A DNA stretch of 64,000 nt from Flavobacterium cutihirudinis (GTDB lineage: Bacteria > Bacteroidota > Bacteroidia > Flavobacteriales > Flavobacteriaceae), in NCBI RefSeq assembly GCF_003385895.1, contig NZ_QRDQ01000007.1, positions 1,054,001 to 1,118,000 of the forward strand. Reading direction: 5' to 3'. A program made the translations under genes and the position numbers. Shown here piece after piece: positions 1-64,000 of this stretch. Numbering within the stretch: position 1 is the stretch's first letter; the number at the start of each line of letters is the position of its first letter. Below the pieces are notes generated by a model. That model saw only the letters and a list, made by a program, of their open reading frames with translations. It was not told the DNA's origin and searched no databases.

Positions 1-74
1 TATCTGTTGATCCGAAAATCCAAAATCCTTTAAACAATTATAAACAAGTTTTGGCTTTAATTAGTTTCGGATAA
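1..74 (+). CDS. possible 3' end of a plus-strand gene (partial)
   Basis: The frame starting at base 3 is open to the left window edge and stops at TAA 72-74. It would encode a C-terminus reading SVDPKIQNPLNNYKQVLAL and ending ISFG. The composition is protein-like, and the other two forward frames stop early. If real, the gene converges on the minus-strand ATPase gene ending at 109, so that operon would finish there. Only 23 codons are visible, so neither identity nor reality can be settled. Confidence 0.3.
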   Translation, partial: SVDPKIQNPLNNYKQVLALISFG

Positions 75-108
75 AGTATAAAAAGCTTGGTTTCTAAAAT
101 AAATAACT

Positions 109-2511
109 TTATTCTTCTAAAGCTCCCATCAGCTGTTCCATGCCAAAATTCAATAAGAAATCACTATAATAGCTATCAAAGACATCCATTATGTATTCAT
201 CAATAGTTACGTCTACATCAATACCATCTTTTAATCTAGTCATAGTGTAGTTTCGTCTTTTAGTTATCATGTATAGAAATAGTGTGTGAAAATAAACGGA
301 GGAAATATATTTTCGCTGTGCTGTGACAATTTGGTCTTCATTCTTCAATTTAGAACGATGACTTAAGAAGACATGACTGTCTAGATTAATGAAAATTTCT
401 TCCAATTTGTCGCCCTCCGAAGAAGGATACATGACAGTTTTTCGATCCATAGTAATTCCTCTTTCCTCTAATACAGTCCAGTCTTTTTCATATATTTTTT
501 GAAGTTTTGGTAGTCCAATTTGATCAAGGTCCTCTTCTGGTTCAGGGACAGCTTCTTTGGTAGATTCTCTATCAGTGATCTTAACTAAAACAATTTCTTC
601 AAATATTTTTCCTGGGGACGTTAAAGAAGCTCTAATTTCTATTTCATCTCCTATATTAATATTGTTAGTTGGCTCAAGAGTAACTTTAATTGTTCCATTA
701 TTAGGACTGCTTTTAGTCACATTAAGCAATCCTGAAGCTTCGGTACTTACTCCAGCTTGGTCACCTCCATCTTTTTTATCTCGTTTAATTTTTAAAAAAG
801 ATAATTGTAATTCACCAGGTTCATCTGTTCTGTCAAAATAGTCGTTATCTATATCTGAATCAAATTTTATAATTTTCTCACCATTCTTTGGCAGACTAAT
901 TATATTAATTCCTTCCTTTTTATGGAATAAATCAAATTTGGTCGGAAATCTTTGAGGTAAAAAAGGCTTTTGTTCTATCTTAGGTTTGGATATATTGGAT
1001 GAGATTTTTTTGACTTCTTCTTTTTTTTCATCTAATTTTAAAGTGTTCTGAAGTAATTTAAAAAGCTCACTGTCCTTAGGTAAATTTTTAGCAAAAGATT
1101 TAATTAATTCGGAAGTATCTTCACTTTCTAAACCGATAGTTTCTTTTCTTCGTCTGTTAATTTCATCTAGCTGACTTTTTCGTAATTTTTTACCTAAATA
1201 ATCGCGTAAAGCATTAGCTTCTTCGCCATGTTTTAGTCTATCACGAGAAGCCATAAATAATTCTTCTCTAAAATCTGGATTCATACTGGTACAATCAACA
1301 TGAATTAATAGATAATCTTTTAATAGATTGAATTTTAGAGTTCTTGTAATAAACTCAGAAGAATAATTTCCATGGACTTGTCCGTTTATAGAAAACATTA
1401 CGGACATATTATTTTTAAAAAACCTGCTCCTAATAATATCTTTACTTTTTTTTAAGTCATGTTTATCTGTTTTAGGTTTAAAAACATAACAGGTAACCTT
1501 AGCACTTCCAAATAGTTCGTCATCATAATCTTCTGAAAAATAAGTATCTATGTAATCACTTTGAGAATCTTCAAGTCTTCTCTTCAACCCAAATAAATCA
1601 AGTTCCAAAACTTTATTGTTTGGATATCGATCTTTATTGTCAACTGTCAGGATAGGCAGTACCGGTTCGAAAAGAAACTCATTTAAACTTTGGTTCAAAT
1701 CTTGAGCAAATCCTGAATAACCAACAGGAAACTGGTATGAATACATTTTAATTATTGTACCGGTTTTAAATTTTCTTCCATTTAACTTTAAATCTAATTC
1801 AGTAATTGGAAAATTTGGAATTTCATTTTCGATTTTTAAAAATTCAAAATGACTTGAACGTCTGTTTTCACCAGATTCACTGATTCTTCTCTGCCTAATT
1901 AGTGTAAATCCAAAATTACCTGAATTATCAAATCGTTTGGAACCTATAAGTTGGTATCTTCTTTTCCCGCAGAAAACTAAAGCACCGCTTCCTCCCATAT
2001 TATATTTACCTTGTACAAATTGAATATTAATTTTATTTCCCCTTACTAAAGAAAGAAAAGTATTTTCAAATTGATTCGGATGCTGGCCTTCTCCATTATC
2101 ATAAATAATAACAGAAGTGTTTTTTGGTGGTCCATCGGCAATAATTTGAATGTCTTCTGATTGTTTTCGTCTATTTTGTTTTAGATCCCAATTTTTATAG
2201 TCAGGATAAAACATTTTTATGGCTTGCTCCATTGATTGTGGAGCATCATTAGAGACTGGAGAAATATCTTTTTCTAAGCACTTTTTTGTTAAAATTGCAT
2301 CAATTGAATTTGTTACCTTCTCTACTAAAGCCGCGATAGGGCTAGATTGCTGGTTTCTAACAATACCAAACATATTTTCATTACCACCAAGGGGAGCCCA
2401 ATTTTTGTCAGCAAATTTATCAGGATATTTATGTAATAATTCTTCAACCTTATCTTCAGTAGAACATAGATACAGTTCTTGAAACAATTTCTCGTTACTA
2501 ATTTCTCCCAT
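109..2511 (-). CDS. GHKL (Hsp90-like) ATPase-domain protein of unknown function
   Basis: This 800-aa protein has an N-terminal GHKL/Bergerat ATP-binding fold. The N-box lies at about residues 62-73 (LVEKVTNSIDAI), with Glu64 and Asn68 as the expected Mg/ATP ligands. The G1 box DNGEG is at 138-142, and a glycine-rich lid GKYNMGGSGAL at about 168-178. The rest is a long charged region without a motif I recognise; there is no histidine-kinase dimerisation domain and no membrane segment. It starts 3 bp after the stop of the cysteine desulfurase gene, so the two are almost certainly co-transcribed, desulfurase first. Known GHKL proteins include Hsp90, MutL, gyrase B, MORC and several defence ATPases. 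Large MORC-like ATPases beside sulfur-transfer genes suggest DNA modification or defence. That role is inferred from context; only the ATPase fold is read from sequence. Confidence 0.75.
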   Translation of the reverse strand: MGEISNEKLFQELYLCSTEDKVEELLHKYPDKFADKNWAPLGGNENMFGIVRNQQSSPIAALVEKVTNSIDAILTKKCLEKDISPVSNDAPQSMEQAIKMFYPDYKNWDLKQNRRKQSEDIQIIADGPPKNTSVIIYDNGEGQHPNQFENTFLSLVRGNKINIQFVQGKYNMGGSGALVFCGKRRYQLIGSKRFDNSGNFGFTLIRQRRISESGENRRSSHFEFLKIENEIPNFPITELDLKLNGRKFKTGTIIKMYSYQFPVGYSGFAQDLNQSLNEFLFEPVLPILTVDNKDRYPNNKVLELDLFGLKRRLEDSQSDYIDTYFSEDYDDELFGSAKVTCYVFKPKTDKHDLKKSKDIIRSRFFKNNMSVMFSINGQVHGNYSSEFITRTLKFNLLKDYLLIHVDCTSMNPDFREELFMASRDRLKHGEEANALRDYLGKKLRKSQLDEINRRRKETIGLESEDTSELIKSFAKNLPKDSELFKLLQNTLKLDEKKEEVKKISSNISKPKIEQKPFLPQRFPTKFDLFHKKEGINIISLPKNGEKIIKFDSDIDNDYFDRTDEPGELQLSFLKIKRDKKDGGDQAGVSTEASGLLNVTKSSPNNGTIKVTLEPTNNINIGDEIEIRASLTSPGKIFEEIVLVKITDRESTKEAVPEPEEDLDQIGLPKLQKIYEKDWTVLEERGITMDRKTVMYPSSEGDKLEEIFINLDSHVFLSHRSKLKNEDQIVTAQRKYISSVYFHTLFLYMITKRRNYTMTRLKDGIDVDVTIDEYIMDVFDSYYSDFLLNFGMEQLMGALEE

Positions 2512-2514
2512 AAA

Positions 2515-3666
2515 TTAATTTGCTAATTGGATTAAAGTTTCTTTAATACTACTAATAACAGTCAATATTTCTTGCTCAGTGTTTTTATTGCTCAGACTAA
2601 ATCTGATAGCAGAGAATGCATCTGTATCATTTAGGCCCATTGCTAATAAAACATGTGAGGGTTCAAATAAAGCAGAGGTACAAGCTGAACCGTTACTTAC
2701 TGCTATTGTTTGATATCTATCTATAAACATGTTGGCATCAAAATTTGGAAAACAGGCATTTATAGTATTATAGAGACGATGCTCTTTACTACCATTAATA
2801 AAGACACCTCTGATGTTAAGTAATTCTATTTCCAGAATATCCCTCAATGATTTAATATAAGTGGTATTCTCTGTCATTTCTAGAGATGCAATTTCACATG
2901 CTTTAGCAAAACCAACAATTGCTGGAACGTTCAGAGTACCACTTCTAAGCCCACGCTCATGTCCTCCGCCATGTTGTATAGGGAAAATCTGTCTTGGTGA
3001 AACTGTTTCTTGATTAATATATAATGCTCCTATTCCCTTCGGGCCATAAAATTTATGCGCAGAAAAACATAATAAGTCTATATGATTAAATTCAGTAATG
3101 TTAATTGGTAATTTACCAACTGCCTGAGTAGCATCAGTCATTAACAATACTTTCTTAGAATTAGTAATTGTACTAATTTCCTTAATTGGTTGTATAACTC
3201 CGGTTTCATTATTTACCCACATGATACAAACTAACAGTGTATCTTGCCTAATTGAAAGAATAAGATTCTCAATATCTATTAATCCATTGGGATTGACGGG
3301 AAGATATTCAATTTCAAACCCAACAGTTTCTAAAAATTTACAAGTGTCTAAAACTGCCTTATGTTCAGTTTGCAAGGTTATTATATGTCTTTTAGAATTA
3401 TTGGGATCTAATGCGATTCCTTTTAATGCAATATTTATACTTTCTGTGGCACCTGAAGTAAAAATAATTTCTTTCGGATCGCTATTGATCAAAGATGAAA
3501 CTATTTCTCTGGAATTTTCTACAATTTTTTTTGCTGCAAGTCCAAAATGGTGTGTACTTGATGCGTTTCCATAATTATTTTTAAAATAGGGGTACATCGC
3601 CTCAATAACGCGATCATCAATAGCAGTTGTTGAATTATTATCAAGATATATTAATTCGTTATTCAT
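2515..3666 (-). CDS. cysteine desulfurase (IscS/NifS/DndA family)
   Basis: This 383-aa PLP enzyme of class-V aminotransferase type removes sulfur from L-cysteine and carries it as a persulfide. The PLP lysine is Lys205 in the SAHK motif. His102 (TEHKAV) and Asp178 (TDATQAVG) are the usual cofactor contacts. The persulfide cysteine is Cys329 in GSACTSALFEPSHVL. Length is normal for the family. It is the first gene of a two-gene minus-strand operon with the GHKL ATPase. There is no IscR, IscU, IscA, Suf or tRNA-thiolation partner beside it, and it sits in accessory DNA near conjugation genes. This points to a dedicated sulfur donor, as DndA or SspA is for DNA phosphorothioation, rather than the housekeeping IscS. 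That assignment is inference: no DndB-E-like gene is visible in the window. Confidence 0.9.
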   Translation of the reverse strand: MNNELIYLDNNSTTAIDDRVIEAMYPYFKNNYGNASSTHHFGLAAKKIVENSREIVSSLINSDPKEIIFTSGATESINIALKGIALDPNNSKRHIITLQTEHKAVLDTCKFLETVGFEIEYLPVNPNGLIDIENLILSIRQDTLLVCIMWVNNETGVIQPIKEISTITNSKKVLLMTDATQAVGKLPINITEFNHIDLLCFSAHKFYGPKGIGALYINQETVSPRQIFPIQHGGGHERGLRSGTLNVPAIVGFAKACEIASLEMTENTTYIKSLRDILEIELLNIRGVFINGSKEHRLYNTINACFPNFDANMFIDRYQTIAVSNGSACTSALFEPSHVLLAMGLNDTDAFSAIRFSLSNKNTEQEILTVISSIKETLIQLAN

Positions 3667-3742
3667 TTTAAGTATATAAATTTTGTTTCTAAATTAACTA
3701 AATTATTTAGAAAAGTCCGAAGTGTTTTTATATTTTCTAAAA

Positions 3743-3776
3743 AAATATTAGTTTTTTATTTACAAAATATTAGTTT
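3743..3776 (-). promoter_or_regulatory. direct-repeat operator candidate upstream of the desulfurase operon
   Basis: AAATATTAGTTT occurs at 3743-3754 and again at 3765-3776. The copies are identical and their starts are 22 bp apart, about two helical turns. They lie in the 255-bp gap between the desulfurase start (3666) and the end of the TPR/AraC gene (3922). Direct repeats at this spacing suit an AraC-type activator, and two AraC-type regulators are encoded nearby. The region is AT-rich, so chance repeats are possible. I found no convincing TTG/TAnnTTTG promoter here. Confidence 0.3.
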
Positions 3777-3921
3777 ATTAGTTAGGCAAATAATATTCGG
3801 AATAATTTTCAATTCATTATGTTCAGTTTGGCAAATTAGGGTACTATAAAACTCGGTACATAAAGTATGAAAAGACTAATAATGGATTAATTTTTAGTAC
3901 AATGAAATTTTGAGTTTAAAC

Positions 3922-5601
3922 TTATCCCTTTCTTTTAATCTGTTCAATAAAAAAAAATGTGGGCATTCCAGTTTTACTTTTAAAAGCTTTTACAAATCTT
4001 TGCGTACTGCTAAAGCCGACTTCTGCCGCTAAAGCTTTATTCGTATAGTTTCGTACAAGTTTATCATTATAAAGTAAAGACATGACATAATCTATTTTGA
4101 GATCATTGATATATTCAGTAAATCCCTTTTCTTTGTAATGACGGATAATTGAGGAAAGATAAGTTGGATTGGATTTAAATGCAGCAGACAATTTTGAAAG
4201 ACTCCAGTCCTTTTCTAAAAATTTCTTATCTATTTCAAATTTTTCCAGCTGATTAAGTATAAGTGAGACAGTTTCAGGATTTATATCTGATAATACTGGT
4301 TTTTCAATTTTTTGCCTTTGTTTAGTTTTATTCTCTGACGCAGAAATCTGTAACATCTGCTCATCAAATTTTTGACGATATATTTTTCGGTTCTTATAAT
4401 ATCTATACGTCAAGACAACAAAAGACAAGAAAAGGAGGGAAGTGAAACCGGTTAAAACTGAATACTTAAAATTTTTACTTACCAGCTCATTTTTCAAACT
4501 TTGCTTCTCAAACATTAATTCCTGGGTATTGTATTCCTTGTTGATTTTTCCAACCAAATATTTGAAAGTCTCATTAAGTACTTTATCGGCCTTAAGTAAT
4601 TGATCAATGTAATATAATTGCAAATCCCGATTTTCTTGATTTTTGTAATATTTAATAAGAACCTCGTACATTTCCCTTTGATCAGTACGCAGATAGCCTC
4701 TCGCATTAAACAGTTGATCCACTTTTTCAAAGTAAGGAAGAGCTTTTTCATATTGTCTGACTTCCCAATAGCTTTTTCCAATATAAAAGTAGCCTACTGA
4801 TTCATTTCCAAAATCTTTTTTTTCTTTTAATTCTTCAATTGAAGATTCAATGCTTTTAATTGCAGATGCATAATTTTTTTGAAAGAAGTCGTTGATACCC
4901 TGAGAGTGGATAAAATAAACTTCCATTTCCCTAATATCCAATTTCTCGCATTCAACGAGTCCCAAAGCATTTGTTTGGGAGCATAATCCATAATTTCCGA
5001 GTCTGTTATAACACAGTCCCAAGGAATGCAGAGAGTTTAAGTAAGCCCTTGAATTTTCACTTTTAAAATAGAAAGTACATTCTCTAAGCAATGAAATTGC
5101 TTCGTCATAATAACCAAGATAGTACTTTACCAGAGCAATATGATACTTGAGTTTGTAAATAAGGTATTTGTCAGTTGTCTGTGATATGTAACTGTCAGCA
5201 GTAATAAAGTTGTCAAGTGCATTATTTTGCTTCTTAAGTAAATAATAGACTATTCCTTTTGACAAGTAAGCGGATCCGATTAATGCCTTATCGTTTGTTT
5301 TTTTCGCAGTATATATCATACTGTCGGCATAAATTAACCTCATACTATGAGGAGATTCATGAAGAAGATTCTGATATCCATTAATAATTTCCTTATAATT
5401 TTTTTCAAATTTTGCCTTTCGGAGATATTCAAACATATAGACTGACGACCTGGCGCTATCATTTCGAAGTTCATATATTTTGTCATCAAGATATTCATAA
5501 CTCTTTCTTTTTAAGGAGTCAGGATGTTTTTGAAAATTTTTCTGTGCTTCACACCATGAGAAAACGCAGATTAATACTAACAGGAAATGTTTTTTACTCA
5601 T
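3922..5601 (-). CDS. TPR sensor with C-terminal AraC-type DNA-binding domain
   Basis: I place the start at 5601, where MSKKHFLLVLICVFSWCEAQ forms a clear signal peptide; an in-frame upstream Met at 5649 would hide it. The 559-aa protein has an exported N-terminal part with repeated helical TPR-like units to about residue 360. A single membrane span follows at about 380-405 (TGFTSLLFLSFVVLTY), then a basic linker and a cytoplasmic AraC/XylS helix-turn-helix domain over the last 115 residues (AAEVGFSSTQRFVKAFKSKTG). This is a common Bacteroidetes one-component layout in which a periplasmic TPR region senses a signal and the AraC domain acts on nearby promoters. No ligand can be deduced. It is divergent from the lipoprotein gene at 5940, with repeated sites between them that could be its operators. 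Confidence 0.85.
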   Translation of the reverse strand: MSKKHFLLVLICVFSWCEAQKNFQKHPDSLKRKSYEYLDDKIYELRNDSARSSVYMFEYLRKAKFEKNYKEIINGYQNLLHESPHSMRLIYADSMIYTAKKTNDKALIGSAYLSKGIVYYLLKKQNNALDNFITADSYISQTTDKYLIYKLKYHIALVKYYLGYYDEAISLLRECTFYFKSENSRAYLNSLHSLGLCYNRLGNYGLCSQTNALGLVECEKLDIREMEVYFIHSQGINDFFQKNYASAIKSIESSIEELKEKKDFGNESVGYFYIGKSYWEVRQYEKALPYFEKVDQLFNARGYLRTDQREMYEVLIKYYKNQENRDLQLYYIDQLLKADKVLNETFKYLVGKINKEYNTQELMFEKQSLKNELVSKNFKYSVLTGFTSLLFLSFVVLTYRYYKNRKIYRQKFDEQMLQISASENKTKQRQKIEKPVLSDINPETVSLILNQLEKFEIDKKFLEKDWSLSKLSAAFKSNPTYLSSIIRHYKEKGFTEYINDLKIDYVMSLLYNDKLVRNYTNKALAAEVGFSSTQRFVKAFKSKTGMPTFFFIEQIKRKG

Positions 5602-5743
5602 AATATCAAGGAGTTTGGGGACTGAATTTCTCAATAAAGTTACCGCCAACTGTCCATCGGAGCTGTACTAATAAATTTACAAAAGATTAACTCAAAAATA
5701 ATATAAACATTTGAATTTTAGTGAGTTATTTATGAAAAAACGA

Positions 5744-5790
5744 GTATGGATTTATTGAAAATCCATACTGTATTTACGGTAAATCCATAC
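5744..5790. promoter_or_regulatory. three half-site operator-like repeat (GTATGGATTT/AAATCCATAC)
   Basis: GTATGGATTT at 5744-5753 is followed by its exact reverse complement AAATCCATAC at 5759-5768, making a hairpin with a 5-nt loop. A second AAATCCATAC sits at 5781-5790, 22 bp after the first. The sites lie in the 338-bp divergent gap (5602-5939) between the TPR/AraC regulator and the lipoprotein gene. Two direct copies 22 bp apart plus an inverted copy resemble a regulator-binding array more than a terminator, since no T-run follows. I see nothing else definable in this gap. The related word AATCCATATTAGAAG recurs in the terminator at 9410. Confidence 0.45.
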
Positions 5791-5939
5791 CCAAACGGTT
5801 GTGAGAGACTTTTCAAGGAGATAGATTTGCTTCGAATTCAATAGCGAAAATGTTTGGCATGGTGCCGAATTAAAGTTCCGCTTATCCGGATGAAATGAAC
5901 TGGGAAGTAATTCTCATTCACATTCATACACCCATTACA

Positions 5940-6632
5940 ATGAAAAATCTATTATTATGCACTGTATTAGTATGGTTCTTTAATTCATGTTCTACAGATT
6001 CAGAATTTAATCAATCTGAATTCACTTCAAACGCAGAATCCAAATCTAAAGTCGCTTCAGCGTTTCCAATGAACTCAGCTAATCCTTTCGATTATAAAGG
6101 CAAGAGGTATTACGATGAACTCCGTAATTATTACCAAAATAATTCAACTCCAAATTCGGCCGCAGAACTTCGGGACCAAATTAGATTTATGTCAAATAAA
6201 ATGGGAAAGGCGCATAATTCCTATAAAAATATAATTTTATTTAATAACACTATTGTAGATTCTATAATGGCTGACCCTGACAATATGTTAATTTTTATTG
6301 TAGAGAATAGTCAATTAGCATCAACTGCAAAATCCAGTCTTACGATTTTTTTACAAGGCCTATTGTCAAAACGAGGATTAGAATTTACGATTGTTTATGA
6401 TTACGTAGTTGCATATGAGGACTCTATTCTCGATAGTAACAGCCTTACTGAAGATGAAAAGGACACAATTCTAACAGTCACATCTATTTCTCGATACTCG
6501 CTTTACTCTGCATCTGAAAGAAAAGACAGGGATTGGGAGTCATCAGCGGGGAACAAAAATGTCAAGCCCCTATTTTCCGCAGATGAAATCGCTGTTATTT
6601 CTATAATTGCACTGCTAAAAAACATTATCTAA
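5940..6632 (+). CDS. predicted outer lipoprotein, unknown function
   Basis: The start at 5940 gives a 230-aa protein with a type II signal peptide: MKNLLLCTVLVWFFNSC, lipid-modified Cys17, then S-T-D-S. A 15-codon upstream extension would bury the signal and is rejected. The mature part is hydrophilic and largely helical, with a recognisable Bacteroidetes lipoprotein entry segment (NPFDYKGKRYYDELRNYY). It ends in a short hydrophobic stretch (IAVISIIALLKNII). No catalytic motif is visible and I do not recognise the family. It is followed by a small membrane protein and an AraC regulator on the same strand and is probably accessory cargo of the element. Confidence 0.7.
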   Translation: MKNLLLCTVLVWFFNSCSTDSEFNQSEFTSNAESKSKVASAFPMNSANPFDYKGKRYYDELRNYYQNNSTPNSAAELRDQIRFMSNKMGKAHNSYKNIILFNNTIVDSIMADPDNMLIFIVENSQLASTAKSSLTIFLQGLLSKRGLEFTIVYDYVVAYEDSILDSNSLTEDEKDTILTVTSISRYSLYSASERKDRDWESSAGNKNVKPLFSADEIAVISIIALLKNII

Positions 6633-6665
6633 AATTTATTCCGATTAATCTTGATCTCTTTTGAA

Positions 6666-6896
6666 ATGAAACCACGTACTATTCTTTATCTACTATTGGT
6701 CATTTTTAATCTTGTGAGCCTTTATTTCATCATATCATTATTCAGTTATGATGAAATAGTGGGCTACATTATTACGGGTGGGAGAAAAAGCAGTGACCCT
6801 AGAAAATTGGCGTATCTGTTATTTATTACTTGCCTGTTGAACCTTTATTTTTTGTCATTCATAATGATCGAAAATTCCTTTAAGGATAAGATCTAA
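6666..6896 (+). CDS. small two-span membrane protein, unknown
   Basis: ATG at 6666 (MKPRTILYLLLVIFNLVSL) is preferred over a TTG at 6651. The 76-aa product has two membrane spans: about residues 5-25, and 49-69 (LAYLLFITCLLNLYFLSFIM). They are joined by a loop containing GGRKSSDPRK. It lies 33 bp after the lipoprotein gene on the same strand, probably co-transcribed. No family is recognised. Confidence 0.6.
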   Translation: MKPRTILYLLLVIFNLVSLYFIISLFSYDEIVGYIITGGRKSSDPRKLAYLLFITCLLNLYFLSFIMIENSFKDKI

Positions 6897-6947
6897 TCTA
6901 CATACAAGATCATTATTCTTTTCCATAATTAGCTTAACTATGATATT

Positions 6948-7844
6948 ATGATGAAGGATTTGATAAATATTGAAATGAAGAATTTGCCTATTTCTGGACT
7001 TGATGTACATATTATTAAAAAGTACATTGTAAAAACTGCGGCAGATGATTCCTTTCTCGTAAATAATTACTCAATTATATTGATAAAGTCTGGACAATTT
7101 AAAATACGTCTTAGTGATTTTACACAGGAATTGCTGCCACATGATTTGTTGGTAATCCCAAAAAATTCGTTCTGCACTATTATGGAAGTCAAAGGGAGAC
7201 TGCAGTTACTGCTTCTCTCTTTTACCTCAGACTTTGCTTTTGAAAACTGCTTAAAAAAAGAATTAGTTGATTCATTTAATTTTCTCCTTGGTGAACCTTC
7301 GTCAAAAATAGCCCTTGGTGATAAAGATTTTTTGGTATTGTCATTAATTTACAAACTAATCTGCTTTGTTAATAAAGATGCAGTAGGCAATGGACAGGAC
7401 CTAGAACTGCAACGCATAAGTTTCAACCTTTTCTTATATGAGCTTAAATTTATTTTTAATAGATCAGATTTACAAACGCAGAACAGTTTTACCCGGCAGG
7501 AAGGTCTTACGATTAAGTTTCTGACTATTTTGACAATTCACTGTAAAAAGCAGCACAGTGCCAAGTTCTATGCAGGTGTGTTATTTGTTACAAGAGGTTA
7601 TTTAAATCGAACTGTCAAACAAATAACAGGAAAGACCGTTAAAAGCCTCATAGATGTGGCAATTATAAATGAAATAAAGAATCTTCTTGAAAATTCACAA
7701 TCATCCATTGCCGTCATTGGACAAGATTTTGAATTTAGTAATCTGGCGAACTTTAGTGCCTTTTTTAGAAAACACACTTCGCTTTCTCCTTCTGAATATC
7801 GTCAAAAGACTGTTGGGAGATTTAAAACGTCAGATTTTCGTTGA
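6948..7844 (+). CDS. AraC-family transcriptional regulator
   Basis: This 298-aa protein has an N-terminal cupin-like sensing part (VNNYSIILIKSGQFKI, then LLPHDLLVIPKNSF). A C-terminal AraC double helix-turn-helix spans about residues 185-290. The second HTH ends in the family signature FSNLANFSAFFRKHTSLSPSEYR. The first HTH (KFYAGVLFVTRGYLNRTVKQITG) is standard for Bacteroidetes AraC regulators. It lies between unknown cargo genes and may control them or the conjugation operon; the sequence does not show which. Confidence 0.85.
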   Translation: MMKDLINIEMKNLPISGLDVHIIKKYIVKTAADDSFLVNNYSIILIKSGQFKIRLSDFTQELLPHDLLVIPKNSFCTIMEVKGRLQLLLLSFTSDFAFENCLKKELVDSFNFLLGEPSSKIALGDKDFLVLSLIYKLICFVNKDAVGNGQDLELQRISFNLFLYELKFIFNRSDLQTQNSFTRQEGLTIKFLTILTIHCKKQHSAKFYAGVLFVTRGYLNRTVKQITGKTVKSLIDVAIINEIKNLLENSQSSIAVIGQDFEFSNLANFSAFFRKHTSLSPSEYRQKTVGRFKTSDFR

Positions 7845-7868
7845 CTAATTTAAATTAAAACTACTGTC

Positions 7869-9062
7869 ATGATTACTATATATCCTTTAGAATGGATAGA
7901 TTCATTGATATTGCTTACCCTAAATCCTAATAAATCAAATATCGGTAATCTGTCACAGAGTGATTTGGTTTTTATAACTGAGAATCTTTCTAGAGAATCT
8001 CATAAAATTCAAATCCAGATGAAAAATGAAATTTTTGCTCTGCAGAAAAAGAGGCAGATCCGTCTTCTGGTAAGAAAATATCATTCAACCTTAGTTTATC
8101 TCCTTGATAATATTATTGAAAATCAAAATAATGAAGCTCTCAAAGGCGGATTTTTTTTGCGTATCAGTGAATCTATAATAAATACATTGGACGATTTATT
8201 ATATTTTATTGAAAATCGTTATCCTAACTATTTGAATCTTGATGAGCGTGTTCCTGTCCCATATTTATTAGTTTCAAGAAAGGAAATACTTTTAAAGATA
8301 GGAAGACTATCAAAGAAAAAGACAACTATCACTGATACCAACCAAGTTCTTCAGATCGTTATCGATGCTATAACTGTGTCAAATCAAATTAACGCAGGAA
8401 ACAAAATTACATACAGAGAAGTATTATATCAAAAAGAGCTTTTAAAGAAATTGGAGATGCAACTGGCAAGTGAAAGCAAATCAAACTTTTATTCTGCCGT
8501 AGACGAGTTATTGATAGAAGTAAATTTTAATGACAGTTTTTATATTAGTCATTTTATTAAGAATATAGTGAATCGTCTTAAATGCCAGGAAACATTGGCT
8601 GATAAAATTGGTGAATTGTTATTCTGTTATAAAGAGTTCAGTCAATTATCCTCGAGCGAAAGAATAGCATTTGATCCTTCAAAGCAGAATATAAATTTTA
8701 TGCTCGAAAATTGGTTTAAGCACGAAATAAAATATCTTGAAAGAAAAAAGCAACTTTCTGCAGAATTCGATGAAAACAATGCAGCCTCTGAATCAATGCA
8801 AATAGGAGAAGATAAAGTTGAATGTACGCTTTCAACTGATCAAATGGCATTGATTCTCAGAGCTGGTGATGAATCAAGAGTTTTGAAAGCTAAATCAATG
8901 AGTTTGGTTTTTAAAACTATAGTTCCATTTCTTTCGACTCCTTTCAAAAAGAATCTTTCTTATCAATCGGTAAGAAGTAAATCGTATAATGCTGAAGACA
9001 GGGATAAAGAAATTGCTATTCAAACCTTAAAAAAAATTATAGAAAAGATCAAGTCTTATTAA
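7869..9062 (+). CDS. unknown protein of conjugative elements (RteC-like?)
   Basis: This 397-aa, soluble, mainly helical protein is lysine-rich, with no signal peptide or membrane span. Its last 80 residues (STDQMALILRAGDESRVLKA, later LSTPFKKNLSYQSVRSKSYN) resemble from memory the C-terminal block of proteins found next to Bacteroidetes conjugative transposons, such as RteC, which controls excision in CTnDOT. That similarity is weak recollection and should be tested by profile search. It follows the AraC gene by 24 bp and precedes the Pmp3-like gene and tra operon, so a regulatory role in transfer or excision is possible. Confidence 0.6.
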   Translation: MITIYPLEWIDSLILLTLNPNKSNIGNLSQSDLVFITENLSRESHKIQIQMKNEIFALQKKRQIRLLVRKYHSTLVYLLDNIIENQNNEALKGGFFLRISESIINTLDDLLYFIENRYPNYLNLDERVPVPYLLVSRKEILLKIGRLSKKKTTITDTNQVLQIVIDAITVSNQINAGNKITYREVLYQKELLKKLEMQLASESKSNFYSAVDELLIEVNFNDSFYISHFIKNIVNRLKCQETLADKIGELLFCYKEFSQLSSSERIAFDPSKQNINFMLENWFKHEIKYLERKKQLSAEFDENNAASESMQIGEDKVECTLSTDQMALILRAGDESRVLKAKSMSLVFKTIVPFLSTPFKKNLSYQSVRSKSYNAEDRDKEIAIQTLKKIIEKIKSY

Positions 9063-9106
9063 TAGCCGCAAAACTTTTAGTATTAAACTTGAAAAGAAAA
9101 TAGTTA

Positions 9107-9125
9107 TGTTTTCGTAACGAAAACA
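9107..9125. promoter_or_regulatory. perfect 9+1+9 palindrome upstream of the Pmp3-like gene
   Basis: TGTTTTCGT-A-ACGAAAACA is a perfect inverted repeat, 62 bp before the start at 9187 and 45 bp after the stop at 9062. No T-run follows, so it looks like an operator for a dimeric repressor rather than a terminator. The likely binder is unknown. Confidence 0.45.
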
Positions 9126-9186
9126 CTGAAAAGTTGTCTATTAATATACAATCACTTACTCAAAATCATCATCAAATAATATAATT

Positions 9187-9381
9187 ATGATTCTAATTGC
9201 AATCTTACTACCGTGGCTCTCTTTTATATTAAGAGGCAAAATATTTACTGCTGTCATTTGCCTCATTTTGCAGATAACTTTAATTGGCTGGCTACCGGCA
9301 GCAATTTGGGCCGTAGTATCCCTTCAAAATGCTAGAGCTGATAGGCGAACCAATAAACTTATAAGAGCTATGAGGAGATAA
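9187..9381 (+). CDS. YqaE/Pmp3-family small membrane protein
   Basis: This 64-aa, two-span protein matches the Pmp3/YqaE layout: a first span (LIAILLPWLSFILRGKIFTA), a second span (VICLILQITLIGWLPAAIWAV) and a basic tail (ADRRTNKLIRAMRR). The GK between the spans and the GWLPAAIWA motif are characteristic. Family members influence membrane potential and stress tolerance. Related genes occur beside conjugation operons in Bacteroidetes, but a role in transfer is unproven. A strong terminator follows at 9410, separating it from the tra operon. Confidence 0.75.
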   Translation: MILIAILLPWLSFILRGKIFTAVICLILQITLIGWLPAAIWAVVSLQNARADRRTNKLIRAMRR

Positions 9382-9409
9382 TCTTCCCCGCGGCACCACA
9401 TTTTTAGTG

Positions 9410-9452
9410 AATCCATATTAGAAGTATTTAGTCTTCTAATATGGATTTTTGT
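9410..9452 (+). terminator. rho-independent terminator after the Pmp3-like gene
   Basis: A 15-bp perfect stem (9410-9424 with 9433-9447) encloses an 8-nt loop and is followed by a T-rich tract. It lies 28 bp after the Pmp3-like stop. Confidence 0.8.
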
Positions 9453-9474
9453 TTTAATTCATTTGTAAAACCTA

Positions 9475-9504
9475 GGGGTACAATGGGGTACAAAAAAGTT
9501 GTAC
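9475..9504. promoter_or_regulatory. GTACAA repeat cluster before the tra operon
   Basis: GGGGTACAA occurs at 9475-9483 and again at 9485-9493, a 10-bp tandem. The second GTACAA (9488-9493) also pairs with TTGTAC at 9499-9504 across a 5-nt spacer. The cluster is about 110 bp before the first tra-operon gene at 9616. Tandem plus inverted half-sites suggest binding by a repressor or activator of the transfer operon. In the rest of the 234-bp gap (9382-9615) I see only the terminator at 9410 and no clear TAnnTTTG promoter. Confidence 0.4.
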
Positions 9505-9615
9505 TTGTAGAGGCAGTATCGTAGTTGTTTCTTTGACCTTTAAAATAAATCATGTCAAACATTTTGAAGATTTATTTAGTAGAGAGATGAATGTTGAATA
9601 ATAAATGATGATGCT

Positions 9616-10089
9616 ATGTTTACAAATATTTCATGGAGCAGTTATTTAACTGTTTTAGGTGTGGTGGTCTTGATCTGGTATTTTATAATACTATTAAAGT
9701 TTTATTGGAAAGATCTTTTGAGTTTCTTTTCAGGAGAAAAGAAACTCAAGTTTGCTTCACTTAAAGGTATAACCAAAAAGAATGGTCAAGACGCTGAAGA
9801 GCATAAATCTTTGTCTTCGTCATTTTCAGAATCATTCGACACTTTGGAAGACGCTGAAGAACTTTCTGTCCGAATACTTCAGACTTTGGAAGAAAGTAAT
9901 GAAAAGGACTTTTCAAAAGAGCACTTTCAAAATTATTTAAGAATGGTTCTCGAAGAATATCCGTATGTGAAGATTTCTTCACTGCGACAAAATATTAATA
10001 AACTAATGGTAACTGAATCTTCAAAATATCCAAATCTGCTTTTGACTTTAAGTGAAGCTGACAGCTTATGGGAAGGAACTGTTTTCTAG
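9616..10089 (+). CDS. first gene of the tra operon, membrane-anchored, unknown
   Basis: This 157-aa protein has one N-terminal membrane span (YLTVLGVVVLIWYFIILLKFYW) and a hydrophilic cytoplasmic tail with an acidic, serine-rich linker (SLSSSFSESFDTLEDAEELS). It sits immediately upstream of TraE, where Bacteroidetes elements often carry a poorly conserved small membrane protein. I do not recognise a family. Its 3' end overlaps a possible 28-aa ORF at 10068. Confidence 0.65.
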   Translation: MFTNISWSSYLTVLGVVVLIWYFIILLKFYWKDLLSFFSGEKKLKFASLKGITKKNGQDAEEHKSLSSSFSESFDTLEDAEELSVRILQTLEESNEKDFSKEHFQNYLRMVLEEYPYVKISSLRQNINKLMVTESSKYPNLLLTLSEADSLWEGTVF

Positions 10090-10154
10090 AATTCAGCGGA
10101 GGAATAATCCCTGTTCTCTCTGGTGCGGTATGGCTTTATGTGACAAGGAAATAG
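10068..10154 (+). CDS. possible 28-aa single-span microprotein
   Basis: ATG 10068 to TAG 10152-10154 encodes a 28-residue peptide whose core is SGGIIPVLSGAVWLYV, ending in T-R-K. This is one membrane span with a positive-inside tail. It overlaps the end of the preceding gene by 22 bp and ends 55 bp before TraE. A hydrophobic helix with a basic stop-transfer end suggests a coding constraint, but the short length makes the call tentative. It could instead be a frameshifted remnant of the preceding gene. Confidence 0.35.
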   Translation: MGRNCFLEFSGGIIPVLSGAVWLYVTRK

Positions 10155-10209
10155 AGCTGCAACAGTGATATTCCTCTGCTTTTTAAATAAGTGTATTGAA
10201 AACTTTAAA

Positions 10210-10557
10210 ATGATGGTTATGAAAAATTGTGGATGGAAATTAAAGGAATTAGATGAGGAAAAAGTATTGTCTTACAGCATACTTGTATTGTTGTTGGTAT
10301 ATGAAACAAAAATTTATGCCCAAGATGGTGTAGCCGGAATTAATGAAGCGAATCAAAAAGTGAGAAGCTATTTTGATGCAGGAACAGAATTAATGTATGC
10401 TGTAGGCGCAATACTGGGCTTAATAGGAGCAGTTAAGGTTTATCAGAAATGGAATGCAGGTGATCCGGATACCGGCAAAGTAGCAGCGGCGTGGTTTGGA
10501 AGTTGTGTCTTTCTAGTGGTAGTGGCAACAGTAATTAAATCCTTTTTCGGAGTTTAA
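10210..10557 (+). CDS. traE: conjugative transfer protein TraE (DUF4134, VirB2-like)
   Basis: The frame is open from a GTG at 10165, but ATG 10210 or 10219 is the more likely start. The protein has a leader-like hydrophobic segment ending in YAQDG, then GINEANQKVRSYFDAG and two membrane spans (MYAVGAILGLIGAVKVYQKW; FGSCVFLVVVATVIKSFF). The WNAGDPDTGK loop between the spans is typical of DUF4134. Its small size, two spans and position just before TraF and TraG fit a VirB2-like pilin or channel subunit of the Bacteroidetes type IV secretion system. Confidence 0.85.
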   Translation: MMVMKNCGWKLKELDEEKVLSYSILVLLLVYETKIYAQDGVAGINEANQKVRSYFDAGTELMYAVGAILGLIGAVKVYQKWNAGDPDTGKVAAAWFGSCVFLVVVATVIKSFFGV

Positions 10558-10569
10558 ACACAAGAACTA

Positions 10570-10884
10570 ATGAGTAACAGTGTTTACCAGATCAACAAAG
10601 GAATTAATCAAAGTATAGAATTTAAAGGCTTAAAAGCTCAGTATATCTGGTATTTGGGAGGAGGTGTTGTATCTCTTATGATCATTTTTGCAATCCTTTA
10701 TATCATTGGGCTTCCTTCGCTATTATGCGTTGGTCTCGTTGGGATTGCTGGTGCTTTTTTAGTTTTTAAAATATACAAAATGAGTAATCAGTATGGAGAA
10801 TTCGGCATGATGAAGGCACTAGCCAAGAAGCAGATTCCAAAATGTATTAAAGTTTATAGTAGAGGTATTTTTTTAAAGATATAG
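10570..10884 (+). CDS. traF: conjugative transfer protein TraF (DUF4133, VirB3-like)
   Basis: This 104-aa protein matches DUF4133: YQINKGINQSIEFKGLKAQY at the start, two adjacent membrane spans, then FKIYKMSNQYGEFGMMKALA and a basic tail. VirB3-like proteins sit in the inner membrane and work with the VirB4 ATPase encoded just downstream (TraG). It lies 12 bp after traE and 33 bp before traG. Confidence 0.9.
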   Translation: MSNSVYQINKGINQSIEFKGLKAQYIWYLGGGVVSLMIIFAILYIIGLPSLLCVGLVGIAGAFLVFKIYKMSNQYGEFGMMKALAKKQIPKCIKVYSRGIFLKI

Positions 10885-10917
10885 CTATAGAACGTTAATA
10901 GTAAAAATGAAGAGGAG

Positions 10918-13386
10918 ATGGACAAGAGGATGAAAGATTTACTGCCGATTATGGCAGTCGAGCATGACTGTATTTTGTCAAAGCATGGTGATGTTACGGT
11001 AGCATTCAGAGTAGAATTGCCTGATATTTTTACATTATCGGATCAGGAATATGAGGCTTTTCATCAGTCATGGATCAAGGCACTAAAGGTATTACCTAAG
11101 TTTTGTGTTTTTCACAAGCAGGATTGGTTTTTAGAAAAGAAATATAAAGCTGATTTCACAAGTGATGACAGTAGTTTTTTGACAAGAAGCAGTGAACGAT
11201 TTTTTAATGAAAGACCTTTTCTGGAGCATTCCTGTTATATTATGCTTACCAAGAAACCGCAAGGAAGGAAGAATTCAAGTTCTTTATTTTCCAGTCTTAT
11301 AAGAAATAAATTAGTTCCTGAGGAAACTCTGAATACACAGCTGTTGCAGGACTTTATTGACTGCACCGGACAGTTTAAGAGAATATTGGAAGACAGCGGT
11401 TTTGTTAAACTTATCCGATTGAAAAACAATTCACTCAGAAGTGAAAGCAGAAAAATTGGTCTTATTGAGCAGTACTGTTTCTTATCAGATAACGAAGATT
11501 CATTTATTTATAAAGACATTAAATTTGATGAAGGACTTGCAGTAGGAGACAAATACTGCCAGCTATTTACCCTCGGTGATGCGGCTGACCTTCCAGGCCT
11601 TTGTGGATCTAGAATTAATTTTGACCGATATTCAACTGATAAAACCAAATTCAGTGTAGGATTTGCATCAACTTTAGGGCAGCTTTTGTCGTGCAACCAT
11701 ATTTACAATCAGTACATTTTTATTGAAGATGCACAGAAAACTATACAAAAGCTGGAGAGTAAAAGATTAAGACTTCAATCACTGTCGGCTTACAGCAGGG
11801 AGAATATGATTGCCAGAGATGCCACTAATGATTTCCTGAATGAAGCTGTATCTCAGCAAAGACTTCCAGTAAAGGCACATTTTAATGTGCTGGCCTGGAG
11901 TACTCATAAAGAAGAACTGAAAGATATCAAAAGCAAAGTATCGTCAGCACTTGCTCAGATGGATTCAGCAGCCAAACAGGAAACGGTTGGAGCTCCACAG
12001 ATTTATTGGGCTGGAATACCGGGGAATGAAGCGGATTTTCCAATGAATGATACTTTTGACACTTTCACAGAGCAGGCAGTATGTTTTCTAAACATGGAAA
12101 CAGGTTACAGGTCTTCTTTAAGTCCAACGGGTATCAGACTTGGAGATCGATTAACGGGCAAACCCGTACATGTGGACATTAGCGATGAGCCTGTAAAAAT
12201 GGGAATATGTACTAACAGGAATAAGTTTATACTAGGCCCTTCAGGAAGCGGTAAATCTTTTTTTACTAATCACATGGTAAGAAGTTATTATGAGCAGGGT
12301 ACACATATAGTTCTTGTAGATGTTGGACACAGCTATAAAGGACTCTGTGATATGGTCGGCGGCTATTATTTTACTTATGATGAAAAGAGCCCAATCCGTT
12401 TTAATCCTTTCTATATTTCTGAAGGTGATAATCTGGATACTGAGAAAAAGGAAAGTATTAAAACGCTGCTTTTGGCTCTGTGGAAAAAAGATGACGAAAC
12501 CTTTAACCGAAGTGAGTATGTGGCGCTTTCCAATGCTCTTCAGCTATATTATGAAAAGCTGGATAATGACTCTAGTATTTTTCCCTGTTTTGATAGCTTT
12601 TATGATTTTTTGAAAAATGATTTTGTAAAGATACTGGAAGACGATAGAGTCAAAGAAAAGGATTTTGATGTAAACAATTTTCTCTATGTACTCCGCCCAT
12701 ATTATAAAGGCGGTGAGTTTGAATATCTGCTTAATGCCACTGAGAATCTGGAACTTTTGAAAGAGCGTTTTATTGTATTCGAATTGGACAATATTAAAGA
12801 TCATCCAATTTTATTTCCTGTAGTGACAATCATTATAATGGAAGTTTTCATAAGTAAAATGCGCAAACTAAAAGGTGTCCGCAAGATGATTTTGATCGAG
12901 GAAGCATGGAAAGCCATTGCCAAAGAAGGAATGTCCGAATATATTAAGTACTTATTTAAAACTGTTAGGAAGTTCTTTGGGGAAGCCATTGTAGTCACAC
13001 AGGAGGTAGAAGATATCATTTCTTCACCAGTAGTAAAACAAGCCATTATAAATAACAGCGACTGCAAAATCCTATTGGACCAGAGCAAATATCAAAACAA
13101 GTTCGATCAGATACAGGAACTTCTGGGGCTTACAGATAAGGAAAAAGCTCTCGTACTTTCAGTTAATAAAGCCAATGATCCCGATAAAAAGTATAAAGAA
13201 GTATTTATTTCTCTGGGTGGAAGGCTTTCAAAGGTCTATAGGACAGAAGTTTCTTTGGAGGAATATCTGGCTTACACGACTGAGGAAAGCGAGAAGGTAA
13301 AAATGAACGCCTATGCTAAAAAGTTTGACGGTGACATAAAAAAAGGCATAGCTGCAATGGCGCAAGATTTAAGAGATGGAATTTAA
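10918..13386 (+). CDS. traG: conjugation ATPase TraG (VirB4-type)
   Basis: This 822-aa AAA+ ATPase energises assembly of the conjugation channel. Walker A is GPSGSGKS at about residues 439-446 and Walker B is KMILIEEAW at about 656-664. The N-terminal third is the VirB4 interaction domain beginning MKDLLPIMAVEHDCILSKHG. Length is normal for Bacteroidetes TraG. An AGGAG lies directly against the ATG at 10918, so ATG 10930 may be the better-placed start. The stop abuts the next start (ATG 13387) with no spacer, indicating tight coupling. Confidence 0.93.
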   Translation: MDKRMKDLLPIMAVEHDCILSKHGDVTVAFRVELPDIFTLSDQEYEAFHQSWIKALKVLPKFCVFHKQDWFLEKKYKADFTSDDSSFLTRSSERFFNERPFLEHSCYIMLTKKPQGRKNSSSLFSSLIRNKLVPEETLNTQLLQDFIDCTGQFKRILEDSGFVKLIRLKNNSLRSESRKIGLIEQYCFLSDNEDSFIYKDIKFDEGLAVGDKYCQLFTLGDAADLPGLCGSRINFDRYSTDKTKFSVGFASTLGQLLSCNHIYNQYIFIEDAQKTIQKLESKRLRLQSLSAYSRENMIARDATNDFLNEAVSQQRLPVKAHFNVLAWSTHKEELKDIKSKVSSALAQMDSAAKQETVGAPQIYWAGIPGNEADFPMNDTFDTFTEQAVCFLNMETGYRSSLSPTGIRLGDRLTGKPVHVDISDEPVKMGICTNRNKFILGPSGSGKSFFTNHMVRSYYEQGTHIVLVDVGHSYKGLCDMVGGYYFTYDEKSPIRFNPFYISEGDNLDTEKKESIKTLLLALWKKDDETFNRSEYVALSNALQLYYEKLDNDSSIFPCFDSFYDFLKNDFVKILEDDRVKEKDFDVNNFLYVLRPYYKGGEFEYLLNATENLELLKERFIVFELDNIKDHPILFPVVTIIIMEVFISKMRKLKGVRKMILIEEAWKAIAKEGMSEYIKYLFKTVRKFFGEAIVVTQEVEDIISSPVVKQAIINNSDCKILLDQSKYQNKFDQIQELLGLTDKEKALVLSVNKANDPDKKYKEVFISLGGRLSKVYRTEVSLEEYLAYTTEESEKVKMNAYAKKFDGDIKKGIAAMAQDLRDGI

Positions 13387-14082
13387 ATGAAAGAGAAAAT
13401 GAAAGCAAAATTAATTACCTGCATGATATGTCTGCTACTCATTGGCAATCCTGCAAGATCTGCAAATAATACAGTGGCGTTGCCAATACTGGAGATCGTT
13501 AAAGCAGTTACTAAGAAAGTTATTAAAGCAATTGACCTCAGAATTCAAAAACTGCAAAATAAGACAATCTGGCTTCAGAATGCCCAGAAAAAAGTTGAAA
13601 ATGTATTGTCTAAATTAAAACTGGATGAAATTTCTGATTGGACGAAAAAGCAGAAAGATTTATATCAAGGCTATTATGAAGAACTGGCAAAAGTAAAATC
13701 TATTATAACTTACTATCAGAGGATAAAGGATATTACAAAGAAGCAGACAAAACTGGTTGAGGAATATGAAAGAGCTTGGAATCTGTTCAAGCAGGATTCT
13801 CACTTTAAAGAAAGTGAAATTCAGTATATGGAACGCGTTTATTCCGGGATTCTAGAGGAGAGTGTCAAGAATATTGACCAGATTTTTTTAATTCTGGATT
13901 CTTTCTCAACGCAGATGAGTGATTTAAAAAGACTGGAGATAATAAATAAAGCTGCTGATCAAATCGATTCCAATTACGATGATTTGACACTTTTCAATCA
14001 ACAGAATGTAATGCTTAGTCTTCAAAGAGCAAAAACTGAAGCGGAAGTAAATCAGGTCAAACAATTTTACGGAATTCCGTAA
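13387..14082 (+). CDS. secreted conjugation protein, TraI-like (first of three paralogues)
   Basis: This 231-aa protein has a signal peptide (MICLLLIGNPARSAN) and a long helical body (IDLRIQKLQNKTIWLQNAQ onward). The C-terminal part contains ESEIQYMERVYSGILEESVK and ends VMLSLQRAKTEAEVNQVKQF. This is the periplasmic protein usually called TraI after traG in Flavobacterium-type elements and is thought to be VirB5-like. The two genes that follow share its layout and several positions (Y.ER.Y..LLE...... LD, and LQRAKE near the end), so the three look like diverged copies. Confidence 0.75.
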   Translation: MKEKMKAKLITCMICLLLIGNPARSANNTVALPILEIVKAVTKKVIKAIDLRIQKLQNKTIWLQNAQKKVENVLSKLKLDEISDWTKKQKDLYQGYYEELAKVKSIITYYQRIKDITKKQTKLVEEYERAWNLFKQDSHFKESEIQYMERVYSGILEESVKNIDQIFLILDSFSTQMSDLKRLEIINKAADQIDSNYDDLTLFNQQNVMLSLQRAKTEAEVNQVKQFYGIP

Positions 14083-14096
14083 TAAAAGTAAATATC

Positions 14097-14717
14097 ATGA
14101 AAAAATTAATCATACTGCTTTTCACGGGATTTCTTTTAAATCAAGGAATTCACGCGCAGGCCAAGCAGAGAAAGGAGCTGTTGCTACAGATCGCTGCACT
14201 TCAGGTTTACATGGATTATGCTAAAAAAGGATATTCAGCTGTTTCCAAAGGTCTGAATTTCATTGGTGATGTGAAGAAAGGAGAAGTCAATCTTCATGGT
14301 AATTATTTCGCTTCACTTTTGAAAATTAATCCCAAAATAAAGAACTATTATAAAACAGCAGAGATTATCTCCTTGCAGTTTAAGATAATGAAAATGTATA
14401 AAAGGACTTATACTAAACTCAAGACTGATGATTTATTTCAGGGAAATGAGCTCGATTATATTGAGCGTTCTTTTGAAAGACTACTAGAAAGCTGCAATGA
14501 AACATTAGATCAGCTTCTGGTTCTTACTACTGATTCAGAACTGGAACTTAAAGATGACCAAAGGATAGAGCGTATAGATGATCTATATAAAACGATGGTT
14601 GGTAATTACGATTTCTGTTTGTTTTTTAGTAATGAAGCAAAGTTACTGTCATTGTCAAAATCTCATGAAAAAAGAAGTGCTGAATCCACACAAAGTATTT
14701 ACGGACTTAAAAATTAA
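14097..14717 (+). CDS. secreted helical protein in the tra operon (second of three)
   Basis: This 206-aa protein has a signal peptide (MKKLIILLFTGFLLNQGIHAQ) and an all-helical body: YMDYAKKGYSAVSKGLNFIG, then a segment around NYYKTAEIISLQ, then LDYIERSFERLLESCNETLD. Such proteins are often annotated as TerB-family tellurite resistance proteins in Bacteroidetes, but the position and signal peptide favour a periplasmic transfer component. It shares blocks with its neighbours at 13387 and 14722. The stop is 4 bp before the next start. Confidence 0.7.
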   Translation: MKKLIILLFTGFLLNQGIHAQAKQRKELLLQIAALQVYMDYAKKGYSAVSKGLNFIGDVKKGEVNLHGNYFASLLKINPKIKNYYKTAEIISLQFKIMKMYKRTYTKLKTDDLFQGNELDYIERSFERLLESCNETLDQLLVLTTDSELELKDDQRIERIDDLYKTMVGNYDFCLFFSNEAKLLSLSKSHEKRSAESTQSIYGLKN

Positions 14718-14721
14718 CGCC

Positions 14722-15357
14722 ATGAAAAAGATATTGATTTTAGTATTTCTGGTCTTTTTTGGATTTATCCCAAGCAGTATGAACGCACAGTCGGCAGAAA
14801 TCCAGCAGTTGATCTTAAACATTGAAAAACTCTCGCAGTTCAAAAAGATTCTTAGCGATATGAAAAAGGGGTATGAACTGCTTTCGGGAGGTTACAAAAC
14901 AGTTAAAGATATGTCCGAAGGCAACTTTAGTCTTCATAAAACATTTTTAGATGCCCTTATGCAGGTAAGTCCAACGGTCAAGAATTACAAAAGGGTAGGA
15001 GATATTGTAAACTATCAAATACTGCTGGTAAAAGAAAGTAAAAAAGGATTAAACAGGTTTTTGAAAAGTGAAAGTTTCAGCCAGCAGGAGATGAACTATT
15101 TTGAGAAAGTTTATGGAAACCTTTTGAACCAGAGTTTAAGAAACCTTGATGAACTCACTATGGTAATTACAGCTGATAAGTTAAGAATGTCAGACGATGA
15201 AAGGCTTCAAGCAATTGATAATATTTATATGGAGATGCAGGATAAACTTTTGTTTTTGAGAGACTTTAATAAATCATCAAGCATACTGGTACTGCAGAGA
15301 GCAAAGGAAAAGAAAGATGTATATGCTTCCAAAGAACTTCTTGATTTAAAAAATTAA
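14722..15357 (+). CDS. secreted helical protein in the tra operon (third of three)
   Basis: The longest frame starts at 14578 inside the previous gene, but ATG 14722 gives a proper signal peptide (MKKILILVFLVFFGFIPSSM ending near NAQS), so I start there (211 aa). The body aligns by eye with the previous protein: MKKGYELLSGGYKTVKDMSE matches AKKGYSAVSKGLNFIGDVKK, and MNYFEKVYGNLLNQSLRNLD matches LDYIERSFERLLESCNETLD. It is probably a tandem duplicate. It precedes traJ by 4 bp. Confidence 0.7.
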   Translation: MKKILILVFLVFFGFIPSSMNAQSAEIQQLILNIEKLSQFKKILSDMKKGYELLSGGYKTVKDMSEGNFSLHKTFLDALMQVSPTVKNYKRVGDIVNYQILLVKESKKGLNRFLKSESFSQQEMNYFEKVYGNLLNQSLRNLDELTMVITADKLRMSDDERLQAIDNIYMEMQDKLLFLRDFNKSSSILVLQRAKEKKDVYASKELLDLKN

Positions 15358-15361
15358 AACG

Positions 15362-16564
15362 ATGAACATATATAAATTTTTTAAAACAGTGCTTTTATTA
15401 ACTGGTGCAATGATAGTACCCTTTGCTGCAAGTGCACAGGGACTCGGCGATAATATGCAGAGTATGCACTCGGTTTTAGATCAGCTTTATGATGAGATGA
15501 TGCCCTTGTGCAGTAATCTTTTGGCTGTAGGGCAGGGGATAGCTGGTTTTGGGACAATTTGGTATATAGCTTCCCGAGTCTGGCGTCATATTGCAAATGC
15601 AGAACCTATTGACTTTTATCCGCTTTTCAGGCCTTTTGTTATTGGATTCTGTATTATGATTTTTCCATCTGTACTGGCACTTATTAATGGGGTAATGAAA
15701 CCAACTGTTACAGCCACTGCTGCGATGGTGACAGGATCTAATAATGCTGTTGCAGTTCTTTTAAAGGAAAAAGAAAAGGCTATAAAAGAAACCGATCCAT
15801 GGAAAATGTATGTTGGTTCCACAGGAACAGGAGATCGAGATAAATGGTATAAATATACTCATGATGAGGATCCTTCCGATGAGAGCATGCTTGCAGGTAT
15901 AGGAAACGACGTAAAGTTTGCCATGGAAAAGGCCTCTTATAATTTCAGAAATTCTGTAAAAGAATGGATGAGTGAAGTACTGAGAGTATTGTTCGAGGCT
16001 GCCGCTCTGTGTATTGACACACTTAGGACTTTTCAATTGGTAGTACTCTCCATACTTGGCCCCCTTGTATTTGGCATAGCGGTCTTTGATGGATTTCAGC
16101 ATACTCTCACCGTTTGGCTGGCAAGATATATTAATATTTATTTATGGCTGCCTGTTGCAAATATTTTTGGAAGCATCATCGGTAAAATTCAGGAGCTAAT
16201 GCTGAAGCTGGATTTATCACAGGTAGAGTCGACGGGAGATACTTTCTTCAGCAGGACTGATATGTCATATCTCATTTTTATGATTATTGGTATCATCGGA
16301 TATTTTACTGTCCCATCAGTAGCTAATTACATCGTTCACGCAGGTGGAGGCGGAGCCTTAGGGCAGAAAGTTACTGGCATTCTTAGCAGTACCACTAATT
16401 CAGTTATTACAAAAACCTCGCAAGGCGCTGGTATGGTAATGGACTCGATGGGAAATGCTGCAGGCCAAATGTCACAAAGCATGTCCTCATCAGCTGGTAA
16501 TACTCCGTATTTTAAAGAGAAAGGAAATTACATGAATGATAAGCTTAAAGGAAATTCAGAGTAA
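15362..16564 (+). CDS. traJ: conjugative transfer protein TraJ (VirB6-like channel protein)
   Basis: This 400-aa polytopic inner-membrane protein has a cleavable or anchoring leader (MNIYKFFKTVLLLTGAMIVP to ASAQG) and several hydrophobic spans, including FVIGFCIMIFPSVLALINGV, LVVLSILGPLVFGIAVFDGF and YLIFMIIGIIGYFTVPSVAN. The tail is Gly/Ser/Gln/Met-rich (GNAAGQMSQSMSSSAG). It is the Bacteroidetes TraJ family, functionally comparable to VirB6. Position between the TraI-like genes and traK is canonical. Confidence 0.9.
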   Translation: MNIYKFFKTVLLLTGAMIVPFAASAQGLGDNMQSMHSVLDQLYDEMMPLCSNLLAVGQGIAGFGTIWYIASRVWRHIANAEPIDFYPLFRPFVIGFCIMIFPSVLALINGVMKPTVTATAAMVTGSNNAVAVLLKEKEKAIKETDPWKMYVGSTGTGDRDKWYKYTHDEDPSDESMLAGIGNDVKFAMEKASYNFRNSVKEWMSEVLRVLFEAAALCIDTLRTFQLVVLSILGPLVFGIAVFDGFQHTLTVWLARYINIYLWLPVANIFGSIIGKIQELMLKLDLSQVESTGDTFFSRTDMSYLIFMIIGIIGYFTVPSVANYIVHAGGGGALGQKVTGILSSTTNSVITKTSQGAGMVMDSMGNAAGQMSQSMSSSAGNTPYFKEKGNYMNDKLKGNSE

Positions 16565-16580
16565 CCTAAAAAGATAAAAG

Positions 16581-17201
16581 ATGTTTACTAAAATGAAAAA
16601 TATAGATACTGCATTCCGATATGTGAGAGGATTTACAATGCTGGTAATTACAGGATGTATTATTATCTGCTGTTACACGCTTTATAAAAGCTTTGAGTCT
16701 GTAGCTCTGATGCAGGATAAGGTTTATATTCTTGCCAATGGGAAAGCTATGGAAGCATATGCATCAGATAGAAGAGATAATGTACCTGTGGAAGCAAGAG
16801 ATCATGTAAAAACATTTCATAAATTTTTCTTTACCCTTGATCCTGATGATAAAGTAATTAAAACCAATGTTACAAAAGCTCTTTATCTGGCTGATGACAG
16901 TGCAAAGCGAATTTATGATGATCTAAAAGAGAATGGTTTCTATTCTGGAATCATTTCAGGAAATATAAGCCAGACAATCCAGATTGACAGTATAACTATA
17001 GATATCAAAGAATACCCGTACCGCTTTCAATGCTATGCCAAACAAAGCATAATAAGAACTACCAGTATCTTGAAAAGAAGCCTTATAACCCAAGGAAGCC
17101 TTCGTAATGTATCTAGGAGCGACAACAATCCACATGGTTTTTTAATCGAGAGATGGAATACCATCGAAAACAAAGATTTAACTGTTGAAAATAGAAAATA
17201 G
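16581..17201 (+). CDS. traK: conjugative transfer protein TraK (VirB8-like)
   Basis: This 206-aa protein has one N-terminal membrane span (FTMLVITGCIIICCYTLYKS) and a periplasmic domain containing ARDHVKTFHKFFFTLDPDD, the conserved Bacteroidetes TraK block. The tail carries GFLIERWNTIENKDL. VirB8-like proteins link the inner-membrane complex to the core. Order traJ-traK-traL-traM is preserved, with gaps of 16 and 6 bp. Confidence 0.9.
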   Translation: MFTKMKNIDTAFRYVRGFTMLVITGCIIICCYTLYKSFESVALMQDKVYILANGKAMEAYASDRRDNVPVEARDHVKTFHKFFFTLDPDDKVIKTNVTKALYLADDSAKRIYDDLKENGFYSGIISGNISQTIQIDSITIDIKEYPYRFQCYAKQSIIRTTSILKRSLITQGSLRNVSRSDNNPHGFLIERWNTIENKDLTVENRK

Positions 17202-17207
17202 ACAGTT

Positions 17208-17474
17208 ATGAAACAATTAATTAAAAAGCGAGAAGAGCCATTTATTTACAATAAGTATTACTTATCTGCACAAAATAAGTGGGTGCAAAAAATGGAATCT
17301 TTAACGGGCAGACTTTCTAAAAGAGCCATTATTTATCTGCTGGTTCTGTTTACTGTTTTGGAGGGAGGGTATTTTCTCTATAACATTTACGCGGCGTTCT
17401 CAAAGAAAAATTCTGAAATAAATAAAAACCCGGCAGCTATTTCAAAAATTAAAACAATCAATTTTAAAAAGTAA
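17208..17474 (+). CDS. small membrane protein in the traL position
   Basis: This 88-aa protein has a basic N-terminus, one membrane span (AIIYLLVLFTVLEGGYFLYN) and a basic tail. It sits between traK and traM, where traL is found in Bacteroidetes conjugative transposons. The family is poorly conserved, so the assignment rests on size, topology and position. The stop is 4 bp before traM. Confidence 0.65.
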   Translation: MKQLIKKREEPFIYNKYYLSAQNKWVQKMESLTGRLSKRAIIYLLVLFTVLEGGYFLYNIYAAFSKKNSEINKNPAAISKIKTINFKK

Positions 17475-17478
17475 TGTC

Positions 17479-18753
17479 ATGGAGCAACAAATAATATCAC
17501 TCAAAGAATCTAAAAGAAGAAAAATGCTTTTAGTTCTGCCTCTTATAATACTTCCTTTTATAACCATATTATTCTACATTTTAGGTGGTGGAAGAATGGA
17601 AGCAGAAACGGCCAAACGAGAAATCAAAAAGGGATTTAACTTTAATCTTCCCATTCCTAAATTTAAAGAAGATTCATCACTGGATAAAATGAGTTACTAC
17701 GACCAGGCAGCAGTCGATTCTATCAAATTGCAGGAACAAATTAAAAAAGACCCTAATTATTCCAATCAAAAAATATTTGAAGGATCAATAGATGATTTTA
17801 AAGATAAAGATTTAGGAAGAGGAACCAGTGCTTTTAACTCATCATCTTATCAAGATGCAAACGAACAGAAAGTTTATCAAAAACTTAAAGCACTTCAAAA
17901 AGTAATCAGCCAGCCTGCTGTACCTGATAATTATGGTCAGGATATGAGGGAGTTTGAAAACTATGGATCATCAAAAGGTGAATCAGATGCGATAAAAAAC
18001 TTAGAGCATATGATGTCACAAATGGGCACTTCGCAAGAACCTGATCCAGAACTAAAACAACTTGGTGGTATGCTGGAAAACATTCTGGATATTCAGCATC
18101 CATCACGTGTACAGGAAAAGTTAAAGCAAGCTTCAGAGATAAACAAAGGAAAAGTTTTTACTGTTAATCGTAAAAAAGATGTAGATAATACCACTTCACT
18201 ACAACAAAATATAGCATCTCCAAATCTTTTAAAATCAAACTCGTTTTATTCAATTGATGAAAATTTAGATTCTGAACCGCAGCAGAATTCAATCGAAGCA
18301 ATAATACATGAGACACAAACTATTGTAAACGGCTCAATTATAAAATTAAGATTAAAAACTGACGTATTTCTTCAGGGCATACTTATTCCTAAGAACACTT
18401 TTTTGTATGGCATGGCATCTTTAAAAGGAGAACGGCTGGAGGTTAAAATAAATAATATCCAGTATCAAAATTCAATTTTCCCTGTTGAACTCTCAGTTTA
18501 TGACTTAGATGGAATTGACGGGATCTATATTCCAGGAGCAATAAGCAGAGACGTAGCTAAGACCTCTGCGGACCGTTCTCTACAGACTTTAGGACTAAAT
18601 GGTGTTACCGACTCCTGGGGAGCACAGGCTGCGGAGATGGGAATTGAAGCTGCCAAAAGCCTGATGAGCAAAAAGATTAAACTTATAAAAGTTGTGGTAA
18701 AGGCTGGATATCAGGTTTTACTCTATGATGAAAAACAAAAGAATTTGAAATAA
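17479..18753 (+). CDS. traM: conjugative transfer protein TraM (VirB10-like)
   Basis: This 424-aa protein has a cytoplasmic start and one span (MLLVLPLIILPFITILFYIL). A long Gln/Lys-rich flexible periplasmic linker follows, then a C-terminal VirB10-like domain from about residue 270 (IEAIIHETQTIVNGSIIKLR). That domain contains the FLQGILIPKNTFLYGMASLK and YDLDGIDGIYIPGAISRDV blocks typical of TraM. VirB10-like proteins span the envelope and relay energy to the channel. It is followed 15 bp later by traN. Confidence 0.92.
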   Translation: MEQQIISLKESKRRKMLLVLPLIILPFITILFYILGGGRMEAETAKREIKKGFNFNLPIPKFKEDSSLDKMSYYDQAAVDSIKLQEQIKKDPNYSNQKIFEGSIDDFKDKDLGRGTSAFNSSSYQDANEQKVYQKLKALQKVISQPAVPDNYGQDMREFENYGSSKGESDAIKNLEHMMSQMGTSQEPDPELKQLGGMLENILDIQHPSRVQEKLKQASEINKGKVFTVNRKKDVDNTTSLQQNIASPNLLKSNSFYSIDENLDSEPQQNSIEAIIHETQTIVNGSIIKLRLKTDVFLQGILIPKNTFLYGMASLKGERLEVKINNIQYQNSIFPVELSVYDLDGIDGIYIPGAISRDVAKTSADRSLQTLGLNGVTDSWGAQAAEMGIEAAKSLMSKKIKLIKVVVKAGYQVLLYDEKQKNLK

Positions 18754-18768
18754 TTAAATCTTGAAAAA

Positions 18769-19617
18769 ATGAAAAATAATAATTGGATGAATTTGGTCTG
18801 CCTGCTTTTAAGTGTATTGTCGGGCTATGCACAATTGATAAATAGAGATTTAGATTTCAATCAGGATCAGTTTAAAAACGTGCAGATTGCTTATTCTAAA
18901 ACAACAAGCATAGTGTTTCCGTATTCGATAAAAAGTATAGATAAGGGCAGTCAGGATATTTTAATGCAAAAAGCAAAAGGAGTAGAAAATATTTTACTGC
19001 TGAAAGCGGCAAATCAGAATTTTATGCAGACCAATATTACTGTAGTTACAGCCGACAGTAGGTTATATGTCTTTGTTCTGAATTATGATGAGGTATGCCC
19101 GGATTTAAACATTAAGGCGGATAATAGTGCAATTGTAAATAACGATATTTTGTTTTCTCTCGATAATGAAAATCAAAAGAAAATTGAACAGTATTCTAAG
19201 CTTGCTTTATTTAAAAAGAAAAAAATAGGCGGTCTAAAGAGGTCAAGATTTGATATTAATCTTAGTGTGAACGGCATATTTATTCATCAGGATGTTCTTT
19301 ACTTCAGACTTGTTTTAGGTAACGCTTCAAAGATAAATTACGATATAGACCAGCTTCGTTTTTTTATTCGGGATCAGAGAAAATCTAAGCGTACTGCTTC
19401 ACAGGAAATAGAAATACTTCCGCTTTTTTCGACTTCCAACTCCATGCAGATTCCAGATAAATCTGAAGTGAATTTAGTCTATGCTTTATCAAAGTTTACT
19501 ATCCCTGAGAAAAAGTACCTTACGATTCAACTTATTGAAAAGGATGGTGGCAGACAATTAGAAATAGACATCAAGAATAATGATCTAATTGATCTTGATG
19601 TTCTTAACAGCTTTTAA
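18769..19617 (+). CDS. traN: conjugative transfer protein TraN (DUF4138, VirB9-like)
   Basis: This 282-aa protein has a signal peptide (LVCLLLSVLSGYAQ). A beta-rich body contains the DUF4138 hallmarks: KTTSIVFPYSIKSIDKGSQD, then VKAKGVEN-like and VVTADSRLYVFVLNYD blocks, and later the FRLVLGNASKINYDIDQLRF block. VirB9-like proteins form the outer-membrane-proximal core with TraM. It ends the recognisable core tra block; traO, traP and traQ are not seen downstream. Confidence 0.92.
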   Translation: MKNNNWMNLVCLLLSVLSGYAQLINRDLDFNQDQFKNVQIAYSKTTSIVFPYSIKSIDKGSQDILMQKAKGVENILLLKAANQNFMQTNITVVTADSRLYVFVLNYDEVCPDLNIKADNSAIVNNDILFSLDNENQKKIEQYSKLALFKKKKIGGLKRSRFDINLSVNGIFIHQDVLYFRLVLGNASKINYDIDQLRFFIRDQRKSKRTASQEIEILPLFSTSNSMQIPDKSEVNLVYALSKFTIPEKKYLTIQLIEKDGGRQLEIDIKNNDLIDLDVLNSF

Positions 19618-19645
19618 GAGAATAATAACTTTAAAATAATTTATC

Positions 19646-20449
19646 ATGAATCAGAAAAATTTAGAATTCCTAAAAGATCAGTTGAAATATACTGGATTTG
19701 GAGAAACGTTCGATCAGGATCTGAAAGAAAAGATGTTAAAAGGAGAGACAGAGTTTAAGATTATAAAAGAAGGTGTTTATGGAAAAGATGCAATGACTGC
19801 CGAACTGAATTTTAAAAAATCCGACCAAAGTGATCTGTACTTTTTTAATTCTTATCATGTGAATCTTAAAAAAGAAGAATCAAAAGAAGGATTAGAACAG
19901 ACTTTTTATATTAATAGCAACAGCAGTAATATTACCCTTAAAGAAGCTTATAATTTGATGGAAGGTCGTTCTGTAAATAAAGATCTTAAAACGAAGGAAG
20001 GTGAAGTGTATAATTCCTGGCTAAAAATTGACTTTAAGGAATCCGAGAGCAATGGAAACTTTAAAATAAATCATTACCATCAAAATTATGGGTACGATTT
20101 GGAAGCAAGTTTAGCAAAACATTCTATAAAGGAACTTGAAACACCTAAATACAAAGAAGATCTTTTAAATTCACTTAAAAAAGGTAATCTTCAGTCCGTA
20201 ACTTTTGTTGTTAGTGGAGTAGAAAGCAAACAGTATGTAGAGGCAAATCCACAATTTAAAACTGTAAATGTTTACGACGATAATTTACAAAGGATTAATC
20301 ATCGCGAGAGCAAGGACCAAAAGCAGGCGGAATCAAAAGAAAAGTCAGCTTCGAAAGAACAATCCCAGAAGCAGGATAGTGATGATGAAACTGATCAGAG
20401 GGAAAAGAAAACTGCTGCCCATAAAAGAAAGGCAGGTAAATCTGTATAG
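19646..20449 (+). CDS. element accessory protein, unknown (paralogue of next gene)
   Basis: This 267-aa soluble protein starts NQKNLEFLKDQLKYTGFGE and has a core containing LYFFNSYHVNLKKEES, LKEAYNLMEGRSVNKDL, YGYDLEASLAKHSIKELE and VEANPQFKTVNVYDDNL. It ends in a Lys/Gln/Ser/Glu-rich disordered tail. The core resembles, from memory, repeat units of DUF3945-type accessory proteins of Bacteroidetes mobile elements; this is unverified. It shares its core with the next gene. No membrane span, so probably cytoplasmic. Confidence 0.6.
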   Translation: MNQKNLEFLKDQLKYTGFGETFDQDLKEKMLKGETEFKIIKEGVYGKDAMTAELNFKKSDQSDLYFFNSYHVNLKKEESKEGLEQTFYINSNSSNITLKEAYNLMEGRSVNKDLKTKEGEVYNSWLKIDFKESESNGNFKINHYHQNYGYDLEASLAKHSIKELETPKYKEDLLNSLKKGNLQSVTFVVSGVESKQYVEANPQFKTVNVYDDNLQRINHRESKDQKQAESKEKSASKEQSQKQDSDDETDQREKKTAAHKRKAGKSV

Positions 20450-20477
20450 AAATTCTTAACCTCTAAAGTTTAAAATT

Positions 20478-21521
20478 ATGAATAATGAGGTTCATACAAA
20501 TAGACTGGAGTCAGAGATTGCTGGGTGGAATTCAAAAGAAGACCGACTGAAGAAACTTTTTAAATCAAGTTCATCGTTAGAAAATTCTCTATTAAAAGAG
20601 AAACTAAGGTTCTATGAAAGTATTTTATTGAAGTACAAGAATACAAATCAATTAGATGAACGTACTGCATTGCAGATTATAAGAAACGAACGAAACACTT
20701 TAATTAAGAAAATTTATCCGGACAGGTTTCGACAGTATTTCTATAAACTACTGAGCAAATTTGTTGTAGAAAGAATCAATGCTCAAAAAGAAAGCAGAGA
20801 GGAGCTAAAAAGCAATCAGTTGCTTGCAGATAATCTGGAACGTGCTGGTTTTAAAGATGCATACAATAAAGTTGATAGGTATATGAGGCTGGGGCAGGAT
20901 AAATTTACTGTTCCAATATCTTATTATCTTAATGAGCACGACCAGATGAATCATTCTCTTCATTTTATAAAAAATGAGCAGGGACATTATGATTTTAAAG
21001 GTTTTAACTCTAATCTCCATCATCAGAATGCTAATAACGAGAATAGGCAATACTATTTTAATGTTGACGAGGTAAAAGCTTTTAATTCAGAGCAGGCTTA
21101 CGAATTACTATCAGGTAGAGCAGTTTTAACAGCAGGGACTTGGAAACAATTAGACTTTAATCAAAAAGGAGTTGATAGTAATTATCAATTAAAAGAATTT
21201 CATGAATCATATGGCTTCAACATTGAAAAAAGTGTATCTGAATTATTTCTGAAGACTTCGGATCAATCGGAAATCAATTCTTTAATAGATTCTCTTAAAG
21301 AAGGCAGAAGAGAAGCAGTGACTTTAACCAAAGAAGGAAAGGAATGTAAGGTCTATATCGAAGCTAATCCTCAAAATAAGTGTCTGAATATTTACAATGA
21401 AAATTTAAGGAAGGTAACAATTGAAAGTTTGTTTAGAGTTAAAAGGGACGTCCCTTTGAAATTACAATCAAGTTTAAAAAGTCAAGATAACAAAGTCAAA
21501 AGTAAATGCAGAAAAATATAA
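20478..21521 (+). CDS. element accessory protein, unknown (paralogue of previous gene)
   Basis: This 347-aa protein has its own N-terminal helical region of about 120 residues (LENSLLKEKLRFYESILLKY). A core follows that aligns with the previous protein: LERAGFKDAYNKVDRYMRLG, SEQAYELLSGRAVLTAGTW, YGFNIEKSVSELFLKTSD and IEANPQNKCLNIYNENLRK. The two core domains are a duplication with the N-terminus added or lost. It ends 10 bp before the small gene at 21532. Function unknown. Confidence 0.6.
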   Translation: MNNEVHTNRLESEIAGWNSKEDRLKKLFKSSSSLENSLLKEKLRFYESILLKYKNTNQLDERTALQIIRNERNTLIKKIYPDRFRQYFYKLLSKFVVERINAQKESREELKSNQLLADNLERAGFKDAYNKVDRYMRLGQDKFTVPISYYLNEHDQMNHSLHFIKNEQGHYDFKGFNSNLHHQNANNENRQYYFNVDEVKAFNSEQAYELLSGRAVLTAGTWKQLDFNQKGVDSNYQLKEFHESYGFNIEKSVSELFLKTSDQSEINSLIDSLKEGRREAVTLTKEGKECKVYIEANPQNKCLNIYNENLRKVTIESLFRVKRDVPLKLQSSLKSQDNKVKSKCRKI

Positions 21522-21531
21522 AATAAAGGCT

Positions 21532-21816
21532 ATGGAAAATCTGAAAAGCTTACTGGACTTCTTTTCTGCAATTGAAAATGATTTTCGAATTAGTTCCACT
21601 CATATTGCAATTTATGCCGCACTGCTAAAGTATAGAGTTGAAAAAGGTTTTGTGAATCCTATACAGGTCTATAGACATGAAATAACTCCTTTGGCAAAAA
21701 TTTCTTCAGCTTACACTTATCATAAATGTATTCAGGAATTGAGTAGTTATGGATATATAAAGTACGAGCGGTCGTTTAAGAAAACACAAGGGAGTAAGAT
21801 TTATTTTTTTGAGTAA
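21532..21816 (+). CDS. small winged-helix-like protein
   Basis: This 94-aa protein has a pattern seen in small DNA-binding winged helices: RISSTHIAIYAALLKYRVEK, ITPLAKISSAYTYHKCIQEL and SSYGYIKYERSFKKTQGSKI. The middle helices would recognise DNA and the last hairpin would be the wing. It is the last gene before the operon terminator and may act as a regulator or in replication or mobilisation of the element. This is inferred from predicted fold only. Confidence 0.55.
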   Translation: MENLKSLLDFFSAIENDFRISSTHIAIYAALLKYRVEKGFVNPIQVYRHEITPLAKISSAYTYHKCIQELSSYGYIKYERSFKKTQGSKIYFFE

Positions 21817-21833
21817 TGTATTAATAAAAAACT

Positions 21834-21858
21834 AAAGCCCTTATAAGGGCTTTTTTTA
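21834..21858 (+). terminator. rho-independent terminator of the tra operon
   Basis: The stem AAAGCCC (21834-21840) with GGGCTTT (21847-21853) encloses a 6-nt loop and is followed by more T. It sits 17 bp after the stop at 21816. Confidence 0.85.
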
Positions 21859-21876
21859 TATAAAATATTTTTAGAG

Positions 21877-22041
21877 ATGGAAGATGAAGAGGAAAACACA
21901 AGAGGGAAAATAACCCCAGAGAAAGCTATGAATATGTTAAACTCTGAGGGTATGAATGTTACAATCGAAGAAGCAACTGAAATTTTGCTATTTTTACGAA
22001 AAATGGCTCATGTAGCCGTATCTAAATTTTTGGAGTCATGA
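21877..22041 (+). CDS. 54-aa protein coupled to the serine recombinase
   Basis: ATG 21877 to TGA 22039-22041 encodes a 54-residue acidic helical protein. It contains ITPEKAMNMLNSEG, VTIEEATEILLFLRKMA and HVAVSKFLES. Its stop overlaps the recombinase start in an ATGA (22038-22041), so translation is coupled. Small proteins with the same ITPEKA...EILxFLRK pattern precede serine recombinases in Bacteroidetes elements (recollection). Likely roles are a recombination directionality factor or a regulator of the recombinase; neither is shown here. Confidence 0.7.
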   Translation: MEDEEENTRGKITPEKAMNMLNSEGMNVTIEEATEILLFLRKMAHVAVSKFLES

Positions 22042-23588
22042 GTATTATAGCAGATTTATACATACGTGTAAGCACGGACGAACAAGCAGAAAAAGGTTAT
22101 TCGCAAAGAAATCAGGAAGAAGTTTTAAGGAAATATTGCTCAATAAATTATATTGAAGTGCGTAACGTTATTTATGAGGATCATTCCGCTAAGACATTTA
22201 ATAGACCACAATGGAATAAACTTTTACTGAATCTGAAAAAACAGAAAAACACAACTGATCTGGTCTTGTTTACCAAATGGGATCGTTTCAGCAGAAACGC
22301 CGGAGATGCCTATCAGATGATAAGTTTACTAAGAAAGTTAGGTGTAGAGCCTCAAGCGATTGAGCAACCTCTTGATTTGGCAATTCCAGAAAATAAAATG
22401 ATGCTGGCTTTTTACTTAGCGGCTCCTGAAGTTGAAAACGATCGTAGGGCTTTAAATACCTTTCATGGAATGAGAAGGGCGAAAAAAGAAGGTAGATATA
22501 TGGGTATTGCACCGTTTGGATATGCTAATAAATCCAAAGAAGACGGAAGTAAATATATTGCACTTGTAGAACCTGCCGCTTCTGTTATGCGCTGGATATT
22601 TGAAGAATTGGCTAAAGGAATATTCAATACAGAGCAAATATATCATATGGCTTGCAGAAGAGGATTTAAAAGAACTAAAAATAACATGTGGGGCCTAATA
22701 AGAAATCCTGTTTATTGTGGTAAAATATTTATACCAAAATATAAAGATGAAGAAAGCAGATTTGTTACAGGGCAGCATGAGCCACTTATTTCTGAAGGCC
22801 TTTTTTATAATGTACAAGATATCTTAGATGGAAAATCACGCCTTTACAGACCTAAAATTAAAACTGTCGTTGATTTCCCGTTAAGAGGCTTTTTTATCTG
22901 TCCAAAGTGCCAAAAGAAGCTGCAAGGAAGTAAATGTAAAGGAAGACACAAATACTATCATTATTACCACTGTGAAGCGCAATGTAAGTTTAGAATTAAC
23001 TCTGAAATCGCTAATGAACTTTTTATTGAAGATCTCAGTAAGTATCAGCCAATAGCTGAAGTTAAGAAATTATACAGCTCGATTTTATATGAAACACATC
23101 GTGATCTCGCAAATAATGCCGGCGAACAGAAAAGAAGACTTGTAGAACAGATAAAAGATTATGAACTCAGATTAAGCAATGCAAGAGATCTTCTTCTTAC
23201 ATCAAAAATTGAAGCTGATGATTATAAGCTAATGAAAGATGACTATGGTGCACGAATTGCAAACCTTGAACGTGAGCTATCAACAGTCACTAAAGATAAG
23301 CATAGTATTGAAGAGCTACTGGTAAAGGGGGTTGACAACCTTATCAAACTTAGTGATTCATATTTGAAAAGGGATTTATCTGATGCAAGAAGCCTAATTG
23401 GTTTAGTTTACCCCGAAAATTTTACAATTCACGAAAATAAAGTACAAACCGCTAGAGTGAACAAAATAGTGGAGTCTATTTACCTCATTAATAAACAGTT
23501 AAAAGCAAAAAAAAACGGGACAAAAGATGATTTTTATCTTTTGTCCCGAGAAGTGACCTCGACTGGATTCAAACCAGTAACCTTCTGA
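22038..23588 (+). CDS. large serine recombinase (element integrase)
   Basis: This 516-aa site-specific recombinase starts with a resolvase domain; YIRVSTDEQA contains the nucleophile Ser12, and TKWDRFSRNA the conserved arginines. The recombinase domain spans about residues 160-270 (GIAPFGYANK; GLIRNPVYCGKIF). A zinc ribbon begins near residue 287 (CPKC ... HCEAQC), and a coiled coil runs over about 355-430. These enzymes integrate and excise mobile elements without high-energy cofactors. The last residues are unusual: codons for KKNGTKDDFYLLSRE lie in the tRNA terminator hairpin, and the final 11 residues (VTSTGFKPVTF) with the stop lie in antisense tRNA-Arg sequence. The C-terminus is therefore set by the integration site or attP. 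Confidence 0.93.
   Translation: MSIIADLYIRVSTDEQAEKGYSQRNQEEVLRKYCSINYIEVRNVIYEDHSAKTFNRPQWNKLLLNLKKQKNTTDLVLFTKWDRFSRNAGDAYQMISLLRKLGVEPQAIEQPLDLAIPENKMMLAFYLAAPEVENDRRALNTFHGMRRAKKEGRYMGIAPFGYANKSKEDGSKYIALVEPAASVMRWIFEELAKGIFNTEQIYHMACRRGFKRTKNNMWGLIRNPVYCGKIFIPKYKDEESRFVTGQHEPLISEGLFYNVQDILDGKSRLYRPKIKTVVDFPLRGFFICPKCQKKLQGSKCKGRHKYYHYYHCEAQCKFRINSEIANELFIEDLSKYQPIAEVKKLYSSILYETHRDLANNAGEQKRRLVEQIKDYELRLSNARDLLLTSKIEADDYKLMKDDYGARIANLERELSTVTKDKHSIEELLVKGVDNLIKLSDSYLKRDLSDARSLIGLVYPENFTIHENKVQTARVNKIVESIYLINKQLKAKKNGTKDDFYLLSREVTSTGFKPVTF
23511..23548 (-). terminator. rho-independent terminator of tRNA-Arg, inside the recombinase ORF
   Basis: A perfect 13-bp stem (23516-23528 with 23536-23548) has a 7-nt loop. 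On the minus strand it is followed by a run of T (the A-tract 23508-23515 on plus). It lies 5 nt beyond the tRNA 3' end, so it ends tRNA-Arg transcription. The same bases encode the penultimate residues of the recombinase on the plus strand. Confidence 0.9.
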
Positions 23589-23627
23589 GCCGTAATCAGA
23601 TGCGCTATTCAGTTGCGCCACGAGGCC
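23554..23627 (-). tRNA. tRNA-Arg (anticodon ACG)
   Basis: A 74-nt cloverleaf can be drawn on the minus strand. The acceptor stem is GGCCTCG with CGAGGTC (one G-U), discriminator A at 23554. The D stem is GCGC/GCGC, the anticodon stem TCTGA/TCAGA with loop TTACGGC (anticodon ACG at 23591-23593), and the T stem ACTGG/CCAGT with loop TTTGAAT. CCA is not encoded. The gene has its own promoter at 23683-23712 and a terminator at 23511-23548. It marks the right boundary of the mobile element: the recombinase ORF ends within its anticodon stem. Confidence 0.95.
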
Positions 23628-23629
23628 TT

Positions 23630-23662
23630 TTGTTATCATTAAGCTATTTTTTTGTAGCTTTG
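23630..23662 (+). promoter_or_regulatory. promoter of apt
   Basis: The -33 TTG at 23630-23632 is followed after 22 nt by the -7 element TAGCTTTG (23655-23662), matching the Bacteroidetes pattern TAnnTTTG. The start codon of apt lies 79 bp downstream. It is back to back with the tRNA-Arg promoter. Confidence 0.5.
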
Positions 23663-23682
23663 TTGATTGCTTATTGCGGGTG

Positions 23683-23712
23683 CAAAGATAGACATAAATG
23701 TGAGATATACAA
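23683..23712 (-). promoter_or_regulatory. promoter of tRNA-Arg
   Basis: On the minus strand TTG (23712-23710), a 19-nt spacer and TATCTTTG (23690-23683) fit the Bacteroidetes consensus exactly. Transcription would start about 50 nt before the tRNA 5' end at 23627. Confidence 0.75.
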
Positions 23713-23740
23713 GAGAAAAATAACATAAAAATAAAAAAAA

Positions 23741-24253
23741 ATGCAGATTGAAAATTATATACGTGATATTCAAGACTTTCCAAAAGAAGGAATTTTGTTT
23801 AAAGATATCACGCCATTGCTAAATGACCCAATTGCGAGAAAAGAATGCCTTAAAATTTTAGTAGAATCATTAAAAGGACAAAAAATTGACAAAGTGGTAG
23901 GAGCGGAGAGTCGTGGCTTTTTCTTCGGAATGTTGTTAGCTCATGAATTAAATGCAGGCTTTATTCCGGTACGTAAGCCTAAGAAGTTGCCTTTTGACAC
24001 CATTTCTGCATCTTATCAATTAGAATATGGTTTTGATAGCTTAGAAATGCACACAGATGCAATAAAAATAGGTGATCGCGTTTTGATTCATGATGATGTT
24101 TTGGCAACCGGAGGAACCGCGAAAGCCGTTTGTGAATTAGTTGAAAGATTAGGAGGTGAAATTGTACAATGTAATTTTTTAATGGAACTATCTTTTCTTA
24201 ACGGAAGGGAAAAAATAAATAGCTATCCTATTTTTTCAGCTCTTACTTATTAA
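23741..24253 (+). CDS. apt: adenine phosphoribosyltransferase
   Basis: This 170-aa enzyme converts adenine and PRPP to AMP in purine salvage. It opens with IRDIQDFPKEGILFKDITPL, the Apt family start. GAESRGFFFG is a conserved loop, and the PRPP-binding motif is VLIHDDVLATGGTA near residue 120. Length is typical (about 170-180 aa). It is the first core gene to the right of the element boundary and is monocistronic, with a terminator shared with pheT on the opposite strand. Confidence 0.96.
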   Translation: MQIENYIRDIQDFPKEGILFKDITPLLNDPIARKECLKILVESLKGQKIDKVVGAESRGFFFGMLLAHELNAGFIPVRKPKKLPFDTISASYQLEYGFDSLEMHTDAIKIGDRVLIHDDVLATGGTAKAVCELVERLGGEIVQCNFLMELSFLNGREKINSYPIFSALTY

Positions 24254-24274
24254 GATGGAGTAAGTAAAAAATAA

Positions 24275-24310
24275 AAAATCCCAATTCTAAAATTATAGAA
24301 TTGGGATTTT
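24275..24310. terminator. bidirectional terminator between apt and pheT
   Basis: A perfect 15-bp stem (24275-24289 with 24296-24310) has a 6-nt loop, with A-rich and T-rich flanks on the two sides. It serves the convergent genes apt and pheT. Confidence 0.85.
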
Positions 24311-24329
24311 ATTTTGGTTGGAGTTTTTT

Positions 24330-26750
24330 TTATCTTAAAGTTGCTCCAAGTTCAGTTTCAAAAGTCTGCTGTAGTTTTGACATGATTTTGTCAATTTGAG
24401 CATCTGTAAGCGTTTTTGTGTTATCCTGAATGGTGAAACTCAATGCGTATGATTTTTTCCCTTCAGGAAGCTTGTTTCCTTCGTAAACATCAAACAGGTT
24501 GATGTCTTTTAATAACGATTTTTCAGTTTGTTTTGCCAAATTAAAAATTCGTTCGTATGTAGTGCTCTGATCAATTAATAAAGCTAAATCTCTTCGTACT
24601 TCAGGGTATTTCGGAATTTCAGTATATTTAATTTTTCCAGTGATAATTTTCAGAATTAAATCCCAATTAAAATCGGCATAATAAACATCTTGTTTGATTC
24701 CGAAATGCTTAATGATCGATTTTTTTACCACACCCATTTCTACCAAAGTGTCATTGTTGTAGCAAATAGCAGTTCCTTCAGAAAAAATATCAGATTGAAC
24801 CGGCGCATTAGAAATTTTATCAATTCCTAAACGAGCTAAAACTCCTTTTACATATCCTTTTAATAAGAAGAAATCTGTGCTTTTTTGAGGATGTGTCCAA
24901 CTTTCTTTATTTCTGTTTCCTGAAATCAACAAAGTCAAATGTTTATGTTCTTCGTATCCGTTAAGATATTTATGATAGCTTTTTCCGAATTCAAACAATT
25001 TTAAATCCGCATTTTTTCTATTGATATTATAAGATACAGCTTCTAAACCTGAAAACAATAAAGATTGACGCATAGTCGATAAATCACTGCTTAAAGGGTT
25101 TAGCATTGTTACATTATGTTCCTCTTTTAATGAAGCTGAAAGTTTTGTGTAAGCAGCAGTCGTCAATGAATTCGCCATCATTTCATGGAAACCTTGCGAA
25201 TTTAGCTGCGAAGCGATTACATTTTGTACTTTATAATCTTCAGTTCTTGGCGAATTTGCTACTGTTGCATTGAATTTTTTAGAGAAATTAATGTTGTTGT
25301 AACCATAAACACGAAGGATTTCTTCAATAACATCAATTTCACGTTGCACGTCAACGCGGTAGGCTGGAATTGTTAATCCTAAACCTGAATCAGATACACT
25401 ATTTACTTTGATATCTAAAGAAACCAATATTTTTTTAATAGTATCTTTTGGAATTTCCTGTCCAATGATTTTATAAACATGGCTGAAGTTCAATAATACT
25501 GAAAAATCTTCTACTTTTTTCGGGAAAACTTCGACAACATCTGAAGTTATTTTTCCACCTGCAACTTCCTGAATCAAAAGAGCAGCACGTTTCAAAGCAT
25601 ATTCCGTAATTGTTGGGTCGATTCCTCTTTCAAATCTAAAAGAAGCATCAGTGTTTAATTGGTGTCTTTTAGCAGTCTTACGAATACTAACGGCATCAAA
25701 ATAAGCACTTTCTAAAAAGATAGAAGTGGTTCCTTCAGTAACACCTGATTTTTTTCCTCCAAAAACACCTGCAATACAAAGAGGACCTTTTTCGTCACAA
25801 ATCATTAAGTCTTCTTTGTGTAAAGTTCTTTCTACATCATCCAAAGTAACAAATTTTGTTCCTTCCGGAAGTGTTTTTACAATTACTTTTCCGTTTATTT
25901 TTGCTGCATCAAAAGCATGAAGTGGTTGTCCTAATTCGTGTAAAACATAATTAGTAACATCGACGATATTATTTTTTGGAGTTAAGCCAATCGCTTTTAA
26001 ACGATCTTGCAGCCACGCCGGAGATTCCTGAACTGTAATTCCCGAAATGGTAACACCGCAATATCTTGGTGCTAATGTTGGTTCTTCAACATTTACATCA
26101 ATTTTTAGCGTACGCATATCTACTCTGAAATTACTTACTGATGGTGTAATCAATTCAATATTAACACCACGTTGAAGCATTCCCGCTCTTAAATCGCGAG
26201 CAGTACCAAAATGACTCATTGCATCAGCACGATTTGGAGTTAATCCAATTTCGAAAACTTCATCATTTGCAATTTTAAAAACCTCTGCTGCTGGAGTTCC
26301 AGGTACCAAATCAGCATCCAGAACCATAATTCCGTCGTGACCAGTTCCTAGGCCCAGTTCATCTTCGGCACAAATCATACCGTGGCTTTCCTGACCGCGG
26401 ATTTTTCCTTTTTTTATAGTAAATTCGGCACCATCTTTATCAAATAAAACAGTTCCAATAGTAGCAACCGGAACTTTTTGTCCTGCAGCAACATTGGCCG
26501 CACCGCAAACAATCTGTACGGGAGCTTCTTGCCCAATATTTACTGTTGTTACTTTAAGTCTGTCTGCATCTGGGTGTTTCTCGCAGGTCAGTACGTGTCC
26601 TACAACAACTCCTTCTAATCCACCTTTTATAGATTGGTATTTTTCAACAACTTCAACTTCAAGGCCTAAGTCCGTTAGAAGTTCTGAAGTTTGTTCTGAA
26701 GTCCAGTCTGTTTTAATAAATTGTTTTAACCAGTTGTAAGATATTTTCAT
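24330..26750 (-). CDS. pheT: phenylalanyl-tRNA synthetase beta subunit
   Basis: This 806-aa subunit of the alpha2-beta2 enzyme charges tRNA-Phe. It starts MKISYNWLKQFIKTDWTSEQ. A tRNA-binding OB domain covers about residues 40-155 (VVGHVLTCEKHPDADRLKVT). B3/B4 editing and B5 domains follow (FGGKKSGVTEGTTSIFLES). The C-terminal FDX-ACB anticodon-binding domain starts near YPEVRRDLALLIDQST. Length is normal. pheS is not adjacent, as is common in Bacteroidetes. A TATATTTG -7-like element lies upstream on the minus strand (26780-26787) without a good -33 TTG. Confidence 0.97.
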   Translation of the reverse strand: MKISYNWLKQFIKTDWTSEQTSELLTDLGLEVEVVEKYQSIKGGLEGVVVGHVLTCEKHPDADRLKVTTVNIGQEAPVQIVCGAANVAAGQKVPVATIGTVLFDKDGAEFTIKKGKIRGQESHGMICAEDELGLGTGHDGIMVLDADLVPGTPAAEVFKIANDEVFEIGLTPNRADAMSHFGTARDLRAGMLQRGVNIELITPSVSNFRVDMRTLKIDVNVEEPTLAPRYCGVTISGITVQESPAWLQDRLKAIGLTPKNNIVDVTNYVLHELGQPLHAFDAAKINGKVIVKTLPEGTKFVTLDDVERTLHKEDLMICDEKGPLCIAGVFGGKKSGVTEGTTSIFLESAYFDAVSIRKTAKRHQLNTDASFRFERGIDPTITEYALKRAALLIQEVAGGKITSDVVEVFPKKVEDFSVLLNFSHVYKIIGQEIPKDTIKKILVSLDIKVNSVSDSGLGLTIPAYRVDVQREIDVIEEILRVYGYNNINFSKKFNATVANSPRTEDYKVQNVIASQLNSQGFHEMMANSLTTAAYTKLSASLKEEHNVTMLNPLSSDLSTMRQSLLFSGLEAVSYNINRKNADLKLFEFGKSYHKYLNGYEEHKHLTLLISGNRNKESWTHPQKSTDFFLLKGYVKGVLARLGIDKISNAPVQSDIFSEGTAICYNNDTLVEMGVVKKSIIKHFGIKQDVYYADFNWDLILKIITGKIKYTEIPKYPEVRRDLALLIDQSTTYERIFNLAKQTEKSLLKDINLFDVYEGNKLPEGKKSYALSFTIQDNTKTLTDAQIDKIMSKLQQTFETELGATLR

Positions 26751-27025
26751 GTTTCCTTTATTATTCTTGTATAAGGATACAAATATAAGGATTGCGGATT
26801 GGAGTAAGAAAAAAAATATTTGGTTTTTTTGGACTGCTATAAATACATGAAATACGTTTTAATACTGATTAATTGTGAATTTTGCGATTAATTTTTTGTC
26901 AAATAAACGTTTTAAATATGCTAAAAAAATGAATTTGTAATTTTTGTGCTATTAGTTGACTGAAATGTGCTATTCTGTTTCAGAAGATGAAAGTAATTTT
27001 GAAAGGAATCAAAAAATTACTAGCT

Positions 27026-28531
27026 ATGAGCACAACCACAAAAAGACCTGAATTTAAGGCAAAATATGACAATTACATAAATGGAAAATTTACACCGCCA
27101 GTTACAGGTGAATATTTCGATGTAATTTCTCCTATTGACGGAAAAGTATTTACAAAAGCAGCACATTCCGGGAAAGAAGATCTTGAAAAAGCAGTTGATG
27201 CAGCACATGAAGCATTCAAAACCTGGGGGAAAACTTCAGTAACAGAAAGAAGTATTTTGCTTAACAAGATTGCGCAAAAAATCGAGGATAATTTAGAGTT
27301 TATCGCAACGGTTGAAACAATTGATAACGGAAAACCAATTCGTGAAACACTCGCAGCAGATATACCGCTTGCCATCGATCACTTTAGATATTTTGCAGGT
27401 GTAATTCGTGCAGAAGAAAGTTCAATTGCTGAACTAGATTCTCAAACTGTTTCCATCGCTTTAAGCGAACCTTTGGGAGTAGTAGCGCAGATTATTCCTT
27501 GGAATTTCCCAATTTTAATGGCTGTTTGGAAAATTGCTCCGGCACTTGCTGCAGGAAATACAATTGTTTTAAAACCAGCCGAAAGCACTCCAATTTCGAT
27601 TATGGTTTTAATGGAATTAATTGGCGATATACTTCCTCCAGGGGTTTTAAATATTGTTAACGGTTTTGGTGCCGAACTAGGGCGTCCTTTGGTAACCAAT
27701 AAAAAAGTATCAAAAGCTGCTTTTACAGGTTCAACAACTACAGGACGTTTGGTAATGCAATATGCAACAGAAAATATTATTCCGGTTACTTTAGAATTAG
27801 GCGGGAAATCACCAAATATTTTCTTCCCGTCTGTGGCAGATCATGACGATGATTTCTTTGATAAAGCCATCGAAGGTGCAGTATTATTTGCATTAAATCA
27901 AGGTGAAATTTGTACTTGTCCTTCACGATTATTAATTCATGAAGATATTTATGACAAGTTTATTGCAAAAGTAATTGAAAGAACCGAAGCGATAATTGCC
28001 GGAAATCCTTTGGATAAATCAACTATGATAGGTGCGCAGACTTCTTTGGTACAAAAAGAAAAAATCATGTCTTATATAAAATTAGGAAAAGAAGAAGGAG
28101 CTGAAGTTTTAACAGGAGGTGATGCCAACCATTTGGGAGGAGATCTTGAAGGTGGCTATTACATCAAACCTACATTGTTTAAAGGACATAACAAGATGCG
28201 CATTTTTCAGGAGGAAATTTTCGGGCCAGTTTTGGCTGTTACCACTTTTAAAACTACCGAAGAAGCGATTGAAATTGCAAATGACACAATGTATGGTTTA
28301 GGAGCAGGTGTATGGACTCGTGATGCACATGAAATTTATCAGGTTCCAAGAGCCATTCAGTCTGGTCGTGTCTGGATCAATCAGTATCATTCGTATCCTG
28401 CAGGTGCTCCGTTTGGAGGTTACAAACAATCCGGAATCGGACGTGAGAACCACAAAATGATGTTGAGTCAATACCGTCAGACAAAAAATATGCTTATTTC
28501 TTATGATAAAAAGAAATTAGGATTTTTTTAA
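27026..28531 (+). CDS. NAD-dependent aldehyde dehydrogenase (AldB/ExaC type)
   Basis: ATG 27026 ([20 protein letters not shown]) is preferred over 26987, giving 501 aa. The nucleophile is Cys296 in GEICTCPSR, the signature of acetaldehyde/long-chain aldehyde dehydrogenases of the AldB/ExaC/AcoD group. The general base lies in [10 protein letters not shown], and the cofactor-binding segment includes [20 protein letters not shown] and GSTTTGR. It oxidises aldehydes (probably acetaldehyde) to acids with NAD(P). It is followed by DUF779, a recurrent partner of this subgroup. The AraC regulator at 29151 may control both. The 275-bp upstream gap has no clear promoter by eye. Confidence 0.93.
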
Positions 28532-28551
28532 TTGTTATTATAATTGGTTGT

Positions 28552-28582
28552 AAAAGGTAAGTGTGGGGGCTTACCTTTTTTT
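28552..28582 (+). terminator. terminator or attenuator between the aldehyde dehydrogenase and DUF779 genes
   Basis: AAAAGGTAAG (28552-28561) pairs with CTTACCTTTT (28570-28579) around a G-rich 8-nt loop and is followed by more T. It lies 20 bp after the dehydrogenase stop and 26 bp before the DUF779 start, so expression of DUF779 is probably reduced relative to the enzyme. Confidence 0.75.
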
Positions 28583-28607
28583 GTAAACAAATTTAATCAA
28601 ATCGGTC

Positions 28608-28982
28608 ATGATCAAAAGAATTGAAGCCACACCAGAAGCAATAGAATTAATAAAAATTCTAAAAGAAAAACACGGCGAACTGATGTTTTATCAGGCTGGC
28701 GGTTGTTGCGAAGGCACTCAACCACAATGTTTTGAAAAAGGCGGCTATTATCAGCGGACGGGAGATGTGTGTATCGGAATTATTGAGGATACAGAATTTT
28801 GGGTAGATAAAGATTTGTTCGAATACTGGAAACATGCCCATTTTACTTTAAAAGTAATTGATGCATTTGGAGTAGGTGGATTTTCATTGGAAACGCCTTT
28901 AAAAAAGACTTTTCAAATTGAATATCGAATTTTTACTGAAGACGAAGAGAAGGATTTAGAAGAAGTGAAAATTTTTGAGTAA
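28608..28982 (+). CDS. DUF779 protein, partner of the aldehyde dehydrogenase
   Basis: This 124-aa protein has the DUF779 core: LMFYQAGGCCEGTQPQCFEK, then GDVCIGIIEDTEFWVDKDLF and FGVGGFSLETPLKKTFQIEY. The clustered cysteines (GGCCEGTQPQC) suggest metal or thiol chemistry, but no biochemical role is established to my knowledge. It is commonly encoded next to AldB/ExaC-type dehydrogenases, as here, which supports an accessory function for that enzyme. Confidence 0.88.
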   Translation: MIKRIEATPEAIELIKILKEKHGELMFYQAGGCCEGTQPQCFEKGGYYQRTGDVCIGIIEDTEFWVDKDLFEYWKHAHFTLKVIDAFGVGGFSLETPLKKTFQIEYRIFTEDEEKDLEEVKIFE

Positions 28983-29031
28983 AAAAGGGAACAAAGAAGC
29001 AAAGGAACAAAGATTCAAAACGAAGATTTCC

Positions 29032-29056
29032 GTAGAGACGCACTGCAATGCGTCTC
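29032..29056. repeat. solitary REP-like palindrome
   Basis: GTAGAGACGCA-CTGCAA-TGCGTCTC forms an 8-bp stem with a 6-nt loop, preceded by GTA. Its core matches the palindromes inside the REP-associated transposase gene at 43481 (GTAGAGgCGCAC...GTGCGtCTC). It lies in the gap between DUF779 and the AraC gene, a typical REP position, and could also work as a weak terminator because T residues follow. Confidence 0.75.
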
Positions 29057-29117
29057 TTTTATAATCTATTTATAGTATTAAAAATATTGCATGTTGTTTC
29101 AAGATCTAAAATAAAAT

Positions 29118-29153
29118 CTCAAAATCTCAGTAACTTAGAATCTCAGTATCTTA
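29118..29153. repeat. 8-bp-period repeat array, 5 units
   Basis: CT(C/T)A recurs at 29118, 29126, 29134, 29142 and 29150, exactly 8 bp apart, with AT-rich spacers such as AAAT, GTAA, GAAT and GTAT. The array runs into the stop codon of the AraC gene (29151-29153). It is the same repeat type as the larger array at 39542-39650. Confidence 0.6.
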
Positions 29154-30074
29154 ATTAACATATAGTAATTGATACTGTTTTGGCGTAATTCCTTCATGTT
29201 TTTTAAACAATCGAATAAAGTAATTCGCATCTTCAAAACCGGAAAGGTAACACACTTCGTTAATTTGGATTCCGGGATTTTTGAGTAGTTTTTTAGCATG
29301 TTTTATCTTCTCATTCAAAACATATTCTATTGGACTCATTCCTAATTCTCTTTTAAAAAACCGATAAAAAGAAGTTGTACTCATACAAGCTTTGTCGCTG
29401 AGAATTTTCAGATTTATATTTTCCTTTAAATTTAATTTAATGAATTCCGTAACTTCAAAAATCGGATTATTGGATTGGTTTGCAAGACCTTCATCAATTG
29501 ACTTTACAGTCTGAGTCTGGATAATTCTGATCAATAATTCCTGAAGTGTCAAATCAGCGAGAGCATCTTTAGTGATGGAAGTGCTCATGCATTCCTTGAT
29601 TAATTTATTGATTGTGGTAGCAAGATCAACATTATTATAAAAAAAGTAATTCTGGTAGTTTAATTGCCAGTAAATATCGTTTCCTTCTTTTGGATAACGC
29701 TCGTTTAAAAAATTTAATGTTTCGTTTATTTTAGTATTGTCAATCGCTAAAGCCAGACATTGAGTTGGGTTTTCCTTTGAGGCTTCTGGAAAATCAATTT
29801 TCATCTCAATATTTGACGGAATTACAACTGTTTCTCCAGGAAGATAGTCAAATCCCGGCTCATCAAAAAGATGCATCACTTTTTTGCCACGAAGCATACT
29901 CGTTACAACAAAATCATTGAATTTTAAAGGAACCCGATTGGAAGATTCATAGGTTTCAAAAAGATTTAATTCGCAATTATTCAACGTATAAACACTCCTG
30001 TTTTCTACAAGTGTTTTTAATGATTTTTCATTTGATAAATGAGGCGGATGTATTAAAACACGTTGATTTTGCAT
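29151..30074 (-). CDS. AraC-family transcriptional regulator
   Basis: This 307-aa protein has an N-terminal AraC_N-like cupin domain (MLRGKKVMHLFDEPGFDYLP; ETVVIPSNIEMKIDFPEA) and a C-terminal double HTH (LKILSDKACMSTTSFYRFFK; VCYLSGFEDANYFIRLFKKH) ending with EGITPKQYQ. It points towards the aldehyde dehydrogenase/DUF779 pair from the opposite strand. In related genomes such regulators accompany these dehydrogenases, so it is the best candidate regulator, by position only. Confidence 0.88.
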   Translation of the reverse strand: MQNQRVLIHPPHLSNEKSLKTLVENRSVYTLNNCELNLFETYESSNRVPLKFNDFVVTSMLRGKKVMHLFDEPGFDYLPGETVVIPSNIEMKIDFPEASKENPTQCLALAIDNTKINETLNFLNERYPKEGNDIYWQLNYQNYFFYNNVDLATTINKLIKECMSTSITKDALADLTLQELLIRIIQTQTVKSIDEGLANQSNNPIFEVTEFIKLNLKENINLKILSDKACMSTTSFYRFFKRELGMSPIEYVLNEKIKHAKKLLKNPGIQINEVCYLSGFEDANYFIRLFKKHEGITPKQYQLLYVN

Positions 30075-30146
30075 TTTTATTAAATTTTTGGAAGATGTTT
30101 TAAATTTAATAAAAATAAGTATAAAGCCGTTAGATTTAACGTTTTA

Positions 30147-31010
30147 TTAAATCAGTTCTTCGACATGTCTTTTTATGTTTTCAGACATTTTTTTAATTGG
30201 TAAATCATTTTCATCATCTCCGAAAGGATCTTCAATTTCTTCAGCAATTAATTCTAAACTTGCCAAAACATAAAAAATAAACATAACAACCGGAACTACA
30301 TAATAACCTAAACTTAATGAATATCCGAAAGGAAGTGTCATAATATAAAAGAAGATAAATTTCTTTATAAAAGCACTATAAGAATAGGGAATAGGAGTGT
30401 TTTTTATACGTTCGCAGGCGCCGCAGATATCGGTAAAAGCAACCAACTCGGCATCTAACGTAATCAGCTGATCTCCGGTTATTTTTTTTGCATCATATAA
30501 ATCATTGATTTTATGATACATCATTCTTTTTACCTGATTGGGTTTGTGCTTATGATGATCCAGTTCTAAATCAACGTCATCAAAAAGTTGTTTGGCAGTT
30601 TCTGAGTTGTTTAGATGTTTGTAAAGTATTGAGGCATATGCAGGAATAAAAGTTCTAAAAAACTTTCGGTCATTCTCATCTTTTAAAATAGCAGAAAGTT
30701 TTATTGCAAAATTACGACTGTTATTTACTAAACCACCCCATAATTTTCGGGCTTCCCACCAACGATCATAAGCTGTATTGGTTCTAAAAACTAATAAAAG
30801 TGATATTACAAAGCCTAAAATTCCATGCATGAGCGGGATATTTTTGAGATAATCATTTTGATCAACTCCAAAATATATAACCTCCAGATATCCTACCAAA
30901 CCTGAATAAATACCAATTGCAATCATTATAGGAAACAATTGTCTGATAGTATCGGATTTATGAAAATGAAAGATAAAAGTAAACCACTCCTTCGTGTTGT
31001 ATGCGATCAT
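30147..31010 (-). CDS. bestrophin-family membrane protein
   Basis: This 287-aa protein has the bacterial bestrophin (UPF0187/YneE) pattern: WFTFIFHFHKSDTIRQLFP, HGILGFVISLLLVFRTNTAY, DRWWEARKLWGGLVNNSRN and, near the end, IEDPFGDDENDLPI. RTNTAYDRWWEAR is the family signature. Homologues form pentameric ion channels in the inner membrane. The physiological role here is unknown. It stands between the AraC gene and the efflux operon. Confidence 0.9.
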   Translation of the reverse strand: MIAYNTKEWFTFIFHFHKSDTIRQLFPIMIAIGIYSGLVGYLEVIYFGVDQNDYLKNIPLMHGILGFVISLLLVFRTNTAYDRWWEARKLWGGLVNNSRNFAIKLSAILKDENDRKFFRTFIPAYASILYKHLNNSETAKQLFDDVDLELDHHKHKPNQVKRMMYHKINDLYDAKKITGDQLITLDAELVAFTDICGACERIKNTPIPYSYSAFIKKFIFFYIMTLPFGYSLSLGYYVVPVVMFIFYVLASLELIAEEIEDPFGDDENDLPIKKMSENIKRHVEELI

Positions 31011-31038
31011 TTATATTAGTTTTTAAAACAAATTTACT

Positions 31039-32349
31039 TTAAAAATTAATATTTCCAGCCAACTCTCTCAAAGCAATTTCAGATAATTTTGCTTGGTATT
31101 GAGCATTGCTGTATCGCACTTTTGCGTTTACATAATTTAATTGGGCCGTTCTGAAATCAAGTGTTGTAATAGTACCAATTCTGAATTTATCCAAAGTGAT
31201 ATCCAAATTTTGTTTGGCAATTGTAACGTTATCTTCTTCCAAACCAATTAATTCTAAGTTAGTTAAATACGTTTGGAAAGCAGTATTAAGTTGTGTGTCC
31301 AAAATCAAATTTTGCTGATCAATAGCAATTTGAGAATTTTCAATTTCCAGTTTTGCCACTTTTTCATTTCGATGCTGGTTTAGACCGTCAAATATGTTCA
31401 ATCTTGCATTAAAACCATAGTTAAAACCTTTTGAAGAAGATTCGCTGGTAAATCCTAAACTTGACTGATTCTCAGAAAAATTGTATCCGGAAGTTAGGTT
31501 TACTACAGGATAACGATCGGCTTTTATTTGTTTTAGTTGTAATTCGGCGATTCGTTTATTGATAATTTGTGCTTCTACAGCTGGATTTTGTTTGTGTGCA
31601 AGATCTGATAATTCAGCCAAATTCATAGCATTATCAACAGTTACTAAATCGGTTACCGTAAAATCAATTTTAGGATCACGCGCCAAATATTGATTCAAAA
31701 GAATTTTAGCATTTGCATATGTCTCTTTTTGGCGTAATAAAGCAACTTGATCCGAATTTAAATCAACTTGAGCATTTAAAACTTCTAATTTTGAAGCTTT
31801 TCCAATGCTGAAACGATTTTGTGCCAATGCCAATCTTTGTTTAGAAATTACGATTGTAGTATCTAAAGCGGCCAATTGATGTTGTTGCTGAACAAGATCA
31901 TAATAGGCCGAATTAACCTGTACAATTTTTATTAGAACTGTTCTTCTTAATTCAGAATCACCCAACTTTTGAAGTTCTTTTAGCTGATCTAAACGTGCAA
32001 ACATTTTCATTCCGTCAAAAACAGTCCAGTTTAAACCAACTCCGTAAGTTAAACTGTTGTTTTTTGCATTGTCTAATGACGTTGTTGTTCCGTCCTGACG
32101 CGTTTGTGAGGAATTTGTAACACTATTGTTGTCTGTTACTGTTGCCGCTACAGTTGGCAGTAATCCTGCATTTCCAATTGTAACATTTGTTTCGCTTATT
32201 TTTGTGTTATTCTTTGCAATTCTAATTTCAAAGTTATTTTCTAAAGCGATTCTTGTAGCATCTTCAATAGTTAGAACACCTTGTGCATTTGTTTTTGCAA
32301 TGCAGAAGAAGAGGATTAATAAAGCGCCGTATATATTTTTGATATTCAT
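31039..32349 (-). CDS. TolC-family outer-membrane efflux protein
   Basis: I start at 32349 (MNIKNIYGALLILFFCIAKT, then NAQG), a clear signal peptide; the frame extends to 32400. The 436-aa protein has two OEP repeats with long helices: LTIEDATRIALENNFEIRIA, YGVGLNWTVFDGMKMFARLD, LNIFDGLNQHRNEKVAKLEI and FRIGTITTLDFRTAQLNYVN. It is the third gene of the RND operon (adaptor-permease-TolC) and would form the outer-membrane exit duct. Confidence 0.92.
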   Translation of the reverse strand: MNIKNIYGALLILFFCIAKTNAQGVLTIEDATRIALENNFEIRIAKNNTKISETNVTIGNAGLLPTVAATVTDNNSVTNSSQTRQDGTTTSLDNAKNNSLTYGVGLNWTVFDGMKMFARLDQLKELQKLGDSELRRTVLIKIVQVNSAYYDLVQQQHQLAALDTTIVISKQRLALAQNRFSIGKASKLEVLNAQVDLNSDQVALLRQKETYANAKILLNQYLARDPKIDFTVTDLVTVDNAMNLAELSDLAHKQNPAVEAQIINKRIAELQLKQIKADRYPVVNLTSGYNFSENQSSLGFTSESSSKGFNYGFNARLNIFDGLNQHRNEKVAKLEIENSQIAIDQQNLILDTQLNTAFQTYLTNLELIGLEEDNVTIAKQNLDITLDKFRIGTITTLDFRTAQLNYVNAKVRYSNAQYQAKLSEIALRELAGNINF

Positions 32350-32413
32350 GTTCGTTTTCTTTTGCTGAAAAACATAAATTTCACAATCAGTAAAATTCAT
32401 GTTTTAAAAGCTG

Positions 32414-35400
32414 CTATTTTATACTTTCTTTTTCGTATTCATCAATATGATCAAACTCCGGATAATGTTTTCTTTGTTTAGACCACATTAAATAAATGGC
32501 TGGAATTACAAAAAGTGTTAATGCAAGAGAGAAAATAGTTCCTCCAACAATTACAACTCCCATTCCGATTCGGCTTGTTGACGCGGCTCCAAGTGACATT
32601 GCAATTGGCAACGCTCCAAGAGCAATGGCCAAACTGGTCATCAAAATAGGACGTAAACGAGCTTCTGAAGCTTCCAGAATAGCTTCCAATTTTGGTTTGC
32701 CCTGTTCTCGAAGCTGATTGGCAAATTCGACAATCAAAATACCATTTTTAGTTACCAGTCCAATAAGCATTACCGTTCCAATCTGGCTGAAGATATTCCA
32801 GGTTTGATTGAAAAGCCATAAAGAGAATAAAGCTCCGGCAACCGCCATTGGTACAGTTAAAATGATAATAAATGGGTCGATGAAACTCTCAAACTGAGCA
32901 GCTAAAATCAAGAAAATTAAAAGCAAAGCTAAGCCAAAAGCGAAAGAGGTATTTGAACTACTTTCAACAAAATCTCGCGATTCTCCAGCCAAATCTGTTG
33001 TAAAACTTTCATCTAAAACTTTTGCCTTAATTCGGTTCATTTCTTCAATTCCGTCGCCCATACTTTTCCCTGGAGCTAAACCGGCAGAAACAGTAGCCGA
33101 CATATATCGATTGTTATGATACAATTGTGGCGGATTACTTTGTTCTTCAACATTTACTACGTTATCCATTTGAATTAATTCGCCTTTATTGTTTTTAACA
33201 AACATCGAAGTCAAATCTAACGGTTTTGAACGGTCTTTTTGATCAAACTGACCGATAACCTGATATTGTTTTCCGTTTTTAATAAAGTAACCAAAACGCT
33301 GTCCACTTAAAGAAAGCTGTAATGTTTGAGCAATATCCAAAATAGAAATTCCTAAACTTTCGGCTTTTTCACGATTGATACTTACGTTTATTTCCGGTTT
33401 GTTGAATTTCAAGTTTACATCTGTTGTAGAAAAGACGTCGCTTTTTCCAACTTCTTCCATAAAAACAGGAATTTTTTCTCGTAATTTTTCAAAATTCGGT
33501 GCCTGAATAATATATTGAATTGGCAATCCTCCACGTCTGTTTACAGCAATTGTAGGCTGTTGGATAACTGCAGTTTTTGCTTCAGGATATCTCTTAGTCC
33601 ATTTGGTTAATTTATCAGCAATATCCTTTTGAGAAGCTTTTCTTTCGTCTGGTTCTTTTAATGAAAGACGTATAAAACCTGTATTGGTTGCCGAAGCTCC
33701 AAAACCAGGTGCCGTAATAACCAAACTCACTTTTTTCTCCGGAATAGAATCGTCTACTAATTTGGATATTTCCTGCATGAAACGGTCTGTGTATTCGTAT
33801 GAAGAACCTTCAGGAGTAGTCATACGCATTGTTACAGAACTTCTGTCATCCAGCGGAGCAGTTTCTTTTGGAAGTATCGTAAAGAACAAATAAATTAATC
33901 CAAAACAAGCTATCAAAATTGGAAAGCTGATCCATTTTTTCTCCATAAATTTTGAAAGTGCTTCTGCATAACTGCTGTTCATCTTTTCAAAAAATGGTTC
34001 GGTTTTAATATAGAATTTTGATTTTTTCTGTTCGCCGCCTTTCATTAAATAAGCATTCAACATTGGCGTCAATGTCAAGGAAACGAATGCAGAAATTAGT
34101 ACGGCAGCACCAATTACAACCCCAAATTCCCTAAAGAGTCGGCCTACGAAACCTTCTAAGAAAATTACCGGCAAAAATACGGCAGCCAAAGTAACCGAAA
34201 TCGAAATTACGGCGTAGAAAATCTCATTAGAACCTTTGATTGCTGCTTCGATAGGAGACATTCCTTCTTCAACTTTTTTAAATATATTTTCGGTTACAAC
34301 AATACCATCATCAACCACTAAACCAGTTGCCAGTACAATTGCTAATAAAGTCAATACGTTGATTGAGAATCCAAAAAGCCACATGATAAAAAACGTAGCG
34401 ATCAACGAAACCGGAATATCAATTAAAGGTCGAAACGCAATTGCCCAGTCTCTAAAGAACAAATAAATAATAATAATTACCAGAATGATTGAAATTCCAA
34501 GTGTTTCAGCAACTTCAAGAACTGATTTTTTTACGAAAATAGTATTATCCAGCGCAATATTCAGTTTAATATCTTTTGGAAGATCCTTTTTTAAAGCTTC
34601 ATATTTTTTGTAGAATTCTGCTGAAATATCCAAATAATTTGCTCCCGGCATCGGAACAATAGCCAAACCAATCATTGGAAGTCCTGATTGACTTAATTTC
34701 GTTTCAATATTTTCCGGACCTAATTCAGCTCCACCAATATCGCTGAAACGAACAATTTTATCTCCATCAGTACGAATAATAATATTGTTGAACTCTTCTG
34801 GTTTAGATAAATTTCCAATTGTTTTTACAGTAAGTTCTGTATTGTTACCCGTAAGTTTTCCTGACGGAAGCTCAACGTTTTGAGAATTTAATGCATTTCG
34901 AACTTCGGCAACAGTAACACCATATGAAGCAAGTTTTACAGGGTCGATCCATAAACGCATTGCATAACGTTTTTGTCCCCAAATTTGCACGCCAGACACT
35001 CCGGGAATGGTTTCTAAACGTTGCGAAATTACATTTTCGGCATAATCACTTAATTCAAGTGAATTTCGTGTATCACTTTGTACCGTCATCGAAATAATCG
35101 CATCACTATCAGCATCGGCTTTTGAAACAACAGGAGGTGCATCAATATCTTGCGGTAAGCTTCTAATGGCTTGCGAAACCTTATCACGAACGTCATTTGC
35201 CGCTTCTTCTAAGTCTTTATCTAAATTAAACTCGATTGTAATATTACTGCTTCCCTGATTACTCGAAGAAGTAATATTTCTGATTCCGTCAATTGCATTT
35301 ACTGCTTTTTCTAACGGTTCTGTAATTTGCGATTCAATAATATCAGAATTGGCTCCGGTGTAATTGGTTCTAATAGAAACTTGCGCCGGGTCAATAGAAG

Positions 35401-35512
35401 GGAATTCACGAACACCCAAAAAGGTATAACCAATGAAACCGAACAGAATAATCAAAAGGTTCAGTACAATCGTTAAAACGGGTCTTCTTATACTTGTGGT
35501 TGATAAACTCAT
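32414..35512 (-). CDS. RND efflux permease (AcrB/MexB type)
   Basis: This 1032-aa proton-driven inner-membrane exporter has twelve spans in two halves with two large periplasmic loops. It starts with the N-terminal helix after STTSIRRPVLTIVLNLLIIL. TM4 carries the proton-relay Asp pair in ATGLVVDDGIVVTENIFKKV, and the second half has the equivalent block LIGLVTKNGILIVEFANQLR. Length and layout fit the HAE1 multidrug family. Substrate cannot be deduced. It is transcribed after the adaptor gene, with a repeat-rich 146-bp gap between them. Confidence 0.95.
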   Translation of the reverse strand: MSLSTTSIRRPVLTIVLNLLIILFGFIGYTFLGVREFPSIDPAQVSIRTNYTGANSDIIESQITEPLEKAVNAIDGIRNITSSSNQGSSNITIEFNLDKDLEEAANDVRDKVSQAIRSLPQDIDAPPVVSKADADSDAIISMTVQSDTRNSLELSDYAENVISQRLETIPGVSGVQIWGQKRYAMRLWIDPVKLASYGVTVAEVRNALNSQNVELPSGKLTGNNTELTVKTIGNLSKPEEFNNIIIRTDGDKIVRFSDIGGAELGPENIETKLSQSGLPMIGLAIVPMPGANYLDISAEFYKKYEALKKDLPKDIKLNIALDNTIFVKKSVLEVAETLGISIILVIIIIYLFFRDWAIAFRPLIDIPVSLIATFFIMWLFGFSINVLTLLAIVLATGLVVDDGIVVTENIFKKVEEGMSPIEAAIKGSNEIFYAVISISVTLAAVFLPVIFLEGFVGRLFREFGVVIGAAVLISAFVSLTLTPMLNAYLMKGGEQKKSKFYIKTEPFFEKMNSSYAEALSKFMEKKWISFPILIACFGLIYLFFTILPKETAPLDDRSSVTMRMTTPEGSSYEYTDRFMQEISKLVDDSIPEKKVSLVITAPGFGASATNTGFIRLSLKEPDERKASQKDIADKLTKWTKRYPEAKTAVIQQPTIAVNRRGGLPIQYIIQAPNFEKLREKIPVFMEEVGKSDVFSTTDVNLKFNKPEINVSINREKAESLGISILDIAQTLQLSLSGQRFGYFIKNGKQYQVIGQFDQKDRSKPLDLTSMFVKNNKGELIQMDNVVNVEEQSNPPQLYHNNRYMSATVSAGLAPGKSMGDGIEEMNRIKAKVLDESFTTDLAGESRDFVESSSNTSFAFGLALLLIFLILAAQFESFIDPFIIILTVPMAVAGALFSLWLFNQTWNIFSQIGTVMLIGLVTKNGILIVEFANQLREQGKPKLEAILEASEARLRPILMTSLAIALGALPIAMSLGAASTSRIGMGVVIVGGTIFSLALTLFVIPAIYLMWSKQRKHYPEFDHIDEYEKESIK

Positions 35513-35658
35513 TATATTTTGAGATTTTAGATTTTAGATTGCTGATTTTAGATTTATATTTAATGTCAAATACTGTATCTTAAAATCTATAATTGTTTAC
35601 TTTGATTGCTTTAGATCTCGAATGTTTATTTCTGAAATCGAAAGTCTGAAATCTAAAA
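35513..35658. repeat. AT-rich repeated words between adaptor and permease genes
   Basis: GATTTTAGA-type words are repeated (about 35521-35552), and complementary TCTAAAATT words lie near 35648. They could form imperfect hairpins in the operon mRNA. Similar words occur at 41773-41815 and in the long hairpin at 47595-47654, so this is a recurrent intergenic motif in this genome. It may tune expression of the downstream permease. Confidence 0.45.
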
Positions 35659-36717
35659 TTATTTTACTTTAACTTTTATAGGTGCCTCATTTTTAAGCGA
35701 CATCACTCCGCTTGTAACTAATGTATCGCCCGCTTTTAATCCGGATAAAATTAAAATTGAAGCATCAGTACGCGTAGTTGCTTCAACCATAACTTCTTTG
35801 GCTTTTCCCATATCAGAAATAAAAACTTTTTTACCATTTTGAACCGGAACAATCGCTTCTGACGGTACTACAATGGCGTCTTTAATGATGTTTAAAGGTA
35901 GTTTTACATCAGCAAAAGTACCTGGAAAAAGTTTTCCGTCAGTATTGTCGGCAATAGCTCTAATTTGCAAAGTTCTGGTAGCGACAGCAACTTCAGGTTC
36001 AATGGCATATATTTTAGCAGTATATACTTTATCTGAACCAGAAACAGTAAAATCGATGTTCGAGCCATTATTTACCTGGTTTGCATATTTTTCAGGAATT
36101 GAAAAAGTGATTTTAAGTTTGCCTGTATTTACTAGTTTAGCTACTAAAACTGTTGGAGTAATATAGGTTCCCGGTGAAATATATCGTAAACCTATTTTTC
36201 CGGAGAAAGGAGCTTTTACAGAAGTTTTTGAGATTTGTGCTTTTATTAATTGTGTCTGTGCTTTCGCCGAAGCATAATCTGCGTTTGCAACATCAAATTC
36301 TTCCTGGCTGATGGCTTCTTTTTGAAGCAATAACTTGGCTCTTCTTTCATTTTCGGCAGCCAATCCTTCTCGGGTTTGAGCCTGACGAAGCTGTGCTCTC
36401 AATTCGATATCATTTACCTTAAAAAGTACCTGACCTTTGTTTACATAACTTCCTTCATTGAAGTAAATGCCTTCAACGATGCCTGAAACCTCACTTCTGA
36501 TCTCTATTTGCTCATTTGCTTCAATAGATCCTGATAATGCTAAATTATTGTCAAAGGTTGATGTTTTAACAACAATACCTGTTACAGTTATTGGTTTGTC
36601 TTTGTCTCCCGACTTTTTTGATTCATCATTTTTGCTTTTGTTGGATAGTACTCTGTAAGTAATAAATCCTCCTAAAACAATAATTATCAGGGCATAAATT
36701 AGGTTTTTTAGTTTCAT
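35659..36717 (-). CDS. RND efflux periplasmic adaptor (MFP)
   Basis: This 352-aa membrane-fusion protein has an N-terminal anchor (NLIYALIIIVLGGFITYRVL). The biotinyl-lipoyl-like half-motif is IEIRSEVSGIVEGIYFNEGS, and the helical hairpin runs through QLRQAQTREGLAAENERRAK. The second lipoyl half is VKAPFSGKIGLRYISPGTYI, and the beta-barrel includes NDIELRA and IVPSEAIVPVQNGKKVFI. It is the first gene of the operon and would link the permease to the TolC protein. Confidence 0.93.
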   Translation of the reverse strand: MKLKNLIYALIIIVLGGFITYRVLSNKSKNDESKKSGDKDKPITVTGIVVKTSTFDNNLALSGSIEANEQIEIRSEVSGIVEGIYFNEGSYVNKGQVLFKVNDIELRAQLRQAQTREGLAAENERRAKLLLQKEAISQEEFDVANADYASAKAQTQLIKAQISKTSVKAPFSGKIGLRYISPGTYITPTVLVAKLVNTGKLKITFSIPEKYANQVNNGSNIDFTVSGSDKVYTAKIYAIEPEVAVATRTLQIRAIADNTDGKLFPGTFADVKLPLNIIKDAIVVPSEAIVPVQNGKKVFISDMGKAKEVMVEATTRTDASILILSGLKAGDTLVTSGVMSLKNEAPIKVKVK

Positions 36718-37249
36718 AAAATTAGGTCAATGTGTTTTTTAGGTCGATGTTTTTTGTAGCTGACAAATTTAACTTTTTGTTGTGAAATCGAGAGATGTTA
36801 CAATTTATTTAACATTTGTAGGTACAATATTTAATATTGTTAGACTTACTTATTTAATAATGGTTTAATCTCAAGCGTAAAAAAAGCTCTTCTGGACCAT
36901 TTAATCTTCTTTTAAAAAGAAATGATCGAAATTATCTCAATACTTGTAAAAAATTATAAGGAATTTATTTATAAAAAACGTAAAAATACTTGTTTTTAAT
37001 GTAAGTAAAATCTTTATAATTAAAATATTAATGCATTTTGTCTGATTTATCTTTAGGTTTATCGATTTTATTTTGTAACATTGAGTATGTTAAACAAAAT
37101 GAAGTTTTTTTTTAGCTAGAGTAGGTTTATTTTAGCTTTTAAGTGCTAATTGAAATGCGTTTTTATTGTTTTAAAGTTAAAATTCTTACTTTAAAATTTT
37201 TTATATTTAACAAGTGTTTATGTTTTTTTAATTCAAATTCTGGTTGTAT
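36718..37249. other. 532-bp AT-rich gap without genes
   Basis: This is the divergent gap between the efflux operon (minus) and the thioredoxin-like gene (plus). It must hold both promoters. A TAAATTTG -7-like element lies on the minus strand at 36771-36764, 47 bp before the adaptor start, without a TTG at proper distance. I see no credible ORF, RNA or clear repeat. Confidence 0.5.
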
Positions 37250-37846
37250 ATGAAGAAAAAAATACTTCTTACTCTTTGGTTTTCCTTACTGCTTGCAGCT
37301 GTTTTTGTTTTATTCTGGAAAAATGAATTTAAATACAGTTTACCAACCCCAATTCCTAAAGATTATCATGCGATAGCCATGGGGAGTAAAATTGATTTAA
37401 AATGTTGCACAATGGATCGAAAACCTGTTTTTATTCATTTTTTTAATCCAGAATGTCCTTGTTCTCGTTTTAACGTTCCGCATGTTTCCGAATTGATAAA
37501 AAAATATGGCGATCGTATCAATTTTAAAATTGTAGTACTCCATAACGAGAAAAGTGTTACTATTGAAGAAATTCAGAATAAATTCGATGCAAAAATCCCT
37601 GTATATTTTGATCCGGCAATAGCCAAAAATTGTGGTGTTTTTTCTACTCCGCAGGCTGCTCTCATTGATGGTTCGCAAAAACTATATTTCCGGGGCAATT
37701 ATAATAAAACCAGATATTGTACTGATGCCGAAACTAATTATGCCCAACAGGCAATAGAATCTTTATTGAGTCATACAAATGCCCCTACATTTGATGCTTT
37801 GGCGCTTAGAGCGTATGGATGTTCGTTACCAAAATGCACTAAATAA
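37250..37846 (+). CDS. thioredoxin-like membrane-anchored protein
   Basis: ATG 37250 (MKKKILLTLWFSLLLAAVFV) is preferred over an upstream TTG, giving 198 aa with an N-terminal anchor. PVFIHFFNPECPCSRFNVPH places a CPC motif (CxC rather than the usual CxxC) where thioredoxins carry the active site. FSTPQAALID supplies the cis-proline region. The additional cysteines near the C-terminus (YGCSLPKC) are unusual. It probably acts in the periplasm in thiol redox chemistry or metal handling. The next gene starts 24 bp downstream. Confidence 0.75.
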   Translation: MKKKILLTLWFSLLLAAVFVLFWKNEFKYSLPTPIPKDYHAIAMGSKIDLKCCTMDRKPVFIHFFNPECPCSRFNVPHVSELIKKYGDRINFKIVVLHNEKSVTIEEIQNKFDAKIPVYFDPAIAKNCGVFSTPQAALIDGSQKLYFRGNYNKTRYCTDAETNYAQQAIESLLSHTNAPTFDALALRAYGCSLPKCTK

Positions 37847-37870
37847 ATCTAACCTTAACATCACCAGTTT

Positions 37871-38731
37871 ATGAAAACAAAAGCTAGTTTGAATGAGCAG
37901 GATTACCTGCACAGTTTTATGTCTACAATGACACAAAAATCGGATACGATTATCAATTATGTTCTTGCTCTTTACTTTCTTTTTGGCATTGCATTATCTT
38001 TTAAATATGATACTTGGGAGATTGGCGCAGGAGTAGGGACAATAAATTTACTGGCATATTATTCGGCTAAATTATTTCTTAAAAATTCTAAATTTTATCA
38101 ATATGTGCTTTCTGTAGTATTGGCTATTTTCATGGCGCAATATATCTATCAAATGCATGGTTTGTTCGAAATGCACTTTACTGTATTTATCGCCAGTACG
38201 ATTTTGATTATCTACCAAAACTGGAAACTTCAAATACCGCTGACGCTTTTGGTGATACTGCATCACGGAGTTTTGGCTTATCTTCAAAATTACGTTTACA
38301 ATGATGCAAATGGTTTACAAGTCTATTTTTCTCAGGTAAATTTTGATGTAGAAACTTTTTGGGTACACGTTGTTTTGGCAGGTGCTGTATTTTTTATGAA
38401 TGGTTATTGGGCTTATTATTTTAAAGAACACAGTCAAAATCATATTTCTAAAATATCTGATGAATATGAACTGGAGAATATAAAACTAGCTTCCGCTAAA
38501 TACAGTTCAATGACGGCCACAAAAGAATACAATGATTACATACACAAAACAACTATCGATTTGAAAATGCCAGTAAATTCAGTATTAAAACTAATTGATG
38601 TTTCAAAAGGACATACAGACAATGATCAGCTTTTGAGCTATTTGGAAATGATGCGTGAAAGCGCTAAAAGAATTGATGATCTGGTAAATGATATTCATTT
38701 CAAGTCAACTAGCAATCGAGGTTTACTTTAA
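37871..38731 (+). CDS. membrane sensor with degenerate histidine-kinase-like tail
   Basis: This 286-aa protein has about six membrane spans to residue ~190 (IINYVLALYFLFGIALSF; HFTVFIASTILIIYQNW; LTLLVILHHGVLAYLQNYV). A coiled linker and a C-terminal helical pair follow. The segment TTIDLKMPVNSVLKLIDV aligns with the HisKA H-box pattern xSHE(I/L)RTPLNSI, but isoleucine replaces the phosphoacceptor histidine. No ATPase domain follows. It looks like a sensor that dimerises without kinase activity. It is followed by a stand-alone PAS protein, and the two may form one sensory unit. Confidence 0.6.
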   Translation: MKTKASLNEQDYLHSFMSTMTQKSDTIINYVLALYFLFGIALSFKYDTWEIGAGVGTINLLAYYSAKLFLKNSKFYQYVLSVVLAIFMAQYIYQMHGLFEMHFTVFIASTILIIYQNWKLQIPLTLLVILHHGVLAYLQNYVYNDANGLQVYFSQVNFDVETFWVHVVLAGAVFFMNGYWAYYFKEHSQNHISKISDEYELENIKLASAKYSSMTATKEYNDYIHKTTIDLKMPVNSVLKLIDVSKGHTDNDQLLSYLEMMRESAKRIDDLVNDIHFKSTSNRGLL

Positions 38732-38805
38732 AAAAAATAGATAATACTTTATAAAACTTAAACGTATACGCAGATAAATGTATATTAATTTAAAATGCAA
38801 AATTT

Positions 38806-39408
38806 ATGGATATCAGAATTACCCGCCCGACTCCATCAGACAGAGAAGTTGACTGGAATAAGAGCAAAGTGCTGCTCAGCAAAACAGATATAAAAGGAAC
38901 TATTTTATACGCAAATGAAGATTTTATTGATGTATCTGGATATGATGAATTTGAGTTAATTGGTCAACCTCATAATATTGTGCGTCATCCTGATATGCCG
39001 AAAGTGATTTTCAAATTTTTGTGGGATAGTCTCAAATCGGGTAAAAATATTCATGCCATTTTCAAAAATATGTCAAAAACGGGCAGGTATTATTGGGTAA
39101 TTACAGATTTTAAAATTATAGCCGACTCTGATGGGGAAATTGTTGGTTATTTTGGAACAAGAAAATCTGTGCGTGAAGACATTATTGTCAAATTTATTGA
39201 TCCTTTGTATAAAAAGCTTTTACATATTGAAGAGGCAAGCGGAATGTTAGCAGCCGAGGAATACTTAATTGGTTTTCTCGAAGAACGCAAAAAAACATAT
39301 ATGCAATATATTGATCATCTTATTGCAACAGGAAAAGATGATAAAAATAAAGTTAGCAAAGGATTATTTAACGGTCTTTTTGAAAAGAAAGAGGCACCAA
39401 AAAAATAA
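38806..39408 (+). CDS. stand-alone PAS-domain protein (Aer-like)
   Basis: This 200-aa soluble protein has an N-terminal PAS domain (residues ~15-125) with the Aer-type signature TDIKGTILYANEDFIDVSGY, then RHPDMPKVIFKFLWDSLKSG and GYFGTRKSVRE. A helical tail follows. Aer-type PAS domains bind FAD or other redox cofactors. No output domain is present, so the signal must pass to a partner, plausibly the membrane protein encoded 74 bp upstream. Confidence 0.85.
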   Translation: MDIRITRPTPSDREVDWNKSKVLLSKTDIKGTILYANEDFIDVSGYDEFELIGQPHNIVRHPDMPKVIFKFLWDSLKSGKNIHAIFKNMSKTGRYYWVITDFKIIADSDGEIVGYFGTRKSVREDIIVKFIDPLYKKLLHIEEASGMLAAEEYLIGFLEERKKTYMQYIDHLIATGKDDKNKVSKGLFNGLFEKKEAPKK

Positions 39409-39541
39409 GTTAAAATAGAGGAAGTAAAGGCTTCACTGTATCATCAGGAATATTCAAATCAAAATTTGCACCCCAACAAATTTAATCACCAAAAAAATAA
39501 ACGAATATTCTAAACTTGATACAGTGGAGTTTTTTTTTTCT

Positions 39542-39650
39542 TAAGTTTCTAAGTTGCTAAGTTTCTAAGCTACTAAGTTTTTTAATTCTTTGTCATCTTA
39601 GCAACTTAGAATCTTAGTAACTTAGGATCTTAGAAACTTAGAATCTTAAA
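39542..39650. repeat. large 8-bp-period inverted repeat array
   Basis: TAAG recurs at 39542, 39550, 39558, 39566 and 39574. After a 22-bp spacer its complement CTTA recurs at 39597, 39605, 39613, 39621, 39629, 39637 and 39645, all exactly 8 bp apart. The two halves are complementary and could fold into one long hairpin. The array ends at the recG stop codon, in the gap between the PAS gene and recG. It could act as a bidirectional terminator or protein-binding array. Confidence 0.7.
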
Positions 39651-41759
39651 TCAAGAAATATAATTCCAGATATTCTTCTTTTTGGTTAGTTCGATAAAAA
39701 CGGATTTTAGAATAGCATGTTCCGGTTTTTCCAGCGGACCGTCTTCTTTTAGGATTTTCATGGCATAGTTTCTCGCCAAAGACAAAATTTCTCTGTCTTT
39801 TACAATATCAGCGATCTGAAGGTTTAAAACGCCGCTTTGCTGTGTTCCCATTAAATCTCCTGGCCCACGGAGTTTCAAATCGACTTCAGCAATTTCAAAA
39901 CCATCATTGGTTCCAACCATAGTTTCCATTCTTATTTTACTGTCCGAACTTAGTTTATGGCTCGTCATTAAAATACAATAACTCTGCTCGGCACCACGTC
40001 CAACGCGGCCGCGCAACTGATGCAACTGTGATAAACCAAAACGCTCTGCGCTTTCTATAATCATAACGCTGGCATTCGGTACATTGACACCAACTTCAAT
40101 AACGGTTGTTGCGACCATGATATTGGTTTTTCCTTCTGAAAATCGTTTCATTTCGGCATCTTTGTCAGCTGGTTTCATCTTTCCATGAAGAATTGAAATC
40201 GAATATTGTGGTAAAGGAAAATCGCGTGAAATACTTTCGTAACCATCCATCAAATCCTTATAATCCATTTTTTCAGATTCCTGAATCAATGGATAAACAA
40301 TATAAATTTGTCTTCCTTTTGCGATTTCATCTCTAAGGAATTTCCAGACTTTTAGACGGTTTGTATCATAACGGTGAACGGTTTGAATCGGTTTTCTCCC
40401 TGGAGGCAATTCATCGATAACAGAAATATCCAAATCGCCATACAAACTCATTGCCAAAGTTCTCGGAATTGGAGTTGCCGTCATTACTAAAACGTGTGGC
40501 GGAATCTCATTTTTCTTCCATAATTTTGAACGTTGCTCCACGCCAAAGCGATGCTGTTCGTCAATTACTGCTAAACCTAAATTTTGAAATTTTACTTTGT
40601 CTTCCAGTAAAGCGTGCGTGCCTATTAAAATTTGAAGGTTTCCATTTTCAAGTTCTTCATGAATAATTTTTCTCTCAGAAGTTTTAGTAGAACCGGTTAA
40701 AATTTTAATATTTATATTTAAAGTTTGAGCAAATTCAGACAAACCAATAAAATGCTGATTGGCAAGAATTTCTGTAGGTGCCATCAAGCAAGCCTGAAAG
40801 CCATTATCAATTGCCAAAAGCATACTCATAAAAGCAACAATTGTTTTTCCGGAACCGACATCGCCTTGAAGCAAACGATTCATTTGAGCGTTGCTTCCCA
40901 TGTCGGTACGAATTTCTTTGATTACTCTTTTTTGAGCGCCGGTTAAATCAAAAGGCAAATAATTTTTATAGAATTCATTGAACAATTCGCCAACTTTAGA
41001 AAAAGGATGCCCTTTTATTTTATGCTTTCTGATTAAATTTTTAGTAATCAATTGAAGTTGGATGAAGAACAATTCTTCAAATTTTAATCGGAATTGGGCT
41101 TTCGCCAAAGCATCAGTGCTTTTTGGGAAATGAATATTAAATAAAGCTGCTCTTTTTGGGATTAACTTCAATTCTTCAATTAAGTAAGGAGGAAAAGTTT
41201 CAGTAAATAAAGCTTGAGTTTCAATAAACAATTGTTCCATCAGTTTATTGATCGTTCTATTGGAAATGCCGCGATTTGAAAGCGTTTCTGTTGAAGGATA
41301 AACCGGCTGCATAGCAGAACGAAGACTTCTTTCATGCTCTGTCAAGAGTTCAATTTCAGGATGTGCCATACTGAATTGGCTTCCGTATAAAGAACATTTT
41401 CCAAAAATAACGAGAGGCTCATTCAGTTTTAAACTCTCACGAATCCACTTGTGCCCCTGAAACCAATTCAAATCAATTTGCCCTGTATCATCAACGAAAG
41501 TGGCAACCAAACGCTTTTTGTTTTTAGCAAATTCAACAGTTTTAATATTGATTATTTTTCCAATAATCTGAACTTCCGTTCCTGTATTCTGCAGCTCATT
41601 AATCTTATAATAGCGCGTTCTGTCAATGTATCTATTCGGAAAAAAATTAACCAAATCTCCGTATTTATGAATTCCCAATTCCTTACGAAGCAATTGACCA
41701 CGGCTCGGGCCAACACCTTTTAGGTATTCGATTGGAGTTTCAAGAAGATTGTTAGACAT
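39651..41759 (-). CDS. recG: ATP-dependent DNA helicase RecG
   Basis: This 702-aa helicase reverses stalled replication forks and processes Holliday junctions. It opens with the wedge-domain start LLETPIEYLKGVGPSRGQLL. Walker A is GDVGSGKT, the DExH box is DEQH (VIDEQHRFGVEQR), and motif VI is QLRGRVGRGAEQSYC. The TRG motif region is LRGPGDLMGTQQSG. Length is normal. It is followed directly by the octamer array at its 3' end. Confidence 0.97.
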   Translation of the reverse strand: MSNNLLETPIEYLKGVGPSRGQLLRKELGIHKYGDLVNFFPNRYIDRTRYYKINELQNTGTEVQIIGKIINIKTVEFAKNKKRLVATFVDDTGQIDLNWFQGHKWIRESLKLNEPLVIFGKCSLYGSQFSMAHPEIELLTEHERSLRSAMQPVYPSTETLSNRGISNRTINKLMEQLFIETQALFTETFPPYLIEELKLIPKRAALFNIHFPKSTDALAKAQFRLKFEELFFIQLQLITKNLIRKHKIKGHPFSKVGELFNEFYKNYLPFDLTGAQKRVIKEIRTDMGSNAQMNRLLQGDVGSGKTIVAFMSMLLAIDNGFQACLMAPTEILANQHFIGLSEFAQTLNINIKILTGSTKTSERKIIHEELENGNLQILIGTHALLEDKVKFQNLGLAVIDEQHRFGVEQRSKLWKKNEIPPHVLVMTATPIPRTLAMSLYGDLDISVIDELPPGRKPIQTVHRYDTNRLKVWKFLRDEIAKGRQIYIVYPLIQESEKMDYKDLMDGYESISRDFPLPQYSISILHGKMKPADKDAEMKRFSEGKTNIMVATTVIEVGVNVPNASVMIIESAERFGLSQLHQLRGRVGRGAEQSYCILMTSHKLSSDSKIRMETMVGTNDGFEIAEVDLKLRGPGDLMGTQQSGVLNLQIADIVKDREILSLARNYAMKILKEDGPLEKPEHAILKSVFIELTKKKNIWNYIS

Positions 41760-41928
41760 TTTTTTTTGACTTCTTAGATTATTAGATTTTTAGACTGGCT
41801 TAGATTTTAGAAAATAAAGCAAAGAAGAAAGAGTAAAGACAAAAAATCTATTTTTTTGCTTCTATATTCTTTGCTCTTTTTGGAAAGCGAAGATAGATTT
41901 TAATTAGGAAATTTGAAAATTGATTTAT

Positions 41929-41957
41929 TTGAAATCAAACATATAATAATATCTTTG
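41929..41957 (+). promoter_or_regulatory. promoter of the DUF1697 gene
   Basis: The -33 TTG at 41929-41931, an 18-nt spacer and TATCTTTG at 41950-41957 match the Bacteroidetes promoter consensus. The start codon is 20 bp downstream, so the leader is short. Confidence 0.65.
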
Positions 41958-41977
41958 AAGTATAAATTACAAAAAAG

Positions 41978-42520
41978 ATGAAAACTCATTTAGCACTTTT
42001 ACGCGGTATCAATGTTTCTGGTCATAATATGATGAAAATGGAAGCTTTGAAAACCATGTTGGAAAACATCGGATTTCAAAATATTAGAACGTATCTGCAA
42101 TCCGGAAATGTTTTTGTTGATAGTGAAGAAGATGCTTCGAAAGTGGGTTTTATGATCAAGCAGGAAATTTTCAAGGTTTTCGGGCACGAAGTTCCGGTAA
42201 TTGTAATTACTAAAGAAGATCTGGAATTGTGTTTTAAAAACAGTCCGTATTTAAAGGGAAAAGATTTAGATACCAAAAAGCTTTATGTTGCATTTGTTTC
42301 GACTGTTCTGAAAAAAGAAAATATAAATGATTTAAAAATCAGTCAGTTTAAACCGGATGAAGCGAGTATTGATGGTAACAGAATTTTTATAAAATACGCT
42401 ATCGGAGCCGGAAAAACCAGGTTGGAAGGTAAATATATTGAGAAGAAGCTAAATGTAATTGTGACAATAAGAAACTGGAATACAGTTACAAATTTGCTGG
42501 CAATGTATTCTGAAGAATAG
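41978..42520 (+). CDS. DUF1697 family protein
   Basis: This 180-aa protein is of the DUF1697 family: HLALLRGINVSGHNMMKMEA at the start, then NIRTYLQSGNVFVDSEEDAS, and a C-terminal GAGKTRLEGKYIEKKLNVIV with TIRNWNTVTNLLAM. The family is widespread in bacteria; no activity is established to my knowledge. It is monocistronic with a strong consensus promoter. Confidence 0.88.
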   Translation: MKTHLALLRGINVSGHNMMKMEALKTMLENIGFQNIRTYLQSGNVFVDSEEDASKVGFMIKQEIFKVFGHEVPVIVITKEDLELCFKNSPYLKGKDLDTKKLYVAFVSTVLKKENINDLKISQFKPDEASIDGNRIFIKYAIGAGKTRLEGKYIEKKLNVIVTIRNWNTVTNLLAMYSEE

Positions 42521-42580
42521 CAGTTTTTTTTAAAAAAATACCGAATTAAGTCCTGTCACGCTAAGCGAAGTCAAAGTGTC

Positions 42581-42638
42581 GCCACGAGTTTCACAAATTC
42601 ACACAAATCAATTCGTGAAAATTAGTGAAATTCGTGGC
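42581..42638. repeat. inverted repeat GCCACGArTTTCAC
   Basis: GCCACGAGTTTCAC (42581-42594) pairs with GTGAAATTCGTGGC (42625-42638) with one wobble. Between them is another partly symmetrical stretch (CAAATTCACACAAA, GAAAATTAGTG). It lies between two convergent genes, where it could terminate transcription. It resembles dispersed intergenic repeats of Flavobacterium, from memory. Confidence 0.6.
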
Positions 42639-42651
42639 AAACTTTTTTATA

Positions 42652-43392
42652 TTATTTCGGAATCAAATCACAATACCAAAATCCAAAATCAAAAGCATCA
42701 GAACTATTTGTATCACATGCAGTATTTGACGAATCTTCTGTTTTAGGTTTTTCATATTTACGGTAAACAATTTCTCCAATTTCAAAATTTATTGGTTCAG
42801 AGAAAATTGGGCCATCAAAAGCAAAAGTGTGAAATTCTCCGTTTTCACCACAGACATCAACATTTTCGGGTAAATCATTTATAAAATCCTGATCGATAAT
42901 TCGGCCAACAAAACTTTTGTCTAAATAACGTTCATTTATACAAACCACAATTGTTTTGAATCCAAGTGAAATAAATTCCTGAATTAAATCGTGAGACGGA
43001 ATTTTCCAAATCGGGAAAACGCCTTCAAAATCTAATTTTGCCAATTGATCCTCGCGATATTTGCGTAAATCTTCCAAAAAAATATCGCCAAAAACGGACT
43101 GTGAAATACCTTCTTCTTTCAATTTGGTTAAAGTTTCGGTCATTACATTTTCGTAAACTTCCATAGTTGGCATTTCAGGAATTTCAAGAATTTTTAATGG
43201 AATTCCGATACTTTTTGCCTGAGCTTCTAATAATTCAACTCGAACGCCATGCATGGAGATTCGTTGAAATTGCTGATTCACGCTCGTCATTAAACATTCA
43301 ATTTTATAGACAGGATTCTGAAGGATTTTATATAAGGCAAGAGCAGAATCCTTTCCGCTGCTCCAGTTGAATAAGGCTTTTTTTATCGACAC
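42652..43392 (-). CDS. Dph6-like ATP pyrophosphatase
   Basis: This 246-aa protein of the adenine-nucleotide alpha-hydrolase fold has the PP-loop SGKDS at residues 12-16. It also carries MHGVRVELLEAQAKSIGIP, FGDIFLEDLRKYREDQ, FPIWKIP and CGENGEFHTFAFDGP, all hallmarks of the diphthine-ammonia ligase (Dph6) family. Bacteria lack diphthamide, so the substrate here is unknown; an ATP-dependent amidation is expected. It diverges from the transposase gene. Confidence 0.88.
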   Translation of the reverse strand: MSIKKALFNWSSGKDSALALYKILQNPVYKIECLMTSVNQQFQRISMHGVRVELLEAQAKSIGIPLKILEIPEMPTMEVYENVMTETLTKLKEEGISQSVFGDIFLEDLRKYREDQLAKLDFEGVFPIWKIPSHDLIQEFISLGFKTIVVCINERYLDKSFVGRIIDQDFINDLPENVDVCGENGEFHTFAFDGPIFSEPINFEIGEIVYRKYEKPKTEDSSNTACDTNSSDAFDFGFWYCDLIPK

Positions 43393-43435
43393 GATTTGGT
43401 ATTTTTATACGGTAAACTTACAAATTTCATTCTAT

Positions 43436-43461
43436 TTGTTGATGAAAGGTTTGTAACTTTG
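43436..43461 (+). promoter_or_regulatory. probable promoter of the REP-associated transposase
   Basis: TAACTTTG (43454-43461) is a good -7 element 19 bp before the start codon. The nearest TTG (43436-43438) is 15 nt upstream, shorter than usual, so the promoter may be weak. Confidence 0.4.
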
Positions 43462-43480
43462 GGATTTTACACGCCAAAAA

Positions 43481-44509
43481 ATGACATTATATAAAGATAA
43501 ATTCAAAGTAGATTCAATTAGATTGAAGAATTGGGATTATTCAAGCGAAGCAGTATATTTTATCACAATAGTTACGAAGAATAGAGAATGTATTTTCGGA
43601 AACATTGAAGACGATAAAATGATTTTAAATGAAAATGGAAAGATTATTGAGACGGAGCTTTTAAGGTCAATTACGATTCGTGAAAGTTGGTTCTTCCATA
43701 ATTGGGTTATTATGCCAAATCATATTCATTTGTTGATTGAAATTCAAAGCACAAATAATATTCAAAATCAATATGAAATTGAAAACGATAATAAAATTAA
43801 AACCACAAGCAAAATCCAAACCACAACGCATATCGTAGAGGCGCACGGCAGTGCGTCTCCGCACAGTATATCCGAAATAGATGATTCTTTGGCGACAACC
43901 GTTGCGGAGACGCACTACCGTGCGCCTCTACAGAACCAATCGGAATCGGAATTATTAGAAAAACAAATTTTAAAATTTAACAAAAATAGCACAACGCATA
44001 TCGTAGAGGCGCATGGTAGTGTGTCTGCGCACAGTATATCCAAAATAGATGATTCTTTGACGACAACCGTTGCGGAGACGCACTGCTGTGCGCCTCTACA
44101 GAACCAATCGGAATCGGAATTATTAGAAAAACAAATTTTAAAATTTAGCAAAAATAACACAACGCATATCGTAGAGGCGCACGGCAGTGCGTCTCTGTCC
44201 AGTATATCGACAACAGAATTTAACACATCTTTGTCGACAACCGTTGCGGAGACGCACAGCAGTGCGCCTTTACAGAACCAATCGATGTCGAAATTCGTGA
44301 ACAAATCAAATTTATCTAGAAAACCAAAATCTATTTCATCATTTGTGGCTATTTTTAAATCGATAACAACAAAGCAAATAAATGGTTTTGAAACAATTTG
44401 GCAGGATAATTATCATGATCACATCGTTAGAAATTACAAACGATTCGAAATAATTTACGACTACATTAAAAACAATCCGAAATCTTGGGAAACAGATTCT
44501 TTAAAATAA
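43481..44509 (+). CDS. REP-associated tyrosine transposase (RAYT) with internal REP repeats
   Basis: This 342-aa protein contains a Y1 transposase of the REP-associated class. The N-terminal part (WDYSSEAVYFITIVTKNREC) leads to the metal-binding HUH motif HIH at residues 81-83 in MPNHIHLLIEI. The conserved C-terminal block ISSFVAIFKSITTKQING, IWQDNYHDHIVRNYKRFEII and YDYIKNNPKSW would carry the catalytic tyrosine. Family members are about 180-200 aa; the excess is an in-frame insertion of about 150 residues (from residue 115) made of 56-residue tandem repeats that encode REP palindromes (see 43823-44280). RAYTs mobilise REP sequences as single-stranded DNA. The N- and C-terminal parts look intact, so the protein may still be active. 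Confidence 0.9.
   Translation: MTLYKDKFKVDSIRLKNWDYSSEAVYFITIVTKNRECIFGNIEDDKMILNENGKIIETELLRSITIRESWFFHNWVIMPNHIHLLIEIQSTNNIQNQYEIENDNKIKTTSKIQTTTHIVEAHGSASPHSISEIDDSLATTVAETHYRAPLQNQSESELLEKQILKFNKNSTTHIVEAHGSVSAHSISKIDDSLTTTVAETHCCAPLQNQSESELLEKQILKFSKNNTTHIVEAHGSASLSSISTTEFNTSLSTTVAETHSSAPLQNQSMSKFVNKSNLSRKPKSISSFVAIFKSITTKQINGFETIWQDNYHDHIVRNYKRFEIIYDYIKNNPKSWETDSLK
43823..44280. repeat. 168-bp tandem repeats carrying paired REP palindromes, inside RAYT
   Basis: The unit starting ACAACGCATATCGTAGAGGC occurs at 43823, 43991 and 44159, exactly 168 bp (56 codons) apart; the third copy is partial, diverging after about 44280. Each unit has one palindrome (GTAGAGgCGCAC-ggca-GTGCGtCTC; first copy 43835-43859). 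About 45 bp later comes its reverse complement (GGAGACGCAC-tacc-GTGCGCCTCTAC; first copy 43906-43931). The pair is thus a BIME-like unit of two inverted REPs. The reading frame is open throughout. Copies differ at a few positions, some in compensating arms (for example CATGGTAGTGTG). Confidence 0.9.
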
Positions 44510-44517
44510 AGTATTCA

Positions 44518-46578
44518 ATGAAATATATCTTCTTTCTAATTACTTCTTTTGCTTTTGCACAACAAACTCAGTTTGTTGATTTCAAAACCGTTTCCGGCCA
44601 ATTAACTTTAAATGCCAAAGAAAAAACAGTTTCAGGTAATGTTGAATATGATTTTGTGGTTTTAAAACAAATTGACACCATAAAAATTGATGCCAAAAAC
44701 ATGGAATTTTCCAATGTACAAATCAATAATAAAGACGTTGTATTTGTTAATTCCGGAAAACAGCTTCAAATCGTTGGTAATTTTCAACAAGGAGAAAATC
44801 ATTTGACTTTTGAATATACTGCAAAACCAAAGCAAGCCTTATATTTTGTTGATATTGAAGGGAAAGAAGTTCAAATTTGGACGCAAGGTCAAGGCAGATA
44901 TACCAGCAATTGGTTTCCGAGTTTTGATGATGTAAACGAAAAACTGATTTTTAATTTAGGAATATCATACGATGCAGCATATCAGGTTGTCTCGAACGGA
45001 ATTTTAAAAGAAAAAACTCAAAAAGGAAATTTATTCCATTGGCAATATGAAATGAAGAAACCAATGAGTTCGTATGTTTTAATGCTTGCTATTGGGAAAT
45101 ACGACAAAAAGAATTTAAAAGCGAAATCGAATATTCCACTTGAATATTATTTGGAGAATAAAGATGTTTCACGCTTTGAACCAACTTTTCGTTATTCAAA
45201 ACGTATTTTCGATTTTTTAGAGAAAGAAATTGGCGTAAAATACCCATGGGAAATTTACAGACAAATTCCGGTAAGGGATTTTTTGTATGCCGGAATGGAA
45301 AATACAACTTCAACGCTTTTTGCAACTCGATATGTAGTTGATTCAATTGGTTTTACCGACAGAAATTATACAAATGTAGATGCGCACGAATTGGCGCATC
45401 ATTGGTTTGGTGATCTAATTACGGCAGAAAGTAGCAAACAGCATTGGCTTCAGGAAGGTTTTGCGACTTATTATGCAGCCTTGGCAGAAAGAGATATTTT
45501 TGGTGACGATTATTTTTATTCCAAACTTTATGACACAGCTCAGCAAATAAAATTTGCGTCAAGAACCGATTCAATTCCGGTTTTGAACCCAAAAGCAAGT
45601 TCACTTACATTTTATGAAAAAGGAGCTTGGATTTTGTTTGTTTTACATGAATCAATAGGAGATAAAGCTTTTAAAAAAGCAATAAAAAGTTATCTGAAAA
45701 AATATGCTTATCAAACTGTAAATACTGAAGATTTCTTTAGTGAAATTAAAAAAGTTTCCAATTTTGATTTGGATAAATTCCAAAAAACCTGGCTTGAATC
45801 GACTGTTTTTGATACGCCAACGGCAAATGCTTTATTGAGTAAAAACAAAGCGATTCAGGTAAGACTGCAAGTCGATAAGTTGAAGAAAACACCTTTTGAA
45901 GAGAAAAAAGATTTCTTTTTAAAAACTTTAAATTCTGATGTTTATCATACGGTTAAAGAAGCCATTGTTGAGCAATTAGAAAATGAGAAGTACGAAGCCA
46001 AGAAAGAATTATTGCTTTTGGCGATGAAGACAAACAATGTTTATATCCGTCAAACCGTTGCAGAAACTTTAACCAAAATTCCTGAAGATTTTAGAAAAGA
46101 ATATGAAACACTGTTAAACGATCAATCGTACCAGACACAAGAAACGGCTTTGTATTGGCTTTGGAGAAATTTCCCTGACCATAGAAATGAATATTTGGAT
46201 CAATCAAAAAACTGGATTGGTTTTAATGATTACAATCTTAGAACATTATGGTTGTCTCTGGTATTATCAACCCCAAATTATGCCGATAATCCAGATGAAC
46301 TTGTTGCTGAATTAATTGGTTTTTCATCTACAAAGTATGAAGCTACTACAAGACAAAATGCGCTCGAAAAATTAATAGCCTTCAAAATTATTAACGACCA
46401 AGTTCTAAGTAATTTAGTCGCTTCAACAACGCATCATATGTGGCAGTTTTCAAAATTTGGAAGAGATACAATAAGAATGTTATTAAAAAATTCTGAAATG
46501 CATGCTTCGTTTGAAAGAATTTTGCCTAATTTGACCCCCGACGAACAGTTTCAATTAAACCGTTTACTGAAAGAATAG
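44518..46578 (+). CDS. M1-family metallo-aminopeptidase
   Basis: ATG 44518 (MKYIFFLITSFAFAQQ) gives a signal peptide, so I start there rather than 44485, which overlaps the transposase; 686 aa. The zinc site is HELAH at residues 290-294 with the third ligand Glu in HWLQEGFATYYA. The exopeptidase motif is AGMENTTSTLF (GxMEN). A C-terminal region of helical repeats follows. It probably trims peptides in the periplasm. It starts 9 bp after the transposase stop, but the two are unlikely to be functionally linked. Confidence 0.93.
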   Translation: MKYIFFLITSFAFAQQTQFVDFKTVSGQLTLNAKEKTVSGNVEYDFVVLKQIDTIKIDAKNMEFSNVQINNKDVVFVNSGKQLQIVGNFQQGENHLTFEYTAKPKQALYFVDIEGKEVQIWTQGQGRYTSNWFPSFDDVNEKLIFNLGISYDAAYQVVSNGILKEKTQKGNLFHWQYEMKKPMSSYVLMLAIGKYDKKNLKAKSNIPLEYYLENKDVSRFEPTFRYSKRIFDFLEKEIGVKYPWEIYRQIPVRDFLYAGMENTTSTLFATRYVVDSIGFTDRNYTNVDAHELAHHWFGDLITAESSKQHWLQEGFATYYAALAERDIFGDDYFYSKLYDTAQQIKFASRTDSIPVLNPKASSLTFYEKGAWILFVLHESIGDKAFKKAIKSYLKKYAYQTVNTEDFFSEIKKVSNFDLDKFQKTWLESTVFDTPTANALLSKNKAIQVRLQVDKLKKTPFEEKKDFFLKTLNSDVYHTVKEAIVEQLENEKYEAKKELLLLAMKTNNVYIRQTVAETLTKIPEDFRKEYETLLNDQSYQTQETALYWLWRNFPDHRNEYLDQSKNWIGFNDYNLRTLWLSLVLSTPNYADNPDELVAELIGFSSTKYEATTRQNALEKLIAFKIINDQVLSNLVASTTHHMWQFSKFGRDTIRMLLKNSEMHASFERILPNLTPDEQFQLNRLLKE

Positions 46579-46689
46579 AATGGAAAAGAAGAAAGAAACA
46601 AGATGAAAGATTTTATTAAAAAAAACTCTTTGTTCTTACTTCTTGACTCTATTCTCTAAAAAAAAAAGCAAAAACCTACAATACCACAT

Positions 46690-47589
46690 ATGAGAGCATT
46701 AGTTATTTCTGGCGGCGGAAGTAAAGGCGCATTTGCCGGCGGAGTTGCGCAGTATTTAATCGAAGAGAAAAATCACGAATACGATTTGTTTTTAGGGACT
46801 TCTACAGGAAGTTTACTGATTCCGCATTTGGCTTTAGGACATATTAAAAAAATTCATTCGGTTTATACTAATGTTACCATGACAAGTATTTTTAATATTT
46901 GTCCGTTTGTGGTTAAAAATAAAGAAGGAGTTGACATTGTAACGATAAATCACTTCAATGTTTTACGCCAGTTTTTTAGAGGGAAAAGGACTTTTGGCGA
47001 AAGCAAAGGTTTGAGAAAATACATTCGAAATAATTTTTCATTATCAGATTTTAATAAACTTAAAAAATTAAAAACTGATGTTGTTGTTACGGTTACTAAT
47101 TTCACGAAAAACGAATCAGAATATAAATCGGTAAAAGAGTGTAGTTACGAAGAATTTGTAGAATGGTCTTGGATTTCAAGTAATTATGTTCCGTTTATGA
47201 GTTTAGTCGAGAAAAACAATTACGAATATGGCGATGGCGGATTCTCAAGTTTAGTTCCAATTCGTGAAGCAATCAATCGTGGCGCCACAGAAATAGATGT
47301 AATTATTTTAGAAACAGAAGTCAATATGGATAAAACGGTTATTGGAAAAAATCCGTTTTCACTAATGATTGATTTGTTCCGAATTGCTTTAGATCAGGTA
47401 GAAAAGCATGACATTGCTATAGGAAAACTTATGGCAAACAATAAGAACGTGAAACTTAACTTATACTACACACCAACAAAACTTACTGATAATGCTTTAA
47501 TTTTCAATAAAGAAGTGATGAAAGAATGGTGGGAACAAGGTTTTGAATATGCTCAGAATAAGTCTGAAGTAATGAGTGATAATAGGTAA
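46690..47589 (+). CDS. patatin-like phospholipase
   Basis: This 299-aa protein has the oxyanion loop SGGGSKGAFAGG (residues 7-18). The nucleophile elbow is GTSTG (36-40, Ser38), and the catalytic Asp lies in YGDGGFSSLVP. The Ser-Asp dyad hydrolyses acyl esters, probably of phospholipids. No signal peptide or membrane span is visible, so it is likely cytoplasmic. Length is normal for the bacterial family. Confidence 0.9.
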   Translation: MRALVISGGGSKGAFAGGVAQYLIEEKNHEYDLFLGTSTGSLLIPHLALGHIKKIHSVYTNVTMTSIFNICPFVVKNKEGVDIVTINHFNVLRQFFRGKRTFGESKGLRKYIRNNFSLSDFNKLKKLKTDVVVTVTNFTKNESEYKSVKECSYEEFVEWSWISSNYVPFMSLVEKNNYEYGDGGFSSLVPIREAINRGATEIDVIILETEVNMDKTVIGKNPFSLMIDLFRIALDQVEKHDIAIGKLMANNKNVKLNLYYTPTKLTDNALIFNKEVMKEWWEQGFEYAQNKSEVMSDNR

Positions 47590-47594
47590 TTTAA

Positions 47595-47654
47595 GATTTT
47601 AGAATTCAGATTTTAGATTGCAAGAGATAAATCTAAAATCTGAATTCTAAAATC
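47595..47654. repeat. 25-bp perfect inverted repeat between convergent genes
   Basis: Bases 47595-47619 are perfectly complementary to 47630-47654, leaving a 10-nt loop. The arms are built from the GATTTTAGA/AATTCAGA words also seen at 35521 and 41773. It begins 6 bp after the patatin stop and ends 13 bp before the stop of the minus-strand gene, so it probably terminates both. Confidence 0.8.
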
Positions 47655-47666
47655 TAAAGTATTTTT

Positions 47667-48188
47667 CTACCAAAGTTCGGCAACTTCATTTTTAATATAT
47701 CCTAAAGCTGCATTGCTAGGTGATTGTTTTTCTAATAAATCATTCAAAATAACTTCACGCAATTTATCAGCATTTTCTACTTTATCGCTCATTGCAGCTT
47801 TACGAATCATTTGGATTGTTGCATTTTTTGCAGTTACAATAATAGTCCAGCATTCTTCAGACATATAAATTTGTTGCGTTAAATTATGCTCAAATTCTTG
47901 TTCGATTTGTTCAATTAAATAGTTTTCGTAATCGTTTTTGTTGTTCGAAATTGGTGCAATTCTAATTAATAGTTTCGTTAGATTTATGCGTTCCAAAAAT
48001 AATGTCATACGCTCATAAGCCTGCAAACGTATTGGTAATGATTGTTTTTGGTAATCTCTATTCAATAAAAAAGCACGTTTTTTATCATTGTTTTTAATAT
48101 GCAGTTCAAAAAAACTGTAGGCAACAAATCCTGTAACTATTGCAGGCAATGTATAACTGGCTAATTCTATAATTCTTGTAAAATCCAT
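47667..48188 (-). CDS. single-span membrane protein, unknown
   Basis: The start at 48188 (MDFTRIIELASYTLPAIVTG) is preferred to 48209, giving 173 aa. One N-terminal span (ASYTLPAIVTGFVAYSFFEL) is followed by a soluble helical domain (LQAYERMTLFLERINLTKLL; YMSEECWTIIVTAKNATIQM). I take it to be a flavobacterial conserved protein without known function. A CAAAAATA (minus TATTTTTG) -7-like element is at 48207-48214. Confidence 0.7.
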   Translation of the reverse strand: MDFTRIIELASYTLPAIVTGFVAYSFFELHIKNNDKKRAFLLNRDYQKQSLPIRLQAYERMTLFLERINLTKLLIRIAPISNNKNDYENYLIEQIEQEFEHNLTQQIYMSEECWTIIVTAKNATIQMIRKAAMSDKVENADKLREVILNDLLEKQSPSNAALGYIKNEVAELW

Positions 48189-48245
48189 TTGGGTTAAATT
48201 TTTTAGCAAAAATATACTTTTTGAGGAGAAATCCGTTTTAATTTT

Positions 48246-48278
48246 TTGGTAATAAACAAAACGGAAAACCTACTTTTG
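48246..48278 (+). promoter_or_regulatory. promoter of the TauE/SafE-family gene
   Basis: TTG (48246-48248), a 22-nt spacer and TACTTTTG (48271-48278) fit the Bacteroidetes promoter pattern. The start codon is 34 bp downstream. Confidence 0.5.
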
Positions 48279-48312
48279 CAACTGTTTCAAAATTTGCACA
48301 ATACTACTTTTA

Positions 48313-49080
48313 ATGGATTCATACATTATACTTTTTCTTTGCTTAGCTGCGTTTGCTGCAGGATTTATCGATGCAATTGTTGGCGGCGGCGGACTAATCC
48401 AAACTCCAATGGGATTAATTTTATTACCTAATTTACCTGTTTCAACAGTTATTGGTTCTTTAAAAATTCCGGCTTTCAGCGGAACGGCTTTTGCTGCTTT
48501 TCAATATTTAAAGAAAGTAGTTATTCAGTGGAAATTATTAATCATTATGATGTGTTTGGCAGTTCCATCGGCATTTTTGGGTTCTACAATTTTGACAATG
48601 GTGAGCAATGATTTTATGAAACCGCTTTTGCTTGTGGTTTTGTCCTTGTTGTTTGTTTATACGTATGCAAAGAAGAATTTTGGTCAGCATGTTGCTAAAG
48701 ATCATTCAGAAATGACTCAAATTATTTATGCTGTTGTAATAAGTATAATAGTTGGTTTTTATGATGGATTTATTGGGCCAGGAACCGGAAGTTTTTTTGT
48801 AGTTGCTTTTATTGCACTTTTAGGTTTTGATTTCTTGCACGCTTCCGCGAATGCTAAAATGGTGAACCTGGCAACGAATTTTGGTTCGATTTGTTTGTTT
48901 ATGATCAAAGGAAAAATCATTTGGTCAATCGCAATTCCAATGGCAATTAGCAATGGACTAGGAGGATGGCTTGGCGCAAAACTTGCTATTAATAAAGGAA
49001 ATGGGTTTATTCGAATTTTCTTTTTGGTTGTTGTAGTTGGGACATTGATTCGATTTGCGTACGATGTGTTTTTTAAATAA
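48313..49080 (+). CDS. TauE/SafE (TSUP) family membrane transporter
   Basis: This 255-aa inner-membrane protein has about eight spans in two repeats. Each repeat starts with a glycine-rich block: AAGFIDAIVGGGGLIQTPMG, and later GFYDGFIGPGTGSFFVVAFI. This is the DUF81/TauE/SafE signature. Members export or import sulfite, sulfoacetate or other small organosulfur anions. The substrate here is not deducible. Confidence 0.9.
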   Translation: MDSYIILFLCLAAFAAGFIDAIVGGGGLIQTPMGLILLPNLPVSTVIGSLKIPAFSGTAFAAFQYLKKVVIQWKLLIIMMCLAVPSAFLGSTILTMVSNDFMKPLLLVVLSLLFVYTYAKKNFGQHVAKDHSEMTQIIYAVVISIIVGFYDGFIGPGTGSFFVVAFIALLGFDFLHASANAKMVNLATNFGSICLFMIKGKIIWSIAIPMAISNGLGGWLGAKLAINKGNGFIRIFFLVVVVGTLIRFAYDVFFK

Positions 49081-49203
49081 GATTCTATAATGAAACCTCT
49101 GGTTTGAAGTACTGAGATACTAGTTTTTTTTAACTTGTTTTTTTACTAAATATCATTTTATTAGAATATATTTGTCAGATAACAATACTAAAAGTATCAT
49201 TAA

Positions 49204-49503
49204 ATGATAGAAATAGTTGAAAATTACGAGAATTACGTTCAAAATTTACCAGATTTAATTAGTAAATCATATTATAAAGCCGAGTTTTTTATGCAAAAAC
49301 TAGGGTTAAAACATGCAACATACTACAGGAAATTAAAATCAAATAATTTTACACATCAAGAAGTTAAGTTGATTACAATCTTGTTGTTTCCTGAAGAAAT
49401 CTTACTGCAACAATTACAAAAAAGTGAGGAAGATATAAAAGCAGGCAGAACTATTAGTTTTGAAGATTTTAAACAAAAATTAGGAGCTAAGTATAGTCTC
49501 TAA
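49204..49503 (+). CDS. antitoxin-like DNA-binding protein
   Basis: This 99-aa protein has a helix-turn-helix-like segment (FFMQKLGLKHATYYRKLKSN) and a C-terminal antitoxin-like stretch (LQKSEEDIKAGRTISFEDF then KQKLGAKYSL). The latter pattern (DIKxGRTISxEDxxxKL) is typical of antitoxins that neutralise RelE/ParE toxins. A RelE-like gene overlaps it tail to tail by 24 bp on the opposite strand. Convergent arrangement is unusual for a type II pair. Confidence 0.65.
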   Translation: MIEIVENYENYVQNLPDLISKSYYKAEFFMQKLGLKHATYYRKLKSNNFTHQEVKLITILLFPEEILLQQLQKSEEDIKAGRTISFEDFKQKLGAKYSL

Positions 49504-49767
49504 TTCTATGGGATTTCTTTTATTGTCCCAAAAAAGAACTATAAACAAAGTTTCTTTTTCAATTAAATAAAACAAGTAAATTTGGTTAGAAACTAAAAAC
49601 TTTCGAAAAGAAGTTTTTTTATATTTCGATCCAATATAATTGTTTTGCGCAATCAGTTGGATAGTTGAAATTACTTGAATTTTGAACTTGTTTGATTTAT
49701 TATCCGAATACTTTTGAATTATTTGAAAAAATGTTTTCTCGGCAATTTCTGTTAGTTCTATATTCAT
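49480..49767 (-). CDS. RelE/ParE-family toxin
   Basis: I start at 49767 (MNIELTEIAEKTFFQIIQKY), the usual start for this family, giving 95 aa; the frame extends to 49839. RelE/ParE features are IAEKTFFQIIQKY at the start, the middle TSFRKFLVSNQIYLFYLIE and the end LFIVLFWDNKRNPIELE. RelE-type toxins cleave mRNA at the ribosome; ParE-type toxins poison gyrase, and the split cannot be made from sequence. Its last 24 bp are antisense to the end of the antitoxin-like gene. Confidence 0.75.
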   Translation of the reverse strand: MNIELTEIAEKTFFQIIQKYSDNKSNKFKIQVISTIQLIAQNNYIGSKYKKTSFRKFLVSNQIYLFYLIEKETLFIVLFWDNKRNPIELETILSS

Positions 49768-49847
49768 ATTTAATTTTGGTGTTAAACAAATATAGTATTT
49801 TTTTAAGTTTTTTCTTTCAAAATATTTAAAGAAAGCCAATTGTTTGA

Positions 49848-49980
49848 ATCTAGCCCCGATTGAGGCGGTATCCTCGTAACGGAGTGAAGAGATAAAGCCG
49901 AAAGCGGGAAACCATGCTCAATAAAATGCCCATTCTTCGGCTTCAAAAAAAACTTAGTATCTTAGTCCCGAAGCTTCGGG
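49848..49980 (+). other. structured intergenic sequence, possible conserved RNA or repeat
   Basis: The 273-bp gap before pcrA holds a stretch starting TAGCCCCGATTGAGGCGGTA. It is followed by an arm AAGCCGAA that pairs with TTCGGCTT about 40 bp later (about 49895-49902 with 49936-49943), with a GCGGG/CCCATT inner region. After an A-run come two octamer units (CTTAG at 49953 and 49961) and a perfect palindrome CCCGAAGCTTCGGG (49967-49980). From memory, AGCCCCGAT...GCGG...AAAGCGGGA recurs between genes in Flavobacterium and relatives. It may be a conserved RNA (such as the Flavo-1 class) or a dispersed repeat. Confidence 0.5.
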
Positions 49981-50040
49981 ATAGTACCTTAGGAACTTTC
50001 TCTTTTAATTCTTATTTTTGCCTAAAAGGAGATAAATTAC

Positions 50041-52383
50041 ATGCAGAAATATATTGACCAGCTCAACGAAGCGCAGAGAGCGCCTGTTTTAAAGAAAGAC
50101 GGGCCAATGATTATTATTGCTGGTGCAGGTTCGGGAAAAACCCGTGTTTTAACAATTAGAATTGCTTATTTGATGGCTCAGGGAATTGATGCCTTCAATA
50201 TTTTGTCGCTGACTTTTACCAACAAAGCAGCGCGTGAAATGAAACACAGGATTTCGGATATTGTGGGAGCATCTGAAGCTAAAAATCTTTGGATGGGAAC
50301 TTTTCACTCGATTTTTGCGCGTATCCTTCGTGCAGAATCAGATCATTTAGGATATCCTTCTAATTTCACTATTTACGATTCTCAAGATTCGGCAAGACTG
50401 ATTTCTTCCATTATTAAAGAAATGCAGTTAGATCGTGATATCTACAAACCAAAACAGATTTTAGGACGTATATCAAGCTATAAGAACAGTTTGATTACGG
50501 TAAAAGCCTATTTCAATAATCCAGAATTGGTTGAAGCCGATGCAATGGCAAAAAGACCGAGGTTAGGAGAAATATATCAGCAATATGTGGAGCGCTGTTT
50601 TAAAGCCGGTGCAATGGATTTTGATGATTTGTTGTTGAAAACCAATGAGTTGTTGACTCGTTTTCCAGAGGTTTTGGCTAAATATCAGGATCGTTTCCGT
50701 TATATTTTGGTTGATGAGTACCAAGATACCAATCACTCTCAGTATTTGATTGTTAGGGCTTTGTCTGATAGATTCCAGAATATTTGTGTGGTTGGTGATG
50801 ATGCGCAGAGTATTTATGCTTTCCGTGGGGCGAACATCAATAATATTTTGAATTTCCAGAAAGATTATGAAGGTGTAGTAATGTTTCGTTTGGAGCAGAA
50901 TTACCGGTCAACACGAAATATTGTTGAAGCGGCAAATACAGTAATGGAACATAACAAAACCAAACTGGATAAAGTAGTTTGGACAGCAAATGATTTTGGA
51001 CCAAAAATTAAAGTCCATCGCAGTTTAACTGATGCTGAAGAAGGGCGTTTTGTTGCAAGTACGATTTTTGAGCAAAAAATGCAGAATCAGCTTCATAACG
51101 GAGCTTTTGCAATTTTGTATCGTACTAATGCACAGTCGCGCGCGATGGAAGATGCATTGAGAAAACGTGATATTCCGTATCGAATTTATGGTGGATTATC
51201 TTTCTATCAGCGTAAAGAGATTAAAGATGTTTTGTGCTATTTACGTTTGGTAATTAACCCAAAGGATGAAGAAGCTTTAATTCGTGTGATTAATTATCCG
51301 GCACGTGGAATTGGAGATACAACTGTTGAAAAGTTGACTATTGCTGCGAATCATTACAAACGTTCGATTTGGGAAGTAATGGTGAATATTGATAAAATTG
51401 ATTTGAAACTGAATACAGGAACAAAGAACAAATTGAAAGATTTTGTTACTATGATTCAGAGTTTTCAGGTAATCGATCAAAATCAGGATGCTTTTTATTT
51501 AACGGATCATGTTGCGAAGAAAACAGGTTTGGTTCAGGAATTGAAAAAAGATGCTACTCCGGAAGGAATGGCTAAAATTCAGAATATCGAAGAGCTTTTA
51601 AATGGTATTAAAGATTTTACTGAAGGCCAAAGAGAGATTGATGGAGCAAGAGGTGCACTTTCTGAATTTATGGAGGATGTGGCTTTGGCAACGGATTTAG
51701 ATAAAGACACCAATGATGAAGACCGAGTAGCTTTGATGACGATTCACTTAGCAAAAGGACTTGAGTTTCCACATGTTTTTGTGGTTGGTATGGAAGAAGA
51801 TTTGTTTCCGAGTGCAATGAGTATGAGCACAAGAAGTGAATTGGAAGAAGAACGTCGATTATTTTACGTAGCTTTAACTCGTGCAGAACATCAGGCGTAT
51901 TTGACCTACGCACAGTCGCGTTACCGTTGGGGAAAATTAACTGACAGCGAGCCCTCGCGTTTTATTGAAGAAATTGATGGTCAGTTTTTAGAATATTTAA
52001 CTCCAGCTGAAACTAATTATCGTTATAAATCACCAATTGATGGCGATATTTTTGGAGATGTAGATAAGTCAAAACTGAGATTAGCAAAACCAGTGGGAGG
52101 AACACCTCCAAAACACATTACAGATAATAATCCGAAACCGGATTTAAATATCAGAAAATTAAAACCAGTTGCAGGTACAAATCCTAATGCAAGTGCAGGA
52201 GCTCCAAATTTATTTGATAGTAAATTAACTGTTGGAAATGTGGTGATGCACGAGCGTTTTGGAAAAGGAGAAGTTATTAATCTAGAAGGCGTTGGTGCTG
52301 ATAAAAAAGCCGAAATCAAATTTGAAGTAGGCGGAATTAAGAAACTTTTGCTAAGATTTGCTAAATTAGATGTAGTAGGATAA
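50041..52383 (+). CDS. pcrA: UvrD/PcrA-type DNA helicase
   Basis: This 780-aa superfamily 1A 3'-5' helicase has the Q-motif LNEAQRAPV, Walker A AGAGSGKTR, motif Ia TFTNKAAREMKHRI and Walker B ILVDEYQDTN. It also carries motif III GDDAQSIYAFRGA, motif IV EQNYRST, motif V TIHLAKGLEFPHVFVVGME and motif VI FYVALTRAEHQAYL. The C-terminal tail from about residue 700 ends in a Tudor-like fold (VMHERFGKGEVINLEGVGA) typical of PcrA. It acts in repair, conflict resolution and plasmid replication. Naming it pcrA rather than uvrD is by length and tail. Confidence 0.9.
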   Translation: MQKYIDQLNEAQRAPVLKKDGPMIIIAGAGSGKTRVLTIRIAYLMAQGIDAFNILSLTFTNKAAREMKHRISDIVGASEAKNLWMGTFHSIFARILRAESDHLGYPSNFTIYDSQDSARLISSIIKEMQLDRDIYKPKQILGRISSYKNSLITVKAYFNNPELVEADAMAKRPRLGEIYQQYVERCFKAGAMDFDDLLLKTNELLTRFPEVLAKYQDRFRYILVDEYQDTNHSQYLIVRALSDRFQNICVVGDDAQSIYAFRGANINNILNFQKDYEGVVMFRLEQNYRSTRNIVEAANTVMEHNKTKLDKVVWTANDFGPKIKVHRSLTDAEEGRFVASTIFEQKMQNQLHNGAFAILYRTNAQSRAMEDALRKRDIPYRIYGGLSFYQRKEIKDVLCYLRLVINPKDEEALIRVINYPARGIGDTTVEKLTIAANHYKRSIWEVMVNIDKIDLKLNTGTKNKLKDFVTMIQSFQVIDQNQDAFYLTDHVAKKTGLVQELKKDATPEGMAKIQNIEELLNGIKDFTEGQREIDGARGALSEFMEDVALATDLDKDTNDEDRVALMTIHLAKGLEFPHVFVVGMEEDLFPSAMSMSTRSELEEERRLFYVALTRAEHQAYLTYAQSRYRWGKLTDSEPSRFIEEIDGQFLEYLTPAETNYRYKSPIDGDIFGDVDKSKLRLAKPVGGTPPKHITDNNPKPDLNIRKLKPVAGTNPNASAGAPNLFDSKLTVGNVVMHERFGKGEVINLEGVGADKKAEIKFEVGGIKKLLLRFAKLDVVG

Positions 52384-52389
52384 ATATAT

Positions 52390-52441
52390 GTTTCAGGTTT
52401 AAAGTTTCAAGTTGTTGAAGCGTAAACTTGAAACCTGAAAC
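52390..52441. repeat. composite inverted repeat between pcrA and tsaC-like genes
   Basis: GTTTCAGGTTT (52390-52400) pairs with AAACCTGAAAC (52431-52441), and an inner TTTCAAGTT pairs with AACTTGAAA. The same words (AACTTGAAAC) recur upstream of holA near 56828-56868. This is one more of the short-word palindromic intergenic elements of this genome. Confidence 0.6.
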
Positions 52442-52467
52442 AATAAAAAACTTGAAACGAAAACACT

Positions 52468-53088
52468 ATGGCTGAATTCATAAAAATATATCCCGATAAA
52501 CCAAGTGAAGCTGCAATTGCAAAAGTTGTAAAGGTGCTTCAAAATGGTGGATTGGTAATTTATCCGACAGATACTGTTTATGGTTTGGGTTGTGATATTA
52601 CCAATTCGAGAGCTTTAGAAAAAATTGCAAAAATTAAAGGAGTTAAGTTAGAGAAAGCAAAATTTTCGTTTATTTGTCATGATTTAAGCAATTTATCTGA
52701 TTATGTGCGACAGATCGATACCTCTACTTTTAAAATTTTAAAGAGAGCTTTGCCTGGTCCATATACGTTCATTTTACCGGGAAATAACAATTTACCAAAA
52801 GAGTTTAAAAAGAAAACGACAGTTGGTATTCGTGTTCCTGATAATAATATTATATTAGAAATTGTTAAACAATTGGGAAATCCAGTTGTTTCAACTTCTA
52901 TTCGTGATGATGATGATGTGATTGAGTATACAACTGATCCTGAATTGATTTTTGAAAAATGGCAGAATCTTGTTGATTTGGTAATCGATGGAGGTTATGG
53001 TGATAATGTTGGTTCGACAATTATCGACTTGTCTGAACATGAACCGGTTATCGTGAGAGAAGGGAAAGGGGATATTGATATTTTGTAA
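52468..53088 (+). CDS. L-threonylcarbamoyladenylate synthase (TsaC/Sua5/YrdC)
   Basis: This 206-aa enzyme makes threonylcarbamoyl-AMP from threonine, bicarbonate and ATP for the t6A modification of tRNA. The YrdC fold features are GGLVIYPTDTVYGLGCDITN near the start, PGPYTFILPG in the middle, and the ending ASTIIDLSE-like TIIDLSEHEPVIVREGKGD. It lacks the extra Sua5 domain, so TsaC-type size fits. It is separated from pcrA by the repeat at 52390. Confidence 0.92.
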   Translation: MAEFIKIYPDKPSEAAIAKVVKVLQNGGLVIYPTDTVYGLGCDITNSRALEKIAKIKGVKLEKAKFSFICHDLSNLSDYVRQIDTSTFKILKRALPGPYTFILPGNNNLPKEFKKKTTVGIRVPDNNIILEIVKQLGNPVVSTSIRDDDDVIEYTTDPELIFEKWQNLVDLVIDGGYGDNVGSTIIDLSEHEPVIVREGKGDIDIL

Positions 53089-53165
53089 CAAAAGAAATGT
53101 ATTTCTAGGATAATACAAAAAGGTTTGGTTAATTAGCTACTGATTAATCAAACTTTTTGAATTTA

Positions 53166-54203
53166 ATGAAAAAACTATTTACTCTTTTATTTTTGTTTTC
53201 TGCGGTCACTATATTTTCTCAACAGAATCTTATAGGCAAAATTACAGGAAAAGGTAATATTCCGTTAGAAGGAGTAAATGTTTACTATGATGGTACGACA
53301 ATTTCAACAGTTTCAGATGCTGATGGACAATTTTCTATCAAGTATGAACCTAATGCGAATAATATTTTAGTGATTAGCATAATGGGATATCAGACCGAGT
53401 ATCTCTCAGGACTAGATGCTTCAAAGCCATTAAATATTGTGATGAAGATTTCTGAAAATGAGCTTAAAGAGGTTGTAGTTAATAATAATAATGAGTTTAC
53501 AAGAGCTCAGAAATTAAAGTTGTTTAGAGATTTTTTTTTAGGAAAAACTAGTAATGCGAAATCAGCGATTATTAAAAATGAAGATGATATTAAATTTAAT
53601 TATGATAAAAAGAATTTGATTTTTACTGCATCTTCAGATAAACCTTTGGTAATTATAAATCCAGCATTAGGATATAAAATTGATTTTGAATTGGTAATTT
53701 TTGAAGTTTCTTTTAATAGATTTAGTATTAATTCAATAGATGCGTTTAAGAATTTTTACGGTGGTGTGAGCCGATTTGAAGAAATTGATAATAGTGCTAA
53801 AGTTTTAAAAAAACGAGAAAAAACATTTAAGGGATCTCAAGTTCAGTTTTTCAGAAATTTGGCAAATACAGATTGGGAAGCGAAGAAGTTTTTATTATTT
53901 AAAGATAAATATACTCAGGACCCAAGTAAATGCTTTACAATAACTAAAGAAGAAGATTTTACAAAAGTAGAAGTAATTCCTCAAGATAAAGCTGAAATCA
54001 AAAGTCTAAACTCAAAAAATATTATCGCAGTTTATAATCTTGTCTTTGATAAAAAAGAAGCATCGAGGATCACTTTTGAAACAAATAGTTTTTATATTTA
54101 TAAGTACGGAAATAATTCTAATATTGAAGACATACTTTTTTCAGGAAAAATTTCGGAAAAAAGAGTTGGAGATATGTTGCCTTTAAATTATGGGATTGAT
54201 TAA
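53166..54203 (+). CDS. secreted CarbopepD_reg-like domain protein
   Basis: ATG 53166 (MKKLFTLLFLFSAVTIFSQQ) is preferred to an upstream TTG, giving 345 aa with a signal peptide. A carboxypeptidase-D regulatory-like beta-sandwich follows (LIGKITGKGNIPLEGVNVYY; FSIKYEPNANNILVISIMGY). The rest is a hydrophilic domain with no motif I recognise. Such proteins are common in the Bacteroidetes envelope, where the domain precedes TonB-dependent receptor barrels; here no barrel follows, so it is a stand-alone secreted protein. Confidence 0.8.
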   Translation: MKKLFTLLFLFSAVTIFSQQNLIGKITGKGNIPLEGVNVYYDGTTISTVSDADGQFSIKYEPNANNILVISIMGYQTEYLSGLDASKPLNIVMKISENELKEVVVNNNNEFTRAQKLKLFRDFFLGKTSNAKSAIIKNEDDIKFNYDKKNLIFTASSDKPLVIINPALGYKIDFELVIFEVSFNRFSINSIDAFKNFYGGVSRFEEIDNSAKVLKKREKTFKGSQVQFFRNLANTDWEAKKFLLFKDKYTQDPSKCFTITKEEDFTKVEVIPQDKAEIKSLNSKNIIAVYNLVFDKKEASRITFETNSFYIYKYGNNSNIEDILFSGKISEKRVGDMLPLNYGID

Positions 54204-54390
54204 TTTCAATTCTAATAATTTCAAATATGCAAAAATGACAACATGGTATATTTGTAAAAAAAAACTGAAATTGTATAAAAGTTTAAAAATTATCGCTAAT
54301 TTTATAATAGTTAAAATTTAGTTAGTTGATTAAAAATAATGCTATTCTTGATTTATATTTAATTGGTTATTAAAAAAATTAAGGATACAT

Positions 54391-54417
54391 AAAAGCAGGT
54401 CGTAAGACCTGCTTTTT
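54391..54417. terminator. bidirectional terminator between convergent genes
   Basis: AAGCAGGTC (54393-54401) pairs with GACCTGCTT (54406-54414) around a 4-nt loop, flanked by A on the left and T on the right. It lies between the CarbopepD_reg gene (ends 54203) and the ompA-like gene (ends 54445). The rest of the 241-bp gap shows nothing definable. Confidence 0.8.
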
Positions 54418-54444
54418 CTGTTTTTATGATATGTAAAACAAGGA

Positions 54445-55278
54445 TTATTTAGCTTGTTTTTTCATTTCTTTTTCAATCATATCGTAGAATTGATCGATTT
54501 TTGGCATAACCACAATACGAGTTCTTCTGTTACGAGCTTTGTTTTCAGCGCTGTCATTAGCAACTAAAGGCACATAAGAGCTTCTTCCAGCTGCAATTAA
54601 TTTTGCTGGGTTCACTCCAAGATCATTTGTTAATACACGAACGATAGAAGTAGAACGTTTAACACTTAAATCCCAGTTGTCTAAGATAATTCCGTTGCTT
54701 TTGTAAGGAACATCATCAGTATGACCTTCAACCATACATTCAAAATCAGGTTTGTCGTTTACAACTTTTGCAACTTTAGCTAACACAGATTTTGCTTTGT
54801 CGCTAACTTCATAACTTCCGCTTTTGAATAACAATTTATCAGCGATAGAAATAAATACAACTCCTTTTTCAACATTGATTTCGATATCTGGATCGTTGAT
54901 TCCAACAGCTCCTTTTAAACTTGTAACTAAAGCTAAAGTTACACTGTCTTTTTTCGTAAGAGCATCTTGAAGTCTTGAGATTTTTAAATCTTTCTCTTTT
55001 AAGCTTTCTAGAGATTTTTCTAGGTTTTCAGCTCCTTTAGTAGTTAAAACCGTTAAATCTTTTGAACTGTTGATCAAGTCTTGATTATGTTGTTTGTAGC
55101 TTTCTGCTGTTGCAGCAAGACCAGCTTTCTCTTCTAAGCAAGAATTCAATTTTACAGTGCAAGAGTTTAATAAATCTTGGGTCTCTTTGTTCTTAGCTTC
55201 AAGTGCTGCATATTGCTTCTTCGATACACACGAAGTTAAGGCCATTAATACTGATAGTGCGATAACTATTTTTCTCAT
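54445..55278 (-). CDS. OmpA-family peptidoglycan-binding lipoprotein
   Basis: This 277-aa protein has a lipobox (SVLMALTSC, Cys17). A coiled-coil stalk follows (LEAKNKETQDLLNSCTVKLN; NLEKSLESLKEKDLKISRLQ). The C-terminal OmpA domain carries EGHTDDVPYKSN, the NWDLSVKRSTSIVRVL helix and the NKARNRRTRIVVMPK signature. It tethers the outer membrane to peptidoglycan. It is downstream of a glycosyltransferase with 34 bp between; a CAAATTTA (minus TAAATTTG) promoter-like -7 element at 55308-55315 overlaps the transferase stop. Confidence 0.92.
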   Translation of the reverse strand: MRKIVIALSVLMALTSCVSKKQYAALEAKNKETQDLLNSCTVKLNSCLEEKAGLAATAESYKQHNQDLINSSKDLTVLTTKGAENLEKSLESLKEKDLKISRLQDALTKKDSVTLALVTSLKGAVGINDPDIEINVEKGVVFISIADKLLFKSGSYEVSDKAKSVLAKVAKVVNDKPDFECMVEGHTDDVPYKSNGIILDNWDLSVKRSTSIVRVLTNDLGVNPAKLIAAGRSSYVPLVANDSAENKARNRRTRIVVMPKIDQFYDMIEKEMKKQAK

Positions 55279-55312
55279 AGGTATTATATTTAATTAAACG
55301 TTGATTACAAAT

Positions 55313-56332
55313 TTAGTTTTTAATATTTTGATTACTGTTAAAGATTTCTTTAAAAACCAGTAATTTCTTTATGTAATACAGATAAACGATACTTTTTACG
55401 GTATAGTATTGCTGTATTTGAAAATCTTTTCGCTTTTTTAGATACTTTAAAGATAGGCAATAAAAAGATAAATGTGCCTTCAATATAGCAAAAGTATGAC
55501 TGAATTTGCCTTGTGTAAGAAAACGGATACCGGCAATCCCATCTAAAACCATTCTGAAAAAAATCACAAAGAATAAACCTTTCGTTGGTAAATTTTTGAC
55601 GAGCATCAGCAATGAGTTTCGGAAATTCAAAAATGTCTTTCTTGGGTTTCCTTGTTGCAAAGTTGCGCCTCCAACATGATAAACAACCGATTTAGAATTA
55701 TACTTTATAATATGGCCTTCATTTGCGGCACGCCAGCATAAATCAATTTCTTCCTGATGAGCAAAGAAACTTTCGTCGAATCCTCCTAATTCATCATAAA
55801 CTTCTTTTCGGATAAAGAAACAAGCTCCGGAAGCCCAGAATAACTCACAATTATCATTGTATTGTCCATTATCTTTTTCAATTGTATCAAAAATGCGTCC
55901 ACGACAAAATGGGAAGCCATATTTATCAATGAAACCACCGGCTCCTCCGGCATATTCGAAATATTCCTTGTTTTTAAAATCAAGAATTTTAGGCTGAATA
56001 ATTGCGGTTTGTTTTTCAGAATCGAAAGTTTCAAGTATTGGTTTTAACCAATTTTCGGTTACTTCAATATCCGAATTTACTAAGGCATAAATTTCTGCAT
56101 CAATATGTTTCAAAGCATCATTATAACCTTTTGCAAAGCCGTAATTGCCAGTATTTTTTACAATCTTAACTGTAGGAAAATTTTGTTGAACAAACTCAAC
56201 CGAATTATCTGTAGAATCATTGTCGGCAACATATATTGTTGCTCCTTCTGAAAACTGAATAACAGATGGTAAAAACTGCTCCAGCAATTTTACTCCGTTC
56301 CAATTTAAAATGACAACTGCTATTTTATCCAA
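55313..56332 (-). CDS. family 2 glycosyltransferase
   Basis: This 339-aa GT-A fold enzyme begins KIAVVILNWNGVKLLEQFLP, with YVADNDSTDNSVEFVQQNFP and the DxD-like region YALVNSDIEVTENWL. The acceptor-side block is ASGACFFIRKEVYDELGGFD, followed by FFAHQEEIDLCWRAANEGHI. A hydrophobic C-terminal region could anchor it to the inner membrane. It resembles rhamnosyl-type transferases; sugar and acceptor cannot be told from sequence. It follows the small HsdR-N-like gene by 21 bp. Confidence 0.92.
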   Translation of the reverse strand: MDKIAVVILNWNGVKLLEQFLPSVIQFSEGATIYVADNDSTDNSVEFVQQNFPTVKIVKNTGNYGFAKGYNDALKHIDAEIYALVNSDIEVTENWLKPILETFDSEKQTAIIQPKILDFKNKEYFEYAGGAGGFIDKYGFPFCRGRIFDTIEKDNGQYNDNCELFWASGACFFIRKEVYDELGGFDESFFAHQEEIDLCWRAANEGHIIKYNSKSVVYHVGGATLQQGNPRKTFLNFRNSLLMLVKNLPTKGLFFVIFFRMVLDGIAGIRFLTQGKFSHTFAILKAHLSFYCLSLKYLKKRKDFQIQQYYTVKSIVYLYYIKKLLVFKEIFNSNQNIKN

Positions 56333-56353
56333 AAGCTCTTAAATTATTTTATT

Positions 56354-56806
56354 TTAATGGTTTTCTTTATAGTCTGGCAGATTTCTCAAAAACTGATATT
56401 TTTCGTTTTCAAAATCCATTTGACAATAAAAATGGTTTAGCCCGTTTGTGACATTCAAAAACCGTGCCTGCATTGTCATATTATAACGTGCAATTTGATC
56501 AAAAGTTGCCTGAGAGATTTTTACCTCAGGAGCTTTGCATTCTACTAATATGTGTATAGAGCCATCAGAATTAAAAACAACAACATCATATCTTTTTCGT
56601 AATCCGTTGACTTTTAAAACTTTCTCAACATTGATTAACGATTTGGGATATTTTTTTTCCTTCAATAAATAATGAACAACATGCTGTCGAACCCATTCTT
56701 CTGGGGTAAGAATGATAAATTTTTTTCTGATTTCATCAAAAATTGACACTTTATTTTCGCTATTTTTGAATCGAAAACTATAGGTTGGAAAATTTAATTG
56801 CTGCAT
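56354..56806 (-). CDS. HsdR_N-like nuclease-fold protein
   Basis: ATG 56806 (MQQLNFPTYSFRFKNSENKV) is preferred over 56839, giving 150 aa. It has the type I restriction enzyme R-subunit N-terminal fold: IFDEIRKKFIILTPEEWVRQ, KRYDVVVFNSDGSIHILVEC and KAPEVKISQATFDQIARYN. The DVV...VECKAP pattern gives the PD-(D/E)XK active-site residues. Stand-alone forms occur widely in Bacteroidetes beside housekeeping genes and are not restriction systems; their role is unknown. It diverges from holA. Confidence 0.85.
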   Translation of the reverse strand: MQQLNFPTYSFRFKNSENKVSIFDEIRKKFIILTPEEWVRQHVVHYLLKEKKYPKSLINVEKVLKVNGLRKRYDVVVFNSDGSIHILVECKAPEVKISQATFDQIARYNMTMQARFLNVTNGLNHFYCQMDFENEKYQFLRNLPDYKENH

Positions 56807-56875
56807 AAAGCAAAAATATAAAATAGTTTTAGGTTTCAAACCAACTTGAAACTTTAAACTTGAAACAAATTTTAA

Positions 56876-57880
56876 ATGGACGAAGTTGTAAAGATTGTTA
56901 ATGATATCAAGGCGGGAAATATAAGGCCAATTTATTTTTTGATGGGAGAAGAACCTTATTATATAGATAAATTATCGGAGTATATTGAGCAAAATGTTCT
57001 TGCGGAAGAAGAGAAAGGTTTCAATCAAACGGTTTTGTATGGAAGAGACGTTTCTGTAGAAGATATTGTGTCAACGGCCAAGCGCTATCCTATGATGGCT
57101 GAACGTCAGGTTGTTATTGTAAAAGAAGCTCAGGATTTGTCCAGAAACATTGATAAATTAGAAGCGTATGCCAATAATCCAATGGAAACTACGGTGCTGG
57201 TTTTTTGTTATAAATACAAAACACTTGACAAACGTAAGAAAGTAACTAAAGTATTGGCTCAAAACGGTTTGGTTTACGAAAGTAAAAAACTTTATGAAAA
57301 TCAAGTTGGCGATTGGATAAAACGTGTTTTAGCCGGAAAAAAATATACAATTGACCCAAAGGCAAATGCTATGCTTGTCGAGTTCCTTGGAACTGATTTA
57401 AGCAAAATCAATAATGAGCTTGAAAAACTGCAGATTATTTTGCCACAAGGCACGATGATTACGGCGGAACATATCGAAGAAAATATTGGTTTCAGTAAAG
57501 ATTATAATGTTTTCGAATTACGAAAAGCAATTGGTGAACGCAATCAATTAAAAGCGTATAAAATTGCAGAAAACTTTGCACATAATCCTAAAGAATATCC
57601 ATTGGTAATGACTACCGGATTAGTATTTGGATTCTTTGTTCAGCTTTTAAAATATCACGGATTAAAAGATAAAAATCCAAAGAATGTTGCTTCTGCTATT
57701 GGTGTAAATCCTTATTTTTTAAAGGAATATGATTTGGCTGTAAAGAATTACCCAATGCGAAAAGTGAGTCAGATTGTTGGTGCTTTAAGGGATATTGATG
57801 TTAAAAGTAAAGGAGTTGGAGCAAATGCACTACCGCAATCCGATTTGCTAAAAGAAATGCTTTATAAAATATTTAATTAA
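56876..57880 (+). CDS. holA: DNA polymerase III delta subunit
   Basis: This 334-aa clamp-loader subunit starts EVVKIVNDIKAGNIRPIYFL, then MGEEPYYIDKLSEYIEQNVL. It continues YPMMAERQVVIVKEAQDL, a helical middle domain (FELRKAIGERNQLKAYKIAE) and a C-terminal collar domain (NALPQSDLLKEMLYKIFN). It opens the sliding clamp with the other loader subunits. The gene is followed by a small membrane protein 65 bp downstream. Confidence 0.93.
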   Translation: MDEVVKIVNDIKAGNIRPIYFLMGEEPYYIDKLSEYIEQNVLAEEEKGFNQTVLYGRDVSVEDIVSTAKRYPMMAERQVVIVKEAQDLSRNIDKLEAYANNPMETTVLVFCYKYKTLDKRKKVTKVLAQNGLVYESKKLYENQVGDWIKRVLAGKKYTIDPKANAMLVEFLGTDLSKINNELEKLQIILPQGTMITAEHIEENIGFSKDYNVFELRKAIGERNQLKAYKIAENFAHNPKEYPLVMTTGLVFGFFVQLLKYHGLKDKNPKNVASAIGVNPYFLKEYDLAVKNYPMRKVSQIVGALRDIDVKSKGVGANALPQSDLLKEMLYKIFN

Positions 57881-57945
57881 GCCGTAATAATTCACGATAT
57901 TTGCCTTTCTAAAAATTAATCAGATTAAAAAATAATTACACAATT

Positions 57946-58128
57946 ATGGGAATGAATAAAAATACCGTTTTAGGATGGGCTACTTTTATAATGATACTTA
58001 TGGGATTGTTGCTTATAGGTCTTGGAATCTTTAGATACAGTGATGTTTCGGGCTGGGGATTTGCTGCTGTTGGAGTTGGTTTTTTTGCTAATGCCTGGGT
58101 TTTCAATGCGCTGAAAGGAAGGGTTTAA
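57946..58128 (+). CDS. CAL67264-like small membrane protein
   Basis: This 60-aa protein has two spans, TVLGWATFIMILMGLLLIGL and GWGFAAVGVGFFANAWVFNA, joined by GIFRYSDVSG. I recognise it as a flavobacterial small membrane protein family often called CAL67264. The function is unknown. It lies between holA and ettA, on the same strand. Confidence 0.75.
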   Translation: MGMNKNTVLGWATFIMILMGLLLIGLGIFRYSDVSGWGFAAVGVGFFANAWVFNALKGRV

Positions 58129-58180
58129 TCTGTTTTATAAGAAAAATTAAAAACAATAATAAAAATAAATAATAAAGAAA

Positions 58181-59872
58181 ATGTCAGACGATAAGAAAGT
58201 AATTTTCTCAATGCAAAAATTGAGTAAAACCTATCAGGGAGCAGACAAACCGGTACTTAAGAATATTTATTTGAGTTTCTTTTACGGAGCTAAAATTGGT
58301 ATTTTGGGACTTAACGGTTCGGGAAAATCTTCTCTTTTAAAAATTATTGCCGGAGTAGATAAAAACTACCAAGGTGATGTTGTTTTTCAGCCAGGTTATA
58401 CTGTAGGTTATTTAGAGCAAGAACCAATTCTTGATGATTCTAAAACAGTTATCGAAATTGTTCGCGAAGGCGCTGCAGAAACTATGGCAGTTTTAGAAGA
58501 ATACAATCAAATTAATGATTTATTTGGTCTTGAAGAAAATTATTCAGATCCAGATAAAATGGATAAATTGATGGACCGTCAGGCAGCATTGCAAGATAAA
58601 ATTGATGCGCTTGGTGCTTGGGAAATCGATACTAAGTTAGAAATCGCAATGGATGCATTGCGTACACCGGAAGGTGATACACCAATTAAAAACCTTTCTG
58701 GAGGTGAGCGTCGTCGTGTAGCTTTATGTCGTTTATTATTGCAACAGCCTGATGTATTGCTTCTGGATGAGCCAACCAACCACCTTGATGCTGAGTCAGT
58801 TCTTTGGTTAGAGCAGCATTTAGCGCAATATTCAGGAACTGTAATTGCGGTAACACACGACCGTTATTTCTTGGATAACGTTGCAGGATGGATTCTTGAA
58901 TTAGATAGAGGAGAAGGTATTCCATGGAAAGGGAATTATTCTTCTTGGTTAGATCAAAAATCAAACCGTATGGCTCAAGAAGAAAAAGTAGCTTCTAAAC
59001 GTAGAAAAACGTTAGAGCGTGAGTTGGAGTGGGTTCGCCAAGGTGCTAAAGGTCGTCAGACAAAACAAAAAGCACGTTTACAGAACTACGACAAATTATT
59101 AAATGAAGATCAGAAACAACTAGATGAAAATCTGGAAATCTATATTCCGAACGGTCCACGTTTAGGAACAAATGTAATTGAGGCTAAAAACGTTGCAAAA
59201 GCGTTTGGTGAAAAATTATTGTATGATAATTTGAACTTTACGTTGCCACAAGCCGGAATTGTTGGAATTATCGGACCAAACGGTGCTGGTAAATCGACCA
59301 TTTTCAAAATGATTATGGGAGAGCAAGCAACGGACAGCGGAGAATTCTCAGTTGGAGAAACGGTAAAAATCGCTTACGTAGATCAGTCGCACTCTAATAT
59401 TGATCCGAATAAATCGATTTGGGAAAATTTTGCAGACGGTCAGGAATTAATTATGATGGGCGGAAAGCAAGTAAACTCAAGAGCTTATTTATCTCGTTTC
59501 AATTTTGGTGGTGGAGAGCAGAATAAAAAAGTATCAATGTTGTCTGGTGGTGAGCGTAACCGTTTACACTTAGCAATGACTTTGAAAGAAGAAGGAAACG
59601 TGCTTTTACTGGATGAGCCTACGAATGACCTTGACGTAAATACACTTCGTGCACTTGAAGAAGGTTTGGAGAATTTTGCTGGTTGTGCAGTTATTATTTC
59701 GCACGACAGATGGTTCTTAGATAGAATTTGCACGCACATTCTAGCTTTTGAAGGAGATTCTGAAGTTTATTTCTTCGAAGGAAGTTTCTCTGATTATGAA
59801 GAAAATAAAAAGAAACGTCTTGGCGGTGATTTAACTCCAAAACGTTTGAAATACAGAAAATTGATTAGATAA
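58181..59872 (+). CDS. ettA: energy-dependent translational throttle protein EttA (ABC-F)
   Basis: This 563-aa ABC-F protein has two ATPase domains. The first has Walker A GLNGSGKSS, signature LSGGERRRVALCRLL and Walker B LLLDEPTNHLDAESVLWLEQ; the second has Walker A GPNGAGKST, signature LSGGERNRLHLAM and LLLDEPTNDLDVNTLRALEE. The arm and linker (KRRKTLERELEWVRQGAKGR) sit between them. EttA binds the ribosomal E site and gates elongation by ADP/ATP ratio. Length is normal, and it has its own terminator. Confidence 0.94.
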   Translation: MSDDKKVIFSMQKLSKTYQGADKPVLKNIYLSFFYGAKIGILGLNGSGKSSLLKIIAGVDKNYQGDVVFQPGYTVGYLEQEPILDDSKTVIEIVREGAAETMAVLEEYNQINDLFGLEENYSDPDKMDKLMDRQAALQDKIDALGAWEIDTKLEIAMDALRTPEGDTPIKNLSGGERRRVALCRLLLQQPDVLLLDEPTNHLDAESVLWLEQHLAQYSGTVIAVTHDRYFLDNVAGWILELDRGEGIPWKGNYSSWLDQKSNRMAQEEKVASKRRKTLERELEWVRQGAKGRQTKQKARLQNYDKLLNEDQKQLDENLEIYIPNGPRLGTNVIEAKNVAKAFGEKLLYDNLNFTLPQAGIVGIIGPNGAGKSTIFKMIMGEQATDSGEFSVGETVKIAYVDQSHSNIDPNKSIWENFADGQELIMMGGKQVNSRAYLSRFNFGGGEQNKKVSMLSGGERNRLHLAMTLKEEGNVLLLDEPTNDLDVNTLRALEEGLENFAGCAVIISHDRWFLDRICTHILAFEGDSEVYFFEGSFSDYEENKKKRLGGDLTPKRLKYRKLIR

Positions 59873-59904
59873 ATCTAATTAATTTCCTCCCGAAATTTCG
59901 AGAT

Positions 59905-59946
59905 AAAATCCCAAATTCCTTTACTTGGAATTTGGGATTTTTTTAT
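59905..59946 (+). terminator. terminator of ettA
   Basis: A 15-bp stem (59905-59919 with 59927-59941) encloses a 7-nt loop and is followed by a T-run. It lies between ettA and the opposing CBM9-like gene. Confidence 0.88.
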
Positions 59947-59971
59947 ATCTGATGTTCTCATTTGAATTAGA

Positions 59972-60670
59972 TTATTCTACAAATTCGAATGTCGCAAATT
60001 CCTGTGGCTGATGAAAACCAAATTTTCCACTCTTATATGATTGTAAAGCTAAATATTCAGTTGTTTGACCGTAATCGATTCTAAAAGCATTACCGCGCCA
60101 TTTTGTTCCCGATTCAGGTTTTTTAAAATTGCCGTTTTCGATTTTCTCCAAGCTTGAAAAAGGGATTTTAATTTCGGCGCAAAAACCTTCTGAAGTAATT
60201 TTGCTTTTTGCTTCCATTTCTAAAATGTCAAATGCCATTGAAGTTTTCCATCCGCCACAATCAGCTGAAATACATTTTAGCAGCATATCATAATTTGTTG
60301 AAAATGCATTTACTCCAATTTCAATATAATTTTGACCATCACCATCCGGATCAATAAAAATTTCGACTAAATCATCTGTGTTGAAAATTCCGGAATCTTT
60401 TTTCTGATTGGTTCCAATTATTTTTGAATCATTGGAACGATAGGCGATATACAGGTTTTCATCATTCCACGAAAGTGAAACAAATGTATTTTGGTTTGCT
60501 TTTTCTCCGGAATTATGAATTACAAACGGGCCTAAAAAAGGTGTTTTCCAATCAGATAAATCTCCGTCGATATTTATTTTTTCGGCTGTTTTAGAAATTG
60601 AAACTGTTTGCGAATAAATAGTTCTTGACCAAATTAAAAGTATAAAATATAAAAGACAACGAAGTTTCAT
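59972..60670 (-). CDS. secreted CBM9-like carbohydrate-binding protein
   Basis: This 232-aa protein has a signal peptide (MKLRCLLYFILLIWSRTIYS). A CBM9-like beta-sandwich follows: INIDGDLSDWKTPFLGPFVI, VSLSWNDENLYIAYRSNDSK, DDLVEIFIDPDGDGQNYIEI and FCAEIKIPFSSL. The pattern IDG.L.DW is the family hallmark. It probably binds sugars or polysaccharide in the envelope; no catalytic domain is attached. Confidence 0.85.
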   Translation of the reverse strand: MKLRCLLYFILLIWSRTIYSQTVSISKTAEKINIDGDLSDWKTPFLGPFVIHNSGEKANQNTFVSLSWNDENLYIAYRSNDSKIIGTNQKKDSGIFNTDDLVEIFIDPDGDGQNYIEIGVNAFSTNYDMLLKCISADCGGWKTSMAFDILEMEAKSKITSEGFCAEIKIPFSSLEKIENGNFKKPESGTKWRGNAFRIDYGQTTEYLALQSYKSGKFGFHQPQEFATFEFVE

Positions 60671-60818
60671 AGAATGTCAGTGTTATTAGAAAAGCTAAAA
60701 TAAACAAGAATATCTGAAGTTGAATGTTAATTTTCAGAATTAGAAAATAGAAATTTAACTCGAATAGTTACATTTGTTAAAAACAAAGAAAAACGTATTT
60801 ACACCAAACTACCATATA

Positions 60819-62474
60819 ATGAAAAAAATCTTTGGAAGCCTTTTTGTCGCTTCTTTAATTGGTTTTAATGCCAATGCTCAAGGCCTTTTGGCTAAGTCAG
60901 AAAACATTTTTACGCATCAGGATACTTTACGCGGAAGCATCACAAAAGAAAGAGCTTGGTGGGATTTAAAATATTATCATTTAGATATTAAAGTAAATCC
61001 TTCACAAAAAACAATTACAGGTTTTAATACTGTACGTTATACTGTTTTGACTGAGAATAACAAAATGCAAATCGATTTGCAGGAGCCGATGCAAATTTAC
61101 AAAGTAACGCAGAACGGAAAAGAATTGAAATTTGAAAGAGACGGAAACGCATTTTTTATTCGGTTGACTGAAAAGCAAAAAGTGGGAGAAACAAAAGAAA
61201 TTGTAATTTCATTTGGAGGAAAACCAAAAGAAGCCATCAGACCACCATGGGACGGAGGAATTACATGGAATAAAGATAAAAACGGAAAGGATTTTATCGC
61301 TTCATCTTGCCAGGGACTTGGCGCAAGCGTTTGGTGGCCGTGCAAGGATCATATGTACGATGAAGTAGAAAATATGCTAATCAGCGTGAATGTTCCGGGA
61401 CATTTGACTGATGTTTCGAATGGAAGATTGCAAAGCGTTAAGAAAGAAAAAGACGGAACAAAGACCTTCAATTGGTATGTGGCAAATCCAATCAATAATT
61501 ATGGTGTGAACATTAATATTGGAGATTATGTAAACTTTTCTGAGAAGTTTAAAGGAGAAAAAGGCGATTTAGACTGCAGTTATTATGTTTTGAAAGATAA
61601 TCTGGCTGTTGCAAAAGAACAATTTAAAGATGCCCCAAGAATGTTGAAAGCTTTTGAAAGCTGGTTTGGTCCTTATCCTTTTTATGAAGATAGTTACAAA
61701 CTTGTTGAAGCACCTTATTTAGGAATGGAACATCAGAGCAGTGTGACGTATGGTAATAATTTTAAAAACGGACATAATGGACATGATATAAGTGGAACTG
61801 GTTGGGGATTAAAATACGATTATATTATTATTCACGAATCGGGTCACGAATGGTTTGCTAATAATATCACTTATAAAGATATCGCAGACATGTGGATTCA
61901 TGAAAGTTTTACAACATATTCGGAATCAGTTTTTATTGAATATTATTATGGAAAAGAAGCTGCGAGTGAATATATTAGAGGAATCAGAAAAATGATCCGT
62001 AATAAAAGTTCAATTATCGGGAGTTATGATGTAAACAGAGAAGGTTCTGGCGATATGTATCCAAAAGGCGCAAATATGCTGCACACAATTCGTCAGGTAA
62101 TCAATGATGACGCTAAATGGAAATCAATATTAAGAGGATTAAATAGTACTTTTTATCATCAAACAGTAACTACAAAAGAAATTGAAGATTATTTAAGTAC
62201 ACAGTCAGGAATCAATTTGAGTTCGATTTTTGATCAATATCTTAGAACACCTCAAGTTCCTACTTTCGAATATTATATTAAAGATCAAAAACTGACGTAT
62301 CATTGGATAAACAGTGTTGAAAATTTTAATTTGCCTCTGAAAGTAAACTTCGACGGAAAAGAAATGTGGCTAAAACCTACAACAGATTGGAAAACAGAAG
62401 ATTTAAAATCGGACAAAACAAACTTAATTGTTGATCGAAATTTTTATGTAACTGTTTTTAATATTACAGAATAG
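60819..62474 (+). CDS. M1-family metallopeptidase (first of a tandem pair)
   Basis: ATG 60819 (MKKIFGSLFVASLIGFNANA) gives a signal peptide and 551 aa; the longer frame from 60774 does not. The zinc motif is HESGH at residues 339-343 with the third ligand Glu in DMWIHESFTTYSE. LGMEHQSSVTYGN replaces the usual GAMEN (here GMEHQ). It probably acts as a periplasmic aminopeptidase. A TACATTTG -7-like element lies at 60769-60776. The next gene is a close paralogue. Confidence 0.93.
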   Translation: MKKIFGSLFVASLIGFNANAQGLLAKSENIFTHQDTLRGSITKERAWWDLKYYHLDIKVNPSQKTITGFNTVRYTVLTENNKMQIDLQEPMQIYKVTQNGKELKFERDGNAFFIRLTEKQKVGETKEIVISFGGKPKEAIRPPWDGGITWNKDKNGKDFIASSCQGLGASVWWPCKDHMYDEVENMLISVNVPGHLTDVSNGRLQSVKKEKDGTKTFNWYVANPINNYGVNINIGDYVNFSEKFKGEKGDLDCSYYVLKDNLAVAKEQFKDAPRMLKAFESWFGPYPFYEDSYKLVEAPYLGMEHQSSVTYGNNFKNGHNGHDISGTGWGLKYDYIIIHESGHEWFANNITYKDIADMWIHESFTTYSESVFIEYYYGKEAASEYIRGIRKMIRNKSSIIGSYDVNREGSGDMYPKGANMLHTIRQVINDDAKWKSILRGLNSTFYHQTVTTKEIEDYLSTQSGINLSSIFDQYLRTPQVPTFEYYIKDQKLTYHWINSVENFNLPLKVNFDGKEMWLKPTTDWKTEDLKSDKTNLIVDRNFYVTVFNITE

Positions 62475-62497
62475 ATTCTGAATTCATTCAAAAAACA

Positions 62498-62538
62498 AAA
62501 CCTGATAAATTACTGCGATTTATCAGGTTTGTTTTTTT
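62498..62538 (+). terminator. terminator between the tandem M1 genes
   Basis: AAACCTGATAAAT (62498-62510) pairs perfectly with ATTTATCAGGTTT (62518-62530) around a 7-nt loop, followed by G and a T-run. The two peptidase genes are therefore separate transcription units. Confidence 0.9.
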
Positions 62539-62623
62539 ATTTAGAAATCATAAAATTTTAGAAAGTTTAATTTGAATGTTTACATTTGTTGAAGATTGAT
62601 TTCAAAATAATACCGTTTTACTA

Positions 62624-64000
62624 ATGAAAAATTACTTCGGAAGCATTTTTGTTGCTTTTTTAATTGGTTTTAGTGCCAATGCCCAAGGACTTCTTAATAA
62701 AGGAGAAACAGTTTTTACACATCAGGATACTTTACGCGGAAGCATAACAAAAGAAAGAGCCTGGTGGGATTTAAAATATTATCATCTGAATGTAAAGGTT
62801 AATCCTTCTGAAAAAAGCATTTCGGGTTCTAATTTAGTTCGTTATACTGTTTTGACAGAGAACAACAAAATGCAAATTGATTTGCAGGAACCAATGCAGA
62901 TTTACAAAGTAACGCAGAATGGTAAAGAACTGAAATTTGAAAGAGACGGAAATGCATTTTTTATTCAGTTGACTGAAAAGCAAAAAGTTGGAGAAACAAA
63001 AGAAATTCTAATTTCATTTGGAGGAAAACCAAAAGAAGCTGTAAGAGCACCTTGGGATGGAGGTTTTTCTTGGAAAAAAGATAAAAACGGAAAAGATTTT
63101 ATTGCTACATCTTGTCAGGGATTAGGTGCAAGTGTTTGGTGGCCAAACAAAGATCATATGTATGATGAAGTTGAAAATATGTTGATCAGCGTGAATGTTC
63201 CTGGAGATTTGACAGATGTTTCGAACGGAAGATTACAAAGCGTTAAGAAAGAAAAAGACGGAACTAAAACCTTCAATTGGTATGTTTCGAACCCTATTAA
63301 TAATTACGGAGTGAACATCAATATTGGTGATTACGTTAATTTTTCTGAGGTTTATAAAGGAGAAAAAGGTGATTTAGATTGTAATTATTATGTTTTGAGA
63401 GATAATTTGGCCAAAGCCAAAGAACAATTTAAAGATGCACCAAAAATGCTTAAAGCCTTCGAAAACTGGTTTGGACCTTATCCGTTTTATGAAGACAGTT
63501 ATAAATTAGTAGAAGTTCCGTATTTAGGAATGGAACACCAAAGTTCTGTAACCTACGGAAACGAATATAAAAATGGTTATTTAGGTCGTGATTTGAGCGG
63601 AACTGGCTGGGGATTAAAATTTGATTTTATCATTATTCACGAATCTGGTCACGAATGGTACGCGAACAATATCACGTATAAAGATATTGCTGATATGTGG
63701 GTGCATGAGAGCTTTACTAATTATTCTGAAAGTTTGTTTTTAGAATATTATTATGGAAAAGATGCAGCTGCTGAATACATTATCGGATGTAGAAAAAACA
63801 TTCATAATGACACGCCAATTATCGGGCATTATGATGTTAATAACGAAGGATCCGGAGATATGTATCCAAAAGGAGCTTCAATGTTGCACATGATTCGCCA
63901 AGTAATTAATGACGATGCAAAATGGAAATCGATTTTGAGAGGTATGAACAAGACTTTCTATCATCAAACTGTTACCGGAAAGCAAATTCAGGATTATATT
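62624..64000 (+). CDS. M1-family metallopeptidase (second of a tandem pair, partial)
   Basis: The frame is open from ATG 62624 to the window edge (459 codons), so no stop is seen. The signal peptide MKNYFGSIFVAFLIGFSANA is close to that of the upstream gene. HESGH falls at residue 339 in both, so the two align without a net gap to that point. The motif block after it reads DMWVHESFTNYSE. A TACATTTG -7-like element (62581-62588) sits upstream as in the first copy. It is a recent tandem duplication; the pair probably share function with some substrate divergence. Confidence 0.93.
   Translation, partial: MKNYFGSIFVAFLIGFSANAQGLLNKGETVFTHQDTLRGSITKERAWWDLKYYHLNVKVNPSEKSISGSNLVRYTVLTENNKMQIDLQEPMQIYKVTQNGKELKFERDGNAFFIQLTEKQKVGETKEILISFGGKPKEAVRAPWDGGFSWKKDKNGKDFIATSCQGLGASVWWPNKDHMYDEVENMLISVNVPGDLTDVSNGRLQSVKKEKDGTKTFNWYVSNPINNYGVNINIGDYVNFSEVYKGEKGDLDCNYYVLRDNLAKAKEQFKDAPKMLKAFENWFGPYPFYEDSYKLVEVPYLGMEHQSSVTYGNEYKNGYLGRDLSGTGWGLKFDFIIIHESGHEWYANNITYKDIADMWVHESFTNYSESLFLEYYYGKDAAAEYIIGCRKNIHNDTPIIGHYDVNNEGSGDMYPKGASMLHMIRQVINDDAKWKSILRGMNKTFYHQTVTGKQIQDYI

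What the first reader, a model, noticed from the sequence alone, without database searches (positions are those of the whole stretch)
109..3666. Two-gene operon pairing a cysteine desulfurase with a GHKL ATPase: possible DNA-sulfur or defence system
The two genes are 3 bp apart, in accessory DNA next to conjugation genes, without iron-sulfur assembly partners. Cysteine desulfurases in such settings (DndA, SspA) feed sulfur to DNA phosphorothioation. Large GHKL/MORC-like ATPases occur in defence loci. No Dnd/Ssp modification or restriction gene is visible, and a plus-strand gene may end just beyond the ATPase, so the module may be a minimal or novel two-gene unit.
Basis: partly seen in the sequence, partly recalled or inferred. 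Interest (0 to 1): 0.75.

Follow-up and report, generated by a model that had tools for sequence, protein, structure and literature searches.

The report
Unrecognised ATPase of DNA-sulfur defence
The two genes are the end of a larger anti-virus gene cluster of a kind that marks the cell's own DNA with sulfur; one of them makes an unnamed ATP-driven protein that travels with this system in many bacteria, so it is a good candidate for one of the system's missing parts.

Summary
The two genes are real (109-2511 and 2515-3666, minus strand, 3 bp apart) but not a minimal unit: the window edge cut the locus. Just left lie sspB, sspC, sspD (PADLOC E 1e-104, 0, 1e-93), a DUF262-HNH gene and a DUF262+SIR2 pair. 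With the SspA/DndA-type desulfurase this is a full SspABCD phosphorothioation gene set, on a 114-kb block 99.96% identical to one in another Flavobacterium whose PheT is only 91% identical. The novel part is the 800-aa GHKL ATPase, unnamed in PADLOC and NCBIfam. Of its 80 closest relatives (265 found), 71 have an ssp gene nearby and 7 more have SspD elsewhere in the assembly; Alphaproteobacterial plasmid relatives at 42% identity are linked too. GHKL distances follow SspABCD, but not the DndB-like or DUF262 neighbours; known SspE sits among such neighbours in two loci. Best reading: a paraMORC/MutL-like ATPase belonging to a subtype of Ssp, probably on the restriction side. Linkage is shown; mechanism is inferred.

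The parts
109..2511 (-). 800-aa GHKL ATPase (Ssp-linked, paraMORC/MutL-like): GHKL+S5 module about 43-463, Ig-like sandwich about 516-650, C-terminal alpha/beta part about 665-790 without a match shown. Partner genes lie left of the window (window = L009 minus 18000), all + strand: HTH L009:6255-6716, DUF262-HNH 6776-8578, Tin-like 8617-9393, sspB 9568-10449, sspC 10439-13660, sspD 13653-14762, NDT-like 14741-15172, unknown 15153-15767, DUF262 15820-16887, SIR2-type 16890-17753
2515..3666 (-). sspA-type cysteine desulfurase, 383 aa, 3 bp upstream of the ATPase gene
10918..13386 (+). conjugation ATPase TraG on the same mobile block
   Evidence: Pfam P-loop_TraG 5.5e-235
17479..18753 (+). conjugative transposon protein TraM on the same mobile block
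   Evidence: Pfam Transposon_TraM 2.5e-54
22038..23588 (+). large serine recombinase near the right end of the mobile block; its 3' end overlaps a tRNA-Arg gene (23553-23627, minus strand)
   Evidence: Pfam Resolvase/Recombinase; tRNA; near-identity with G689 ends at window 23796

Best explanation
The pair is the minus-strand arm of a complete Ssp DNA-phosphorothioation gene island on a recently transferred block that carries conjugation genes. SspA supplies sulfur, and SspB, SspC and SspD place phosphorothioate (PT) marks on host DNA (by homology). The GHKL protein is a dedicated extra component of one subtype of Ssp. It most likely works like MutL and the paraMORCs: ATP closes a dimeric clamp on DNA, and that state reports or uses the PT mark to license neighbouring, interchangeable effectors, here most likely the DUF262+SIR2 pair and perhaps the DUF262-HNH protein. 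Shown by sequence: gene content, intact ATP-binding boxes, GHKL+S5 fold (predicted), linkage across phyla, correlated divergence with SspABCD. Inferred: PT chemistry in this strain, clamp action, a restriction-side role, and which effector it drives.
For: SspB/C/D beside the pair. An ssp gene near GHKL in 71 of 80 relatives, SspD elsewhere in the assembly for 7 of the other 9, and the last two on about 3.25-kb contigs. Genome samples: in 6 of 6 family genomes with a match at 55% identity or more it is adjacent (Fisher p 1e-9); 5 of 7 strong hits in 395 phylum genomes are adjacent to SspD (p 5e-6). Plasmid relatives in Hymenobacter, Ensifer and Devosia lie beside annotated PAPS reductase genes and, in Hymenobacter and Devosia, DUF4007 genes. 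Pairwise distances of GHKL correlate with SspB, SspC, SspD and SspA (r 0.67, 0.63, 0.61, 0.85; n 55, 62, 67, 23; p 0.001) but not with DndB-like (0.01, n 24) or DUF262 (0.04, n 22) genes of the same loci. SspE (E 2e-100 and 4e-92 to the solved protein 6jiv) lies beside GHKL and SspD in L077 and L096. Relatives outside Ssp sit beside other DNA-marking enzymes: C5-MTase plus MutH-like nuclease (L035), N4/N6-MTase (L039, L167). Fold like Hsp90 and MORC3 ATPases.
Against: No experiment. SspBCD with SspE or SspFGH is reported to protect E. coli JM109 from plasmids carrying the named genes only (PMC8092258, passages). Only 5 of 21 genomes with strong SspD in the phylum sample, and 6 of 12 with full-length DUF4007 in the family sample, carry it, so it is not needed for Ssp in general. 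One strong homologue (G125, 36-37%) is in a methylase locus without ssp genes. GHKL correlates with SspBCD less tightly (0.61-0.67) than these do with each other (0.91-0.96), so it too is exchanged; and one cassette gene, f7, correlates weakly with GHKL (0.28, p 0.006). The DUF262-HNH protein here is closest to the solved 7p9k (5e-93), which I recall as BrxU, a stand-alone type IV enzyme, so it may be an independent companion. The C-terminal part of GHKL is unassigned. The loci were selected for GHKL, so its constancy among them is by construction; SspBCD presence and turnover of neighbours are not.
Confidence: 0.5

Rival explanations
1. The GHKL protein is itself the restriction effector: the ATPase part gates a nuclease in the C-terminal 280 residues that attacks DNA lacking PT, as GHKL is thought to gate the Shedu nuclease in VcSduA.
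For: GHKL-nuclease fusions exist (VcSduA and paraMORC3; passages and one section). The C-terminal part keeps invariant polar residues (D553, R561, N709, H742) in 59 rows, including two relatives from loci without ssp genes.
Against: No nuclease fold or motif recognised: Ig-like match only, middling Z 8.9 at best, remainder unmatched in the rows shown. One of six recurring neighbour types lies in the fetched stretch of 61 of 68 loci with SspD, so other effectors are at hand.
Confidence: 0.2
2. The GHKL protein belongs to the modification arm: with SspA it helps SspBCD place PT marks or limits their density (a DndB-like regulator).
For: Directly downstream of SspA in the window and in 13 of 80 loci (L044, a near copy of the window locus, included); distances correlate with SspA (r 0.85, n 23).
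Against: SspBCD with a desulfurase works without it in the described systems (PMC8092258, passages). Relatives lie beside C5 and N4/N6 methylases, which as a rule need no such helper (recalled).
Confidence: 0.17
3. The GHKL protein is an independent defence gene that merely shares the island.
For: Defence genes cluster in islands; this locus carries several.
Against: Linkage with SspBCD in nearly all close relatives in several phyla, and correlated divergence that the DndB-like and DUF262 genes of the same loci do not show.
Confidence: 0.08
4. A minimal two-gene unit of desulfurase and GHKL ATPase.
For: 3-bp spacing; SspA-GHKL adjacency in 13 of 80 loci.
Against: sspBCD lies next door here and at least one of sspB, C or D near 70 of 80 relatives; SspA is near in only 25 of 80.
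Confidence: 0.02

Closest known systems
SspABCD-SspE phosphorothioation defence
   Same: SspA, SspB (DUF4007), SspC and SspD homologues; two other GHKL loci carry SspE itself
   Different: A GHKL ATPase not seen in the passages read about it; the window locus lacks SspE proper (partial DUF262 match only) and has SIR2-type, DUF262, DUF262-HNH, NDT-like and Tin-like genes; sspA lies on the opposite strand with GHKL
SspBCD-SspFGH
   Same: PT marking by SspBCD plus a separate damaging module (PMC8092258, passages)
   Different: Cannot be told: no SspF/G/H sequence was compared
MORC / paraMORC GHKL ATPases of restriction-modification operons (Iyer 2008, PMC2292703)
   Same: N-terminal GHKL plus S5 module, DNA-marking gene neighbourhood, scattered distribution
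   Different: Paired with DNA backbone sulfur marking rather than methylation; own C-terminal extension; the published MORC motif was not found by a pattern search
VcSduA (Shedu with GHKL domain, PMC12137116)
   Same: GHKL ATPase in phage defence, hypothesised there to control an effector
   Different: VcSduA carries its nuclease in the same chain and works alone; no nuclease domain recognised here

Membership tests
Ssp phosphorothioation system | SspB, SspC and SspD homologues in one cluster | tested here: met
   PADLOC SspB 1.3e-104, SspC 0, SspD 1.5e-93
Ssp phosphorothioation system | SspA or IscS cysteine desulfurase with its Lys and Cys motifs | tested here: met
   SspA model 7e-155; SAHKFYGP and GSAC present; SspA and DndA models score alike, so the type rests on its partners
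Ssp phosphorothioation system | PT in genomic DNA at a short motif | not testable with these tools
   needs iodine cleavage or mass spectrometry
SspABCD-SspE | SspE effector in the locus | tested here: not met
   ten left neighbours against all PADLOC models: only a partial SspE match (5e-6) in the DUF262-HNH gene, which belongs to HEC-05 (7e-192); genome-wide search with one SspE model finds only the same place (2.5e-5)
SspBCD-SspFGH | sspF, sspG and sspH genes | not tested
   no SspF/G/H sequence was compared
Dnd (DndBCDE) | DndC, DndD and DndE beside DndA | tested here: not met
   ten left neighbours scanned: SspD only weakly matches DndC (2e-6); no DndD or DndE match
Type 4 BREX | PglZ and BrxL with BrxC, BrxP and DUF4007 | tested here: not met
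   no PglZ or BrxL match among the ten left neighbours; SspC and SspB match BrxC and BrxP more weakly than Ssp models
paraMORC / MORC-like GHKL ATPases | GHKL ATPase boxes plus S5 domain | tested here: met
   boxes by pattern and invariant in 59 rows; S5 from the predicted fold
MORC sensu stricto | GhXhhpXXRhl motif in the S5 domain | tested here: inconclusive
   no match by a pattern with residue classes of my choice, window protein only
paraMORC3 / GHKL-Shedu | C-terminal RE-fold nuclease | tested here: inconclusive
   no Pfam match and no nuclease among the fold matches shown; the last 135 or so residues are barely tested

The most novel reading that the evidence does not exclude
The GHKL protein is a licensing hub: one ATP-driven clamp that reads PT marking by SspBCD and can be combined with many interchangeable effectors (SspE, DUF262+SIR2, DUF262+kinase, DndB-like plus a small partner, a second GHKL plus GIY-YIG nuclease, histidine-kinase-like modules). 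That would make Ssp a plug-in immune platform and account for part of the sspBCD loci that have neither SspE nor SspFGH.
Probability: 0.3. Interest if true: 0.8.

Novelty: new variant of a known kind. Interest (0 to 1): 0.62.

Why it matters
In a published survey 2,211 of 2,678 sspBCD sets had neither SspE nor SspFGH (the paper prints this as 83.9%), and the authors raised the possibility of further restriction partners (PMC8092258, passages). This work names a specific, conserved candidate that the PADLOC and NCBIfam models and the plasmid annotations seen leave unnamed, and a set of exchangeable neighbours, so that question can be tested directly. It also ties MutL/MORC-like ATPases, described beside DNA methylases (PMC2292703), to sulfur marking of the DNA backbone.

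Tried and rejected
Two-gene unit: rejected once the left flank was read. Single-locus coincidence: rejected. GHKL as a mere substitute for SspE: unlikely, as SspE and GHKL share a locus in L077 and L096. The upstream DUF262-HNH gene as SspE: not borne out; its best solved relative is 7p9k (5e-93), which I recall as BrxU, and no SspE entry passed 0.001. Sequence search of solved structures with the GHKL protein or its 59-row profile: no match up to E 1. C-terminal half folded alone (pLDDT 75.7, pTM 0.44): Ig-like first part only, Z at most 8.9; no match covering the last 135 or so residues was shown, which does not show a new fold. Attachment repeats of the mobile block: none of 16 bp or more found by exact match (one 14-bp word). 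Phage collection: no GHKL match. The plasmid relative at 26.8% (Pontibacillus) has no annotated ssp-type gene in the 14.3 kb seen; plasmid hits H5-H7 (23-29%) were not inspected.

Literature: (open PubMed Central papers only, no preprints). Among the results listed or read I saw no report of a GHKL ATPase as part of Ssp. Lists were cut: 40 of 60, 15 of 32, 15 of 122, 13 of 14, 15 of 350. Papers were read as found passages: PMC10853773, PMC12839542, PMC8092258, PMC10952713, PMC8011034, PMC12137116, PMC9646914, PMC3506569; PMC2292703 as passages plus one section. The others were seen in listings only.

Limits: 80 of 265 relatives kept, the most similar. The tree used 77 GHKL ORFs of at least 700 aa from the 81 loci (80 plus L030) and 9 others; shorter or frameshifted ones were dropped; quick method, one very long branch (L168), and 8 of the 78 'other' rows have no ssp gene in their own stretch. 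The phylum and family counts include the window genome itself. G114 also has a second, broken GHKL copy beside SspB. In one search p 0.001 is the floor of 999 shuffles; of the changing neighbour genes only DndB-like, DUF262 and f7 were tested; f7 correlates weakly with GHKL (0.28, p 0.006) and with SspB/C/D (0.19-0.24), DndB-like weakly with SspC and SspB (about 0.2, p 0.01-0.02). Neighbour counts mean presence anywhere in the fetched stretch.

They bore out GIY-YIG for L071 (just over the cut-off; L170 below it) and the transposase-like gene of L170, confirmed SspE in L096, and moved the DUF262-HNH gene away from SspE.
Full report
What is there. Window 2515-3666 and 109-2511 are two minus-strand genes 3 bp apart. 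The first is a group-I cysteine desulfurase that the PADLOC SspA and DndA models score alike (513.9 and 512.1 bits). The second, 800 aa, has only a sub-threshold Pfam HATPase_c_3 match, nothing in PADLOC, one insignificant NCBIfam match (E 0.084) and no solved relative by sequence.

The window cut the locus. The window is G000:C1:1054001-1118000. Reading leftwards (L009; window = L009 minus 18000) gives, all on the + strand: HTH; a 600-aa DUF262 protein with DGQQR and an HNH-like C-terminus (PADLOC HEC-05; closest solved relative 7p9k at 5e-93, recalled as BrxU); a Tin-like gene; SspB (DUF4007), SspC with a Walker A motif, SspD with SGGKDS; a nucleoside-deoxyribosyltransferase-like gene; a small unknown gene; a DUF262 gene with DGQQR; and a SIR2-type gene. 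GHKL and SspA converge on this operon from the other side. All four SspABCD genes are therefore present. True SspE was not found: the ten neighbours and the genome give only a partial DUF262 match to SspE.

A mobile block. A 114.2-kb stretch (C1:963604 to window 23796) is 99.96% identical to a Flavobacterium hibisci contig. PheT, just outside it, is only 91% identical in that genome and lies on another contig. TraG, TraM and a serine recombinase next to a tRNA-Arg gene lie inside it. Recent horizontal transfer is the simplest reading; no attachment repeat of 16 bp or more was found.

The ATPase travels with Ssp. In 299 genomes of the family, 14 have any GHKL match; in the 6 with a match at 55% identity or more it lies beside SspB/C/D. 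Full-length DUF4007 occurs in 12 genomes, so half of those have GHKL. In 395 genomes of the phylum, 11 have any GHKL match and 21 have strong SspD; of 7 strong GHKL hits, 5 are beside SspD, one is a decayed copy beside SspB and a shortened SspC, and one sits in a methylase locus. Fisher p is 1e-9 and 5e-6; the window genome is counted in both. In the wider collection 265 relatives were found and the best 80 kept: SspD is nearby in 69, SspC in 68, SspB in 60, SspA in 25, at least one of the four in 71. Of the 9 others, 7 have SspD on another contig of their assembly; two (L051, L098) lie on contigs of about 3.25 kb in assemblies without an SspD match. L049 (SspA only) could not be searched further, and L084 (SspB only) has no SspD match in its assembly. 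Lineages include Bacteroidota, Nitrospirota, Poribacteria, Calditrichota and Ignavibacteriota. Annotated plasmids of Hymenobacter (50.6%), Ensifer (42.6%) and Devosia (42.2%) show the same linkage, with the ATPase called 'hypothetical protein'. The 26.8% relative of Pontibacillus is not linked in the stretch seen.

Constant and changing parts. In the 80 loci, selected for GHKL, the other genes vary: DndB-like (24 loci; 18 with f7, which I judge GIY-YIG-like by eye; Pfam finds nothing), DUF262 (21; 7 with SIR2, 11 with a protein-kinase gene), a second GHKL (11; 9 with a GIY-YIG-type gene, one of which passes the Pfam cut-off narrowly), a histidine-kinase-like double-ATPase gene (7), an AAA gene with f15 (7), an Mrr-type nuclease (5). 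Of 68 loci with an SspD ORF, 61 carry at least one of six such types in the fetched stretch. SspE itself occupies the place beside SspD and GHKL in two loci: L077 (2e-100 to the solved SspE 6jiv) and L096 (4e-92). GHKL distances correlate with SspB 0.67, SspC 0.63, SspD 0.61 and SspA 0.85, but with DndB-like 0.01 and DUF262 0.04; f7 gives 0.28 (p 0.006). SspB, C and D correlate with each other at 0.91-0.96, DndB-like with f7 at 0.75. So GHKL is inherited with the marking core, though less strictly than the core with itself, while the DndB-like and DUF262 genes turn over largely independently. Because SspE is a known restriction effector, I infer that other occupants of that place are effectors too; this is not shown.

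Where the ATPase comes from. Eight relatives without ssp genes in the stretches seen form one side of a single branch (support 99) from the 78 others (quick tree, long branches). L035 lies with a C5 methylase and a MutH-like nuclease gene, L036 with a YhcG nuclease gene, L039 and L167 with an N4/N6 methylase. This is the setting described for MORC and paraMORC ATPases (PMC2292703), where DNA looping between recognition and cleavage site was proposed. A MutL-like ATPase beside a MutH-like nuclease in L035 recalls mismatch repair (recalled knowledge).

Structure. AlphaFold2 with 59 rows: pLDDT 76.4, pTM 0.68. Residues 43-463 align with Hsp90 (Hsc82, Z 15.8, 306 residues, 4.5 A) and MORC3 (Z 13.2, 304 residues, 3.9 A). 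ATP-site residues E64, N68, D71, D138, G140, G142, G168 and G173 are invariant in 59 rows. The C-terminal part gives an Ig-like first half with middling scores and a second half without a match shown, so a nuclease there is neither shown nor excluded.

Mechanism. Shown: an SspABCD gene set, a GHKL ATPase with intact motifs, and their repeated linkage. From established families (recalled and from the passages read): SspA mobilises sulfur and SspBCD inserts it; GHKL+S5 proteins dimerise on ATP and move or clamp DNA. Inferred: the clamp links PT status to the effector genes. Rivals are a nuclease within the ATPase, a role in modification, and an independent passenger; all stay open without experiment.

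Novelty. No paper among those listed or read describes a GHKL partner of Ssp (searches; open PubMed Central only, several lists cut). The Ssp system and paraMORC ATPases are both known; their steady combination across phyla, with changing neighbours that include SspE, appears undescribed in what I saw. I rate it a new variant of a known kind.

Noticed in passing
L182, L187, L188, L189: SspBCD loci without this GHKL carry another recurring set: a distant second GHKL of about 610-640 aa with neighbours of about 510-550 and 315-322 aa. In L182 these neighbours match a superfamily-II helicase and, below the cut-off, a PLD-like domain, recalling the MORC-helicase operons of Iyer 2008.
   Followed up: partly
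L183, L184, L185, L186: Other SspBCD loci without this GHKL carry further genes: family f432 (a superfamily-II helicase in L183) with an AAA_15-type ATPase, or a histidine-kinase-like triplet (L185), so Ssp partners look more varied than SspE and SspFGH.
   Followed up: partly
L035:4914-15104: C5 methylase, MutH-like nuclease, a GHKL relative (36-37% identical), metallophosphoesterase and a second HATPase gene: a possible MutL/MutH-style restriction system.
   Followed up: partly
L169 (G554:C49): A GHKL reading interrupted by several stops beside SspB and a shortened SspC: a decaying Ssp-GHKL island.
   Followed up: no
L170 (G326), 9556-10383: A transposase-like gene (rve integrase core) sits between SspD and GHKL in a locus with SspBCD, GHKL, a second GHKL and a weak GIY-YIG match.
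   Followed up: partly
G000:C1:963604-1077796 (right end at window 23796): 114-kb block 99.96% identical to a Flavobacterium hibisci contig, ending near tRNA-Arg; holds two 2.6-kb stretches about 84% identical to each other.
   Followed up: partly
L009:14741-15172 and 15153-15767: A nucleoside-deoxyribosyltransferase-like gene and a small unknown gene occur together in 3 of 80 loci, beside SspD; role unknown.
   Followed up: no
L009:8617-9393: Tin-like gene (PADLOC Tin 5.5e-22) between the DUF262-HNH gene and sspB; in the 80-locus set it was found only in the near-identical L044.
   Followed up: no
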